Shown here: positions 1 through 53,584 of the stretch, one piece after another
Numbering within the stretch: the first letter of the stretch is position 1
How the letters are laid out: the number at the start of each line of letters is the position of its first letter
NCBI GenBank assembly: GCA_947371645.1
Contig: CANBQJ010000001.1
Location: forward strand, 1-53,584
Reading direction: 5' to 3'
DNA length: 53,584 nucleotides
Source of the DNA: Burkholderiales bacterium
GTDB lineage: Bacteria; Pseudomonadota; Gammaproteobacteria; Burkholderiales; Burkholderiaceae
Program-made: the position numbers and the translations under genes
The notes under the pieces: model-generated
Database searches by the model: none
Seen by the model: only the letters and a program-made list of their open reading frames with translations
What the model was told of the DNA's origin: nothing

Positions 1-65
1 TTGATGATCTGGTAGCCGCCCACGACGGTGCCCGAAGGCAACGGAGCGGGTTTCGGCTTTGACAT
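1..65 (-). CDS. N-terminus of a probable serine/threonine protein kinase (partial)
   Basis: Only the first 21 codons are inside the window; the gene runs off the left edge. The peptide starts MSKPKPAPLPSG and continues GGYQII. A short Pro/Lys-rich lead followed by G-Y-x-I is how many bacterial Hanks-type kinase domains begin. In Burkholderiales a kinase or PP2C-phosphatase gene commonly lies divergent to yicC, which fits. The ATG is at 63-65, 30 bp from the yicC start on the other strand, so the two genes share a very short divergent control region. The identity rests on the first residues and gene order, so it is tentative. Confidence 0.45.
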   Translation of the reverse strand, partial: MSKPKPAPLPSGTVVGGYQII

Positions 66-95
66 AATCGGGTTTTGTCTGGTGTCCAGGAATCC

Positions 96-1034
96 ATGTC
101 AGTCTACTCCATGACCGGCTTCGCCAGCGCGGTGGCCACATCTGCCGAGCACCCCGGTGAAACCCCTGAAGACGGGGACGGCGCGACCGTTTCCCGCAAG
201 GCTGCGACAGGCGCGGTGGGGGCAGAACTGCGCTCCGTCAACAGCCGCTTCCTGGACCTCAGCTTCAAGCTGGCGGACGAGTTCCGCGGCCTGGAGCCGG
301 CCATGCGCGAGCTGCTCACCGCAGCGTTCAAGCGCGGCAAGATCGAGCTGCGCCTTCAACCCCAGCGGGCCTCGGACGCCACCTGGCCCCAGCCCCAGCC
401 CGACCAGCTGCACACCCTGGCGCGGCTGGAAAACACCGTGCAGAACTGGCTGCCCAAGGCCGGCGCCTTGAGCGTCAACGAGGTGCTGAACTGGTGCCGC
501 GCAGCTGCCACCTCGGTGAAGCTGGAAGAGGCCGCGATGGAGTCCTGCCGCCAGGCCATTGCGGCCCTGACGGAAGCGCGCGAACGCGAAGGCGCCCGCC
601 TGGTGGGGGTGCTCAAGGAGAAGTTGACCGGCCTCAAGGCCCTGGCCGAGCAGGCCCAGCCCCTGGTACCCCAGGCCGTGGCGCGCCAGCAAGAGCGTTT
701 CATGGTCAAGTTTCAGGAAGCGTTGCAGGCCGTGGGGGGCAGCATCACCCCCGAGGCCGCGCAAGAACGCGCCATGGCCGAGGCCGCCGCCTACGCATTG
801 CGCATCGACGTGGACGAAGAACTGCAGCGCCTCAAGGCCCACCTCGATGAAATCGGCCGCCTGATCAAAAAAGGCGGTGAAGTGGGCAAGCGCCTGGACT
901 TTCTCATCCAGGAGCTGCACCGCGAGGCCAACACCCTGGGCTCCAAGGCCGCCGCGCTGGAGCTGACCCAGATCTCCGTGGACATGAAGGTGCTGATCGA
1001 GCAAATGCGCGAGCAGGTTCAGAACATCGAATGA
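96..1034 (+). CDS. yicC: YicC-family endoribonuclease
   Basis: The 312-residue protein belongs to the YicC/YloC family of stress-linked endoribonucleases. The N-terminus [10 protein letters not shown] and the C-terminal stretch with NTLGSKA and [16 protein letters not shown] are family hallmarks. I chose the ATG at 96 because MxxSMTGFA is the conserved start and AGGA lies just upstream; an in-frame ATG at 75 adds seven unconserved residues. An acidic, low-complexity insertion (about residues 15-40) after the first strand makes it slightly longer than the roughly 290-residue E. coli protein. It is followed closely by gmk, the usual beta-proteobacterial order. Confidence 0.93.
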
Positions 1035-1084
1035 CGGCCGATATGTCTACCCAAAGCCTCCACTTGCCCACCGAAAGCCCTGAC

Positions 1085-1705
1085 ATGGACTACCCAGGCA
1101 ACCTCTTTGTGGTCTCGGCCCCCAGCGGCACGGGCAAATCCACCCTGGTCATGGCCTTGCTGGAGCTGGACTCGCGTCTGCAGGTCTCGGTGTCGCACAC
1201 GACGCGTGCCCCCCGCGGGCAGGAGCAGCAGGGTCGGGAGTACCTGTTCATCGGCAAGGACGAGTTCCAGAGCATGGTGGACCACGGGGACTTCTTCGAG
1301 CACGCCGAGGTGCACGGCAACCACTACGGCACCTCGCGCAAGGCCATCGAGGCCCGCATCCAGCATGGCGACGACGTGGTGCTGGAGATCGACTGGCAAG
1401 GGGCCTTGCAGATCAAGAAAATCTTCCCCAATGCCGTGCTGATCTTCATCCTGCCGCCCAGCTACGAAGAGCTGCTGCAGCGGCTCAACCGCCGGGGCGA
1501 AGACTCGCAGGAGGTCATCGACCTGCGCATGAAAAACGCCCGGATCGAGGTCTCTGAGGCCCAATTCTTCGATTTCATCGTCGTCAATGCCCTGTTTGAG
1601 TCGGCGCTGTTCGATTTAAAAGCCATTGTTCACTCACAGCGGTTAAAATACGCGGCTCAGCGCCGGAACAAGTCTGTCGTGTTCCGCGCCCTGAACCTGG
1701 TTTGA
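1085..1705 (+). CDS. gmk: Guanylate kinase
   Basis: This enzyme phosphorylates GMP to GDP with ATP in the cytoplasm. The P-loop APSGTGKST sits at residues 11-19, and the GMP-binding region follows (SHTTRAPR, then GREYLF, then [12 protein letters not shown]). The start at 1085 gives [15 protein letters not shown] and a 206-residue protein, the usual length. An ATG at 1031 overlapping the yicC stop would add 18 unconserved residues and is an alternative. It is probably co-transcribed with yicC and rpoZ, and GMP kinase next to rpoZ and spoT is a conserved (p)ppGpp-related neighbourhood. Confidence 0.95.
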
Positions 1706-1727
1706 CTTTCCCTTTCCGGAGCACCAC

Positions 1728-1931
1728 ATGGCCCGCATCACCGTCGAAGACTGCCTGCAAAAGATCCCCAACCGCTTCCAGCTGGTGCTCGCCGCTACTT
1801 ACCGTGCCCGCATGCTGAGCCAGGGCCACACGCCCAAGATCGAATCGCGCAACAAGCCCGGCGTGACCGCGCTGCGTGAAATCGCTGCCGGCCAGGTCGG
1901 CCTGGAGATGCTGCGCAAGGTTCCGACCTGA
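1728..1931 (+). CDS. rpoZ: RNA polymerase omega subunit
   Basis: The 67-residue protein starts [20 protein letters not shown], the canonical omega N-terminus, and contains the [11 protein letters not shown] segment that folds along the beta-prime C-terminus. Omega helps assemble RNA polymerase and, with beta-prime, forms ppGpp site 1. GGAG precedes the ATG by a normal distance. It lies 22 bp after gmk and is followed by a good intrinsic terminator and then spoT. The protein is shorter than the 91-residue E. coli form, which is common in Burkholderiales. Confidence 0.96.
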
Positions 1932-1974
1932 TCCAGGCGCGCACCTGACCGGCCTTCAAACGCCGGTGACATCT

Positions 1975-2008
1975 GGCCCGTCGCGTCGTGCGCACGGGCC
2001 TTTTGCTT
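1975..2008 (+). terminator. Intrinsic terminator after rpoZ
   Basis: GGCCCGT at 1975-1981 pairs with ACGGGCC at 1994-2000 and is followed directly by TTTTGCTTTG. It lies 44 bp past the rpoZ stop and would end the yicC-gmk-rpoZ transcript. spoT must then have its own promoter in 2009-2126, where I could not pick a clear one. Confidence 0.8.
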
Positions 2009-2126
2009 TGTGGCGGCGCCAGCATGCGGAGGCGCAGCGTGCGCATGCCGCTCAAGCGGGCGTTTCAACGACCTCCGGGCGTGCCCTGCCAACGACGTGG
2101 CAGCGTGAACACGCTACAGTCTGAGC

Positions 2127-4328
2127 ATGACCCTGGCCACCGATGCAGCAGCGGCCTCATTTGCCGCACTGACCCACAAACTTGACTACCTGGACGAGGC
2201 GGACATCCGCCGCGTCCGCGAAGCCTACCGCTTTGCCGACGAGGCCCACCTGGGCCAGTTCCGCGCCAGCGGCGAGCCCTACATCACCCACCCCATCGCG
2301 GTGGCCGGCCTGTGTGCCGACTGGAAGCTGGACGCCCAGGCCATCATGGCCGCGCTCATGCACGACGCGATGGAGGACTGCGGCGTCACCAAGATCGAAC
2401 TCATCGAGCGCTTTGGCGCGCCCACAGCCGAACTGGTCGACGGCCTGACCAAGCTCGACAAGCTGCAGTTCTCGACCAAGGAAGAATCCCAGGCCGAGTC
2501 CTTCCGCAAGATGCTGCTGGCCATGGCGCGCGATGTGCGCGTCATCCTCATCAAGCTGGCCGATCGCCTGCACAACATGCGCACCATGGACGCGATGGTG
2601 GCGCACAAGCGCTCGCGCATCGCCCGCGAGACGCTCGACATCTACGTGCCGATTGCGCACCGCCTGGGCCTGAACCAGACTTATCGCGAGCTGCAGGAGC
2701 TGTCCTTCCAGTACATCAACCCCTGGCGTTACGGGGTGCTGGTCAAGGCCGTCAAGCGCACGCGGGGCAACCGGCGTGACCTGGTGGACCGCATCCGCCG
2801 CGAGGTGGAACACGCCTTTGGCGAGGCCGGCATGGTGGTGGAGGCCTATGGCCGCGAGAAGACGATCTTCTCCATCTACAACAAGATGGTCGAAAAGAAC
2901 CTGAGCTTTGCGCAGGTCAGCGACATCTTCGGCTTTCGCATCGTCACGCGCGAGTTGCTGGACTGCTACCGCGCCCTGGGCGTGCTGCACCAGCTCTACA
3001 AGCCGCTGCCCGGCCGATTCAAGGACTACATCGCCATCCCCAAGGCGAACGGCTACCAGTCGCTGCACACCACGCTGGTGAACCCGGTGGGCACCGCGGT
3101 CGAGTTTCAGATCCGTTCGCAGGCCATGCACGCCGTGGCCGAGAAGGGCATCGCCGCGCACTGGATGTACAAGGAACATGAGGACGGCAGCGATGCCTCA
3201 CCGCAGCAGGCGGCGGTGTGGTTGCAGTCGCTCATCGACATCCAGCACGAGACCCGCGATTCGGCCGAGTTCCTGGAGCACCTGAAGATCGACCTCTTCC
3301 CCGAGTCGGTCTATGTGCTGACCCCGAAGTCGCGCATCGTGGCTTTGCCGAAGGGCGCCACGCCGGTGGACTTCGCCTACGCCATCCACTCCGGTGTGGG
3401 CGACCGCTGCGTGTCGGCCAAGGTGAACGGCGAGGCGGTGGCGTTGCGTACCGAGCTGCGCAGCGGTGATGTGGTGGAGGTCATCACGGCGCCGAGCGCG
3501 CGGCCCAACCCGGGCTGGCTGAACTTCGTGCGCACGGGCCGGGCGCGCTCCAAGATCCGCCACTACCTGAAGAACATGGAGGCCGAAGAGAGCCTGGAGC
3601 TGGGCGAGAAGCTGCTCAGCCAGGCCCTGCGTGCCGAAGGCCTGACCATGCCACCCGGCGACGACGAGACCGAAGGCGCACCGGGCCTGCTGTGGCAGGC
3701 CCTGGCCCGCTGGGGCGGCAACCGCAACAGGCATGAGCTGGTCATCGAAATTGGCCTGGGCCGCAAGATCGCCACCATGGTGGCCAAGCGCCTGGCCCAG
3801 CTGATGGCCGAAGGCGGCGAACGGCCCGATGCCGTCACGCTGACCCTGGGCCGCTTTGCCGACGACAGCGCCATCCGTGGCGGCGTGGTGCTGGACGGCA
3901 GCGAAGGCGCCACCGTGCAGCTGGCGCCGTGCTGCTGCCCGGTGCCAGGCGACCCCATTGCCGGCTACCTGGGCCGCGGCGAAGGCCTGGTGGTGCACGC
4001 GCAGACCTGCTCGGTGGGCCGCCGTCTCTTTGAGCGCGACAGCGAACGCTGGATTGACGTGAGCTGGGCGGAAGAGCCCGCGCGCCTGTTCGAGACCCCG
4101 GTGACCGTGCTGGTCACCAACGGCAAGGGCGTGCTGGCCCAGGTGGCCCAGGCCATCAGCAGCGCCGAGACCGACATCACCCACATCGAGATGGGCGACG
4201 AGCGCCTGGGTGAGACAGCCGAGCTCAAGCTCACCCTGTCTGTGCGCGATGCCGACCACCTGGTCGACGTGATCCGTACGCTCAACCGTTGCCCGGTGGT
4301 GCTCAAGGCCGAGCGCAGCAAGACCTGA
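2127..4328 (+). CDS. spoT: Bifunctional (p)ppGpp synthetase/hydrolase
   Basis: This 733-residue RelA/SpoT homologue makes and degrades the alarmone (p)ppGpp. The N-terminal HD hydrolase domain is intact (HDAMED near residue 74 and the KLADRLHNMRT motif). The synthetase domain carries GREKTIFSIYNKM and GRFKDYIAIPKANGYQS. The RFKD motif, rather than the EXDD of RelA, marks bifunctional enzymes. A TGS domain (FPESVYVLTPKSRIVALPKG) and a C-terminal ACT domain follow. It stands next to gmk and rpoZ, both linked to ppGpp metabolism or binding. The downstream prenyltransferase starts three bases after the stop and is probably translated from the same message. Confidence 0.95.
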   Translation: MTLATDAAAASFAALTHKLDYLDEADIRRVREAYRFADEAHLGQFRASGEPYITHPIAVAGLCADWKLDAQAIMAALMHDAMEDCGVTKIELIERFGAPTAELVDGLTKLDKLQFSTKEESQAESFRKMLLAMARDVRVILIKLADRLHNMRTMDAMVAHKRSRIARETLDIYVPIAHRLGLNQTYRELQELSFQYINPWRYGVLVKAVKRTRGNRRDLVDRIRREVEHAFGEAGMVVEAYGREKTIFSIYNKMVEKNLSFAQVSDIFGFRIVTRELLDCYRALGVLHQLYKPLPGRFKDYIAIPKANGYQSLHTTLVNPVGTAVEFQIRSQAMHAVAEKGIAAHWMYKEHEDGSDASPQQAAVWLQSLIDIQHETRDSAEFLEHLKIDLFPESVYVLTPKSRIVALPKGATPVDFAYAIHSGVGDRCVSAKVNGEAVALRTELRSGDVVEVITAPSARPNPGWLNFVRTGRARSKIRHYLKNMEAEESLELGEKLLSQALRAEGLTMPPGDDETEGAPGLLWQALARWGGNRNRHELVIEIGLGRKIATMVAKRLAQLMAEGGERPDAVTLTLGRFADDSAIRGGVVLDGSEGATVQLAPCCCPVPGDPIAGYLGRGEGLVVHAQTCSVGRRLFERDSERWIDVSWAEEPARLFETPVTVLVTNGKGVLAQVAQAISSAETDITHIEMGDERLGETAELKLTLSVRDADHLVDVIRTLNRCPVVLKAERSKT

Positions 4329-4331
4329 GTC

Positions 4332-5258
4332 ATGGCGGGCGATCGGGTCAAGCTGCCCTGGTGGGGCCCCATGCGCGGGCCCTTTTTGCTGCTCACCCCC
4401 GCCTGCATGCTGCTGGGTGTGGCCTGTGCCTGGCTGGCCAGGCCGCCGGACATGCTGCCTTTGACCCTGTTGCTCAAGGCCTGCCTGGCCCTGGGCGCTG
4501 CACTCGGTGCCCACATCAGTGTCAACGCGCTCAACGAGTACGTGGATTTCCGCAGCGGCCTGGACGCGATGACCCAGCGCACGCCCTTCAGCGGCGGCAG
4601 CGGCACCCTGCCAGCGCATCCCGAGCTGGCCCGCTGGGCCTTGCTGTTGGGCTTGGGTGCCTTGGCCATGTCGGTGTCCATGGGCTTGGCCTTGCTGGCC
4701 TCCTGGCCCACCGCCTGGCTGCAGCTGGCCCCTCTGGGTCTGCTGGGCGTGGCCCTGGTGGCCGGCTACTCGCCCTGGATCTCGCGGCACCCCTGGCTGT
4801 GCCTGGTGGCGCCGGGGCTGGGCTTTGGCGCCCTGATGGTGGCCGGGACGGCCTGTGCGCTGCTGGGGCATCACACGGTGGCGGCCTGGTGGGCGGCGGC
4901 CGTGCCCTTCTTGCTGGTCAACAACCTGTTGTTGCTCAACCAGTTCCCCGACGTGGAGGCCGACCGTGCGGTGGGGCGACGCACGTTGCCCATCGTGTGG
5001 GGGCGGCCGTCCTGCGTCCGCTTGCTTTGGGTTCAGTGGGCCCTCGCTTGGGGCTGCTTGCTGGCCGGCGTGGCCTGGGGTGTGTTGCCAACCGGTGCCT
5101 TGTGCGGCTTGATCACGCTGCCGCTGGCGTGGCGCACCGCAGCCGGGGTGCATCGGCACGCCGACGAGCTGCCGGCCTTGCTGCCGCACCTGGGTGCCAA
5201 TGTGGCGGTGACCCTGCTGACGCCAGCCCTGATGGGTCTGGGCATGCTGTTGACTTGA
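4332..5258 (+). CDS. UbiA-superfamily prenyltransferase
   Basis: The 308-residue integral membrane protein has about eight or nine hydrophobic segments. The two Asp-rich motifs of the family are visible: NALNEYVDFRSGLD near residue 59 and NQFPDVEADRAVGRRTLP near residue 204. These bind prenyl diphosphate through magnesium. The pattern is closest to MenA-like or uncharacterised UbiA members rather than UbiA itself, so the acceptor (naphthoate, quinone or other) cannot be read from the sequence. It follows spoT by three bases and converges on greB with only a nine-base gap. Confidence 0.85.
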   Translation: MAGDRVKLPWWGPMRGPFLLLTPACMLLGVACAWLARPPDMLPLTLLLKACLALGAALGAHISVNALNEYVDFRSGLDAMTQRTPFSGGSGTLPAHPELARWALLLGLGALAMSVSMGLALLASWPTAWLQLAPLGLLGVALVAGYSPWISRHPWLCLVAPGLGFGALMVAGTACALLGHHTVAAWWAAAVPFLLVNNLLLLNQFPDVEADRAVGRRTLPIVWGRPSCVRLLWVQWALAWGCLLAGVAWGVLPTGALCGLITLPLAWRTAAGVHRHADELPALLPHLGANVAVTLLTPALMGLGMLLT

Positions 5259-5267
5259 ACGGTGGGC

Positions 5268-5831
5268 TCAGTGGCTGACAGGTGGGGCGGGGTAACTCAC
5301 CGAGATCACCTCCAGCCGCTCAAGCCCGCCCGGGGTCATCAGCTGCACCTCGTCGCCCTCGCGGGATTTGATCAGCGCGCGGGCAATGGGTGACACCCAG
5401 CTCACCTCGCCTTGCAAGCTGTCGACCTCGTCGATGCCCTTGATGGTGATGGTGCGGCTCACGCCGGCCATGTTCTCGTAGGTCACGGTGGCGCCAAAGA
5501 AGACTTGCGTTTTGCCGTGGTGCACGCTGGGGTCGGCCACTTCGGCGATGTCCAGGCGCTTGGTCAGGAAGCGGATGCGGCGGTCGATTTCGCGCAGGCG
5601 CTTCTTGCCGTAGATGTAGTCGCCGTTCTCGGAGCGGTCGCCGTTGGAGGCCGCCCAGTGCACGATCTCCACGATCTTGGGCCGCTCGGCGTCGATCAGG
5701 TTGATCAACTCGGTGCGCAGCCGGTGGTAGCCCTCGGGGGTGATGTAGTTCTTGCCGCCCGCAGGCAGTGGGGGCAGCGACAGCTCGTCGTCGTCCTCGT
5801 CACTGGACTCTTTGGTGAAGGCCTTGCTCAT
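5268..5831 (-). CDS. greB: Transcription elongation factor GreB
   Basis: The 187-residue Gre factor rescues backtracked RNA polymerase by stimulating transcript cleavage. The N-terminal coiled coil carries the acidic tip (DRSENGDYIYGKKRLREIDRR at about 79-99), and the C-terminal FKBP-like domain ends with GDEVQLMTPGG. Length and basic character in the coiled coil favour GreB over GreA (about 158 residues). An acidic extension (ESSDEDDDELSLPPLPAGG) precedes the domain and is common in Burkholderiales. The gene is transcribed away from the signalling operon; the two share the 163-bp region 5832-5994. Confidence 0.93.
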   Translation of the reverse strand: MSKAFTKESSDEDDDELSLPPLPAGGKNYITPEGYHRLRTELINLIDAERPKIVEIVHWAASNGDRSENGDYIYGKKRLREIDRRIRFLTKRLDIAEVADPSVHHGKTQVFFGATVTYENMAGVSRTITIKGIDEVDSLQGEVSWVSPIARALIKSREGDEVQLMTPGGLERLEVISVSYPAPPVSH

Positions 5832-5924
5832 GGGGCTGGATTGTGCCTAAAAGTGGCCGTGCGGTATCTCACGCTTTGGGCCCCTTTGTGTGGGCCCCAC
5901 GTCTGGCGTGTGGATTTGATCGCG

Positions 5925-5950
5925 CAAAAATGAAATCACGCAGCCGATAA
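5925..5950 (+). promoter_or_regulatory. Sigma-28 (FliA) promoter of the LOV signalling operon
   Basis: CAAA at 5925-5928, a 14-base spacer, then GCCGATAA at 5943-5950. The -10 element is identical to the enterobacterial FliA consensus, and the spacing equals that of the fliS promoter in this window (CAAG-N14-GCCGATAA). Transcription would start near 5957, about 38 bases before the ATG at 5995. This places the signalling operon with the late flagellar genes. The match is seen directly; use by FliA is inferred. Confidence 0.75.
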
Positions 5951-5994
5951 GCAAGGCAAGCTGTTCACAGCAACCCCTGTTGTCGAGGTGTGAG

Positions 5995-6702
5995 ATGTCT
6001 CAAGTGATTCCTCTGGGCCCTGCGGCCCGCATGCTGACCACCCGCGAGGCCGCGTTGCGCCTGGGGGTGTCCTTGAGGACGGTTCAGCTGTGGGTGGAGG
6101 CCGACATCCTGCCCGCCGCGCGCACGCCGGGTGGTCACCGCCGCATCCCCTACAACGCCGTGGAGGCCCTGGCCTTGAGCACGGGGCTGGGGGGTGAACC
6201 CATCTCCCGCAGCCAGGCCCGCGAGCTCAGCCGGCAGGCCGATGCCCAGGGTGGTCGCTTCAACGACGCTGCACTGACGGCCGGCACGCCCGGCCGCGAT
6301 GCAGGAAACCAGCCGCAGCCTCTGGATGTGCTGCTGGTGGCCGATGACCAGGACTGGCAACAACGCTGTGCCGAGGCGATGTCGCCCTATGGCAATGCCG
6401 TGAAGCTGCGCTACGCAGAGACGGGCTACCTGGCCCTGCTGCAGATTGGCCAGAAGGCACCTGACCTGCTGATCACCAACCTGGACCTGCCCGGCATGGA
6501 CGGCATGGCCATGTTGCGCACGCTGGAGCGCTGCGAAAGCATCAACCAGCTGCGCATCCTGGTGCTCACCCACCACGATGAACACGAAATCGCCCGGCGC
6601 GGGGGCTTGCCCATGGCTGCCGAGGTGATGCACCTGCCTGTCACCCCCGAATCTGTGGCGGTGCGGGTCGGCCGATGGCTATTGGGGCAGCGCGCCTCAT
6701 GA
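5995..6702 (+). CDS. MerR/BldC-like HTH protein fused to a degenerate receiver domain
   Basis: The 235-residue cytoplasmic protein starts with a MerR/excisionase-type winged helix (about 13-62; LTTREAALRLGVSLRTVQ, then TPGGHRRI). A Gln/Ala-rich linker leads to a receiver-like domain (about 109-232). The acidic pair is present (D117, D118), but the phospho-acceptor Asp is Asn162 (ITNLDLPGMDG) and the conserved Lys-Pro is Leu214-Pro215. Phosphorylation is therefore unlikely, and binding of a partner such as another receiver or kinase is a reasonable inference. The ATG at 5995 follows GAGGTG; one at 5980 lacks a good site. It is the first gene of the sigma-28 operon, 21 bp before the next. Confidence 0.85.
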   Translation: MSQVIPLGPAARMLTTREAALRLGVSLRTVQLWVEADILPAARTPGGHRRIPYNAVEALALSTGLGGEPISRSQARELSRQADAQGGRFNDAALTAGTPGRDAGNQPQPLDVLLVADDQDWQQRCAEAMSPYGNAVKLRYAETGYLALLQIGQKAPDLLITNLDLPGMDGMAMLRTLERCESINQLRILVLTHHDEHEIARRGGLPMAAEVMHLPVTPESVAVRVGRWLLGQRAS

Positions 6703-6723
6703 GATGAGATCTGGAACCCCGCC

Positions 6724-7869
6724 ATGAACGAAGCCTTCCGCATGCTGTTTGACCAGGTCACGAGCGGCGTGGTCTGGGTTCAGCGCAATGGTGTGGTCCG
6801 GTATGCCAACAAGGCCGCGGTGCAGATGACCCCGGTGATGCTGGGCCAGCCGATGATGGACCCGGTGGCCGAGCGCACCGTCAAGGCGGCAGGGCAGGAC
6901 ATGCTCAAGCTGCCCTTCCAGTTCGAGCTGACCACGCAGGAAGCGCACCCGGACGCCATCCGCGCCGTGGTCATCCCGGCGCCTGTCGGGCAGGACCTGA
7001 TGGTGGTGCTCAACAACGTCTCGCAAGAGCGCTGGTACTCGCAAGCGCTGGAAAACCTGATCGGCTACATCGACGCCGAGATGGCCTTGCCCATTGAGGC
7101 GCTCACCGAGAAGCTGCCGCTGACCGCGCAACTGGTGCTGCAGCAAGGCGCCATGGGCGAGTTGCAGGCCCTGGTGGACGAAGCGGCGATGCTGTCGGCC
7201 AAGCTGGGCAAGCTGCATGACCTGGTCTCGGTGTTCGGCGAAAGCGCCATCCAGCGCGATGAACGCATCTTGCTGCCTGGGCTCTTGCGTCAGGCCCTGG
7301 GCGAAGTGATGCCCCAGGCCCAGGCCCGCAACGTCACCGTGGCGGTGGCCAGCATCGACGATGACATGCCGGCCATTTACGGCAGTTCGCACTGGCTGGC
7401 CAAGGCCATGTCGGAATACCTCGAACAGTCCATCCGCAGTGCGCAGCCCGGTGGGGTCATCCAGCTGACGATACAGGCGTCAGGCACACGGGTGATGGTG
7501 CGTGCCCGCAACCAGGGGCTGTTCGTGTCCAACCACGATCGCCGCAACGCCTTCGTGCCCTTTGGCGTGGGCGACAGTGCCAGGCCGACGGGACCGCGCC
7601 GAGGGATCGGCCTGGCCTTGGCCCAACGCATCCTGGAGCAGCATGGGGGCACCGTGCGCATCGAAGACGAGTTCGACAGCGTCGACTTCGTGATGGAAAT
7701 TCCTGCTGGCGCCCCGGCCACGCAAGACGCGCAACTCAGCGTCGAGCAGGCGCAGCGCTACGCCCACGACATGTCCCAACTGATGGCGCGCAGCATGGCC
7801 CGCAAGGTTGCCGCGGTGTCGTCACCGGCACCGGCAGCGCCAGCCGCACCCACCGTGCTCAAGCCCTGA
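6724..7869 (+). CDS. Degenerate PAS-histidine kinase-like protein (no phospho-His)
   Basis: The 381-residue soluble protein has a PAS-like N-terminus (about 1-100), a helical region where a DHp domain should be (105-185), and a GHKL ATPase-like fold (about 200-330). The DHp H-box reads DAEMALPI where HisKA proteins have SHELRTPL, so the phospho-acceptor position is Ala118. In the ATPase domain the catalytic Asn is Gln235 (YLEQSIRS) and the DxGxG motif reads RNQGLF (Asn263), while G2 (RRGIGLALAQRI) is kept. Kinase activity is unlikely. The C-terminus is an Ala/Pro-rich tail. It lies 14 bp before the receiver gene, which suggests tight co-expression. Confidence 0.82.
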   Translation: MNEAFRMLFDQVTSGVVWVQRNGVVRYANKAAVQMTPVMLGQPMMDPVAERTVKAAGQDMLKLPFQFELTTQEAHPDAIRAVVIPAPVGQDLMVVLNNVSQERWYSQALENLIGYIDAEMALPIEALTEKLPLTAQLVLQQGAMGELQALVDEAAMLSAKLGKLHDLVSVFGESAIQRDERILLPGLLRQALGEVMPQAQARNVTVAVASIDDDMPAIYGSSHWLAKAMSEYLEQSIRSAQPGGVIQLTIQASGTRVMVRARNQGLFVSNHDRRNAFVPFGVGDSARPTGPRRGIGLALAQRILEQHGGTVRIEDEFDSVDFVMEIPAGAPATQDAQLSVEQAQRYAHDMSQLMARSMARKVAAVSSPAPAAPAAPTVLKP

Positions 7870-7883
7870 ACAGGAGACACACC

Positions 7884-8261
7884 ATGACGCAGCGCATCCT
7901 CATCGTCGAAGACCAGTCCGACATCTGCAAGCTCATCCGCATGACGCTGGAGTTCAGCGACTTTGAAATTCACGAAGCCCACGATGGCGAGACCGGCTTG
8001 AACCTGGCGCGCGCACTGCAGCCCCATGTCGTGCTGATGGACGTGATGATGCCCGGCTTGCTCGATGGCTACCAGGCCTGTGCCCGCATCAAGCAGGACC
8101 CGGCGCTGCGCCACATCCGCGTGATCATGCTCACCGCACGCGGCCAGGCCAGCGACATCGATGCCGGGCAAGCCGCCGGCGCAGACGCCTACCTGGTCAA
8201 GCCATTCAGCCCGCTGGAGCTCATCGATCGCGTGGAGGGCATGGCCGGTCTGGCCGCCTGA
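7884..8261 (+). CDS. Single-domain CheY-like response regulator
   Basis: The 125-residue protein is a stand-alone receiver with all key residues: acidic pair in VEDQ (E9, D10), phospho-acceptor D53 (LMDVMMPG), Thr in MLTAR and K106 in YLVKPF. There is no output domain, so it must act by binding a partner or as a phosphate carrier. One extra Leu in MPGLLDG is a small oddity. AGGAGA precedes the ATG. It sits between a dead kinase and an intact LOV kinase in one operon, so its likely phosphodonor is the LOV kinase. A flagellar switch or the HTH protein are possible targets. Confidence 0.93.
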   Translation: MTQRILIVEDQSDICKLIRMTLEFSDFEIHEAHDGETGLNLARALQPHVVLMDVMMPGLLDGYQACARIKQDPALRHIRVIMLTARGQASDIDAGQAAGADAYLVKPFSPLELIDRVEGMAGLAA

Positions 8262-8283
8262 GCCCGCCTCGCTGGAGGCCGCC

Positions 8284-11058
8284 ATGCCCCACGCCGACCC
8301 CCAGGTCGAGTTGCCTGCAGCCGTGCTGCAGGTGATGGGCCGCCTGGAGCGCTGGACGGGGCGTTTGACGCTGTGGCGAGCGGTGCTCAACATCCTGGCG
8401 GTGGGCCTGCTGATGACGGCGATGGCGGTGGGCTCGGTCTGGTGGGCCGAGGAGCACCGTCAGGCCCAGGCCTTCGACGTGGCCGTGCGCCGACTTCAGG
8501 ACCTCGTGCAGTCTCGCATCGACCACGAATCGGCCCTGGTGCACCAACTGGCCGATTGGGCAAGTTACCAATCGTTTGACGGCAACGGCTCGGCAGCCTG
8601 GCAATCCAGCGGTGTGTTGCTCATCGGTCGCGATGCGCTCAAGGCCGGGCTGCTGCCCAAGCTCGTGGGCCTGGCCCCCACGCGCACCGACACGTTGGCC
8701 AACTGTCTGCGCCAGACCAGTGAGGCCTTGCCGGCAACCCTGTGCAGGGTGTTCGGGGTGGGCGCCCAGCCAGAGGCGTGGTTCCTGGTGGAACGGGTGA
8801 GGCAGCCAGGTGATGGCTGGGTGATCAAGCCCCTCGACGGGCTGGACCTGTCCTGGGTCCTGGACGATGGCTTGTACTGGAAGGTGCAGGCCAGGATGCT
8901 GGCGCCGCAGGAGCCGCGCGCGGGCGGCCTTTGGCGCCCGAACCAGGGCGATGCGAGACCGCCGCGAGGGGTGGACGTGAAGCTGGCCCAAGGCAGCCTG
9001 CACCTGACCATCCTGGCCGAAGCCCGGCGGCGCACCTGGCAAGACACCTGGACCCGCTACACGGCCATGTTCATCGCGGCCAGTGCAGGCTTGCTGTTCA
9101 CCCTGGGCGGCCTTCACGTCTACCTGATGCTGATTTCCACACGCAAGCGTGCACGGGACATGGCCATGGAGATGTCTGCCACCTTGCAGCGCACGCAATC
9201 TCGCAACCAGGCGGTGATGGACACGGCGCCTGACGCCATCGTGCTGACCGACGAGCAGGGCTTCATCCAGTGGTGCAACCAGGCCACGATCAGCATCTTT
9301 GGCCGCACACAGGAGGGCCTTCAGGGCAAGCGCATCGCCGAGATCCTGCCGGAGTTGGGCGGCATCGACATGGCCGCCTGGTTCCACGATTTCGGTTTTT
9401 CGAACCGCGTGATCGGCCGTGAAGCCCACGGCTTGCGCAATGAGGGCACCGTCTTTCCCGTGGCCTTGTCGGCCAGCCGCGTGACGCTGGAGGGAGAGAC
9501 CATCCAGGCGCTGTTCGTGCGTGACACCACCGATGCCAAATGGGCCGAGCAGGAGTTGCTGCTGCGCGACCGGGCGCTGGCCTCGTCGGCAGACGGCGTG
9601 GTCATCACGTCCATGACCTTGCCCAACCAGCCCATCATCTACGTCAACCAGGCCTTCGAGCAGATCACGGGCTATGCCTCGCACGAAGTCCTGGGGCTGA
9701 ACTGCCGCCTGCTGCAGCGCGAGGACCGCGACCAGCCCGCCTTGACCCAGATGCGCGAAGCCATCACCCAGGGCAAGCCGTGTCAGGTGGTGTTGCGCAA
9801 CTACCGCCAGGACGGCAGCCTGTTCTACAACGAGCTGGCGATCTCGCCGGTGCTCAGCCCCGAAGGCAAGGTGACGCACTACGTGGGTGTGCAAAACGAC
9901 ATCACCGAACGCATGGCAGCCGAGCAGGTGCTGGCCTTGCGCACCGAGCGCCTCAATGCCGTGTTCGAGCTCAGCCCCGATGGCTTCGTGGTGTTGGACA
10001 AGCGTGGCGAGGTCAGCATCGTCAACCCGGCGTTCGAGCGCATGACCGGCATGTTGGCAGGCGACCTCGTGGGCCAGTCGCTGATGGCCTTCGAAGAGAA
10101 CCTCATGACGCGATGCGCGGTGAGCGACATCGCAGAACGTTCGGTGGCGGCCGCCATCGACGGGCAGCCCGCCGCCCTGGCCGATGGCACGCAGGCCCAG
10201 CGGCGCTTGCTGCACCTGCATGCACCTCAGTCCCGCACCCTGTTGCAGCGTGTGCGCCATGGCGACCACGACAACGAGACCGTCATGTACTTCCGCGACG
10301 TGACCCACGAGCTGGAGGTGGACCGCATGAAGAGCGAGTTCCTGGCCATGGCCGCGCACGAGCTGCGCACGCCCATGGTCAGCATCTTTGGCTTCACCGA
10401 GCTGCTGCTCAAGCGGCCCTTCTCCGAAGAGCGGCGCCAGGAGGTGCTGGGCACCATCCACAAGCAGGCCAGCATCCTGATCAACCTGGTCAACGAACTG
10501 CTGGACCTGGCCCGCATCGAGGCCCGCCGCGGCAAGGACTTCAACCGCAGGCTGCAGCCCATTGGCCCCATCCTGGAACAGGCGCTGGACGGCCTGAAAG
10601 TGCCTGGCGACCACCGCATGGTCAGCTTGCACCTGGACACGCCCGATGCCCTGGTCTGGGCCGACACCGACAAGCTCAGCCAGGCGGTGCTCAATGTGCT
10701 GTCCAACGCCTACAAGTACTCGCCCGGTGGGGGCGAGATCCATTTGCGCCAGCGGCTGGACCCGGCCATGCAGCGCGTGCTCGTGGAGGTCGAAGACCAT
10801 GGCGTGGGGATGAGCCCGGATCAAAGTGCGCGTGTGTTCGAGCGCTTCTTCCGGGCGGACCCCTCCGGCAACATCCCCGGCACGGGCCTGGGCATGAGCC
10901 TGGTCAAGGAAATCATGGACCTGCATTGCGGCGACGTGCAGGTGCGCAGCGCCCTGGGCGAGGGCACCACGGTGGCCCTGAGTGTGCCTGGGCAAGACGG
11001 GGTGGCCGCCTTGCCCCCCGCAGACAAGGGTGCAAGGCCGAAGGAAAGCACGGGCTGA
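8284..11058 (+). CDS. Membrane LOV-domain histidine kinase
   Basis: The 924-residue sensor kinase has a membrane helix (about 30-50), a periplasmic CHASE4-like region with WASYQSF, a second helix (about 262-285), then PAS, LOV, PAS, HisKA and ATPase domains. The second PAS is a LOV domain: it has GLNCRLLQ with the photoactive Cys474, then NYRQDGSLFYNEL and VGVQNDIT, matching the flavin-contacting Asn, Asn and Gln. The kinase core is intact: H692 in AAHELRTPM, N-box NVLSNAYKYS, DHGVGM and GTGLGMSL. The start at 8284 follows GGAGG; the frame opens earlier but overlaps the receiver gene. It is the last signalling gene of the sigma-28 operon. Confidence 0.9.
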   Translation: MPHADPQVELPAAVLQVMGRLERWTGRLTLWRAVLNILAVGLLMTAMAVGSVWWAEEHRQAQAFDVAVRRLQDLVQSRIDHESALVHQLADWASYQSFDGNGSAAWQSSGVLLIGRDALKAGLLPKLVGLAPTRTDTLANCLRQTSEALPATLCRVFGVGAQPEAWFLVERVRQPGDGWVIKPLDGLDLSWVLDDGLYWKVQARMLAPQEPRAGGLWRPNQGDARPPRGVDVKLAQGSLHLTILAEARRRTWQDTWTRYTAMFIAASAGLLFTLGGLHVYLMLISTRKRARDMAMEMSATLQRTQSRNQAVMDTAPDAIVLTDEQGFIQWCNQATISIFGRTQEGLQGKRIAEILPELGGIDMAAWFHDFGFSNRVIGREAHGLRNEGTVFPVALSASRVTLEGETIQALFVRDTTDAKWAEQELLLRDRALASSADGVVITSMTLPNQPIIYVNQAFEQITGYASHEVLGLNCRLLQREDRDQPALTQMREAITQGKPCQVVLRNYRQDGSLFYNELAISPVLSPEGKVTHYVGVQNDITERMAAEQVLALRTERLNAVFELSPDGFVVLDKRGEVSIVNPAFERMTGMLAGDLVGQSLMAFEENLMTRCAVSDIAERSVAAAIDGQPAALADGTQAQRRLLHLHAPQSRTLLQRVRHGDHDNETVMYFRDVTHELEVDRMKSEFLAMAAHELRTPMVSIFGFTELLLKRPFSEERRQEVLGTIHKQASILINLVNELLDLARIEARRGKDFNRRLQPIGPILEQALDGLKVPGDHRMVSLHLDTPDALVWADTDKLSQAVLNVLSNAYKYSPGGGEIHLRQRLDPAMQRVLVEVEDHGVGMSPDQSARVFERFFRADPSGNIPGTGLGMSLVKEIMDLHCGDVQVRSALGEGTTVALSVPGQDGVAALPPADKGARPKESTG

Positions 11059-11137
11059 AGCGCGGCGCTTTTGGGCGCAAGATGCCGGGGCCTGTCGTAG
11101 ACGTGGGGTGTTCAGGCCACCCGGTTTCGGAGCAGAT

Positions 11138-11878
11138 GTGGAACAAGAGCCGCAAGGCAAGGGTGGGCAAACCTGGCGTTGGTTGTTGCTGGGCATGTAC
11201 CTGCTCATGATTGGCGCCCTGGCCTGGCTGTGGCGTGACCCCGCCACGCGGCAGTGGCTCAACACCGACACGCTCACGGCCTGGGGGCGCCAGTTGCTGG
11301 CCTTGCCCCTGGGCCCGTTGGTGGTGATGGCGGGCTATGTGCTGCTGGTGATGATGGGGGTGCCGGTGCTGGCCCTGATCACCGTGGGCACCTTGATCTT
11401 CACGCCCTGGCCCGGCATGGCCTATGCCATGGCCGGCATGCTCTCTGGTGCGGTGGTGACCTACTGGCTTGGCCGCTTCACCAGCGCGACCGCCATGGAC
11501 AGGCTGACCTCAGGCAAGCTGGCCCGACTGGCCACGCAGCTGCGGCACCGCGGACTGCTGGCCGTGGTGGTCGTGCGAGTGTTGCCGCTGGCCCCGTTCA
11601 TCGTGGTCAACCTGCTGGCGGGCGCCTTGCGTGTGCGCTGGCGCGACTATGTGCTGGGCACCTTCCTGGGCCTGATCCCTGCAACCGTCTTCATCCCGAT
11701 GATGGTGGGCAGTGCGTCTGCGGCCTGGAAGGCCCCCAGCCCTGGGCGCATCGCGGCCCTGGTGGCCACGGTGGCCTTGGGCGCAGCGGTCAGTGTGTGG
11801 CTGCGCAGGCGGCTGGCCAAGGTGGCGCACGACGTGGAAGTCGAAGAGGCTGCGCAGCCAGCGGCCGAGCCGCATTGA
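11138..11878 (+). CDS. VTT-domain (DedA/TVP38-like) membrane protein
   Basis: The protein of about 246 residues has five or six membrane segments and the VTT core: FTPWPGMAYAMAGMLSGAVVTYWLGRF, then VVRVLPLAPFIVVNLLAGALRVRWRDY, then GLIPATVF. Such proteins are linked to lipid scrambling or membrane homeostasis. No in-frame ATG lies before the first helix; I propose the GTG at 11138 with GGAG upstream. The ATG at 11136 is out of frame. The frame stays open back into the preceding kinase gene. It may be the fifth gene of the sigma-28 operon (79-bp gap) or separate. The stop lies inside a 13-bp tandem repeat. Confidence 0.82.
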   Translation: MEQEPQGKGGQTWRWLLLGMYLLMIGALAWLWRDPATRQWLNTDTLTAWGRQLLALPLGPLVVMAGYVLLVMMGVPVLALITVGTLIFTPWPGMAYAMAGMLSGAVVTYWLGRFTSATAMDRLTSGKLARLATQLRHRGLLAVVVVRVLPLAPFIVVNLLAGALRVRWRDYVLGTFLGLIPATVFIPMMVGSASAAWKAPSPGRIAALVATVALGAAVSVWLRRRLAKVAHDVEVEEAAQPAAEPH

Positions 11879-11910
11879 GTGCATGCATTGAGTGCGTACA
11901 TTGAGTACGT
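11872..11910 (+). repeat. Three tandem 13-bp repeats at the VTT gene stop
   Basis: The units are GCATTGAGTGCAT, GCATTGAGTGCGT and ACATTGAGTACGT, at 11872-11884, 11885-11897 and 11898-11910. The first contains the TGA stop of the VTT gene (11876-11878). Each unit carries ATTGAGT, so later units offer further stops in other frames. No function is evident. Confidence 0.8.
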
Positions 11911-11950
11911 GTGTCGGGCGGGCGCAGACCAGGCAAAAAAGCGGGGCCGG

Positions 11951-11988
11951 AAATAGAAAAAGGTCAGCAAGTTTGCACTTGCTGACCT
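11951..11988 (-). terminator. Intrinsic terminator of tRNA-Arg
   Basis: On the minus strand a perfect 12-bp stem (11977-11988 with 11961-11972) has a 4-base loop and is followed by TTTTCTATTT. GAAATAGA and TCTATTTC outside it (11950-11957 and 11991-11998) can extend the helix past a small internal loop. It starts 12 bp after the tRNA 3' end, so the tRNA is a one-gene unit. Confidence 0.88.
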
Positions 11989-11999
11989 CATCTATTTCT

Positions 12000-12076
12000 T
12001 GGTGCGGCTGGCAGGATTCGAACCCACGACCCCTTGGTTCGTAGCCAAGTACTCTATCCAACTGAGCTACAGCCGC
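12000..12076 (-). tRNA. tRNA-Arg (anticodon ACG)
   Basis: The 77-base tRNA folds as a full cloverleaf. The acceptor GCGGCTG pairs with CAGCCGC, followed by discriminator A and an encoded CCA. The D arm holds AGCTCAGTTGGATAGAGT. The anticodon stem CTTGG/CCAAG encloses CTACGAA, giving anticodon ACG (read as ICG for CGU, CGC and CGA). The T arm has GGGTTCGAATCC. It stands alone 56 bp after hemY with its own promoter and terminator. Confidence 0.97.
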
Positions 12077-12086
12077 CGAGAAGAGA

Positions 12087-12116
12087 AATATAGCAGGTTT
12101 TTTGATGACTTGTCAA
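12087..12116 (-). promoter_or_regulatory. Sigma-70 promoter of tRNA-Arg
   Basis: On the minus strand TTGACA (12111-12116) is a perfect -35, and TATATT (12087-12092) is a near-consensus -10, 18 bases apart. The tRNA begins 10 bases past the -10 element, close to the expected start site. It is the clearest housekeeping promoter in the window and lies just after the hemY stop. Confidence 0.85.
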
Positions 12117-12132
12117 ATGCCTGCAGAAATTT

Positions 12133-13389
12133 TCACCAATTTGCCTCAGGCAGCGCGGCCATGCGGAAGTAGCGGGCGGCTTCTTCCGGCTGTTGTTCGC
12201 GCTCTGCCATCAGGCCCAGTTTGGACCAGGCCATGCGGCGGCGGTCCATGTCGAGTTGCAAGTCGTTGGCGGCAGACAGCAGCATGCCGCGTGCCTTGCC
12301 CCACAGCTGGCGTTCGGCCAGGGCCAGGCCCACGGCCAGCGCCAGCGCCGGGTGGCGCAGGGCGACGGGCGTGCAGGCGTCCAGGCGTGGCAACCAGTCG
12401 GGCTCCAGCCCCAGCAGGCAGTGGTTCATGGCACGGGCCATGGCGTCCACCCCATCGGGCGCCAGTTCGTGGATGCGGTCCCACATGGGGGCCAGCCACT
12501 GGCGGGCTTCTGCCGGGGCGCCCAGGTCGGCCATGCGGCGTGCGGCGTGCGCCACCACGATGGCGTCGCGGCGGTCGCGGATGTCCAGGGCTTGCCACAG
12601 GGCACGCATCTGGTCGGCGTCGCGGGCCGACGACAACAGTTCGCTGGCCAGGGTGCGCAGCAGGCCTTCCGCGGCGCCGGCCGTGAAGCCCTGGTGCTTG
12701 GCCAGCATGCGCGCGGTCTTGAGGGCTTCCAGCGGCTGGCGGGCCAGGCGTGTGGCCTGCAGCTTCAGGCGCAGCGCCTGGGTGCGGCGGGCCACACCCG
12801 GCGGCAGGTCGGCGAGGTCGCGCAGGGCGCGCATGGCGTCGCGGTCGTCCAGGGCGCATTCGGCGGCCAGCAGGCGGGCGCCTTCTTCGGCCGGGCGCGG
12901 CTTGGGCGTGAGGCGGGCCAGGTCAAGGGCGCGCTGAAGGTGCTCGTCGCGGCGCTTGCGGTCTTGCAGGCGGTGCAGGCTGCCGGCCGACAACAGGTGG
13001 GCCATGGCGGCAAATTCGGCGTCCAGGGCCAGCTCGGGCGTGTCGGCGGCGATGCCCACAGCCTTCTGGCAGGCCTTGTGGGCGCGGGTGTAGCGGCCGG
13101 CCATGTACAGGGCCAGTCCTTCACGCAGGGCGGCCTGAGCCAGACGGTCACGCTGGCTCACGCGCCAGCGCTTGGCGCGCTCTGGCAAGGCGAGCAGGCC
13201 GTCGAGGCCGCGTACCAGGGTGTAGATGGCCAGGAAGAGCACGATCAGGCCGATGATGAACAGGTTGAGCGAGAGGTCCACCCGCCAGCCCATCCAGTAC
13301 AGCGTGACCAGGCCATCGTTGGCGCCGAGGGCTGTGGCGCCCACCACGGCCACGACGGCGAGCAAAAGAAGCCAGACGATCGTTCGCAT
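12133..13389 (-). CDS. hemY: HemY-like tetratricopeptide membrane protein
   Basis: The 418-residue protein has two N-terminal membrane helices (about 2-22 and 40-62) and then a long run of TPR-like helices. The start MRTIVWLLLLAVVAVVGATA and GLVTLYWMGWRVDLSLNLFII are characteristic of proteobacterial HemY_N proteins. This HemY is not the Bacillus protoporphyrinogen oxidase. Its role, probably membrane organisation of late haem synthesis, is poorly defined. It is the last gene of the hemC-hemD-hemX-hemY run, 17 bp after hemX. Confidence 0.88.
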   Translation of the reverse strand: MRTIVWLLLLAVVAVVGATALGANDGLVTLYWMGWRVDLSLNLFIIGLIVLFLAIYTLVRGLDGLLALPERAKRWRVSQRDRLAQAALREGLALYMAGRYTRAHKACQKAVGIAADTPELALDAEFAAMAHLLSAGSLHRLQDRKRRDEHLQRALDLARLTPKPRPAEEGARLLAAECALDDRDAMRALRDLADLPPGVARRTQALRLKLQATRLARQPLEALKTARMLAKHQGFTAGAAEGLLRTLASELLSSARDADQMRALWQALDIRDRRDAIVVAHAARRMADLGAPAEARQWLAPMWDRIHELAPDGVDAMARAMNHCLLGLEPDWLPRLDACTPVALRHPALALAVGLALAERQLWGKARGMLLSAANDLQLDMDRRRMAWSKLGLMAEREQQPEEAARYFRMAALPEANW

Positions 13390-13406
13390 GGGTTGCCCGC
13401 CTCGCT

Positions 13407-14621
13407 TCAGCGGCCGCCCGACACGGTGACCAGGGCGGCCAGGGTGTCATCGGGGCGGGGCAGGGTGGTCTGGCGGGTCTGTGCGGCCACGTCGTCGATC
13501 ATGGAAGCCAGCAGCTGGGTCTTGCGGGACTCGGCCTGGAAATAGCGTGGCAGGCTGGCCTGCACGGCCATCAGGTCGGCCTGGGCGATGCTGTTCTGGC
13601 GGCTGAGCAGGGCCACGCGGGCGTTGAGCAGGCGCAGCTTGACGTTCTCGCGCAGGAAAAAGCCCTGGTCGGGCGACAGCAGCATGGCTTCTGGCTGGCG
13701 CACGCGGGTGATGCGCACCAGGCCGCGGGCTTCGTTCCAGACCGTGCTGGCGGCCGATTGCGACCAGCTCACGACGCGGTCGCCCCAGCCGGGTTCGGTG
13801 GCGGCGGGGGCCACCTGGGGCAAGGGTGCCGCTTTGGCGCCTTTGCCCGGGGCCGTTTTGGGTGCAGGTGGCTTGGCGGCGGGGGCGGCCGGTGCGGCGC
13901 TCAAGGGCGCGTTGGCCGCCACGGTGGCTTCGGGCTGGTTGAGCAGGGGCAGTTCGTCGACCAGGCGCACGGCTTCGTCCAGGCGGATGCTCAGGTTGTT
14001 GACGTCGGCCACGCGGGTGCTGCGCAGGCGGTCAAGGTCGCGGGCCAGGGCGCGCCGCACGTTGTCCAGCCGCGGCTGTTTGGCGTGGGCCAGGCGTTCG
14101 TCGGCCGACTGCATGGCCAGCAACAGGGGCTCGGCGCTGCCGGTCAGGCTGGCCTGCTGCATGGCCACACGCAAGCCGGTTTCGATGTCGGCGACCAGGT
14201 TCTCGTCGCGCGAGAGGCTGAGGTTCTTGATCAGGTCTTCGACCTGCGTGCGCTGCAGCGCCACTTCATTGAGCCGGGTCTCGACCAGGGTGGCGCGTGC
14301 CGTGGCCTGGCGGGAGAGCTCATCGGCCTGGTGAGACAAGAGGCGCGCCTCGGCCACCTCGTTCTGGCTGGCCTGCTGGCGGCGCACCAGTTCTTGTTCC
14401 AGGCTTTTGAGCCGCTGGTCGGTGGTCCAGGCCAGCCAGCCGCTGCCTGCGGCCACCACGCTCAGGCTGATCACGGCCCAGCGTACCCATTGCGGCGACG
14501 GTTCGTCCGATTCGAGCTCGGGCATCACGCGCGCAGGGTCGCTGCTGGCGTTGCTGGCGGTGCTGGGCACCGGGGCAGCCGGTGGGGCCGCAGGAGTGGG
14601 GGGGGCGGTGGCGTCGGTCAC
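13407..14621 (-). CDS. hemX: HemX-like protein
   Basis: The 404-residue protein has a Pro/Ala/Ser-rich cytoplasmic lead (about 1-45), one membrane helix (WAVISLSVVAAGSGWLAWTT, 46-65) and a long coiled-coil-rich domain ending with DVAAQTRQTTLPRPDD. This is the HemX family often mislabelled uroporphyrin-III C-methyltransferase; no methyltransferase motifs are visible. A Pro/Ala/Lys linker (about 245-275) splits the outer domain. It lies between hemD and hemY, and co-transcription is likely. Its exact job is not known from the sequence. Confidence 0.87.
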   Translation of the reverse strand: MTDATAPPTPAAPPAAPVPSTASNASSDPARVMPELESDEPSPQWVRWAVISLSVVAAGSGWLAWTTDQRLKSLEQELVRRQQASQNEVAEARLLSHQADELSRQATARATLVETRLNEVALQRTQVEDLIKNLSLSRDENLVADIETGLRVAMQQASLTGSAEPLLLAMQSADERLAHAKQPRLDNVRRALARDLDRLRSTRVADVNNLSIRLDEAVRLVDELPLLNQPEATVAANAPLSAAPAAPAAKPPAPKTAPGKGAKAAPLPQVAPAATEPGWGDRVVSWSQSAASTVWNEARGLVRITRVRQPEAMLLSPDQGFFLRENVKLRLLNARVALLSRQNSIAQADLMAVQASLPRYFQAESRKTQLLASMIDDVAAQTRQTTLPRPDDTLAALVTVSGGR

Positions 14622-14684
14622 AGTGCGGTTGATTGTATCGACGGGCTTGCGGCTTGGTGGTGACCGTGCCGCGCCGCGACAGGC

Positions 14685-15539
14685 TCATGGCCGTTTGAAG
14701 AGGGCGGTGGCCACCGCGTCCACGGTGGGCGGACAGGTGGCGATGTCGGTCCAGCCCCATGGCGCGGCCGCCTCGGCGATGCGGGGGTGGGTGACGAGCA
14801 GCCGGTGGGCCGGGGTGGCGGGCACCGCCGCAACACCGTGTGGCCACAAGGCAGGCAGGTGGTAGGTGTGCAACAGGCCCAGGGCTTCTGAGCTGCTGGA
14901 CAGCCAGATGTGCTGGGTCGGGTCTTGCCAGGCGTGGCGGGCCAGGGCCTGCTGGGCGGGCGTCCAGGCGCCCGGGCCGCGCTGGTAGGTGAGCACGGTG
15001 TGGACCTGGGCGCCTGCCGCCTGCCAGCGCTGGCTCAGCCACTGGCGGCCCCGGGCTTGCTCGCTGTCGCCGCCGCTGACGATGGCCACGGCCTGGTCTC
15101 GCCAGTCCCACGGGGCCAGCACCGGCCACAGGTGTTCGGAATCGAACTGGGCGGCATCGGCCGGGGGGTGGAGGACATCGGCAGGCCCCAGCTGCGCGGC
15201 GCTCAGGGCGTCTTGCAAGGCTTGGGCGGTGCCCAGGCCGGGCGCGGCCAGCAGGACGCCTGCAGGCCAGGCGCCAAGCCCTGGCAAGGGCGGGCGCTGA
15301 GCGAAAAACCAGGCGACGGCCGCAGGGCTGACGAACATCAGGGCACGCCAGCGTGGCCGCAGGCCAGGCTCAAGCGCTTGGGCCAGCTCTTGCCAAAGCC
15401 TGTGCACGGCGGTGGCGTCGGCCGGGGCCTGGGTGGCCATCAGGGGCAGGCTGGCGGCGTTCAGGCCCTGGGTGGCCAGGGCGTGTGCCCATTGCGTGGC
15501 CTGGGGCTCCGGACGGGTCACCAGGACCAGGGGCGCCAT
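14685..15539 (-). CDS. hemD: Uroporphyrinogen-III synthase
   Basis: The 284-residue enzyme closes and inverts ring D of hydroxymethylbilane. HemD sequences are poorly conserved; the recognisable parts are VLVTRPEPQATQWAHAL at the start, FVSPAAVAWFF near residue 92, the inter-domain segment with PAVLLAAPGLGTAQAL, and WLSSSSEALGLL near 208. The assignment is strengthened by its place directly after hemC (10-bp gap) and before hemX. It is somewhat longer than the 246-residue E. coli enzyme. Confidence 0.9.
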   Translation of the reverse strand: MAPLVLVTRPEPQATQWAHALATQGLNAASLPLMATQAPADATAVHRLWQELAQALEPGLRPRWRALMFVSPAAVAWFFAQRPPLPGLGAWPAGVLLAAPGLGTAQALQDALSAAQLGPADVLHPPADAAQFDSEHLWPVLAPWDWRDQAVAIVSGGDSEQARGRQWLSQRWQAAGAQVHTVLTYQRGPGAWTPAQQALARHAWQDPTQHIWLSSSSEALGLLHTYHLPALWPHGVAAVPATPAHRLLVTHPRIAEAAAPWGWTDIATCPPTVDAVATALFKRP

Positions 15540-15549
15540 GGCCGGGTGC

Positions 15550-16524
15550 TCAGCAGGCGGGCAGCCAGCCGTCGGGCGCTTGCGCCTTCAAGGCCAGGGC
15601 CACGTGCAGGCCCAGGGCTTCAGCCTCTGCCAGGGTGCGGACGATGGCCGTGTGCTCGGCGCGGATCAGGCCGGGGGCCTCCGGATGGCCCAGGAGGCTG
15701 CGCAACTGCAGGCGCCAACTGCCAGCTTGGGTCTCGATGGCTTGTGCCGTGGCGTGTGCGGCCAGGGGCATGGAGCAGCTGCCACCCAGGGCGCGTGACA
15801 CCGCCCGCTCGGCGGCGCAGGCCAGCCAGGTGGGGGTATCGGCCAGGGCCTGCAGGGTGTGGCGCAGCGCGGCATCGCCGCTGCGCACCTCCAGGCCCAG
15901 GGCTCCCTGGCCCGCGGCGGGCAGCATGTCGTCGGCTTCGATGTGGGCGCGGATGCGGTCGCCCAGCCCCAGGCGCTTGAGGCCTGCGGCCGCCAGGATG
16001 ATGGCGTCGTACAAGCCTTCGTCCAGTTTGCGCAGGCGGGTGTCGAGGTTGCCGCGCAGAGGCTCGATGCGCAGGTCGGGCCGCAGGGCTTTGAGCTGCA
16101 CCAGGCGTCGCAGGCTGGAGGTGCCCACCACGGCACCCAGTGGCAGGTCGGCGATGCTGGCGTGGTGCGGGCTCACGAAGGCGTCGCGCGGGTCTTCTCG
16201 CGTCATCACGGCGGCCAGCACGAAGCCTTCGGGCAGCTCCATGGGCACGTCCTTGAGCGAGTGCACGGCCAGGTCGGCATGGCCTTCAGCCAGGGCCACT
16301 TCGAGCTCTTTGACGAACAGCCCTTTGCCGCCCACCTTGGACAAGGCCCGGTCCAGGATCTGATCGCCCTGGGTGGTCATGCCCAGGAGCTCGACGGTCG
16401 AGCCGCTCAGGTCGCGCAAGAGCGCCTGGACGTGGTGGGCTTGCCACAGGGCCAGGCGGCTTTCGCGCGTGGCAATGACCAGGCGGGAAGGGAGGGAGGG
16501 GTGAGAGGGGGCGCTCGCTTGCAT
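15550..16524 (-). CDS. hemC: Porphobilinogen deaminase (hydroxymethylbilane synthase)
   Basis: The 324-residue cytoplasmic enzyme polymerises four porphobilinogens into hydroxymethylbilane. The motifs seen are [43 protein letters not shown] with the catalytic Asp, [25 protein letters not shown] and [11 protein letters not shown], whose Cys carries the dipyrromethane cofactor. It opens the haem gene run. The short gap 16525-16561 separates it from the ycgR-like gene on the same strand, so read-through from the flagellar cluster is possible. Confidence 0.96.
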
Positions 16525-16561
16525 CCCGCCATGATACCGGCGAGGGCCTGGCGGCCAGGGC

Positions 16562-17302
16562 TCAGCGGCGTTCCAGCGCCAGTGCGGCGCGGCGCTTCTG
16601 GGTCTGGTTGATGTAAGTGCCCAGCGTGCGGTCCGTGCGGTCCATGTCCAGCAGTTCGCAGCCCAGCCGCACCCCGTGGGTTTGCGGGTGGATGGCGGTC
16701 ACATGGTGAACCACCAGGCTGACCTCGATGGTGGTGCTGTCGTCCAGCTCCAGCCAGCAGTGGGCCAGCTTGACGCCCGCCGGAATCATGGGCACGTTGT
16801 CTGGCAGGAAGAGTGCAACCCCGCCCAGGCTCACGTCCAGCACGCGCAGCGACAAAGGCATGTCGGGCAGGGCCGGGTGGTGCAGCTTGGCGGTGGGCAC
16901 GTGGTTGTTCAAGGGCTGTACCCGGAAGGCATCGCGACGCTGGAAGCGGTAGATGGTCTGGGGCCAGTTGGCGCGCAGGTTGCGACCCTGGGGGCCGCTG
17001 ACCTGCAGCACGCCGTCCAGGTCGAACTGGATCTTGATGCTGTCCAGGTAGGCCACGGCGGCGATCTCTCCACCTTCGAGCAGCTCGTCGAGGCGGCCGT
17101 CACCGTCTTCGGCGCTGAAGCTCAGCGACTGGCTGGCGGCATCGACCTGCCACAGCATGGTGATGTAGCTCTCACCTTGCGGGCCGCTCAGGGTCACGAG
17201 GGTGCGTTCCTCCAGCAGGCGCTGGATCAGCCCCTGAATTTCTGCGGCCGAGGTGATGCGGTAGTCATCCAGTTCGGCCTGGTGAACGCTTGAGCCTGGC
17301 AT
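16562..17302 (-). CDS. ycgR: YcgR-type PilZ flagellar brake protein
   Basis: The 246-residue protein has an N-terminal YcgR domain (about 5-110) and a C-terminal PilZ domain (about 115-240) with the c-di-GMP motif: [11 protein letters not shown] supplies the RxxxR and [11 protein letters not shown] the D/NxSxxG part. Binding of c-di-GMP lets such proteins slow the flagellar motor. I chose the ATG at 17302 with GGGGG upstream; a TTG at 17323 overlapping the fliT-like stop would add seven residues. It ends the fliS-fliT run, so it is probably transcribed from the FliA promoter upstream of fliS. Confidence 0.88.
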
Positions 17303-17319
17303 GGGCACCCCCTGTCCGG

Positions 17320-17667
17320 TCAATGCATCTTCTGGGGATCGGTGGTGCCGCCCATCATGCGGCTGAGGTCATTGATCCAAGGCTCCGCGAGGTTGCGGAT
17401 CTCGGCGTCGTTGACCAGGATGCGCTGCATGATGCGGGCCTTCAAAGCCACCTCGTCCGGCCCCATGGGGTGGGCTTCGGCGGCATGCTTGAGCTGGGCG
17501 ATCAGCACCGCGCAAGCCCCTTCGAGCCTGACGACGGTGTCCCAGTCACCAGAGCGGGCAGCGCTGAGCATGTCCTGGCTGGCGTGTTCGATGGCTTCGT
17601 AGTAGCTCAAGAGGTTGCCTGTCATCAGGTCTTCTTCAGGTGCGGTCATCAATTCTGGGGCATTCAT
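17320..17667 (-). CDS. fliT: FliT-like flagellar chaperone
   Basis: The 115-residue, mostly helical protein lies directly after fliS, with an ATGA overlap (fliS stop 17664-17666, start 17665-17667). Position, size and a FliT-like helical core (YEAIEHASQDMLSAARSGDWDTVVRLE) support a FliD/export chaperone role. Sequence conservation in this family is weak, so the name leans on gene order. The C-terminal DLSRMMGG is polar and could be the regulatory tail known for FliT. Confidence 0.75.
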   Translation of the reverse strand: MNAPELMTAPEEDLMTGNLLSYYEAIEHASQDMLSAARSGDWDTVVRLEGACAVLIAQLKHAAEAHPMGPDEVALKARIMQRILVNDAEIRNLAEPWINDLSRMMGGTTDPQKMH

Positions 17668-18134
17668 GCTTGGACCTCCATGGACGCGCGGACCACCTGT
17701 GCGCCCGCTGGGGTGATGCTCACCCAGGCGTCACGCAAAGGCACCAGCAGGCGATGGCATTCGTCGATGACCTGAGCGTCGTTGCGCACGTTGGCCAGCG
17801 TCAGCTGCTTGGCGATGTAGGTGTAGAGGTCGGACAGGTTGAGGGCCAGTTCGCCCCCTTCCGCCATGTTCAAGGCGGCCTTGAGGCCCTCGTCGACGAT
17901 GCGCACTGCCTTGGTCATGGCCGCGCACTTGGCGGGCACGTCTCGGCTGGTCATGGCGCCTTTTGCCTGGGTCATGGCATCGAGCGCACCGTTGAACAAC
18001 ATGGTGATGAGGTGGTGTGACGATGCACCACTGACACCGGTTTCGATGTCAATGCGTCGATACACATTACTCAGGTTCTTGGAGCCGTACATGTTGGCGA
18101 AGTGTCCTGTGGCGGTCGCGTACATCCGATTCAC
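17664..18134 (-). CDS. fliS: Flagellin export chaperone FliS
   Basis: The 156-residue protein matches FliS: YRRIDIETGVSGASSHHLITMLFNGALDAM near the start, then ALNMAEGGELALNLSDLYTYIAKQLTLANVRND. FliS binds the C-terminus of flagellin before export. The usual FliS is about 130 residues; about 25 extra at the N-terminus (MNRMYATATGHFANMYGSK) are common here. It is preceded by a consensus FliA promoter at 18168-18195. Confidence 0.93.
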   Translation of the reverse strand: MNRMYATATGHFANMYGSKNLSNVYRRIDIETGVSGASSHHLITMLFNGALDAMTQAKGAMTSRDVPAKCAAMTKAVRIVDEGLKAALNMAEGGELALNLSDLYTYIAKQLTLANVRNDAQVIDECHRLLVPLRDAWVSITPAGAQVVRASMEVQA

Positions 18135-18167
18135 TCTGTGTTGGTGCTGATCTCAGCGTTGAGAGTT

Positions 18168-18195
18168 TTATCGGCACCACCCTTCACAGCTTGAA
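18168..18195 (-). promoter_or_regulatory. Sigma-28 promoter of fliS-fliT-ycgR
   Basis: On the minus strand TTCAAG (18190-18195), a 14-base spacer counted from CAAG, then GCCGATAA (18168-18175). The -10 element is an exact consensus match. The fliS ATG is about 35 bases further on. It is the cleanest FliA promoter of the flagellar cluster and the reference for calling the others. Confidence 0.85.
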
Positions 18196-18244
18196 CCGAT
18201 TGGACCGCAGGCAAACCATGATGTGGCCGGCTGCACGGGCCATT

Positions 18245-19561
18245 TCAGGAGACTGCAAGGGCTTGACGAAGCGGCTCAGCTGATGCAGCACTGGGCACGG
18301 TGTACTGGTCCAGCAGGAGCTGGCGGTTGCGTTGCACAGCGGCCTCGCTGGTCTTCAGACTGGCCGAAGGCGCTGAGGCCGATGCGGGCAAGGGCGCCGC
18401 GTCGTTGGTGGCCGGCATCGCCGTGGCCAGCGTTGCAAAGAGCCGCTGCCCGGTCTGGCGCAGCTCAGGTGTCCAGGTCACATCGCGCTGCTGCACGCCC
18501 TGCTGCGCATCCCAACTCAAACCGATGGCTTGCCACGATGCCGCATCCGGGCCTGTCAGGCTGGCCCTCACTGTGTCCAGGACGCCTCGAGCCTCTTGCC
18601 TGGCTTGATCGACATTGCCTTCTCCGGCGGTGGCCACTTGCTGTGCCTGGCCTTGCAAATCGTGTATGCCGGCCACCAGCGACTGCAGGCGGTGCTTGAC
18701 GACGTCGTCGTCGGGCTTCACGTCCAACCGGGCAGTTTCGGCCGTGGTGCCTTGCAGGCTCAGCTGCAAGCCCGTGACCGGGTCGTCCACCACATTGGAT
18801 GCGCTGCGCAGCGTGCGGCCATCTACCGTCACTTGGGCATCCTGGGCGCTTTTCACCAGTTGCATGCCAGGGCCTGAACCGTCTTGGTCGGGGCTGAAGC
18901 TGAACTTTGACAGCTCGTTGACATGGGCCATGGCTTGCTCCGCACTGACGGGCTCGGCCTGGATGCGAAAGCCATTGTTTTCACCGCTGTTGGAGGCGCT
19001 GAGCAAGAGGCGGCTGCCTGTGGCGTCGGACACCACTGTGGCGGTCACGCCCACCCCGGCGGCGTTGATGCGGTCGCGCACACGTTCCAAGGTGTTGTCC
19101 TTGGGGCTCATGGTGACGTTCGCTTTGGGCCAGTTGGGGTTGGTGGCGAAGGTCGATGAGCCGCCGCTCCACTTGCCTACCTCGATGTTCAGGGTGCCGA
19201 TGCCGATGACGGTGGACAGCGAAGAAAACGTGGCGCTGGCCGTGACCTGTGTGTCGGCAAGGGCGTCCACCCGCACGTCGTGGCTGCCCGTGGGCGCGGC
19301 GTCTGCAGACGCCTGAACCTGATCCGGGGCGCTGGACTGCACCTTCTGGGCGTGCCACATGGCGATTTGCGCCATGCCTTGGATCGCATCGCGCACGACC
19401 ATGGTGGTGCCACGCAGGCGGCCAGTGCTGGAGATGCTGGCTTCGTCTTTGGACAGTGGCGGGGGCGCTGTGGTGGCCGCGCGTGGCACAGGAGCGGTCG
19501 TCGATACCAGCATTTGCTGTTCGACAACGTCTGCTTTCACCGTGGATGCGACCGACGACAT
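18245..19561 (-). CDS. FliD-like protein lacking the filament-cap assembly ends
   Basis: The 438-residue protein shares the central FliD fold: GIGTLNIEVGKW near residue 120, then LERVRDRINAAGVGVTATVVSDATGSRLLL, NNGFRIQA, and AQVTVDGRTLRSASNVVDDPVTGLQLSL. These align with GSGTLSF through NTFSTALTGISF of the neighbouring FliD. It lacks the N-terminal SGLDSNLIVSKLVDLERQ segment and the C-terminal amphipathic region that dock FliD into the filament tip. It therefore keeps mainly the outer head domains, with an unrelated Ala/Pro-rich N-terminus. It lies between fliD and fliS with its own FliA-type promoter. The function is unknown; an alternative cap part or adhesin is a guess. Confidence 0.8.
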   Translation of the reverse strand: MSSVASTVKADVVEQQMLVSTTAPVPRAATTAPPPLSKDEASISSTGRLRGTTMVVRDAIQGMAQIAMWHAQKVQSSAPDQVQASADAAPTGSHDVRVDALADTQVTASATFSSLSTVIGIGTLNIEVGKWSGGSSTFATNPNWPKANVTMSPKDNTLERVRDRINAAGVGVTATVVSDATGSRLLLSASNSGENNGFRIQAEPVSAEQAMAHVNELSKFSFSPDQDGSGPGMQLVKSAQDAQVTVDGRTLRSASNVVDDPVTGLQLSLQGTTAETARLDVKPDDDVVKHRLQSLVAGIHDLQGQAQQVATAGEGNVDQARQEARGVLDTVRASLTGPDAASWQAIGLSWDAQQGVQQRDVTWTPELRQTGQRLFATLATAMPATNDAAPLPASASAPSASLKTSEAAVQRNRQLLLDQYTVPSAASAEPLRQALAVS

Positions 19562-19644
19562 GACAAGACCCTAACTACTCCAGGGCCAGGCAGTGATGAG
19601 CGACGGCCACATGCCGCCACGTCAAACCTGGTGCCCTGTCCCCG

Positions 19645-19672
19645 ATTTCGGCCGGAAACGGGTCTGCTTGAG
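19645..19672 (-). promoter_or_regulatory. Sigma-28-type promoter of the FliD-like gene
   Basis: On the minus strand CTCAAG (19667-19672), 14 bases from CAAG, then GCCGAAAT (19645-19652). It agrees with the fliS promoter except for two bases in the -10 element. The start codon is about 80 bases downstream, giving a medium-length leader. Confidence 0.65.
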
Positions 19673-19690
19673 TCGAGCTTCGTGCCTATG

Positions 19691-21151
19691 TCACGCGCTC
19701 TTGTTCCATGCCGTGATCATCTGTGTCACGTACTGGCTTTGCGAGGTCAAACCCGCCATGGTCGTGTCCAGTGTGCTGTACTGCGCCCGCAAGCGTTTTT
19801 CATACAGCGTGGCACGGGTGTCCATGTCATCTTGTCTTTTCTGGTTGCTCTGGATGAGTTTGTTGAGGCCGGCAGTGCGAGACGCCAGGGTGCCGTCAAA
19901 GCTCAACAGGTTGTCGCCCAGGCTGCGCAGGCGCGCGGCGATGCCGTCATCCCCATTGCCGCTGCCGGATGCCGTGAACAATTTTTTCACTTCGGCCAGG
20001 TTGCCCATGGCCGTCTTCAGCTTGGCGCTGTCGACCGTGAGGCCGCCTGAGGTGCTCAGGGAAAGGCCCACAGCAGACAGCGTACCGAACACAGCCGATG
20101 CGGTGCTGCCCGAACCCAGCGCCGTGCGGAACTGGTTGAGGATGCCGACGGCGGTGGCGTCGCCCTGCAAGGGGCCGGCGGTCTTCGTGCTGTCGTCGTA
20201 CTTGGTGTCGGCGTGCAGCAGGTCTGACATGGTGGTGTAGGCCGTCGCGAAGTCGGTGATGGCCTTGGTGATGGCGTCCGTGTCTTGCGCCACGGTGACC
20301 GTTGCCGGCGTGCCGTTGGTGGCCTTGCCCACGGTGAACGAAATGCCCGTCAGCGCGGTGCTGAAGGTGTTGGTCGTCGACGTCAGCGAGACGCCGTTGA
20401 CACGCACCGCTGCATCTTGTGCACCCTGTGCCAGGTCCGTGCCCAGGCTGCCGTTCTCAGGGTCATAGGCAAGGGACGACAGGCCGGCGTTGTCGGTGTT
20501 GACACCGTCGCCCGTGTCGGTGGCTTGTATCCGAAAGCCATTGGCCGCGCCAGTGTTGGACGAGGTGTAGGTCAGGCGTGCGCCCGCGCTGTCCACGATG
20601 ATGGCCGCCGTGACGCCTGCGTTGGCTTTGTTGACCTTGTCGCGGATGGCTTCCAGTGTGTCGGTGGCGTCGATGGCCACGCTCACGGCTGTGCCGCTGC
20701 CGCTGAACGCACCGTTGGTCCAGGTACCTGTCTGGAAGCTCAATGTGCCCGAACCGATGGTGTTGGTGGACGCGCTGGTGGCCGTTTGGGTCACCACCGT
20801 TTGCGCGGAGGCCAGCTTGTCCACGTTCACGTTGTAGTTGCCTGCGGCAGCGCCACCGGACGTGGAGAAGCTCACGGCAGACGCGTCCGACGATGTCGCC
20901 GACATGCTGTTCCAGAAGGTTGGGTCGGCGACCTTGCGCGCGGCGTCCCGAAAGGTGGTCACGGCGGACTGAACCGCACCGTAGGCGGACACCTGGGTCT
21001 GGATCTTGTCGGCTGCGGCCTGCAAGGCCGTGATGGGCTGGCGTTCGAGGTCGACCAGCTTGCTGACGATGAGGTTGGAATCGAGCCCGCTGGTGCCGAT
21101 GCCCAAAGAGCTGATCGTGCCTGACCCGGCGGCGACGGAAGAGGTGGCCAT
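19691..21151 (-). CDS. fliD: Flagellar hook-associated protein 2 (filament cap)
   Basis: The 486-residue protein is a complete FliD. The N-terminal docking part SGLDSNLIVSKLVDLERQP and heptad region lie at about 19-75, the head domains are rich in Thr/Ser/Gly, and FliD_C ends with YEKRLRAQYSTLDTTMAGL and QSQYVTQMITAWN. FliD pentamers cap the growing filament and promote flagellin folding. The C-terminal export region is present, unlike in the neighbouring paralogue. A FliA-type promoter lies between it and the upstream flagellin gene. Confidence 0.95.
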   Translation of the reverse strand: MATSSVAAGSGTISSLGIGTSGLDSNLIVSKLVDLERQPITALQAAADKIQTQVSAYGAVQSAVTTFRDAARKVADPTFWNSMSATSSDASAVSFSTSGGAAAGNYNVNVDKLASAQTVVTQTATSASTNTIGSGTLSFQTGTWTNGAFSGSGTAVSVAIDATDTLEAIRDKVNKANAGVTAAIIVDSAGARLTYTSSNTGAANGFRIQATDTGDGVNTDNAGLSSLAYDPENGSLGTDLAQGAQDAAVRVNGVSLTSTTNTFSTALTGISFTVGKATNGTPATVTVAQDTDAITKAITDFATAYTTMSDLLHADTKYDDSTKTAGPLQGDATAVGILNQFRTALGSGSTASAVFGTLSAVGLSLSTSGGLTVDSAKLKTAMGNLAEVKKLFTASGSGNGDDGIAARLRSLGDNLLSFDGTLASRTAGLNKLIQSNQKRQDDMDTRATLYEKRLRAQYSTLDTTMAGLTSQSQYVTQMITAWNKSA

Positions 21152-21196
21152 GGTTGCAACTCCAGCACGATGAAGGACGGTTGAGGCTCAAACACC

Positions 21197-21220
21197 TGAG
21201 TCCGGGAGGGCCCGGACTCA
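21197..21220 (-). promoter_or_regulatory. Perfect 10-bp stem-loop between flagellin and fliD
   Basis: TGAGTCCGGG (21197-21206) pairs perfectly with CCCGGACTCA (21211-21220) around a 4-base loop. No T-run follows on the minus strand (GGTGTTTGAG), so it is a poor Rho-independent terminator. From the promoter at 21225-21252 transcription should start near 21218, putting the hairpin at or near the mRNA 5' end. It may end flagellin transcripts, protect a 3' end, or stabilise the fliD message. Confidence 0.6.
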
Positions 21221-21224
21221 TTGG

Positions 21225-21252
21225 GTTTCGGTCGCTGGCCGCCAATCTTGAG
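21225..21252 (-). promoter_or_regulatory. Sigma-28-type promoter of fliD
   Basis: On the minus strand CTCAAG (21247-21252), 14 bases from CAAG, then ACCGAAAC (21225-21232). The -35 and spacing equal those of the fliS and FliD-like promoters; the -10 element is weaker. It lies in the flagellin-fliD gap. Confidence 0.55.
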
Positions 21253-21264
21253 TGACAGCCTTTT

Positions 21265-22122
21265 TTAGCCGCCCAGCAGCTTGAGGACCTGCTGCGGCAA
21301 CTGATTGGCCTGGGCCACCATCGCGTTGCCAGCTTGTTGCAGGATCTGCGCTCGAGACAGGTTGGACGTTTCTACCGCGAAGTCGGCGTCCATGATCCGG
21401 CTGCGGGCTGCAGACTGGTTCTCAGATGACACTTGCAGATTGGAGATGATGGCGTCGAACCGGCTTTGCGTGGCGCCGTAGATCGCGCGTTCGCTGTTGA
21501 CCACATCCAGCGCCTTGTCGATGTTGTTGATCACATTCTTGATGTCACCCGTTGTGGCCCCAGAGCCGATCGACGTCGTTGTCGCCGTGACCGACACGAT
21601 GCTCGTGTTCGTGGCCATGTCGGTGGTGGTGACCGTGATGATGTCGTTGGCCGAGGTGTTGGCGCCAATCTGGAAGACCCGCGCGGTGGCCGTGGCGCCT
21701 GTGCTGCCCAGGATGTTCTGGCCGTTGAACGTGGTGCCTTTGAGCACGCGCTGGATTTCAGCGCTGAGCTGCTGGAACTCCTTGTTCAGCGAATTCTTGT
21801 CGTCATTGCTGTTGGTGGAGTTGCGCGACTGCACCGCCAGCTCCCGCATGCGTTGCAGCGCGTCGCTGACCTTGCCCAGCGCGCCTTCTGCGGTCTGCGC
21901 CAGCGAGATGCCATCGTTGGCATTGCGCATGGCCACGCTCATGCCACGGACCTGGGCGTTCATGCGTTCAGCGATGGCCAGGCCGGCGGCGTCGTCCTTG
22001 GCAGAGTTCACCCGCAAGCCAGAAGACAGTCGCTGCATGGAGACAGACAGCGACGACTGCGACATGTTCAGGTTGCGCTGAGCGGTCAGCGAGTTCAAGT
22101 TCGTGTTGATCGTCTGAGGCAT
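21265..22122 (-). CDS. fliC: Flagellin (copy 1)
   Basis: The 285-residue flagellin has conserved D0/D1 ends: [25 protein letters not shown] and [19 protein letters not shown] at the start, and [43 protein letters not shown] at the end. The central variable domain is short (about 140-195), so it is a small flagellin without a large D2/D3. It is closely similar to the second copy along its whole length, with most changes in the centre. It lies downstream of copy 2 on the same strand, past a terminator. The central Thr/Ser-rich part offers O-glycosylation sites. Confidence 0.96.
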
Positions 22123-22257
22123 ACAGCACTCCTAAAGAATCGGTTGACTCCCGGCTTCCTGCGCCAGGCCTTCAGTTCTGCAATGGCCTGAAGGGTGGGT
22201 ACAACCTTTGGCCTGTGAATGAATCTTCGGATGAATCCTGCCGCGACAAAAGTTTGA

Positions 22258-22285
22258 TAAACGGCCTGAACAAGGCCCTGTTTTG
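22258..22285 (-). promoter_or_regulatory. Possible sigma-28 promoter of flagellin copy 1
   Basis: On the minus strand CAAAA (22281-22285) precedes GCCGTTTA (22258-22265); the spacer is 15 or 16 bases depending on which A is counted. The -10 element differs from GCCGATAA at two or three positions, so this is the weakest of the set. It would give a leader of about 130 bases. I saw no better candidate in 22123-22290. Confidence 0.4.
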
Positions 22286-22296
22286 ATCTGGAAATG

Positions 22297-22320
22297 AAAA
22301 AGCCGCCCCGGAGGGCGGCT
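22297..22320 (-). terminator. Intrinsic terminator after flagellin copy 2
   Basis: On the minus strand AGCCGCC (22314-22320) pairs with GGCGGCT (22301-22307) around a 6-base loop and is followed by TTTTCATTTC. It lies 30 bp past the copy-2 stop and separates the transcripts of the two flagellin genes. Confidence 0.85.
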
Positions 22321-22349
22321 GAGCAGCAATGCCTGCTGAATGGGGCTGA

Positions 22350-23204
22350 TCATTGCAGCAGCTTGAGCACCTGTTGGGGCAACTGGTTGGCCTGGGCAAT
22401 CATCGCGTTGCCGGCCTGCTGCAGGATCTGGGCTCGAGACAGGTTGGCCGTTTCCACCGCGAAGTCGGCATCCGTGATGCGGCTGCGGGCAGCGGTCTGG
22501 TTTTCGCTGGAGACCTGCAGGTTGGAGATCACCGAATCGAAGCGGCTTTGCACGGCGCCGTACATGGCGCGTTCGCTGTTGACCTTGTCGATGGCCTTGT
22601 CGATGTTGTTGATGACGCCCTTGATGTCAGAGGCGTTCGTGCTGCTGTCGATCACGGCGGTGGTGGCGGTGATGGACGTGATGGTGGTGTTGGTCGCCAT
22701 GTCCGTGGTGGTCACGGTGATGGTGTCGCTGGCCGTGGTGTTGGCACCGATCTGGAACAGGCGACCGGTTTGGGTCGCACCGGTGCTGCCCAGAAGATTC
22801 TGGCCGTTGAACGTGGTGCCCTTGAGCACACGGTCGATTTCAGATGCCAGCTGACGGAATTCCTTGTTCAGAGATTCCTTGTCGCTGCAGCTGTTGGTCG
22901 AGTTACGTGCTTGAACCGCCAGTTCACGCATGCGTTGCAGCGAGTCGCCTACCTTGCCCAAAGCGCCTTCTGCGGTCTGGGCCAGGGAGATGCCGTCGTT
23001 GGCGTTGCGCACCGCGACGTTCATGCCCTTGACTTGCGCATTCATGCGCTCGGCAATGGCCAGACCGGCGGCGTCGTCCTTGGCGGAGTTGACACGCAGG
23101 CCCGAAGACAGGCGCTGCATGGAGGTGGCCAGCGAAGCCTGAGACATGCTGGTGTTGCGCTGTGCGTTGAGCGACAGCAGGTTGGTGTTAATCACTGAAG
23201 GCAT
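22350..23204 (-). CDS. fliC: Flagellin (copy 2), with one cysteine
   Basis: The 284-residue flagellin has the same layout as copy 1, with D0/D1 ends [20 protein letters not shown] and [19 protein letters not shown] and a short Thr-rich centre ([14 protein letters not shown]). Residue 106 is Cys in [11 protein letters not shown], where copy 1 has NDD; flagellins very rarely contain cysteine. It has the stronger FliA promoter and its own terminator, so it may be the major or independently controlled filament protein. Tandem duplication of one ancestral gene is the simplest origin of the pair. Confidence 0.96.
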
Positions 23205-23359
23205 GGTGAACTCCTATATATGCAAAAAACCCGGCGATCAGCGCCGACATGAACTGCCTGACCGACGCTAGTCAACCTGATTGCCCACGGTGGCGGTGCC
23301 ACCAGAACCTTCGGCCGTCTAACCGGACCACGGAGTCGTTTGTCGACCCGTTGCTTGTC

Positions 23360-23388
23360 ATATCGGCGAGGCCTTGTGTTGACTTGAG
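23360..23388 (-). promoter_or_regulatory. Sigma-28 promoter of flagellin copy 2
   Basis: On the minus strand CTCAAG (23383-23388), 15 bases from CAAG, then GCCGATAT (23360-23367). Seven of eight -10 bases match the consensus. The leader before the ATG is about 145 bases. The gene-free stretch 23205-23522 (318 bp) holds this promoter for flagellin and, on the plus strand, the start region of the OGT-like gene. Confidence 0.75.
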
Positions 23389-23479
23389 ATCCATGTGCGC
23401 TTTAGGTTCGTGAGAAATTGCAGAGGGAAATGATGTGTTTTTGTCCTGCAACTCCCAAGCCGCCTCCAAGGGGCCCAAA

Positions 23480-23517
23480 CCTAGACTGGCCGCATCCCTC
23501 GTGTCACCTTTCAGGAG
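23480..23517 (+). promoter_or_regulatory. Upstream element shared by two glycosyltransferase genes (copy 1)
   Basis: CCTAGACTGGCCGCATCCC (23480-23498), 10 bases, then TTTCAGGAG (23509-23517) just before the OGT-like ATG. The GT2-fusion gene at 25584 has the same order: CCTAAAGTTGGTCACATCCC, 10 bases, TTTCAGGAG. CATCCC, the spacing and the ribosome-binding block are identical. It does not match FliA, sigma-54 or sigma-70 consensus well. A shared promoter or translational element is inferred. Confidence 0.45.
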
Positions 23518-23522
23518 TGCGC

Positions 23523-25487
23523 ATGAACGCTCGCGCCCACCACAACATCGGCAGAACCTCCCCGGAACTCAAGAAGGCGCATCAATGCTGGCAACAAGGT
23601 GTTGAGGTTTCGCGCAAGCAACGTTGGGGCGAGGCCATCAAGTTGTTCGAGCGCGCGTGCAAGTCCGCACCCAGTGACAGTTTGTATCGGCTCAACCTGG
23701 CACGGGCCTTGGCCAAAGACCACCGTTTCGACGATGCCCTCGAACAAGCCAATCTGATCCTCGCACGCGACCCGGCACAGACCCTGGCCCGCCGCCTGGC
23801 TGGTGAATGCCTCAATCGCAAGGGCGCAAGCCATGCTGCAGCCGATTTGCTGCTGGGCGGGCGCGACGAGGCCAAGGGCGACTTCGAATACCTGGAAGTA
23901 CTGGGCCAGGCATTGCACGGTGCTGGCCGGTTCCGCGAAGCCATCGGCGTGCTGATGGACGCCATCGCCTTGAAGGTGGACCACGCCCACAGCTTCTACC
24001 AACTGGCCATGTGCTTTTACGGCCTGAACATGCGCCAGGAAGCCGTGGAGTGCCTGGAGACCGTGCAGGTGCTGGGCCTGGTCAATGGCGAGCTGGCTTG
24101 CGACAGCCTGCTGGCTTTCCTGCGCCGCGAATGCTGCGACTGGGACAAGGCGTCGTCTGACCTCGCGTCGTTGATTCAGCGGGTGGCTGCCGCACCCGAT
24201 GACCAGAGCCTGTGGCTGTCGGTGTTCGGCGCCGTGACGCTGACTGACGACCCGGCCTTCCAGTTGAAGGCCGCGCAGATCTGCGCCAGGCACATGGCTG
24301 CGGCCGCGAAGCCCATGCACACCAGCTTGAAGCCCACGACAGGCCGTGTCTTGAAGTTAGGCTTCGTGTCGGCTGACTTCCACCAGCACGCGACCACCAT
24401 CCTGATGGCCGAGTTGCTGGAGCGTCTGGACGCCACGCGCTTTGAAGTGCACCTTTACTCGCACGGCCCCGATGACGGCAGTCCCATGCGCCGCCGTGTG
24501 CAGGCGGCCGCCAAGAGCTTTGTCGAAGTGAGCAAGCTGAGCGACCATGAGGTGGCACAGCAGATCCATGCCGATGGCATCGACGTGCTGGTCGACCTCA
24601 AAGGCCACACCTCGCGCTCGCGCCTGGGCATCTTCGCGTGGCGGCCGGCGCCCGTGCAGGTCAGCTACCTGGGCTTCCCTGGCACCACGGGTGCCGACTA
24701 CATCGACTACATGATTGGCGACGCCACCGTCAGCCCACTGGCTCACGCGGCCGACTTCAGCGAGAAGCTGGCGCTGATGCCCATCACCTACCAGCCCAAC
24801 GACCGGCAACGCCCCTTGCCGCAGCCCACCACGCGGGCGGCACATGGCCTGCCTGAAGATGCGGTCGTGCTGTGTGGCTTCAACCAGCCCTTCAAGATAT
24901 CTACCGATCTGCTGGACCACTGGTGCAGCCTCATGCAAGAACTGCCCGGTGCCGTGCTGTGGCTCCTGCGCTGGAATGAGCAATGTGAAGCGCCCTTGCG
25001 CGAGGCCATTGGCCAGCGAGGCATTGCGCAGGATCGGGTGGTGTTTGCGCCGCCCATGCGCAACGCCGAGCACATCACCCGCTTTGCGCTGGCTGACATT
25101 TACCTGGACGCCTGGCCCTGCAATGGCCACACCACCGTGTCCGATGCCTTGTGGTCGGGCGTGCCCGTGGTGACCTTGCAAGGCCGAACCTTCGTGGCCC
25201 GCGTGGCCGCCAGCCTCTTGCGCGCAGTGGGCCAGCCCCAGTGCATCACCACCGATGTGGCGGCTTACCGCGCCAAGGTGCTGGAGTTGGCCAGGCAGCC
25301 GGCCTTGCGCCATCAGCTGCGCGCTGAGCTTGTCCTGGCGCGGCAAGCGGCGCCTTTGTTCGACACCGACCGCTACACGCACGACTTTGGGCAGCTCATG
25401 GTGCAGATGGTGGCGAGGGCCGAGGCCGGCTTGCCGCCCGACCACATCGTGCTGGCGGCGTCGCCACAAGGCACCGCCCTGGCCTGA
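23523..25487 (+). CDS. TPR-GT41 (SPINDLY/OGT-like) glycosyltransferase
   Basis: The 654-residue protein has N-terminal TPR-like helices (about 15-250) and a C-terminal GT41 domain like O-GlcNAc transferase. Its motifs are LGFVSADFHQHAT, VDLKGHTSRSRLGIFAWRPAPVQV, YLGFPGTTGADYIDYM, CGFNQPFKI and the donor-site region AWPCNGHTTVSDALWSGVPVVT. GT41 enzymes transfer a sugar to Ser/Thr. The position beside two flagellin genes suggests flagellin O-glycosylation, as in other bacteria with such neighbours. The start at 23523 follows TTTCAGGAG; the frame opens earlier, but nothing upstream is conserved. A strong candidate, though the target is inferred. Confidence 0.88.
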   Translation: MNARAHHNIGRTSPELKKAHQCWQQGVEVSRKQRWGEAIKLFERACKSAPSDSLYRLNLARALAKDHRFDDALEQANLILARDPAQTLARRLAGECLNRKGASHAAADLLLGGRDEAKGDFEYLEVLGQALHGAGRFREAIGVLMDAIALKVDHAHSFYQLAMCFYGLNMRQEAVECLETVQVLGLVNGELACDSLLAFLRRECCDWDKASSDLASLIQRVAAAPDDQSLWLSVFGAVTLTDDPAFQLKAAQICARHMAAAAKPMHTSLKPTTGRVLKLGFVSADFHQHATTILMAELLERLDATRFEVHLYSHGPDDGSPMRRRVQAAAKSFVEVSKLSDHEVAQQIHADGIDVLVDLKGHTSRSRLGIFAWRPAPVQVSYLGFPGTTGADYIDYMIGDATVSPLAHAADFSEKLALMPITYQPNDRQRPLPQPTTRAAHGLPEDAVVLCGFNQPFKISTDLLDHWCSLMQELPGAVLWLLRWNEQCEAPLREAIGQRGIAQDRVVFAPPMRNAEHITRFALADIYLDAWPCNGHTTVSDALWSGVPVVTLQGRTFVARVAASLLRAVGQPQCITTDVAAYRAKVLELARQPALRHQLRAELVLARQAAPLFDTDRYTHDFGQLMVQMVARAEAGLPPDHIVLAASPQGTALA

Positions 25488-25537
25488 AATGGCCAGGCAA
25501 GCGCCTGCTTATTGGCGCTACCGCGGCACCTGACAAC

Positions 25538-25576
25538 CCTAAAGTTGGTCACATCCCATTTTTACGGTTTCAGGAG
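25538..25576 (+). promoter_or_regulatory. Upstream element shared by two glycosyltransferase genes (copy 2)
   Basis: CCTAAAGTTGGTCACATCCC at 25538-25557, 10 bases, then TTTCAGGAG at 25568-25576, seven bases before the ATG. It has the same arrangement as the element at 23480-23517. TAAAGTT resembles the FliA -35 of other bacteria, but no GCCGATAA-like -10 follows. Confidence 0.45.
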
Positions 25577-25583
25577 CCTCGAC

Positions 25584-27062
25584 ATGACGAAAGCCAAGGC
25601 AGCACGCGGTCTGATCTTCATGTGTGGTCGCAACTGCGCGACCTACGTTCCGCGGGCCATCGACAGCCTGGTGGCGCAACACGACGCCGACTTTGATGTC
25701 TTGTTCATCGACGATGCCTCGACAGACGGCACCGGTGTGATGGCACGCGAGCTCCTGCAAGCCAGGTTGCCTGGCCGACACGAGGTGGTCATCAGCCCCG
25801 AGCGCAAGGGCAAGGCCCGACACGCCTTCGAGCAGCTCAAGGGCCGCAGCGGCTACGCCTTCGTGGCCATCCTGGACGCCGACGACGCTTTGCAGGACGT
25901 GCGCATCCTGGCCGACATGGCGCAGGCCTACGCCCGCGGCTTTGATGTCGTGTGGAGCAACTACGAAACCGACGCCGGTGCCGCAGGCGGCAATGGCCCG
26001 CTGGACCCGTTGAACGCGCCGCGTGGCCAGGGCTGGAAGACCAGCCATTTTTTCAGCTTCCGCCATGAACTGCTGGAAGCCGTGCCCAAATCCTATTTTT
26101 TGGACGAACAAGGCGAGTGGTTCCAATGCGCCTGCGATTTCGCCATCGCCTACCCCGTGCTGGACCAGACGCGCCGCTACCTCTACATCCCCCGCAAAGC
26201 GTACCGCTACACCACGGCCAACCCGCAGTCGCACCACAACCAGGGCGGCGCTGGTTTGAGTTCTCCCCAACAACGCGAAAGCGCGCGCCAGGTGCTGGAG
26301 AAGCCTGCATTGCCGATGTGGCGCGACAGCCAGACCCATGAGCCTTCGATGCAGCAAGCCCTGGCCTTCAGCCTGGCGCGTGCACAAGATGGGCTGGTGC
26401 GTTGCCAGAGGCAGGTGCAGGCACTGGAGCGTCGCGTTCAGGACATGCCCTTTCAACTGCTGGCTGTTCAGCGCATGGTGGAGAAAGAGGGGGTGCCCGC
26501 CGAGTGGCTGCACCAGACGGGCGGCTGGGCGCTGGACGTGGGCCTTCTGGCGCACATCGCCAGCGTGCTCGATGGCTACGAGGCGCCGCGTGTGCTGGAG
26601 TTCGGCTCTGGCCGTGGGTCCAAGACCCTGGCCAAGCTGGTGGCCAACCGCGGCGGCAGCCTGATCTGCGTGGAACATGATCCTGCGTGGCACGCCCGCA
26701 CGGGCCAGGAATTCGAGGAGCTGGGCCTCACCACCCACGCCCGGGTGGAGCTGTGCCCGCTGGTGCCGGTGGAGTTCTTCAACATCCCCGGCCAGTTCTA
26801 CGACATGCCCTTCCTGCCGCACGTCGAGGCCTTCGACGTGGTGATCGTGGACGGCCCGCCTGCGCGCACCTGCCCCATGGTCCGTCTGCCGGCCTTGCCG
26901 ATGATGGCGCCCCACCTGTCGCCCGACGGCTTCCATGTCTTCCTCGATGACTACGAGCGCGAGGAAGAGCAAGCCATCGTCAAGGTGTGGTGCAGCGTGG
27001 TGCCCGAGCTCAAGCTGCGTGAGCTGAGCTATGGCAAGGGTGTGGCCGAACTGAGATCCTGA
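25584..27062 (+). CDS. GT2 glycosyltransferase fused to a class I methyltransferase-like domain
   Basis: The 492-residue protein has an N-terminal GT-A domain (about 8-230): ARGLIFMCGRNCATYVPRAIDSLVAQ, FIDDASTDGT, and the metal-binding FVAILDADDAL. The C-terminal half (about 290-490) looks like a Rossmann methyltransferase fold: VLEFGSGRGSKTLAKLVAN, ICVEHDPAWH, DVVIVDGPPAR and VFLDDYEREEE. The ATG at 25584 follows CAGGAG. It lies 96 bp after the OGT-like gene with a matching upstream element, so a joint role in building and methylating a surface glycan is plausible. It may instead be a glycan-modifying enzyme whose second domain does not bind SAM. Confidence 0.8.
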   Translation: MTKAKAARGLIFMCGRNCATYVPRAIDSLVAQHDADFDVLFIDDASTDGTGVMARELLQARLPGRHEVVISPERKGKARHAFEQLKGRSGYAFVAILDADDALQDVRILADMAQAYARGFDVVWSNYETDAGAAGGNGPLDPLNAPRGQGWKTSHFFSFRHELLEAVPKSYFLDEQGEWFQCACDFAIAYPVLDQTRRYLYIPRKAYRYTTANPQSHHNQGGAGLSSPQQRESARQVLEKPALPMWRDSQTHEPSMQQALAFSLARAQDGLVRCQRQVQALERRVQDMPFQLLAVQRMVEKEGVPAEWLHQTGGWALDVGLLAHIASVLDGYEAPRVLEFGSGRGSKTLAKLVANRGGSLICVEHDPAWHARTGQEFEELGLTTHARVELCPLVPVEFFNIPGQFYDMPFLPHVEAFDVVIVDGPPARTCPMVRLPALPMMAPHLSPDGFHVFLDDYEREEEQAIVKVWCSVVPELKLRELSYGKGVAELRS

Positions 27063-27087
27063 ACGCAGTGGCCGAGTGGTGTGGCCC

Positions 27088-28140
27088 TCAGGCCGTGCCG
27101 CTCAACACGGCGTGCAAGGCGTCGAGGTTGTGTCGCGCCAGGTGGCTGCCACGGCCGCTCACGGCGCCCTCCAGCACGGGGTTCTCGCCAATGGCCAGGC
27201 ACTGTTGCCAGGCTTGTTCCACCATGGGCACCAGGTCCGCAGCCGCATCGGGCTGCTGCATGGCTTGTTCCAGCAGCACATCGCCCAGCACGAAGAAGAA
27301 GTCGGGTGAATCCTGCCAATGGGGCAGCTGGCGCTCCGCCAGGGCGATCGCTTCGTTCACCTGCTCGGTGGACTTGAGCACGAACAGCAGGCGCAGCAAC
27401 AGGTCGTGCCGCCAGGCTGGCGTGCGCGGCGGCAGGCGGAGCAGCTCCAATGCCTGCCACGATTGCGCATAGGCGGCGGCGGCAGGTTCGAAGCGGTCCT
27501 GGACCTCGTGGTCCTTGCCCAACTGGTAGAGCAGGTAGGGGTCGCCAGGGTCACGCTGCAACGCGGCCTCCAGGAGCTGGGCATTGCGTCCGCGCTTGCG
27601 TTGCATCTGCGCTGGCAAATAGCCATCATGAAGGGCCCGGATGGGCAGCTCCTGGCGAGGCCAGTCTCCGGCCACATGCTCGTGCACCAGGCCTTCAAAT
27701 CGCGCACTGGCCGGCAGCACGCGGGGCAGCCAGGCGCTGGCCTCTTGCTGCACCGGGCGGGTGGCGCTGGTCCGTGCATCGGCCTGGAAGGCGCTGCACA
27801 CCTCGATGCGGCCCACGAAATCGGGCGTCGTCTGGCGCAAGGCTTGCAAAGCGGCCAGGGCTGCGGGCTCGCGCTGAAGCACCTCGTCGGCGTCCAGCAC
27901 GAGGTTCCAGTCGCAGCGGCTCAGGGCCAGCGACGCGTTGCGCGCGGCAGAAAAATCGTCCACCCAGGTGAAGTGGCCCACTTCGGCGCCAGCGGCCCTG
28001 GCCAGCGCCACGGTGTCGTCGGTGGAGCCGGTGTCCAGCACCACGATCTGGTCCACGAGCCCGGCCACGCTGGCCAGGCAGCGCTGGATGCAACGGGCCT
28101 CGTTGCGGGCGATCATGACAAGGGCCAAGGTGTGGGTCAT
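27088..28140 (-). CDS. GT2 glycosyltransferase with C-terminal helical repeats
   Basis: The 350-residue protein starts with a GT-A fold of the type seen in many TPR-linked glycosyltransferases: LALVMIARNEARCIQRCLASV, IVVLDTGSTDDTVALARAAGA, FSAARNASLALS and LDADEVLQ. The remainder (about 215-345) is helical and TPR-like (DPGDPYLLYQLGKDHEVQDRFEPAAAAYAQSWQAL). It converges with the GT2-fusion gene, whose stop is 25 bp away. Location supports a part in the same glycan pathway; the substrate is unknown. Confidence 0.85.
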   Translation of the reverse strand: MTHTLALVMIARNEARCIQRCLASVAGLVDQIVVLDTGSTDDTVALARAAGAEVGHFTWVDDFSAARNASLALSRCDWNLVLDADEVLQREPAALAALQALRQTTPDFVGRIEVCSAFQADARTSATRPVQQEASAWLPRVLPASARFEGLVHEHVAGDWPRQELPIRALHDGYLPAQMQRKRGRNAQLLEAALQRDPGDPYLLYQLGKDHEVQDRFEPAAAAYAQSWQALELLRLPPRTPAWRHDLLLRLLFVLKSTEQVNEAIALAERQLPHWQDSPDFFFVLGDVLLEQAMQQPDAAADLVPMVEQAWQQCLAIGENPVLEGAVSGRGSHLARHNLDALHAVLSGTA

Positions 28141-28194
28141 CCGGTGGATTGTCCGGATGGGGCCGCTGGCCTATCGGCTGAAAAGCACCGCCGT

Positions 28195-29322
28195 TCAGAA
28201 CACGCGGTTGCCCGTGAGGCGCTCGTGTTCACGCACGGCAAAGCGGTCGGTCATGCCGGCAATGTAGTCGGCCACCGTGCGGTGCAGGTCTTCGCGGCCC
28301 GCGTGCTCTGGCGGCATGGCTTGAGGGTCGGCCACGTAGGCGGCAAACAGCTCGCTGATCACCTGACGGCCCTTGGCCGTCATCTCGTTGACCTGCGGGT
28401 GGCGGTACAGCTCACGGAACAGGAAGCGCTTGAGCTCGGTGCTGGCGGCGCGCATCTCGGCGCTGAAGCGCAGCAGGGGCGGGCACATGCGCGCGGCTTC
28501 GGCATCGGCGGGCTGGTGCGCATCCAGCTGGGCGCGGGTGGCGTCGATGACGTCGTACACCTGCTGGGACAGCATGCGGCGGATGGTGTCGAACAGCAGA
28601 CGCCGGCCTTGCACCTGCGGGTGCTCCTTCAGCGTCTCGTCGCGGAAGCGCACGAACAGCGGCACGGCTTCCAGCTGCGCCATGGTGATGAGGCCCGAGC
28701 GCACGCCGTCGTCGATGTCGTGGGCGTTGTAGGCGATCTCGTCGGCCAGGTTGCACAGCTGGGCTTCCAGGCTGGGCTGGGTGCCAGCCAAAAAGCGCTG
28801 GCCCACGCCTCCGGGCTCGCGGGCCTCCAGCTCTTGCGCATGGCGTTGCGCGCAGTGCTTGAGGATGCCCTCGCGCGTCTCGAAACTCAGGTTCAGGCCG
28901 TCGTAGGCGGGGTAGCGCTCTTCGAGGGTGTCGACCACGCGCAGCGACTGCAGGTTGTGCTCGAAGCCATCGTGGGCCTTCATGCAGGCGTTGAGCGCGT
29001 CCTGGCCCGCGTGGCCAAAGGGCGTGTGGCCCAGGTCGTGCGCCAGGGCGATGGCCTCGACCAGGTCTTCGTTGAGCTGCAGCGAGCGGGCAATCGAGCG
29101 GCCCAGTTGCGCCACTTCCAGCGAGTGCGTCAGCCGCGTGCGAAACAGGTCGCCTTCGTGGTTGAGGAAGACCTGCGTCTTGTAGACCAGGCGCCGGAAG
29201 GCCGTGCTGTGCACGATGCGGTCGCGGTCGCGCTGGAAGTCGCTGCGGGTGGGGGCTGGCGTTTCAGGGTGGCGGCGGCCCCGGCTTCGCTCGGGGTGGC
29301 TGGCGTAGGGGGCAAGCTGCAT
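28195..29322 (-). CDS. dgt: Deoxyguanosinetriphosphate triphosphohydrolase-like protein
   Basis: The 375-residue HD-domain dNTPase removes triphosphate from dNTPs. [31 protein letters not shown] holds the first metal His, and [21 protein letters not shown] holds the HD pair. A downstream Asp lies in [18 protein letters not shown]. The length fits type-2 Dgt proteins, shorter than E. coli Dgt (505). It lies 32 bp after aroB on the same strand, a common Burkholderiales arrangement. The Arg-rich start ([29 protein letters not shown]) includes the conserved region before the domain. Confidence 0.93.
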
Positions 29323-29354
29323 GAGCGAGGGTGCGATGGGCGATCAGGCCGTGT

Positions 29355-30491
29355 TCAAGCGGTGTGGGCCGCGATCACGTCGCGGACCATGGCCTCGGGC
29401 GCGCCCTGCATGCCGGCGCTGCCCAAGGGCCCCACCACCACAAAGCGGATCTCGCCACCTTCGGCTTTTTTGTCCACCTGCATCAGCTCCAGGTAGCGGT
29501 TGGCGCCCAGCTGGGGTCCTTTGACCGGCAGGCCGGTGCGGGCCACCAGGGCCGCGATGCGCTCTGAGGTGCTGGTGTCGATCAGGCCCAGGCGCGCCGA
29601 CAGGTCGGCGGCCATGACCATGCCGCAGCCCACGGCCTCGCCGTGCAGCCACTCGCCATAGCCCAGGCCGGATTCGATGGCGTGCCCGAAGGTGTGGCCG
29701 AAGTTCAGGATGGCGCGCAGGCCGGCTTCCTTTTCGTCCTGGCCGACCACCCAGGCCTTGATCTCGCAAGACCGCTTGACGGCGTGGACCAGGGCGCCGC
29801 GGTCGCGCGCCAGCAGGTCGTCCAGGTGGGCTTCGATCCAGCCCAGGAATTCAATGTCGGCAATGGGGCCGTACTTGATGACCTCGGCCAGGCCGGCCAG
29901 CAACTCGCGCTGGGGCAGGGTGGCCAGGGTGTCGAGGTCGCACACCACGCGCTGGGGCTGGTAGAAAGCCCCGATCATGTTCTTGCCCGCCGGGTGGTTG
30001 ATGGCGGTCTTGCCACCCACGGATGAATCAACCTGGGCCAGCAAGGTGGTCGGTACCTGCACGAAGGGCACGCCGCGCATGTAGCAGGCGGCGGCAAAGC
30101 CGGTCATGTCACCCACCACGCCGCCGCCCAGGGCGTACAGCACCGTCTTGCGGTCGGCGGCTTCGTCCAGGAGTTTGGTGAACACCTGATTGAGCGCGGG
30201 CCAGTCCTTGTACTGCTCACCGTCGGGCAGTTCCACGTCCAGCACCTGCCTGTGCAGCGGCGCGACGGCGGCGCGCAGGCGGGCGGTGTAGAGCGGGCCC
30301 ACCGTGGTGTTGGTGACGATCAGCGCCTTGCTCGAAGTCGGACACCCGGCGAAGGACTCAGGCTTGAAGAGGTCGCCGCCAATGAGGATGTCGTAGCTGC
30401 GCTCGCCCAGGTCAATGGACACCGAAGCCGAGGAGGCCGGCGCCAGAGACGATGGGGGCAGGGGGGACTGGGTCGGGAGCAATGCGGCCAT
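29355..30491 (-). CDS. aroB: 3-dehydroquinate synthase
   Basis: The protein of about 378 residues catalyses the second shikimate step with NAD and a metal. Motifs are [44 protein letters not shown] and [14 protein letters not shown] chose the ATG at 30491, just before the [15 protein letters not shown] strand; the frame stays open to 30695, but that part reads as non-conserved. A Pro/Ser-rich lead of about 20 residues remains. aroK, the usual upstream partner, is not here; a hybrid kinase gene on the same strand precedes it. Confidence 0.93.
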
Positions 30492-30522
30492 GGTCTCGCG
30501 GGGCGGGGTCTTGCTGCGCCAC

Positions 30523-30539
30523 GAACTTCGCGGAAGTTC
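30523..30539. repeat. Perfect inverted repeat in the aroB upstream region
   Basis: GAACTTC (30523-30529), GCG, GAAGTTC (30533-30539) is a perfect 7-3-7 palindrome 32 bp before the aroB start. The 3' half repeats once more as TTCGCGGAA. It could be an operator for a dimeric regulator. The rest of 30492-30734 shows no other clear signal. Confidence 0.45.
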
Positions 30540-30734
30540 GCGGAAAACCGGCAGAAGTCCGTCTCTGACCGCGAGCCATGGGCATGTTGAATGAGGTGAC
30601 GAGCCTGAACCCTGGCACTGGCGGCTAACGGTTAGGGCTGCTTCGTTCCCGATCTGACCCGGTTGGCCGCGCCACCATGCAGGGAGGCCCGTCACCGCGG
30701 ATTGTATGCGAAGGGGCGAGGGATGGGGCAGCCG

Positions 30735-33767
<3,033 letters not shown>

Positions 33768-33781
33768 GGCCGGCTCCGGGC

Positions 33782-34924
33782 TCAGCCTTCGATCTTGCGA
33801 ACCAGTTGTTCCAGGTGCATCTCAATCTCGTCCACCTGGTTGACCACACCCATGACCTCGGTGACGTGTTTGTGCAAGGTGTTGGTCAGCTGGTCTTCCT
33901 GTGTGGGCGACAGCCCCAGGTGGATGAAAGAGTGCTCCACCTCGGTGGTCATCGCCCTCAGGATCTGGGCGAGCTGCATGCGGGTGGCGTGTTGCTGTGC
34001 GGCCAGGTCGGCGAGGGTCTCGCGGGTCAGCTGGATGATCTCTTTGGTGCGGGACAAGTCCTGTTGGCTGTGGGTGGCATCCAGCGCGTGCAGGTAGGTG
34101 ACGATGCCTTCGGCCATGAGCGCGGTGTTGTCGCGCAGCCGGCCGATGCGGTCGATGTCGTCGGCACTGTAGAGCCGGGGGTCCGGGTTCAGGGGCAGCT
34201 GGCGGATCAGCATCAGCGTGTTGCTGTGCCTGATGCAGGTGTGCTCGCCCAGGGCCTCGATGGTCTGCCGGGACTTGGCCTCGATGTGGTCCAGGATGGA
34301 ATTCTCCAGGGCGCTGCATTCGGTCAGTGCAGTGAGCGACACCACGCCCTGCCGGCCCGACAGCCTGAGACAGCCTTCCAGGCCCAGCTTGGACAGGGCA
34401 TCGAAGAAGGCGCGGCCGATGTCGCCGTAGGTCTTGCAGCTGGACAACTGGCGCTGCATCTCGAACACCACGCCCATCTCGCCATACAGGTTGGCGGCCG
34501 CCAGCACCGAGTTCTGGGCTTCCTCGATTTCCGAGGCCAGGTTGCGGTTGCGCGCGCGCTGGGAGACCGCCAGTTCGATCTTGGTGACCAGTTCGCTGAC
34601 GTCAAAGGGCTTGGTGAGGTAGTCGTTGGCACCCACCTGGTAGCCGCGCAGGCGTTCGTCCAAGGTCACCCGGGCAGACAGGAAGATGACGGGCAGGTCG
34701 CTGGTCTGCGGCCGGGCTTTCAGGGCCTGGCAGGTGGCATAGCCGTCCAGCCCCGGCATCTCGACGTCAAGCAGGACCAGGTCGAAACGGCCCTTGGCGG
34801 CGTGTGCCAGCGCGCTGCGGCCATCGGCCGCCGTGGTCACGGTGTAGCGGCCCGACAGCGCCGCCTCGAGCATCTCGCGGGTGGTCTCGTCGTCGTCCGC
34901 AACCAGGATGTGGGCCTGAGGCAT
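33782..34924 (-). CDS. Response regulator with uncharacterised helical output domain
   Basis: The 380-residue protein has an intact N-terminal receiver: acidic ADDD, D53 in LLDVEMPGLDG, and K in YLTKPF. A coiled coil (about 125-165) and a domain of about 100 residues follow with no HTH, GGDEF or EAL motif (MQRQLSSCKTYGDIGRAFFDAL, then CIRHSNTLMLIRQLPLNPD). The last 90 residues are helical. It is the first gene of a pair with the hybrid kinase. The middle part could be a degenerate GAF-like or PP2C-like module; I cannot decide. Confidence 0.85.
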   Translation of the reverse strand: MPQAHILVADDDETTREMLEAALSGRYTVTTAADGRSALAHAAKGRFDLVLLDVEMPGLDGYATCQALKARPQTSDLPVIFLSARVTLDERLRGYQVGANDYLTKPFDVSELVTKIELAVSQRARNRNLASEIEEAQNSVLAAANLYGEMGVVFEMQRQLSSCKTYGDIGRAFFDALSKLGLEGCLRLSGRQGVVSLTALTECSALENSILDHIEAKSRQTIEALGEHTCIRHSNTLMLIRQLPLNPDPRLYSADDIDRIGRLRDNTALMAEGIVTYLHALDATHSQQDLSRTKEIIQLTRETLADLAAQQHATRMQLAQILRAMTTEVEHSFIHLGLSPTQEDQLTNTLHKHVTEVMGVVNQVDEIEMHLEQLVRKIEG

Positions 34925-35046
34925 GAGGAACTCCCTTTTTGATGGAGCCTCATGCTCGTTGCCGGATCACCGATCAGGCACGCAAGGCTCGCCTCACGAC
35001 TTCGGCAGATCGGCGAGTGAATTGAGCCATATTTCCTTGACCTGGC

Positions 35047-36171
35047 TCAGCGCAGTTGCAGCTCGTCGGCGCCGTAGGTCACGCCCAGAGGCTCGATCAC
35101 CACCTGCTTGGGGCCTGCTTCCACGCGGCCGGCCACCCAGGCCTCGATGCCCTGGGCCTTGGAGATGGCCACCACCTGTTCGGCCTGGTCGGCTGCCACA
35201 TACAGCGCAAAACCGGCGCCCATGTTGAGCGTGCCATAGGCCTCGTGGTCGTCCAGGCCGCATTGCTGCTGCATGAAGGCCAGGATCGGTGTCTTGGGCG
35301 GCACCTGGGTGATGCGGTAGGTCAGCGTCTTGGGGTGACGCAGCAGCTTGCGCCAGCCGTGGCCCGTGACGTTGGCGCAGTAATGCGGGGTGATGCCAGC
35401 GGCCGCCAGGGCCTCGGTCACCGGCGAATACAAGGCCGTGGGGGCGAGCAGGGCCTCGCCGTAGCTCTGGCCATTGCCGATGTCGGTCAGGTAGCCCTGG
35501 GGCAGGCGCTCGGCCAGCTTGCGGGCCAGCGACAGGCCGTTGGCGTGGATGCCGCTGGCCGCCAGGAAGACGATGGCGTCGCCGGCGCCCAGCTTGTCGC
35601 CCACCGACAGGCGTGTCTTGGGGCTGATGATGCCCGTGCAGGATGCGGCCAGGTCGACGCGGCCATCGGCCACGATGCCGGCCAGTGCGGGCGTTTCACC
35701 GCCGCCCCAGGCCACCTTGCAGACGTCGCAGGCCTTCTTCCAGCCGGCCACCAGGGCGTTGGCGCGCACCTTGTCGCCAAACCAGTCGGAGCCGCCAGCG
35801 GCCCAATAGGCCTGCACCACCAGGGGCGTGGCGCCCACGGTGATCAGGTCGTTGACCGCCATGGCGATGGTGTCTTGCGCGATGCCGTCGTAGTAGCTCT
35901 TGCCCGTCAGGGTGGCCATCTCGTCGGCCACCAGGGTCTTGGTGCCCAGGCACTCGACGATGGACGCCAGGTACATCGGGCCCACGTCCACCACGTAGGC
36001 GGACTCACCGCGAGAAGCCAGCACCTCGCTGAAGCCGTGAGCGGCCAGGTGGTCGCCCGTCTGGGCCGCTGCGCGCTGGGCCGCCACCTTCAGGGGGTCG
36101 ATGAGGTCGTAGTTGACGCCAGCTTGGTCATAGGTGAGAGGGGCATTGGAGGCGGGGGTGGCGTCAGACAT
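35047..36171 (-). CDS. purM: AIR synthase (PurM)-type protein, divergent subclass
   Basis: The 374-residue protein has the PurM two-domain pattern: VAMAVNDLITVGATPLVVQAYWA-like core, WGGGETPALAGIV and LGAGDAIVFLAASGIHANGLSLARKL. It would make aminoimidazole ribotide in purine synthesis. It differs clearly from the E. coli type: the GTDGVGTKL loop reads VECLGTKTLVADEM and the N-terminus reads GVNYDLIDPLKVAAQ. It may be an alternative PurM class or a second copy with another substrate. The ATG at 36171 gives MSDATPASN; the open frame reaches 36219 without conservation. It is divergent to the DUF486 gene. Confidence 0.8.
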   Translation of the reverse strand: MSDATPASNAPLTYDQAGVNYDLIDPLKVAAQRAAAQTGDHLAAHGFSEVLASRGESAYVVDVGPMYLASIVECLGTKTLVADEMATLTGKSYYDGIAQDTIAMAVNDLITVGATPLVVQAYWAAGGSDWFGDKVRANALVAGWKKACDVCKVAWGGGETPALAGIVADGRVDLAASCTGIISPKTRLSVGDKLGAGDAIVFLAASGIHANGLSLARKLAERLPQGYLTDIGNGQSYGEALLAPTALYSPVTEALAAAGITPHYCANVTGHGWRKLLRHPKTLTYRITQVPPKTPILAFMQQQCGLDDHEAYGTLNMGAGFALYVAADQAEQVVAISKAQGIEAWVAGRVEAGPKQVVIEPLGVTYGADELQLR

Positions 36172-36268
36172 GGTGTTCAGGGCGCAGCAGGAGCGCATCC
36201 GTGGGCGCAAAGGGGGCAATGAAGCCGGCCATTATCCGGCACCAGTTGCCCCGGCTAGACTTTTCGCC

Positions 36269-36640
36269 ATGCAAGCACTCTTTGATGCCCTCAGCCGCCT
36301 GCCCCTGGTCGTTCAATCCGCCGGGCTGCTCGTGTTGTCCAACCTGTTCATGACCATGGCCTGGTACGGCCACCTCAAGAACATGGCCGATCGCCCCTGG
36401 TGGTGGGCCGCCATCGCCAGCTGGGGCATCGCGCTGTTCGAATACCTGCTGCAGGTGCCGGCCAACCGCATTGGCGCCCAGCAGCTCAGCGTGGGCCAGC
36501 TCAAGGTCATGCAGGAGGTCATCAGCCTGAGCGTCTTCGTGCCTTTTGCCGTGGTGTACCTGGGCCAGCCGCTCAAATGGGACTACCTCTGGGCGGGCCT
36601 GTGCCTCATCGGCGCAGCCTATTTCATGTTCCGTGGGTGA
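36269..36640 (+). CDS. DUF486 small multidrug-type membrane protein
   Basis: The 123-residue protein has four membrane helices, as in the DUF486/DMT family: LLVLSNLFMTMAWYGHLKN, WWAAIASWGIALFEYLLQVPANRIG, VISLSVFVPFAVVYLGQPLKWDYLWAG and LIGAAYFMF. The substrate is unknown. The ATG at 36269 is the first before the first helix; the gene is divergent to purM with a 97-bp gap. After it, 36641-36842 contains a short CCCCC/GGGGG hairpin (36711-36727), a CTGACGGTCAG palindrome and no clear terminator. Confidence 0.85.
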   Translation: MQALFDALSRLPLVVQSAGLLVLSNLFMTMAWYGHLKNMADRPWWWAAIASWGIALFEYLLQVPANRIGAQQLSVGQLKVMQEVISLSVFVPFAVVYLGQPLKWDYLWAGLCLIGAAYFMFRG

Positions 36641-36842
36641 AAGACATAACCATTTCGGGTTGGTATCGGGCATACACCAATGAAGAGGGCTCTGCAAAGG
36701 CCTGGTGATTCCCCCTAACCGTGGGGGTCATGTCCAGAAATGACAATGCGTTTGCTGTTTCCTGCATAACGCCTGACGGTCAGCTGTCTCTAGAGTGAAG
36801 CCATAGACATTCGTCCCTGACTTCTCCCCAGAGGAAGCCCAC

Positions 36843-39701
36843 ATGAGCACCACCGTTTCATCCGTTTTGCGCACCGTCGGTGTGCTGAGCGCCCTGCGCA
36901 AAGCCTTGCAGATCACCACGCTGGGCGTGGGCCTGGCCGTGACCGCCCATGCGGCGTCGCCCTCGTACTACGAGTTCGAAAGCGGCCACGTTCGCCCCTT
37001 GGCCATCTCGGCCGACGGCAACCGCCTGTTCGCCGTCAACACCCCCAACGGCACCCTGGACATCTTCAACATCAATGGCAGCAGCCTGACGCTGGTCGCT
37101 CGCGTGCCTGTCGGTCTGGAGCCCGTCGCTGTGGCCGTGCGCGCCGACAACGAAGTATGGGTGGTCAACCACATGTCCGACAGCGTGAGCATCGTCAGCC
37201 TGGACGGCACGCCTCACGTGAGCCGCACCCTGCTGGTGGGCGACGAGCCGCGCGACATCGTCTTCGCTGGCGCCCCCGCCCGCGCCTTCATCACCACCGC
37301 ACACCGTGGCCAGCAACTGGACGCCCTCGCCGCAGCCGGCGTGGACGGCGCCAAGGGCCCGCAACTGACCACCCCCGGCATCGGCCGCGCCGACGTGTGG
37401 GTGTTCGATGCCACCAGCCAGGGCAACTCGGTGGGCGGCACGCCCGTCAAGGTCATGAGCCTGTTCGCGGACACGCCCCGTGCGCTGACCGTGAGCCCCG
37501 ACAAGAAGACCGTCTACGTGGCCGCCTTCAAGTCCGGCAACCAGACCACCTCGCTGAACGAAGAAGTGGTGTGCGACGGCTTCGAGGCCGCCAAGACCTG
37601 CACCGTCAAGGGCGTGACCATGCCCGGTGGCGCTCCTGGCCCCACCACCAACGCAGAAGGCAAGAAGGCCCCTGAAGTGGGCATGATCGTCAAGTACAAC
37701 AACACGACCAAGCATTGGGAAGACTACAAGGGCCGCGTGTGGGACCAGGCCGTGCTGTTCACGTTGCCTGACAAGGACGTTTTCGCCGTCGACCCCAACA
37801 CCCTGACCGAGAAGGCCTCCTTCACCGGCGTCGGCACCACCTTGTTCAACATGGTGGCCAACCCCGTGACGGGCGCCCTGTACGTCACCAACATCGAAGC
37901 CAACAACACCGGCTTGTTCGAAGGTGATGGCAAGTTTGGCGGCTACACGCTGCAAGGCAACATCGCCAAGACCCGCGTGACCGTGATCGCCAACGGCAAG
38001 GTCAGCCCGCGTCACCTCAACAAGCACATCGACTACACCAAGCTGGCGTCTGATCCCACCTACGACACAACCCAGAAGCAGCACAGCCTGGCCTTGCCGC
38101 TGGAAATGGCCATCACCAAGGACGGCCGCAAGCTGTACGTGACGGCCTACGGCTCGAACAAGATCGGCGTGTTCAACGTGTCGGACATCGAAAACGACAC
38201 CTTCAACCCCCGCACCGCCAGCGCCAACTACATCAAGCTGACCGGCCTGGGTGGCCCCAGCGGCGTGGTGCTCGACGAGAACCGCGGCCAGATGTACGTG
38301 ATGACCCGCTTCGATGACACCGTCACCGTGGTCGACCTGAACTCGCAAGCAGAAGTCAGCAAGACCCCGCTGGCCAACCCGGAGCCCGCCAACATCCTGG
38401 CCGGTCGCCCCTTCCTCTACGACGCCACGCGCTCGTCGTCCAACGGCGAATCTTCCTGCGCCAGCTGCCACATCTTCGGTGACAACGACGACCTGGCCTG
38501 GAACCTGGGCAACCCTGGTGATGCGGTGAAGACCTCGCCCATCCCCGGCAAGTTCACCGATGGCCTGGAGTTCCAGGGCGCCAAGCTGATCTTCGGCCCC
38601 TCGACCCCGATCAACGGTTCGGGCCTGGCCTATGACGTGCACCCGATGAAGGGCCCGATGACCACGCAAACCTTGCGCGGCCTGCCCAACCAGGGCGCCA
38701 TGCACTGGCGTGGTGACCGTGCCACCGGCCTGTATGGCACCAGCGCCAACGACAGCCTGGTGTCGTTCAAGAACTTCGGCATCGCCTTCCAGGGCCTGCT
38801 GGGCAACCCCCAGCCGATGAGCGAAGCCGACATGACCACGTTCGCCAACTACCAGCTGAACGTGATGATGCCGCCCAACCCCATCCGTGCACTGGACAAC
38901 AGCCTGAATGCCCAGCAGCAACGCGGCCACGATTTCTACTTCGGTTCGCGTCCGTCTGACGGCTTCAAGGTCAGCATCTTCGGCAAGCAGATCGCCGGCA
39001 GCAACAACTGCAACGGCTGCCACACCGTCGACGCGTCGAAGGGCATGTTCGGTACGGGTCAAAACATCAGCTTCGAGGGCATCACCCAGATCTTCAAGGT
39101 GCCTCAACTGCGCAACCTGTACACCAAGGCCGGTCGTTTCGGCGCCCCCGCGATCCCGTTCTCGTCCAAGCCCAGCACGGGCCCGGTGGGTGACCAGGTT
39201 CGTGGCTACGGCTTTGTGCACGATGGCACCGCCGACATCCTGTCGCACTTCTTCACGGTTCGCGTGTTCGCCCCGACCTTGAACTCGGGCTTCCCGCTGA
39301 TCAGCCCGGACAAGACCCGCGAGGACGTCTCCGAGTTCGTGCACGTGATGGACAGCGATCTGGCCCCCATCGTCGGCCAGCAGGTCACCCTCAACACCGT
39401 CAACGCGGCGACAGCCGGTGCACGCATCGACCTGATGATCGCCCGTGCCAAGGCCCCGTTCACCTCGGTGCAACTGGGTGGCAGCGTGACCGAGTGCGAC
39501 CTGATCGCATCGGTGGTGGAAGGCGGCACACGCCGTGGCTACTTCTTCGACACCTCGTCGTCGAGCTTTGTGGCCGCCAACGGCGTGACCAAGTCTGACG
39601 CCGCGCTGCGCGCCCTGGCCTCCACCGCTGGTCAGGAAGTGACCTACACCTGTGCCGTCCCGGGCTCTGGCCGTCGCATCGCATACACCGCGTCCAACTG
39701 A
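36843..39701 (+). CDS. Exported beta-propeller/dihaem c-type cytochrome
   Basis: The 952-residue protein has a signal peptide ending AVTAHA-A (about residue 38), a YncE-like beta-propeller (about 45-520; repeats like PLAISADGNRLFAVNTPNGTLDI) and a cytochrome half with two CxxCH motifs, CASCH near 537 and CNGCH near 721. LRGLPNQGAMHWRGDR and LRNLYTKAG with VHDGTAD resemble the substrate-side loops of MauG/dihaem peroxidases. A final domain of about 80 residues with two Cys (TECDL, TYTCAVPGSG) follows. It is a single-gene unit with a good terminator and strong C-ending codon bias, suggesting high expression. The redox partner is unknown. Confidence 0.87.
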   Translation: MSTTVSSVLRTVGVLSALRKALQITTLGVGLAVTAHAASPSYYEFESGHVRPLAISADGNRLFAVNTPNGTLDIFNINGSSLTLVARVPVGLEPVAVAVRADNEVWVVNHMSDSVSIVSLDGTPHVSRTLLVGDEPRDIVFAGAPARAFITTAHRGQQLDALAAAGVDGAKGPQLTTPGIGRADVWVFDATSQGNSVGGTPVKVMSLFADTPRALTVSPDKKTVYVAAFKSGNQTTSLNEEVVCDGFEAAKTCTVKGVTMPGGAPGPTTNAEGKKAPEVGMIVKYNNTTKHWEDYKGRVWDQAVLFTLPDKDVFAVDPNTLTEKASFTGVGTTLFNMVANPVTGALYVTNIEANNTGLFEGDGKFGGYTLQGNIAKTRVTVIANGKVSPRHLNKHIDYTKLASDPTYDTTQKQHSLALPLEMAITKDGRKLYVTAYGSNKIGVFNVSDIENDTFNPRTASANYIKLTGLGGPSGVVLDENRGQMYVMTRFDDTVTVVDLNSQAEVSKTPLANPEPANILAGRPFLYDATRSSSNGESSCASCHIFGDNDDLAWNLGNPGDAVKTSPIPGKFTDGLEFQGAKLIFGPSTPINGSGLAYDVHPMKGPMTTQTLRGLPNQGAMHWRGDRATGLYGTSANDSLVSFKNFGIAFQGLLGNPQPMSEADMTTFANYQLNVMMPPNPIRALDNSLNAQQQRGHDFYFGSRPSDGFKVSIFGKQIAGSNNCNGCHTVDASKGMFGTGQNISFEGITQIFKVPQLRNLYTKAGRFGAPAIPFSSKPSTGPVGDQVRGYGFVHDGTADILSHFFTVRVFAPTLNSGFPLISPDKTREDVSEFVHVMDSDLAPIVGQQVTLNTVNAATAGARIDLMIARAKAPFTSVQLGGSVTECDLIASVVEGGTRRGYFFDTSSSSFVAANGVTKSDAALRALASTAGQEVTYTCAVPGSGRRIAYTASN

Positions 39702-39720
39702 TCGGCTGCTGTCGACAGCA

Positions 39721-39748
39721 AAAAGGGGAGCTTCGGCTCCCCTTTTTT
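39721..39748 (+). terminator. UUCG-loop bidirectional terminator
   Basis: AAAAGGGGAGC (39721-39731), TTCG, then GCTCCCCTTTTTT (39736-39748): a stable hairpin with a tetraloop and T6. The A-run on the 5' side gives a T-run on the other strand, so it can also end the TM2-like gene that converges from 39767. Confidence 0.93.
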
Positions 39749-39766
39749 CATGCCGCCATCATGTGC

Positions 39767-40204
39767 TCACTGGCTGATCTTGCGGGCCTCTTCCACCTGG
39801 TACTCGAAGAAGCGCTGGCCTGAGAACGCGATCGTGGCCATCAGCACGGTGGCGCCCACCAGCAGGGCGAGCACGATGCCGATCACCACAGGCCAGCCAC
39901 TGGGGGCCTGGCCTGTGCCGTGGCGCGCCTGCCACCGCTCGTCCGGCATCAGGCCGTAGACGATGGCGCGCAACATGGTGCCCGCCACCGTGAAGCCCAG
40001 CACCGGCACCAGCAGCCAGGCCAGGTGGTCGTCCTGGCCCAGATCGGCCACCCGATGCAGGCCGTAGACCCCCACGCCGGTGGGCACCCACAGCGCCCAG
40101 GCCAGGGGGTCTTTCCAGCCGTTGAGGTAGAAGCGGTGCACGCCCAGCGGCCCGCCGAGCAGGGCAGCCCAGGTGGCCAGGGTCTTCGATTTCGGGGTGG
40201 GCAT
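39767..40204 (-). CDS. TM2-domain-like membrane protein
   Basis: The 145-residue protein starts like TM2 proteins: TWAALLGGPLGVHRFYLNGWKDPLAW, with the GxHRFYLG-type turn between two helices. Two further helices follow (AWLLVPVLGFTVAGTMLRAIVYGLM and VVIGIVLALLVGATVLMATIAF). No function is assigned to this family in bacteria. It is divergent from the rpsP operon and converges on the cytochrome gene. Confidence 0.8.
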   Translation of the reverse strand: MPTPKSKTLATWAALLGGPLGVHRFYLNGWKDPLAWALWVPTGVGVYGLHRVADLGQDDHLAWLLVPVLGFTVAGTMLRAIVYGLMPDERWQARHGTGQAPSGWPVVIGIVLALLVGATVLMATIAFSGQRFFEYQVEEARKISQ

Positions 40205-40237
40205 GTCAGGGGGCTACACAAATGGGGTTGAGCACAC

Positions 40238-40388
40238 TATAATGCGCGGTTTACTGAGCCCGAGTTGGTGGCTGCGCAGCGTGTGCACTTGTGCAAACCT
40301 TGCGCGGTGGCTGGCACGTATCTAAACGGCGCTTTCAGTGAAACCAATCAGCCGGCATGGTGCGCCGGGGCCCGAAATTGATTCGGGC
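40238..40388 (+). promoter_or_regulatory. Promoter -10 and leader hairpin upstream of rpsP
   Basis: TATAAT at 40238-40243 is a perfect -10 element; no good TTGACA lies 17 bases upstream. A 226-base leader would follow before rpsP. Within it, GCCCGAA (40370-40376) pairs perfectly with TTCGGGC (40382-40388) around five bases, without a T-run. The leader may host control of the ribosomal operon. Confidence 0.45.
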
Positions 40389-40469
40389 TCTTGCATCAGG
40401 CCCATGGCGAACCGCCCTTGAGTGTCTCCCAGGGTGTTTGGCCGCATCCATTCTTTGCAAGGACACATC

Positions 40470-40727
40470 ATGGTCGTGATTCGACTCTCCCGCGGCGGCT
40501 CCAAGAAGCGCCCTTTCTTCAACATCGTGGCTGCTGACTCGCGCAACCGCCGTGACGGCCGCTTCCTGGAGCGCGTGGGCTTCTACAACCCCGTGGCTTC
40601 CGGCAACGCCGAAGGCCTGCGCGTGGCTTTTGACCGCGTGGAACACTGGGTGAACCATGGTGCTCAGGTCTCCGACACCGTGACCCGCCTGATCCGCGAC
40701 GCCAAGAAGAAGGTCGCTGCAGCCTGA
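40470..40727 (+). CDS. rpsP: 30S ribosomal protein S16
   Basis: The 85-residue protein starts [20 protein letters not shown] and continues [19 protein letters not shown], the S16 signature, and ends with the usual basic Ala/Lys tail. It is part of the small subunit. The ATG at 40470 follows CAAGGACA. Its stop overlaps the rimM start (TGATG), so the two are translationally coupled. Confidence 0.97.
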
Positions 40728-41404
40728 TGGCGACGGCCCCGACCGCAGCCACGCTGGCGCGTCCCGTCCTCGCAGACGGGGTTCTCTGGCCTGAAGACGC
40801 GGTCGAAGTGGGCCGGGTGCTGGACGCCTGGGGCGTCAAGGGGGGCATCAAGGTGCAACCTTTCTCCTCTGATCCTCAGGCGCTGTTTTGCACCAAAAAG
40901 TGGTTCCTCATGCCGGCCGAGCAGGCCGGCGTGAGCAAGCCAGTTGCCCCTGCTGCCAAGTCAGCCAAGGCATCCCCCGCTGCGCCGGCCACGCCCGCGC
41001 CCAAGCGTCTGGATGCCCCCCGTTTCCTGCAGGTGTCGCAAGCGCGAGAGCAGGGCGACATCGTGGTCGCCACCGCCGATGACCTGCCAGACCGCAACGC
41101 CGCCGAAGCCCTCAGGGGCGCGCGCGTGTTCGTGTCCCGTTCGGCCTTCCCCACACCGGACAGCGACGAGTTCTACTGGATCGACCTGATCGGCCTGGAC
41201 GTGGTCAACCGCGAAGGGCAGCCCCTTGGCCGCGTGGTCGACCTGATGAGCACGGGCCCCACCAGTGTGCTGCGCTGCGAACAGGCTGCCACCGAGCCAG
41301 GTGGCGCGGCCACCGAGCGGCTCATCCCCTTCGTGTCGGCTTACATCGACACCGTCAGCCTGGCCGATCGCCGCATCGTGGCCGATTGGGGCCTGGACTA
41401 CTGA
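40727..41404 (+). CDS. rimM: Ribosome maturation factor RimM, with low-complexity insert
   Basis: The 225-residue protein helps 30S head assembly by binding S19. The N-terminal RimM domain is recognised by VEVGRVLDAWGVKGGIKVQPFSSDP, and the C-terminal PRC-barrel part by DEFYWIDLIGLDVV, GQPLGRVVDL and IPFVSAYIDTVSL. Between them about 35 residues rich in Ala, Pro and Lys (VSKPVAPAAKSAKASPAAPA) are inserted in the N-terminal domain, making it longer than the usual 170-180. The start overlaps the rpsP stop. Confidence 0.95.
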   Translation: MATAPTAATLARPVLADGVLWPEDAVEVGRVLDAWGVKGGIKVQPFSSDPQALFCTKKWFLMPAEQAGVSKPVAPAAKSAKASPAAPATPAPKRLDAPRFLQVSQAREQGDIVVATADDLPDRNAAEALRGARVFVSRSAFPTPDSDEFYWIDLIGLDVVNREGQPLGRVVDLMSTGPTSVLRCEQAATEPGGAATERLIPFVSAYIDTVSLADRRIVADWGLDY

Positions 41405-41444
41405 CCCCTCGGCGGCCACGCGCAGCCACCTGGAAGGACGCGCC

Positions 41445-42245
41445 ATGGCCTTGCGCTTCGACGTCATCACCCTGTTTCCCGAGCTGTTCCCGCCGTTCTT
41501 CGCAAACGGCGTGACCCGCCGTGCTTTCGAGCGCGGCCAGGTCGATGTGAAGCTCTGGCCCTTGCGCGACCACGCCGACGGCAACTACCGCCGCGTGGAC
41601 GACCGCTCATTTGGCGGCGGCCCCGGCATGGTCATGCTGGTTGAGCCGCTGCTGCGTTGCCTGCAGGCCATCCGCGCCGATCAGGCGCAAGCGCAGTCCT
41701 CCCGCTTGCCTGTGCTGTTGTTCAGCCCGGCCGGTGCGCCCCTGACCCAGCATCGCGTGCAGCAACTGGCCCAAGGCCCCGGCGCCGTCCTGCTGTGCGG
41801 CCGCTACGAAGGCGTGGACCAGCGCTTCATCGACGCCTGCGTGGACGAAGAGGTGAGCCTGGGCGATTACGTGCTCTCTGGCGGCGAGCTGCCGGCGCTC
41901 ACCCTGATCGACGCGGTGGCGCGCCTGCAGCCTGGCGTGTTGCACGATGCCGCGTCCCACCAGCAAGACAGCTTCTCGGACGGCCTGCTGGATTGCCCGC
42001 ACTACAGCCGCCCCGAGCAGCTGCAGCCGCCCACCGACCTGCTGCCCGCCGATGCGGCCAGCGATGTGGACTGGGTGGTGCCGCCCGTGCTGATGTCGGG
42101 GCACCATGCCGAGATCGCGCGCTGGCGACGGGCCCAGCAGCTGCGCATCACCGCCCAACGCCGACCGGAGCTGATCGAGGCGGCGCGTGCCCGCGGCGAG
42201 CTCAGCCCACAAGACGAGCGCACGCTGGCGCAATTCAAGCTATAA
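41445..42245 (+). CDS. trmD: tRNA (guanine37-N1)-methyltransferase
   Basis: The 266-residue SPOUT enzyme methylates G37 of tRNAs reading CNN codons and prevents frameshifting. Motifs are LRFDVITLFPELF, DDRSFGGGPGMVM, VLLCGRYEGVDQRFID and the knot segment VSLGDYVLSGGELPALTLIDAV, with the catalytic Asp in the C-terminal part near DAASHQQDSFSDGLLDCPHYSRP. GGAAGG precedes the ATG at 41445. The frame opens earlier but overlaps rimM. The stop TAA lies within a TATAAT sequence. Confidence 0.96.
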   Translation: MALRFDVITLFPELFPPFFANGVTRRAFERGQVDVKLWPLRDHADGNYRRVDDRSFGGGPGMVMLVEPLLRCLQAIRADQAQAQSSRLPVLLFSPAGAPLTQHRVQQLAQGPGAVLLCGRYEGVDQRFIDACVDEEVSLGDYVLSGGELPALTLIDAVARLQPGVLHDAASHQQDSFSDGLLDCPHYSRPEQLQPPTDLLPADAASDVDWVVPPVLMSGHHAEIARWRRAQQLRITAQRRPELIEAARARGELSPQDERTLAQFKL

Positions 42246-42526
42246 TCGCCGGTTTCGTGGTCTGCCCACGCCTGGGCACTTGATTTGAGAGTGCGGCGGG
42301 TGAGGGCAGTCCGTTTGCGCGGTGGTCATGGCCTCAGTGGGCCGTGTCTGCCGTACCCGATCCTCTGTTCGGCTTCTGCGCGTGGTGTCTTCAACCTTCA
42401 CCCGCGCGGGCCACCTGGCATCAGGCAGCTTGACACCTCGTGTGCAGGCGCCAGCCGGGTGGTCAAGGCGCTGGTCTGCTCACGCGGACGGCCTTGAGTG
42501 CGCACAAGATCATCCAGGAGCCCTCG
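42241..42526 (+). promoter_or_regulatory. TATAAT at the trmD stop and long rplS leader
   Basis: TATAAT (42241-42246) overlaps the trmD stop; no -35 match is visible. 280 bases without a gene then precede rplS, much more than other gaps in this operon. GC-rich inverted segments such as GTCTGCCCACGCCTGGGCA lie in it. It may be a separate rplS promoter with an untranslated leader that controls L19 supply. Only the -10 match and the gap length are seen. Confidence 0.35.
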
Positions 42527-42883
42527 ATGTCCAACATCATCCAGCAACTCGAGCAAGAAGAAATTGCTCGCCTCAACAAGACCATCCCCTCTTTCGCCCC
42601 TGGTGACACCGTCATCGTGAGCGTGAACGTGGTGGAAGGTACCCGCAAGCGCGTCCAGGCCTACGAAGGTGTGGTGATCGCCAAGCGCAACCGTGGCCTG
42701 AACTCCAGCTTCATCGTCCGCAAGATCTCCAGCGGCGAAGGCGTGGAGCGCACGTTCCAGCTGTACAGCCCGCTGATCGCCGGCATCGAAGTCAAGCGCC
42801 GCGGTGACGTGCGCCGTGCCAAGCTGTACTACCTCCGTCAGCGTTCGGGCAAGTCGGCTCGCATCAAGGAAAAGCTCGCCTGA
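42527..42883 (+). CDS. rplS: 50S ribosomal protein L19
   Basis: The 118-residue protein starts [20 protein letters not shown], then [53 protein letters not shown] and [15 protein letters not shown]. These are the L19 signatures; it bridges the 30S and 50S subunits. CAGGAG precedes the ATG at 42527. It ends the rpsP-rimM-trmD-rplS block, followed by nested repeats and a terminator. Confidence 0.97.
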
Positions 42884-42917
42884 ACGAAGCTCAGCCGTGG
42901 TGCACAGCGCCACGGTG

Positions 42918-42988
42918 GTCTGCGCAGCAGACCCAGCGAGGTTTCGACGAGTCAAACCAAAGGTTTGGCGAGTCAAAAGCAGACCTCG
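42918..42988. repeat. Nested inverted and direct repeats after rplS
   Basis: GTCTGC-GCA-GCAGAC (42918-42932) is a perfect hairpin. It is followed by an outer pair CGAGGT (42937-42942) / ACCTCG (42983-42988) enclosing CAAACC-AAA-GGTTTG (42953-42967). Two copies of CGAGTCAAA (42948-42956 and 42969-42977) flank that inner hairpin. The compact design looks like a dispersed intergenic repeat or an mRNA 3' structure; its copy number cannot be seen here. Confidence 0.6.
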
Positions 42989-43000
42989 AGCTTCTTCCCA

Positions 43001-43036
43001 AAGCCGCCCGTGCGAAAGCACCGGCGGCTTTTGTTA
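43001..43036 (+). terminator. Intrinsic terminator after rplS
   Basis: AGCCGCC-C-GTGC pairs with GCAC-C-GGCGGCT around a GAAA tetraloop, with one C/C mismatch, and TTTTGTT follows. It closes the rpsP operon; the Nudix gene begins 11 bp after the T-run. Confidence 0.9.
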
Positions 43037-43046
43037 TGGTGTGCGC

Positions 43047-43739
43047 ATGGCCTTGAATTTCGACCCCCGCAGCGCGCCCGTGCTGCCGCCTGAAGCCCCG
43101 CTGCCCCCTGTCTCCGCAGACCGCTTGCGGGCTGACGCGCTGGCCCGGCGCTTCGCCCAGCCCCCCATCTGGCGCCCCGACGTCGAGATCGAGCGCTGGA
43201 TGCGCGCGCCCAACCCGCGCCCCGCAGCGGTGCTGGTCCCCTTGGTGATGCGGCCCGAGCCCACGGTGCTGCTCACCCAGCGCACCGACCACCTCAGCCA
43301 GCATGCCGGTCAGATTTCCTTCCCTGGCGGCCGCCAGGACCCGAGCGACCCGCACCCCGTGGCCACTGCTTTGCGCGAGGCCCACGAGGAGGTGGGTCTG
43401 AGCCCGCATCGCGTCAACGTGCTGGGCAGCATGCCCACTTACACCACCGGCACCGGCTATGTGGTGACCCCGGTGGTGGGCCTGATCGACCCCCACGCGC
43501 ACGAAGCAGAGGCCTTGAGCCTGCAGGCCCAGGCCAACGAGGTGGCCGAGATCTTTGAGGTGCCGCTGGCCTACCTGATGGACCCACGCAACCACCAGCG
43601 GCGCGGCTTTGACATCGGCGGGCAGCAACTGGAGTACTTCGCCATGCCCTGGCGCCAGGGCGCTGACGCTCCGGAGTACTTCATCTGGGGCGCCACCGCG
43701 GCGATGTTGCGAAATCTCTACCGATTCCTCGCCGCCTGA
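43047..43739 (+). CDS. CoA-type Nudix pyrophosphatase
   Basis: The 230-residue hydrolase has the Nudix box GGRQDPSDPHPVATALREAHEEVGL at about 92-116; Asp replaces the first Glu, as is usual in CoA pyrophosphatases (NudL/YeaB type), and the upstream LLTQRTDHLSQHAGQISFPGG is the UPF0035 signature. It cleaves CoA to phosphopantetheine and 3',5'-ADP. The ATG at 43047 follows the rplS terminator closely; earlier in-frame starts lie inside rplS. No promoter was identified. Confidence 0.9.
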   Translation: MALNFDPRSAPVLPPEAPLPPVSADRLRADALARRFAQPPIWRPDVEIERWMRAPNPRPAAVLVPLVMRPEPTVLLTQRTDHLSQHAGQISFPGGRQDPSDPHPVATALREAHEEVGLSPHRVNVLGSMPTYTTGTGYVVTPVVGLIDPHAHEAEALSLQAQANEVAEIFEVPLAYLMDPRNHQRRGFDIGGQQLEYFAMPWRQGADAPEYFIWGATAAMLRNLYRFLAA

Positions 43740-43806
43740 TGGTTCGCTGCGCAGCCATTTCAAGCCGCGCCAGCGGGCCTGCACGGGCGGCGGCTATCAT
43801 CGGCAC

Positions 43807-44808
43807 ATGAGCTTCTTTGCGGTGCTGCTTGCCTTGTTGGCGGAGCAACTCAAGCCCCTGTCCAACCTGAACCCCATCCACCACGCGCTGACGTCGTGGG
43901 TGCGCTGGTCCGGCCGCAACTTCGATGCGGGCGCCGAGGTGCATGCACGCGTCGTCTGGGGCGTGACGGTGGTGGTGCCGGCCGTGATCGTGGCCATTGC
44001 CTATGTGCTGCTCAACCGCTACAGCACGGTGCTGGCCCTGGCCTTCGATGTGGCCGCCCTGTACATGACGCTGGGCTTTCGGCAGTTCAGCCACCACTTC
44101 ACCGACATCCGCGACGCGCTGGAGCAGGGCCGCGAAGACCGCGCACGCGAACTGTTGGCGCACTGGCAGAACCTGGACGCCAGCGACCTGCCGCGCACCG
44201 AGATCCTGCGCCACGTGATCGAGTACTCGCTGCTGGCCGCGCACCGCCACGTGTTTGGTGTGTTCTTCTGGTTCGTGGCCCTGTCCACCTTTGGCCTGGG
44301 GCCAGCAGGGGCCTTGCTCTACCGCATGGCTGAATTTGCCAGCCGCTATTGGTCTTACCGCAGCCGGGTGACGGGCACGCCCACGCACGACCGGCTCATG
44401 GTGCTGTCGCGCGACCTGTTCGCCTTGCTGGACCACGTGCCTGCGCGCCTCACGGCTTTCGGGTTTGCCGTGGTGGGCAATTTCGAAGATGCCGTGGACG
44501 CCTGGCGCCGGCATGCGGTGCTGTGGGTGCGCCCCAACGAGGGCACCATCTTGTCGGCCGCGTCGGGTGCGCTGGGTGTGCGCCTGGGTGGCCAGGTGGC
44601 GCCCACGGCCGGGACAGACCAGGCCGATGTCAGCCGCACGCTGATCCGTGGGCAGTCACCTGAGGTGATCGAGGCGCAGGGCTCCACCAGCAACGGCGTA
44701 CCGCCTCAGATGGCCCACCTGCGCAGCGTGGTGGGCCTGATCTGGCGCTCGGTGGTGCTGTGGATGTTGCTGCTGGCGCTGCTGTCGCTGGCCAACCTGG
44801 TCGGCTGA
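43807..44808 (+). CDS. CobD/CbiB-family membrane protein
   Basis: The 333-residue protein has a hydrophobic N-terminus (MSFFAVLLALLAEQLKPL), further helices around 50-85, 155-180 and 310-330, and the pair of segments RYWSYRSRV and VGNFEDAVDAWRRHA seen in CobD/CbiB and AmpE relatives. Burkholderiales carry this protein outside cobalamin clusters, and no cobalamin genes are near here, so adenosylcobinamide synthesis should not be assumed. It lies 67 bp after the Nudix gene. Confidence 0.82.
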   Translation: MSFFAVLLALLAEQLKPLSNLNPIHHALTSWVRWSGRNFDAGAEVHARVVWGVTVVVPAVIVAIAYVLLNRYSTVLALAFDVAALYMTLGFRQFSHHFTDIRDALEQGREDRARELLAHWQNLDASDLPRTEILRHVIEYSLLAAHRHVFGVFFWFVALSTFGLGPAGALLYRMAEFASRYWSYRSRVTGTPTHDRLMVLSRDLFALLDHVPARLTAFGFAVVGNFEDAVDAWRRHAVLWVRPNEGTILSAASGALGVRLGGQVAPTAGTDQADVSRTLIRGQSPEVIEAQGSTSNGVPPQMAHLRSVVGLIWRSVVLWMLLLALLSLANLVG

Positions 44809-44851
44809 GCCTTTCTGCCCAGCGGCCACCGGGCCAGCGCACAGGCCACGT

Positions 44852-46600
44852 TCAAGCCGGGTTGGCCAGTTCCATGCCGGCGATGTAGCCAAAGGTCATG
44901 GCCGGTCCGATCGTGGCGCCGGCACCGGGATAGCTGTGCCCCATGACCGAGGCGCTGGCGTTGCCGGCCGCGTACAGGCCTGGGACCACGCTGCCATCGG
45001 CTCGCAGCACGCGCGCACGGCCATCGGTCTGCAGGCCACCCTTGGTGCCCAGATCGCCCGGCTTGATCGGGAAGGCGTAGAACGGCGCGCGGTCCAGGGG
45101 GGCCAGGCAGGAGTTGGGCCGCACCGTCGGGTCGGTGTAGTAGTGGTCGTAGGCGCTGTCGCCGCGCTGGAAGTCCAGGTCCTGGCCGCTGGCGGCAAAG
45201 CCATTGAACCGGTTCACCGTGTTGCGCAGGGCGGCCGCGTTCATGCCCATCTTCAAAGCAAGTTCGTCCAGGGTCGCGCCCTTGAGCGCCACACCGGCGT
45301 CGAACCAGGCCTTGGGCAGGGCAAAGCCTGGCAAGGTCTCCTTGAACAGGTAGCGGTTGCGGTTGCGCTGGTCCAGGATCATCCAGTGGGTCTGGCCACC
45401 ACCGGCGCTCACGTTCTGGTAGAGCGTGTGCACAAAGTCGGTATACGGCGCGGCCTCGTTGACGAAGCGCTGGCCTTGCTGGTTGACCATGATGCTGCCG
45501 GGCAAGGTGCGCTCCGAGAGCACGAAGTAAGGCCCGTCCGGCAGGGGGATGACGGGCCCCCACCAGGCGTCGTCCATCAGCGCCAGGGCACCGCCTGCGC
45601 GCGTGCCAGCTTCGATGCCGTCGCCCGTGTTGCTGGCCGTGCCCACGGTCCAGTCCGTGGTGATGGGCTGCTGCTGCCAGCGCAGGCGCATGGCCAGGTT
45701 GTGCTCGAAGCCGCCGCTGGCCAGCACCACGCCACGGCTGGCGGCAATCAGGGTGCGCACGCCGTTTTGCAGGACCCACACGCCCGTGGCGCGGCCTTGC
45801 GCGTCTTGTTGCACGTCCAGCAAGGGGGTGTCCAGCCAGACGGGCACCTGGGCCTGCATCAGCCCGGCACGCAGCCCCGCCGCCAGGGCCTGGCCCATGG
45901 TCAACGGGATCTCGCCACGCAGTTTGGCGCCGGTGTAGCGGGCCACGGCACCGGCGGCCACAGCGGCGCCCTTGGCGCTCACGGCGGCCAGGTTCAGCCA
46001 CTTGTATTCGCCACCGAAGATGGCCACCCCCGGGGGTATGGCCAGGTAGGGCGGGTTGAGCTTGGCCAACTCGTCGCCCAGCAGCTTGCCGTCAAACAGG
46101 TCGGGCTCGATGGAGGCGCCCTGGGGCAGACCACCGGGTGCTTCAGGGTGGTATTCGCTGTAGCCCGCCATGTAGCGGAACTTCAGCGGCGTGTGCCGCA
46201 GCAGGAAGCTGATCATGGCCGGGCCCTGTTTCAAGTAGGCGGCCTTGCGGTCTGGTGGCACCTCGGGGCCCACCGTGGCGTCGAGGTAGGCACGGGCCTG
46301 TTCGGGTGTGTCGGTCACGCCTGCGGCCTGCAGCACCTCGTTGTTGCGCACCCAGATGCCTGCACCGGAACGCGCCGTGGAGCCGCCAAAGGTCCTGGCC
46401 TTGTCGATGACGACGACGCTCAGGCCTTGCTGAGCCGCGCTCAAGGCAGCGGTCATGCCGGCCGCGCCACTGCCCACGACGACGACGTCAAAGCGCGGTG
46501 GTGTGCCTGCGAAGGCGGGTTGAGCTGACCAGGCTGTGAGGGCCGCAGGGGCCAGGGCTGCCGATTGAAGCAGTTGGCGGCGTTTGACGCGGATGGGCAT
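44852..46600 (-). CDS. Tat-exported FAD oxidoreductase of the ketosteroid-dehydrogenase type
   Basis: The 582-residue flavoprotein has a Tat-like signal (MPIRVKRRQLLQSAALAPAA, cleavage near FAG), the FAD-binding VVVVGSGAAGMTAALSAAQQ and FGGSTARSGAGIW, and a C-terminal block GNASASVMGHSYPGAGATIG-PAM that is characteristic of 3-ketosteroid dehydrogenase/fumarate-reductase-like enzymes. A steroid or a related enone is possible, but the substrate is unknown. The ATG at 46600 is fixed by the signal peptide; the open frame upstream runs antisense to the next gene. It is divergent to the parvulin lipoprotein. Confidence 0.88.
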   Translation of the reverse strand: MPIRVKRRQLLQSAALAPAALTAWSAQPAFAGTPPRFDVVVVGSGAAGMTAALSAAQQGLSVVVIDKARTFGGSTARSGAGIWVRNNEVLQAAGVTDTPEQARAYLDATVGPEVPPDRKAAYLKQGPAMISFLLRHTPLKFRYMAGYSEYHPEAPGGLPQGASIEPDLFDGKLLGDELAKLNPPYLAIPPGVAIFGGEYKWLNLAAVSAKGAAVAAGAVARYTGAKLRGEIPLTMGQALAAGLRAGLMQAQVPVWLDTPLLDVQQDAQGRATGVWVLQNGVRTLIAASRGVVLASGGFEHNLAMRLRWQQQPITTDWTVGTASNTGDGIEAGTRAGGALALMDDAWWGPVIPLPDGPYFVLSERTLPGSIMVNQQGQRFVNEAAPYTDFVHTLYQNVSAGGGQTHWMILDQRNRNRYLFKETLPGFALPKAWFDAGVALKGATLDELALKMGMNAAALRNTVNRFNGFAASGQDLDFQRGDSAYDHYYTDPTVRPNSCLAPLDRAPFYAFPIKPGDLGTKGGLQTDGRARVLRADGSVVPGLYAAGNASASVMGHSYPGAGATIGPAMTFGYIAGMELANPA

Positions 46601-46723
46601 GGCGGCGTGTTCTTGTTGTTGGTGGATGGCGACGTGCTGCCTGGGCGGGCGCTGTGGCACGACTTTGGCCTGCAGGCCGTGCCCTAGACTTGCGTGCGTC
46701 TGACAAATCCAGGGAGATGGGTG

Positions 46724-47920
46724 ATGGAATTTTCTACTTGGCGCCGGGCCTCGCTGCCTGTGTTTGCCCTGATGCTTTCGGCCTGTGCGGGCTACACCAA
46801 GCGGGTCGACCTCAAAGAGGTGCCCACGGCCAGCGATGCCTACCTGTTCGGGCGCTTCTACATGAACGCGCCGAAGTCCGCGCTGGCCATCGATGGTCAC
46901 CAGACCATGGGCTTTGCCATCGAGTGCGACGACAAGCAGCGCTATGTGGTGCGTTTCGACCGCGATCAGCCACTGCTGGCGATCAAGCTCAGGCCCTCGG
47001 TGTGTTCGTGGGTGGAGATCGTCTACACCGACGTGGACGGTGCGGTGAAAACGCGCAAACCTGCCCCCAGCAGTGACTTCAAGCAGCTCACGATCCAGCC
47101 TGGCAAGGCCTACTACCTGGGTGACTTTGGTGCGGAGAGCAAAGTCAGCGTCCAGGGCAGTCGGGTCCACACGGAATGGGTGATCACGGCCATTGCCAAC
47201 TACTTTCACCGCACGTCGCGTGACCTGGTTCAGGCATACCCCAACCTGTACGGGTTGTCGACGGTGGACATCGCCCTGCTGCAGTCACCCTTGCCCAAGG
47301 AGGACGCGCAGGTCGCGGCCATGGTGGTGAGCGAGCCCGAGATCCGTGCCGAGTACGACAAGTACTTTGCGTCCCAGGGCGACACGGAATTCCACGCGCG
47401 GCACATCTTGGTGTCCTCCGAGGACAAGGTGGCGGCCGTGAAGGAGCGATTGGCCCAGAAGCAGCGTTTCGAAGTGATCGCCAAAGACCTGTCGGAAGAC
47501 CCGGGTTCGCGCAGCACGGGCGGCGACCTGGGCTGGGCGATGCCGGCCGTGTACACGCCAGCCTTTGCCCAGGCGTTGCGACAGCTCAAGCCGGGTGAGC
47601 GCACGCCTGACGCGGTCCGTACCGAGTTCGGCTGGCACTTCATTGACGTGGTCGAGACCCGCCCCCATGTGACGCCCGACTTCGAGGACGTCCACGATCG
47701 CATTGCCGCGGTGCTGCGCAAGCGCAAGGCCAAGGACGCGACGGCAGTGTCGTCTGCGGCCTCTTCAGCGTCGGCAGCCCAGCCTGTGGCCTCGCCCCAG
47801 ACGGCGCCAGCAGCCGGGCCTCAGTTGGCAGAGGGCGCATCGACGGCGCCAGCGTCCACCGCAGGCAAGGGCAAGAAGGTCAAGAAGGCCAAGCCGGCAG
47901 GCAAGGCCTCGGACGCCTGA
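46724..47920 (+). CDS. Parvulin-type peptidyl-prolyl isomerase lipoprotein
   Basis: The 398-residue protein has a lipoprotein signal (LPVFALMLSACAG, Cys about residue 21), an uncharacterised N-terminal region (about 25-200) and a PpiC domain (about 220-315): FHARHILVSSEDKVAAVKERL, GGDLGWAMPAVYTPAFAQAL and TEFGWHFIDVVETRP. An Ala/Ser/Pro tail ends in a Lys-rich string. The start at 46724 follows GGGAGATGGGTG. It probably helps fold envelope proteins. With the flavoprotein it forms a divergent pair between two housekeeping blocks. Confidence 0.87.
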   Translation: MEFSTWRRASLPVFALMLSACAGYTKRVDLKEVPTASDAYLFGRFYMNAPKSALAIDGHQTMGFAIECDDKQRYVVRFDRDQPLLAIKLRPSVCSWVEIVYTDVDGAVKTRKPAPSSDFKQLTIQPGKAYYLGDFGAESKVSVQGSRVHTEWVITAIANYFHRTSRDLVQAYPNLYGLSTVDIALLQSPLPKEDAQVAAMVVSEPEIRAEYDKYFASQGDTEFHARHILVSSEDKVAAVKERLAQKQRFEVIAKDLSEDPGSRSTGGDLGWAMPAVYTPAFAQALRQLKPGERTPDAVRTEFGWHFIDVVETRPHVTPDFEDVHDRIAAVLRKRKAKDATAVSSAASSASAAQPVASPQTAPAAGPQLAEGASTAPASTAGKGKKVKKAKPAGKASDA

Positions 47921-47933
47921 GTGCGCAGCGGGA

Positions 47934-48209
47934 TCAGGGCTTGGCGCCCAGCGCCAGTGCCTTGGCCAGCCAGTCGCCCAAAGCGCCCACCATGTCGGCC
48001 TGGCTGAACGAGCAGCTCTCTTCGGTGAAGAGGGCGGCGCTTTCTAACTGGTTGAGCAGGCGTTCCAGCACATCGCGGTAGCGGTGGGGCAGGGCAGGCT
48101 GGTGGGCTTCCGCCGCGTCGCGCCAGGCGTGGATCAGCTCCTGCAGGCCGATGCGGCCAGTCTGGAAGTCACTCAGGATCTCGGGCAGTTCGGACAGGCG
48201 ATCGGGCAT
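47934..48209 (-). CDS. Small conserved hypothetical protein
   Basis: The 91-residue protein (MPDRLSELPEILSDFQTGR, ending LALGAKP) is largely helical and acidic-amphipathic with no motif that I recognise. It lies 32 bp after rsgA on the same strand and is likely the last gene of that run. It converges with the isomerase gene, stop to stop, 13 bp apart. The start at 48209 is the only ATG near the right place; no function is proposed. Confidence 0.65.
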   Translation of the reverse strand: MPDRLSELPEILSDFQTGRIGLQELIHAWRDAAEAHQPALPHRYRDVLERLLNQLESAALFTEESCSFSQADMVGALGDWLAKALALGAKP

Positions 48210-48241
48210 GGCGGGTGCGGGTCGTCGTTGGCGTAGAGGCC

Positions 48242-49198
48242 TCACCAGCGTGGCTGGCTCAGTTCCTCGAAGAGGTCCACATACAGGCTGTGGCGGATGG
48301 GGCTGATCTTGCCGGCGGCCACGGCCGCCTGCACCGCGCAGCCCGGCTCCTGCCGGTGCGTGCAGTTGTGGAAGCGGCACTGGCCCATGTAGGGCGCCAG
48401 GTCGGGCATCCAGCGGGGCAGCTCGGTGGGCGTGATGTGGTGCATGCCGAACTCCTGAAAGCCTGGCGAGTCGATGACGGCGCTGCGGCGTTCGGCGTCC
48501 AGCCAGTACCAGAGGCTGGAGGTGGTGGTGTGGCGGCCGCTGTTGAGCGCCTGGGAGATCTCGCCCACCTGCGCACGGGCGTTGGGCAGCAGGGTGTTGA
48601 TCAAGGTGCTCTTGCCGGCGCCCGAAGGGCCCAGCACCAGCGTGGCTTTGCCGTCCAGCAGCGGGGCCATCTGGGCGCGTGCGTCCAGGGTGTCGTGCTT
48701 GAGGGACATCTCCACCACGTTGTAGCCCATGGCCTTGTAGGGCAGGAGGCGCTCGCGTGCGATGGGCGCGCCGGGCAGGTCGATCTTGTTGAGCACGACG
48801 GTGGCGGGGATGCCGGCCGATTCGGCGGCGATCAGGGCCCGGGTGAGCTGCGCTTCGCTGAAGACGGGCTCCACGGCAATCCACATCAAGAGCTGGTCGA
48901 GGTTGGCGGCGAAGGACTTGCTGCGCCATTCGTCCTGGCGGTAAAGCAGGCTGCGGCGTTCTTCCACGGCCACGATCAGGCCTTCGCCCGAACCTTCGGA
49001 GGTGGCCAGCCAATGCACGCGGTCGCCGACCACGGCCTCGCTCTTTTTGCCCTTGGGGTGGCAGATCAGGCGTGTGCCGTCATCGGCTTCCACCATCATG
49101 TGGCGGCCATGGGTGGAGACCACCAAGCCGCCTTGGCAGCCGCTGATGTCGGCCTCGCGGCGGGGGCGCTTGGGAGCGTCGTGACCGTGACGCTTCAT
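48242..49198 (-). CDS. rsgA: Ribosome small subunit-dependent GTPase A
   Basis: The 318-residue circularly permuted GTPase checks late 30S maturation. An OB domain leads, then VVLNKIDLPG (G4), the P-loop GPSGAGKSTLINTLLP, DSPGFQEFG (G3) and the zinc-binding CRFHNCTHRQEPGC at the C-terminus. The order G4-G1-G3 is the RsgA hallmark. Next on the strand upstream are phhB and an M48 protease, and gap lengths of 30-55 bp suggest one operon. Confidence 0.95.
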   Translation of the reverse strand: MKRHGHDAPKRPRREADISGCQGGLVVSTHGRHMMVEADDGTRLICHPKGKKSEAVVGDRVHWLATSEGSGEGLIVAVEERRSLLYRQDEWRSKSFAANLDQLLMWIAVEPVFSEAQLTRALIAAESAGIPATVVLNKIDLPGAPIARERLLPYKAMGYNVVEMSLKHDTLDARAQMAPLLDGKATLVLGPSGAGKSTLINTLLPNARAQVGEISQALNSGRHTTTSSLWYWLDAERRSAVIDSPGFQEFGMHHITPTELPRWMPDLAPYMGQCRFHNCTHRQEPGCAVQAAVAAGKISPIRHSLYVDLFEELSQPRW

Positions 49199-49249
49199 GC
49201 AGGGTTCGCTTCGTGCTTGTTGATCATTGCTTCATGCCAGTCATGCCAG

Positions 49250-49573
49250 TCACGCCCATAAGGCCTCGGTGCGCGCCGCGCAGATGAAATCGTTGATGGA
49301 CAGCCCGCCCACGGAGTGGGTGGACCAGTGCACGGTGACGCGGTTGTAGCCCACGTGCAGGTCGGGATGGTGGTCTTGTTCGTGCGCGATCCAGGCGATG
49401 GCATTCACCAGGGCCATGGTGCGGTGGTAGTCGGTGGTCTGGAAGGTCTTGTGCAATGTGCCTGGGCCCAGCTGCCAGCCATTGAGTTGCGTCATCAGGG
49501 CTTGCTGCGTGACGGTGTCCAGTGCCGGGCCGCTCTGGTGGCCGCAGCGTTGCTGGTGCAGGGGTGTGGTCAT
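49250..49573 (-). CDS. phhB: Pterin-4a-carbinolamine dehydratase
   Basis: The 107-residue protein dehydrates 4a-hydroxytetrahydrobiopterin to recycle the phenylalanine hydroxylase cofactor. The signature is visible: HEQDHHPDLHVGYNRVTVHWSTHSVGGLSINDF with the catalytic His pair, preceded by LNGWQLGPGTLHKTFQTTDY. No phenylalanine hydroxylase gene is in the window. It lies between rsgA and the M48 gene on the same strand. Confidence 0.93.
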   Translation of the reverse strand: MTTPLHQQRCGHQSGPALDTVTQQALMTQLNGWQLGPGTLHKTFQTTDYHRTMALVNAIAWIAHEQDHHPDLHVGYNRVTVHWSTHSVGGLSINDFICAARTEALWA

Positions 49574-49603
49574 GGCGGTGCTGGTGCGCTGGTTGGGCAG
49601 GGT

Positions 49604-50893
49604 TCACGCGCCCTGGGGTTGCAGGCCGCCCTGGCCCAGCATGGCCGACAGCCGCTCGGAGGCCGGCGGGTGCGAGTAGTGAAAGCGCACGTACAGGGGG
49701 TCGGGCGTGAGGGTGGACGAGTTGTCCTTGTAGAGCTTGATCAGGGCGTGGGCCAGGTCCTGGCCGCTGGCCTGCAGGCAGGCGTAGGCATCGGCCTGGT
49801 ATTCGTCGCGGCGAGAGAAGTGCGCCATCACAGGTGCCACGAAGAACATCACCGGGGGAAGGGCCATCATCAGCAGCAAGAGCGCCAGGGCGTCATTGGG
49901 GGCCATGAAGTTGGGCCCCACACCCAGGCCGGTGTAGAAGGCCATCTGGCGCGACAGCCAGCCCAGCAGGGCAAAGCCGGCCAGGCTCATGGCGAACATC
50001 ATGAGCATGCGCTTGAGCACGTGCTTGTGCTTGAAGTGGCCCAGCTCGTGGGCCAGCACGGCCTCTACCTCACCGTGGCTGAGCTTGGCCAGCAAGGTGT
50101 CGAAGAAGACCACGCGCTTGGAGGCGCCCAGGCCGGTGAAATAGGCATTGGCGTGGGCCGAGCGGCGGCTGCCGTCCATCACGAAAAAGCCCTTGGCGCG
50201 GAAGCCGCAGCGCTGCATCAGCGACTGGATGCGCTGGGCGAGGTCCTGGTCATGCAGGGGCGTGAACTTGTTGAACAGCGGGGCGATGAAGATGGGGAAG
50301 ACCACCATCAGCACCAGGGTGAAGGCCACCCAGGCGCCCCAGGCCCACAGCCACCAGGCCTGGCCAGCTGCGCCCATCAGCCACAGGATGAGGGCGGCAA
50401 TGGGGCCACCGATGAGCACGCCCACGAGGGCCTGCTTGAGCTGGTCACCCAGCCAGAGACCGGGTGTCATGCGGTTGAAGCCGTGGCGTTGCTCGATGCG
50501 AAATGTGCTCCAGGCCTCCAGGGGCAAATCAACGATGGCGCTGATGAGGCCAAACGCGCCCAGCAGGGCCAGCTGGTAGCCCAGGGGGCCGAAGCGCACG
50601 ACGGTGGCCTCGCGCACGGCCTGGTTCAGGGCGTCCAGGCCGCCCAGCAGCGTCCAGGCCATGAGCACGGCCGTGCCCACCAGGTTGCTCACCAGGCCAA
50701 AGCGCAGCTTGTCCAGGGTGTAGTCGGCGGCACGCTGGTGGCTTTGCAGGCTCACGTCTTGCGCGAAGGCGGGGGGCACGGCGGCACGGTGGGCGGCCAC
50801 GTGGCGCGCCTGGCGGTTGTCCAGCCAGAGGCGAACAAGCAGGGAGGCCAGCAGGAAGCTGGCGAAAAACAGGGTGACGGTGCTGGATTGCAT
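49604..50893 (-). CDS. M48-family membrane metalloprotease
   Basis: The 429-residue Ste24-like protease has six or seven membrane helices, the zinc motif [12 protein letters not shown] (HExxH) and the third ligand in [28 protein letters not shown] and [10 protein letters not shown] near the end are typical of bacterial Ste24 homologues. It probably cleaves membrane or misfolded envelope proteins. The ATG at 50893 ([15 protein letters not shown]) begins at the first helix; nine residues more are possible. It is divergent to orn with an 80-bp gap. Confidence 0.92.
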
Positions 50894-50973
50894 GGGCGCC
50901 AGTGTACGTTTGCCCCACAATTGATGTTCCCACTTTGTCCGTGGGCCCTGCCCGCGTCCCGACTTTGAGCCCC

Positions 50974-51546
50974 ATGAGCGACACCACTGCAGCCCCCACC
51001 CTGGCCAAGAGCGAACAGAACCTGATCTGGATTGACCTCGAGATGACCGGACTCAAGCCGGACAGCGACCGCATCATCGAGATCGCCGTGGTGGTGACCG
51101 ACCCCAACCTGTCGGTGCGTGTGGAGGGGCCGGTGTTTGCCATTCACCAGAGCGACGAAACGCTGAACAAGATGGACGCCTGGAACAAGGGCACGCACGG
51201 CAAGAGCGGCCTGATCGACCGGGTGAAGGCGTCTACGGTGGACGAGGCCTCGGCGTCGAAGCAGGTCATCGATTTCCTGAAAACTTACGTGGGCAACAAC
51301 AAGTCGCCCATGTGCGGCAACTCCATCTGCCAGGACCGCCGCTTCCTGGCCAACTACATGCCCGAGCTGGAAGCCTTCTTCCACTACCGCAACCTCGATG
51401 TCAGCACCTTGAAGGAGCTGGCCAAGCGCTGGAAGCCGGGTCTGGCCGAGGGCTTCAAGAAGGCCCAGGCGCACACCGCGCTGGCCGACATCAACGAGTC
51501 CATCGACGAGCTGGCCTATTACCGCGAACACTTCCTGGTGAAGTGA
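50974..51546 (+). CDS. orn: Oligoribonuclease
   Basis: The 190-residue 3'-5' exonuclease degrades two- to five-base RNAs and pGpG from c-di-GMP turnover. The DEDDh residues are seen in [23 protein letters not shown], and the C-terminal [18 protein letters not shown]. DEDDh residues and length (E. coli 181) agree. The ATG at 50974 is chosen as the one before a short Thr/Ala lead; an earlier in-frame ATG at 50902 overlaps the promoter region. The cupin gene starts 11 bp after the stop and may be co-transcribed. Confidence 0.95.
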
Positions 51547-51557
51547 GCGGGGTGGCG

Positions 51558-51929
51558 ATGCCCCGGATCGTTCGTTTCGATCAGCCGCTTGAGCCCGGCG
51601 CACACGACCGGCCTCGCCCGGAACGCCTGCAGTCAGGCAACCCGCTGCGCGAGACCTGGGCCCTGTATGAATCGGCCGATGGGCAGACCACGGCCGGCAT
51701 CTGGGCCTGCGAAGTGGGCCGTTGGCGCATCGCTTTCCCTCCGGGCAAGGAGGAGTACTTTTTCGTGCTCGAAGGCCATGTGCGCCTGCACGACGCCGAG
51801 GGGGGCCACACCGACGTGCTGGCTGGCCAGGGCGCCGTGATCCCTGCCGGGTTTGAAGGTGCCTTCGAGGTGCTGGTGCCGGTGCGCAAGCACTTTGTGG
51901 TGGTGGACCGCCCTGTGGCGGCGGGCTGA
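51558..51929 (+). CDS. Cupin-domain protein (DUF861 type)
   Basis: The 123-residue protein is a single small cupin: KEEYFFVLEGHVRLHDAEGG and GQGAVIPAGFEGAFEVLVPVRKHFVVV are the two cupin strands seen in the DUF861/EutQ-like family. Metal ligands are incomplete, with few His in motif 1, so metal-dependent catalysis is doubtful. It follows orn by 11 bp. The ATG at 51558 fits; a GTG six bases upstream is an alternative start. Confidence 0.8.
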   Translation: MPRIVRFDQPLEPGAHDRPRPERLQSGNPLRETWALYESADGQTTAGIWACEVGRWRIAFPPGKEEYFFVLEGHVRLHDAEGGHTDVLAGQGAVIPAGFEGAFEVLVPVRKHFVVVDRPVAAG

Positions 51930-51951
51930 AGGGCAGTTCGAGCTTGGCCCA

Positions 51952-52884
51952 TCAGGGCCGCAGCAACTCCCCTTGCCACCAGGCCGCGGCTTGCGCCAGC
52001 CAGTCTGATGGCTGCGGACAGTTGGCCGCGTTGAAGGCGGGTTGTGCCCAGCCCCAGGACCGAGCCAGCTGCTGGGTGGCTTGATCCAGAGCGGCGGTGG
52101 GGCACCGCAAGTCCAGGGGCGTGGCTCCGTTTTGCTTGCTCAGTTTTTCACCGTTGTCGCCCATCACCAGGGGCGTGTGCAGGTAGGCGGGCGTGGGCAG
52201 GCCCAGGGCCCTTTGAAGCAGGATCTGGCGCGGGGTGTTGTCGCAGAGGTCTTCGCCACGCACGACGTGGGTGATGCCCTGAGCGGCATCGTCCACCACC
52301 ACCGCCAGTTGGTAGGCCCACAGGCCGTCCGCCCGGCGGATGACGAAGTCGCCCACTGCGGTCGACAAGGCTTGCTGCTGCCGCCCCAGGCGGCGGTCCT
52401 GCCAGGTGATCACGTCGTCAGGGGCATCAGGCACCTGCATGCGCCAGGCGCGGCCCACCTTGCCCTTCAACCCGCCGCGCGAGGGCCGGCAGGTGCCGGG
52501 GTAGACCAGGTCGCCGTTGCGGGGTTTGCTCAGCCCCAAGGCGGCATTGGCTGCAGCGATGTCGCTGCGGGCGCAGGCGCAGGGGTAGGCGTGGCGGGTG
52601 GTGGCCAGCCCGTCCAGCGCTTGCTGGTACAGGGCGCCGCGCTGGCTTTGGCAGGCCGGCGTTTCATCGGGCAGCAAGCCACAGGCAGCCAGCTGCCGCA
52701 GGATCTCGGCATCTGCACCGGGCACGCAGCGTGGGCTGTCCACGTCTTCGATGCGCACCAGCCAGCGTCCACCATGCGCACGGGCGTCCAGCCAGCTGGC
52801 CAGCGCCGCCACCAGCGAACCCGCGTGCAAGGGGCCGGTGGGCGATGGGGCAAATCGGCCCACGTAAGGAGCGTTCTGGCTCAT
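51952..52884 (-). CDS. gluQRS: Glutamyl-Q tRNA(Asp) synthetase
   Basis: The 310-residue protein attaches glutamate to queuosine 34 of tRNA-Asp. It is a GluRS catalytic half: [22 protein letters not shown] with the HIGH-like motif, RIEDVDSPR, zinc-site Cys in CACARSDI and YPGTCR, and [11 protein letters not shown] as the KMSKS loop. The anticodon-binding domain of GluRS is missing, as expected. It is convergent with the cupin gene (22-bp gap) and lies downstream of the LysR gene on the same strand. Confidence 0.94.
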
Positions 52885-52897
52885 GTGCGGTGCCCGC

Positions 52898-53584
52898 TCA
52901 GAGGATCAGGCCTTCGTGCAGGTCCAGCAGGGCGGCGCGCGTGGTGGGGCTGGCCAGCTGGTGCAGCCACCAGGTCAGCGCCATGCCCGGTGGGGTGTTG
53001 CCTTGCCGCCAGGCGTAGTGGGTGCGCACGGTGCGGGCCGGGCCTTCCACGGCCTTGACCACCAGCCGGCCGCCTTCGGCGCAAGGGCGCACCATGGCCT
53101 CGGGCAGGTAGCCGCAGCCCAGGCCGCGCAGCTGGGCTTCCAGCTTGGCCGACATGCTGGGCCGGGTCAGCACATCTTGACCAGGCAGGATGCCCACGGT
53201 CATGGGCGCCATGCTGCGCGCCGTGTCGGCCACGGCGATGATGCGGTGCTGGGCGATGTCGGTCTGACACAGCGGGCCTTCAGCCTCGGCCAGCGGATGG
53301 TGCGGCGCCACGGCCATGATGAAGGTGAAATCGCCGATGGGCTCGACCCGCAGATCGGGGCCGATGGTGCGGTCGGCACTGACGCCGATGGCCAGATCGG
53401 CCTGGCCGCTGCTCAATGCCTCCCAGGTGCCCGTCATGACCTCGCTGCGCATGCGCAGGCGGGTGGGCGGCTTCAGCGCGTAGAAGCCTTCGATCAGATC
53501 GAAGATGGCATGGGGCGCGATGGCCTTGTCCACGGCCACGGTGAGCTCCGTCTCCCAGCCCGAGGCCACCCGGCGCACGCGGTT
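52898..53584 (-). CDS. LysR-family regulator, effector domain only (partial)
   Basis: The gene runs off the right edge. About 228 C-terminal residues are present, the periplasmic-binding-like effector domain: [51 protein letters not shown] and the tail [10 protein letters not shown]. The N-terminal HTH is outside the window, so the first in-frame ATG at 53578 is not the true start. It lies 13 bp before the gluQRS start on the same strand. Target genes cannot be told. Confidence 0.9.

Follow-up and report, generated by a model that had tools for sequence, protein, structure and literature searches.

The window (the whole stretch of DNA analysed, 53,584 nucleotides from a freshwater Burkholderiales bacterium) carries four co-directional genes, g1 to g4, and two of these form an invariant core: a histidine-kinase-like protein with no phospho-His (g2) is followed directly by a single-domain receiver (g3) in 35/35 loci. 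We propose that the unit is a module built on this pseudo-histidine-kinase/receiver pair. The membrane kinase g4 would phosphorylate g3, g3~P would dock on g2, and g2 would control the DNA-binding protein g1 by binding, a reading drawn by analogy with DivL-DivK of Caulobacter crescentus and held with somewhat less than even confidence. The unit and its surroundings comprise the following features.

5268 to 5831, minus strand: greB (transcription elongation factor; Pfam GreA_GreB and context tally), divergent neighbour and boundary of the unit.
5922 to 5935, no strand assigned: element E, GCGCAAAAATGAAA here and TCTCGCAAAAATGAAA in many relatives, conserved in upstream regions.
5924 to 5950, plus strand: sigma-28-like site, GCAAA...GCCGATAA, whose -10 is perfect and whose -35 is weak (PWM; register of the local flagellin promoters).
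5995 to 6702, plus strand: g1, HTH_17/MerR-type DNA-binding domain (residues 13-59) and pseudo-receiver from about residue 112 (Pfam HTH_17/MerR, Response_reg).
6724 to 7869, plus strand: g2, pseudo-histidine kinase with PAS (14-98), DHp hairpin (100-172), CA (180-328) and a C-terminal helix (334-365) bearing a QAQRYAxD motif (domain matches, alignment across loci).
7884 to 8261, plus strand: g3, single-domain receiver (Response_reg), Asp53 at 8040-8042.
8284 to 11058, plus strand: g4, membrane PAS-LOV-PAS histidine kinase (PAS/LOV-PAS-HisKA-HATPase), LOV Cys474 at 9703-9705 and phospho-His692 at 10357-10359.
11138 to 11878, plus strand: g5, membrane protein, start codon uncertain (ORF and blast context).

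The four genes are tightly spaced, as the original prediction had it, with gaps of 21, 14 and 22 nt, and the same order is kept in relatives. For g1 and g4 we chose as start an ATG that follows a likely ribosome site; the mechanical ORF list has earlier ones. The arrangement with a divergent greB ahead of g1-g2-g3-g4 recurs in Aquabacterium and in loci L017 and L018, greB lying beside the unit in 19/35 loci, which are 19/20 of the Aquabacterium/L017/L018 group; L011 ends at a contig end. A PAS-kinase stands downstream of g2-g3 on the same strand in 34/35 loci, the first matching kinase stretch beginning 26 to 2869 nt past g3 with a variable sensor part. The gene g1 is retained in 34/42 genomes of the genus, but none was found beside g2-g3 in the stretches covered for L022, L023, L028, L107 and L112. 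The gene g5, a putative TVP38/VTT-type protein, shares the strand of g4; of the loci L001-L019, 15 have a match to it after g4, and it is a candidate extra gene of the unit. A scan for sigma-70 promoters and intrinsic terminators between 5800 and 11250 found none, and an Rfam scan of 5200-12200 gave a single match, a tRNA at 12003-12076.

The original prediction had named conservation across Burkholderiales as a sign of a system. The fixed order g1-g2-g3-g4 in relatives supports a conserved unit, but the unit is not spread across the order: of 399 genomes searched there, at least 7 have a full-length g2, the genome at the centre of the search being one of them. This count is a lower bound, as the best five candidates at most were scored per genome and only full-length rows were counted; a class sample scored in the same way is a lower bound too. 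The larger order-wide tally of 344/399 consists mostly of ordinary kinases matching about residues 107-330. L029 was tried as a family member and rejected as unrelated (18% identity).

Domain matches to g2 are limited to a weak PAS_8 and HATPase_c, with no HisKA match at E 0.1. Ala118 (7075-7077) occupies the phospho-His position, and His is missing from that column in 35/35 loci (in L112 by a loose alignment). Because the site lacks His in every locus, g2 is, as judged from the alignment, an old family and not a recent decay. In the window the N-box Asn is replaced by Gln and the G1 Asp by Asn; several distant loci retain one or the other, and in L110 the aligned columns hold both N and D. 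The H-box E/D and P are kept in nearly all loci, and the T/N position of the phosphatase motif E-x-x-T/N is variable (L, A, D, Q, H, K, R, E, P, G), with N/T only in L020 and L021. The fold of g2, PAS-DHp-CA without the phospho-His, is a likeness shared with active kinases; its resemblance to DivL is unspecific, active kinases matching as well or better.

The catalytic set of g3 is complete, all five residues being present as EDDTK or DDDTK in 35/35 loci, and the protein scores closer to PhoB/PleD-type receivers than to CheY. The receiver of g1 is different. It matches Response_reg (PF00072) at 5.4e-12, with A-D-N-T-L at the five catalytic positions, and it lacks the first acidic residue, the Lys and the phospho-Asp, whose site is Asn162 (6478-6480). 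It is disabled in 20/20 loci of the Aquabacterium/L017/L018 group, and the catalytic residues are present in the 10 other loci with g1. The Asp position drifts across loci (N, H, D, T), and the family can be laid out as a series, from an intact receiver (eg L025, L109), through Asp kept with other residues lost (L005, L017, L018), to Asp lost (most Aquabacterium). Close pairs have a low dN/dS, which suggests continuing constraint on the dead receiver. The median for the g1 receiver across all 445 pairs is 0.29; values above 1 occur in places for pairs with L017 or L018, where dS is saturated, and such distant pairs were disregarded for that reason.

In g4, the LOV Cys474 lies in NCRLLQ and the domain resembles solved LOV domains at 9e-36, the flavin-contact Asn/Gln positions being judged by eye from the alignment. 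HisKA and HATPase_c are complete, and two hydrophobic segments can be seen, again by eye, at the N-terminus. The LOV Cys is retained in 18/20 close loci (the Aquabacterium/L017/L018 group) and replaced in L002, L018, L022 and L023. Among the 15 more distant loci two have a Cys-less LOV, and six have no LOV at the aligned place, two of these six lying near H-NOX and HD-GYP genes; L017 and L020 do possess a LOV domain, although the LOV search pattern missed it. Light sensing, as the original prediction had it for the operon, is therefore not universal among the loci. In this lineage g4 is probably gated by blue light, or by flavin redox state.

The original prediction had read the four products as a MerR-like HTH protein with a dead receiver, a kinase-like protein with no phospho-His, an intact receiver and a membrane LOV histidine kinase with an intact core, and had held that two of them cannot take part in classical phosphotransfer. 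The matches and alignments support this reading, the two members without the needed residues being g1 and g2. Made from the window alone, it could not see the invariance of the g2-g3 core, the intact receivers of distant g1 proteins or the DivL/DivK precedent.

A near-consensus FliA promoter had also been claimed. CAAA (5925-5928), a 14-nt spacer and GCCGATAA (5943-5950) are present, and GCCGATAA fits the -10 GCCGAWAW perfectly. The -35 is weak, however: the site scores 13.0 against 17.7-19.9 for the 13 training sites, and its -35 (GCAAA, in register) contributes 1.6. The local consensus, T(C/A)AAG whose first four bases stand 15-16 nt from GCCGAWAW, comes from flagellin/FliD-region sites of the window and relatives that were picked by hand because they fitted the pattern. 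Of random 220-bp pieces, 1.4% score at least 13. The second of the two copies of GCCGATAA in the window, at 18168 on the minus strand, is part of a TCAAG-N14-GCCGATAA site within the flagellar cluster.

Sigma-28 control of the unit is supported in part. Full-consensus sites of flagellin quality lie upstream in three more divergent relatives (L140-L142), to be counted as two cases at most given the closeness of L140 to L141, and the window, Sphaerotilus and a single Rubrivivax-type MAG have sites of moderate strength. On the other side, the -10 box is missing from 14/34 upstream regions even though FliA passes the cut-off in 13 of these genomes and comes as two pieces in the remaining one. The 34 regions are the window, 30 of the 34 genus matches, L012, L017 and L018; the first upstream sets did not include L011 (contig ends inside g1) or L024 (too distant), and L108, whose g1 starts near 5551, was dropped from the promoter scoring. 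As a control, 1/34 reverse strands scores at least 12, and the reverse strand of L023 scores 12.1. A genome-wide search for TAAA-N12-17-GCCGATA in 10 genomes was uninformative, giving 14 matches against 13 for the reversed pattern. Loss of FliA as the cause of missing sites was rejected, FliA being over the cut-off in 17/19 and 23/23 genomes (the exceptions are G011, with no match over the cut-off, and G018, with two pieces), and FlgM was found in 7/7 genomes searched.

Element E overlaps the sigma-28-like site, and as G(C/A)AAAA(A/C)TGAAA it is found in 29/34 upstream regions. The exact 12-mer has 12 copies across 12 genomes and is present in 9 of these; three extra copies lie elsewhere, in settings without a common feature by eye. 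With those stray copies in unlike settings and no convincing second copy in the window, a genome-wide operator was rejected, and no second copy marking a g1 regulon was seen in the 12 genomes and the window. A short leader ORF at the ATG within the element (MKSRSR* here) was also discarded, as the codon is CTG in three relatives and frames and lengths vary; in four relatives this ATG lies 8 nt from the g1 start. Nor does the element serve solely as the sigma-28 -35, since CAAA is 12 nt from GCCG in several relatives, and since the element lies downstream of the sigma-28 site in L142 and, in degenerate form, in L140 and L141.

The circuit we propose would begin at g4, LOV-gated here, which would set the phosphorylation of g3. 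Docked on the g2 DHp, g3~P would be read by g2 as DivL reads DivK~P; g2 has lost the residues for giving or taking phosphate. A resulting change in g2 (PAS, CA and the conserved C-terminal helix) would be passed by protein contact to g1, whose receiver would in this lineage serve purely for binding, and would alter the hold of g1 on DNA. Given the FliA-type promoters of some more divergent relatives, the operon was perhaps expressed at first alongside the late flagellar genes, and it may tune motility or the choice between swimming and settling; in many Aquabacterium that timing would have been weakened or replaced. Regulated binding had been predicted as the likely mode of action, and it is supported as the most economical one. 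Given the five loci where g1 was not found beside g2-g3, g1 is not the sole possible target of g2.

g2 could instead act through g4. It would then pair with g4 via the DHp helices and tune the balance of kinase and phosphatase, with g1 merely co-expressed. RetS-GacS is a precedent for a kinase tuned by such pairing, RetS is among the g2 profile matches (E 3e-9), the g2 DHp is kept and could dimerise, a PAS-kinase follows in all loci but one, and five loci yielded no g1 in the stretch covered. Against this stands the adjacency: because g3 always adjoins g2, while the distance and sensor of the kinase vary, the evidence points to g3 as the direct partner, and we consider action on g4 unlikely. 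Alternatively, g2 might be a phosphatase or sink that takes phosphate off g3, g3 itself being the output (eg at the flagellar motor, in the manner of CheY). HisKA phosphatase activity is possible without the phospho-His, which is dispensable for it (PMC12632262), and the conserved H-box E/D and P would fit. The T/N of the motif is not conserved, however, the PhoB/PleD-like scores of g3 speak against a CheY-like output, and DivK~P is stabilised by DivL (PMC4211667), the closest analogue that has been studied; this alternative seems distinctly unlikely.

Sequestration was the example of such binding given in the original prediction; here the dead g1 receiver, g2 or both would titrate g3 or g4 by binding it. 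Dead receivers are able to act by protein contact (PMC12632262), and the constraint on the g1 receiver in close pairs agrees with this, but the strict g2-g3 pairing and the retained PAS and C-terminal helix of g2 suggest a switch more than a titrant, and we regard simple titration as very unlikely. A decaying two-component cluster with no special mechanism, its GCCGATAA box a matter of chance, would account for the drift at the g1 Asp position, for the upstream regions lacking a -10 box and for the scores of 12 or more on one of 34 reverse strands and on that of L023 (12.1). It is at odds with the retention of g1 across the genus and its low close-pair dN/dS, with the age of a g2 family that is His-less throughout, and with three relatives whose sites are as strong as those of the flagellin region. 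We judge decay most improbable.

Searches of an open-licence library showed no described system with this composition, in keeping with what had been claimed. According to PMC4211667, DivL (with DivK, DivJ/PleC and CckA-ChpT-CtrA) is likewise a PAS, DHp and CA protein without the phospho-His, its partner is a single-domain receiver charged by a working kinase, and a DNA-binding regulator stands at the end of the wider circuit. g2 differs from DivL in its Ala at the site, where DivL has Tyr, in its degenerate N and G1 boxes, in its conserved C-terminal QAQRYA helix and in its one PAS-like domain; here a single operon holds all the genes, the sensor kinase has a LOV domain, and DNA-binding output is through an HTH_17 protein whose receiver is dead. 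The comparison is one of analogy, and no orthology of g2 and DivL is claimed. A LOV histidine kinase with a single-domain receiver is known as LovK-LovR, and the Brucella LOV-HK is similar; there too a LOV-gated kinase is encoded with a lone receiver, whereas g4 is a HisKA membrane kinase with extra PAS domains, and a pseudo-kinase and an HTH pseudo-receiver share its operon. Aspartate-less pseudo-receiver regulators resemble g1 in having a receiver that has lost its catalytic residues and looks constrained, but g1 has an HTH_17/MerR-type output and an intact-to-dead series inside one gene family. Nitric-oxide signalling clusters of H-NOX and HD-GYP, of the Shewanella Hno type, have a parallel in two distant loci, L109 and L111, where g2-g3 directly adjoin HD-GYP-type and H-NOX genes; none is seen in the operon of the window.

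A broader history, of a new signalling architecture in Burkholderiales, is possible, though we hold it doubtful. An old pseudo-histidine-kinase family, marked by the QAQRYAxD helix and always accompanied by its own receiver, would plug into sensors that can be swapped, among them LOV kinases, other PAS kinases and H-NOX/HD-GYP neighbourhoods. The Aquabacterium form would have captured a g1 freed from phosphorylation, g2 turning a light-phosphate signal into a phosphate-free contact, with timing originally by the flagellar sigma factor.

One operon holds both kinds of dead partner, a kinase and a receiver, beside their live counterparts. The g1 family, if its series runs from intact to dead, is a natural experiment on how a switch worked by phosphorylation may turn into one worked by binding, and light may offer a clean input. 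Should the proposed circuit hold, it would place DivL-like logic outside the CtrA network.

The operon occupies one strand of the window, with greB divergent and upstream of g1. Judged by its relatives, the window probably belongs to Aquabacterium.

Operon and upstream element (coordinates, strand, description)
5922-5935, greB-g1 gap: element E, TCTCGCAAAAATGAAA in many relatives, strongly conserved (29 of 34)
5995-11058, plus strand: g1-g4, four head-to-tail open reading frames

The start codons of g1 and g4 were our choice. g1 joins an HTH_17/MerR-type domain to a receiver with A-D-N-T-L at its five key positions. g2 gave a weak PAS_8 match and HATPase_c, with no match to HisKA, and g3 is an intact receiver standing alone. 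The order in g4 is PAS-LOV-PAS-HisKA-HATPase, preceded by two hydrophobic segments read from the sequence. This composition, with intergenic gaps of 21, 14 and 22 nt, matches the original prediction of four tightly spaced genes, two of them lacking phosphotransfer residues. The distance from element E to greB and to g1 is variable; the element is perhaps an operator of one or the other.

A g2-family scan of species genomes gave 29 loci, of which 28 were kept (L029, 18% identical, was dropped); six from an order-wide search and the window itself brought the set to 35. g3 lies directly 3' of g2 in all 35, and a same-strand PAS-type kinase follows g2-g3 in 34. In 23 loci g1 precedes the pair on the same strand, in seven it is nearby on the opposite strand, and greB is present in 19. 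Conservation of the four genes together had been put forward as a test of the system. The full window arrangement does recur in Aquabacterium, Sphaerotilus hippei (L018) and a Burkholderiaceae MAG (L017), but elsewhere the family is thin: among 399 genomes sampled from the order, full-length g2 was found in at least seven, the search centre included. Apart from that centre, no full-length g2 was found in a class sample of 369 genomes. g1 was matched in 34 of 42 genomes of the genus, four of these matches being partial. Every part of the operon is of a known kind; no description of the g1-g4 combination, or of the g2 family, was found in searches of open-licence papers.

The phospho-His column of g2 holds A, R, T, S, I, D, L or E across the loci; His does not occur there, but nearly all loci keep the acidic residue next to it and the Pro. 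For L112 the g2 alignment is loose, and His residues lie near that column. In the window the N-box Asn is replaced by Gln and the G1 Asp by Asn; in the aligned columns one of these residues is kept in some distant g2 proteins, and both in L110. Judged from these alignments, g2 is an old pseudo-kinase. Its predicted structure had a mean pLDDT of 73 and a pTM of 0.49, the DHp and C-terminal helix being lower.

Predicted structure of g2 (residues, region)
14-98: PAS
100-172: DHp hairpin
180-328: CA
334-365: long C-terminal helix

The helix carries QAQRYAxD, which ranks among the stretches best conserved across the family. Structure and profile searches returned histidine-kinase cores, DivL included; active kinases matched equally well, so the matches are evidence of fold, not of function.

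In all 20 loci of the Aquabacterium/L017/L018 group the g1 receiver is without the Lys and the first of the acidic pair, and its phospho-Asp position is N, H, D or T (Asp is kept in L005, L017 and L018). The catalytic set (acidic pair, D, T/S, K) is intact in all ten g1 loci outside that group, including the Lys of L021 and the pair of L024. The dead receiver of the group is read as a loss of catalytic residues. Among the seven closest g1 pairs (dS 0.14-0.37), receiver dN/dS was 0.02-0.13 in six, from four clades, which indicates that the domain is not freely decaying; the seventh, L017-L018, gave 0.68. The HTH gave none to count in these pairs. Median values over 445 pairs (dS 0.1-1.3), the distant ones saturated, were 0.29 for the receiver and 0.04 for the HTH. 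Two stretches are invariant in 23 close g1 sequences, ETGYLALLQIG and that around LPGMDG..MLRTL.R. By analogy they would be alpha-2 and beta-3/alpha-3, regions named as likely functional in a 2025 pseudo-receiver review (PMC12632262).

In PMC4211667 DivL is described as having neither kinase nor phosphatase activity, as binding DivK~P via the DHp face on which receivers dock, and as depending on its PAS domains for phospho-specificity. The window operon resembles this system in the pairing of g2 with g3, in a kinase that might charge g3, and in a g2 without phosphate-handling residues. Phosphate would pass from g4 to g3, g3~P would then engage g2, and g2 would act on g1 through contact. That last contact is the weakest step proposed; its basis is co-conservation together with the dead yet constrained receiver of g1. 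Rival explanations would have g2 act on g4 rather than g1, make it a phosphatase, or reduce the scheme to plain sequestration.

The operon had also been attributed to a FliA (sigma-28) promoter. The local pattern, shared by three genes of the window (one flagellin, one FliD-like gene and one small ORF) and by relatives' flagellar loci, was T(C/A)AAG and GCCGAWAW, with 15-16 nt between the first four bases of the former and GCCG. A matrix of 13 hand-picked sites, themselves scoring 17.7-19.9, was applied to 34 regions upstream of g1. Site-like scores were obtained in three relatives, L140 (18.7), L141 (19.5) and L142 (19.5), the first two being close to each other with g1 about 57% identical to that of the window. 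Sphaerotilus gave 15.5, the window a moderate 13.0 and L017 12.7. Scores of 12 or more occurred in 6 of 34 upstream regions; among the controls, one of the 34 reverse strands and 2.6% of shuffled sequences did as well. In Rubrivivax-type loci without g1, the region upstream of g2 scored 15.1 in L023 (reverse strand 12.1) and 12.7 in L022; remaining distant loci with a valid start reached at most 11.8. A -10-like box was present in 20 of the 34 g1 upstream regions and not found in 14. Absence of FliA was rejected as the cause of missing sites because FliA, above cut-off in 17/19 and 23/23 genomes, was so in 13 of the 14 box-less ones. On these scores some relatives probably have the operon under FliA control, which is plausible in the window too but is not general. 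Just 5' of g2 in L025-L028, a conserved AT-rich direct repeat of the TTTGATA-TA-TTTGATA type was seen by eye, where a sigma-28 site is absent.

Other features of the window (coordinates, strand, description)
18245-23204, minus strand: flagellar cluster
18245-19561, minus strand: second FliD-like protein
19691-21151, minus strand: FliD
21268-22122 and 22353-23204, minus strand: two flagellins
23418-25487, plus strand: Glyco_transf_41 (SPINDLY/OGT-like) with TPRs, divergent from the flagellins
30735-33767, minus strand: hybrid histidine kinase (PAS, HisKA, HATPase, receiver, Hpt)
33782-34924, minus strand: receiver protein with no other Pfam match, adjoining the hybrid kinase

The sigma-28 sites of the flagellar cluster lie 5' of the first flagellin, of the second FliD-like gene and of an ORF below 18134. 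Two flagellin genes lie about 13-18 kb from the operon on the same contig in all seven genomes examined, as in the window; this proximity could come from general synteny. Another glycosyltransferase gene follows Glyco_transf_41, and the two perhaps serve flagellin glycosylation.

The LOV domain of g4 matched solved bacterial LOV domains (9e-36) with its cysteine kept. Of the 20 loci in the Aquabacterium/L017/L018 group, 18 retain that cysteine, the exceptions being L002 with Gly and L018 with Phe; outside the group it is present in 7 of 15. In L022 and L023 a LOV domain is present with Leu instead, and in L025-L028, L109 and L111 none was found by alignment. The Cys-less LOV-like domains, at L022 6062, L023 10531, L002 10332 and in the L018 g4, carry Leu, Gly or Phe and are possible flavin redox sensors. 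Across these loci the sensor of the g2-g3 module is exchangeable. Where g1 is on the opposite strand it too is adjoined by a kinase in L025-L027, L109 and L111, as might be expected if the ancestor had two two-component pairs linked to each other, on a reading of few loci.

g2-g3 followed directly by HD-GYP-type and H-NOX genes (locus, coordinates, strand)
L109, 4910-7904, minus strand
L111, 4930-7915, minus strand

In such other lineages g2-g3 may be connected instead with nitric oxide and cyclic-di-GMP signalling.
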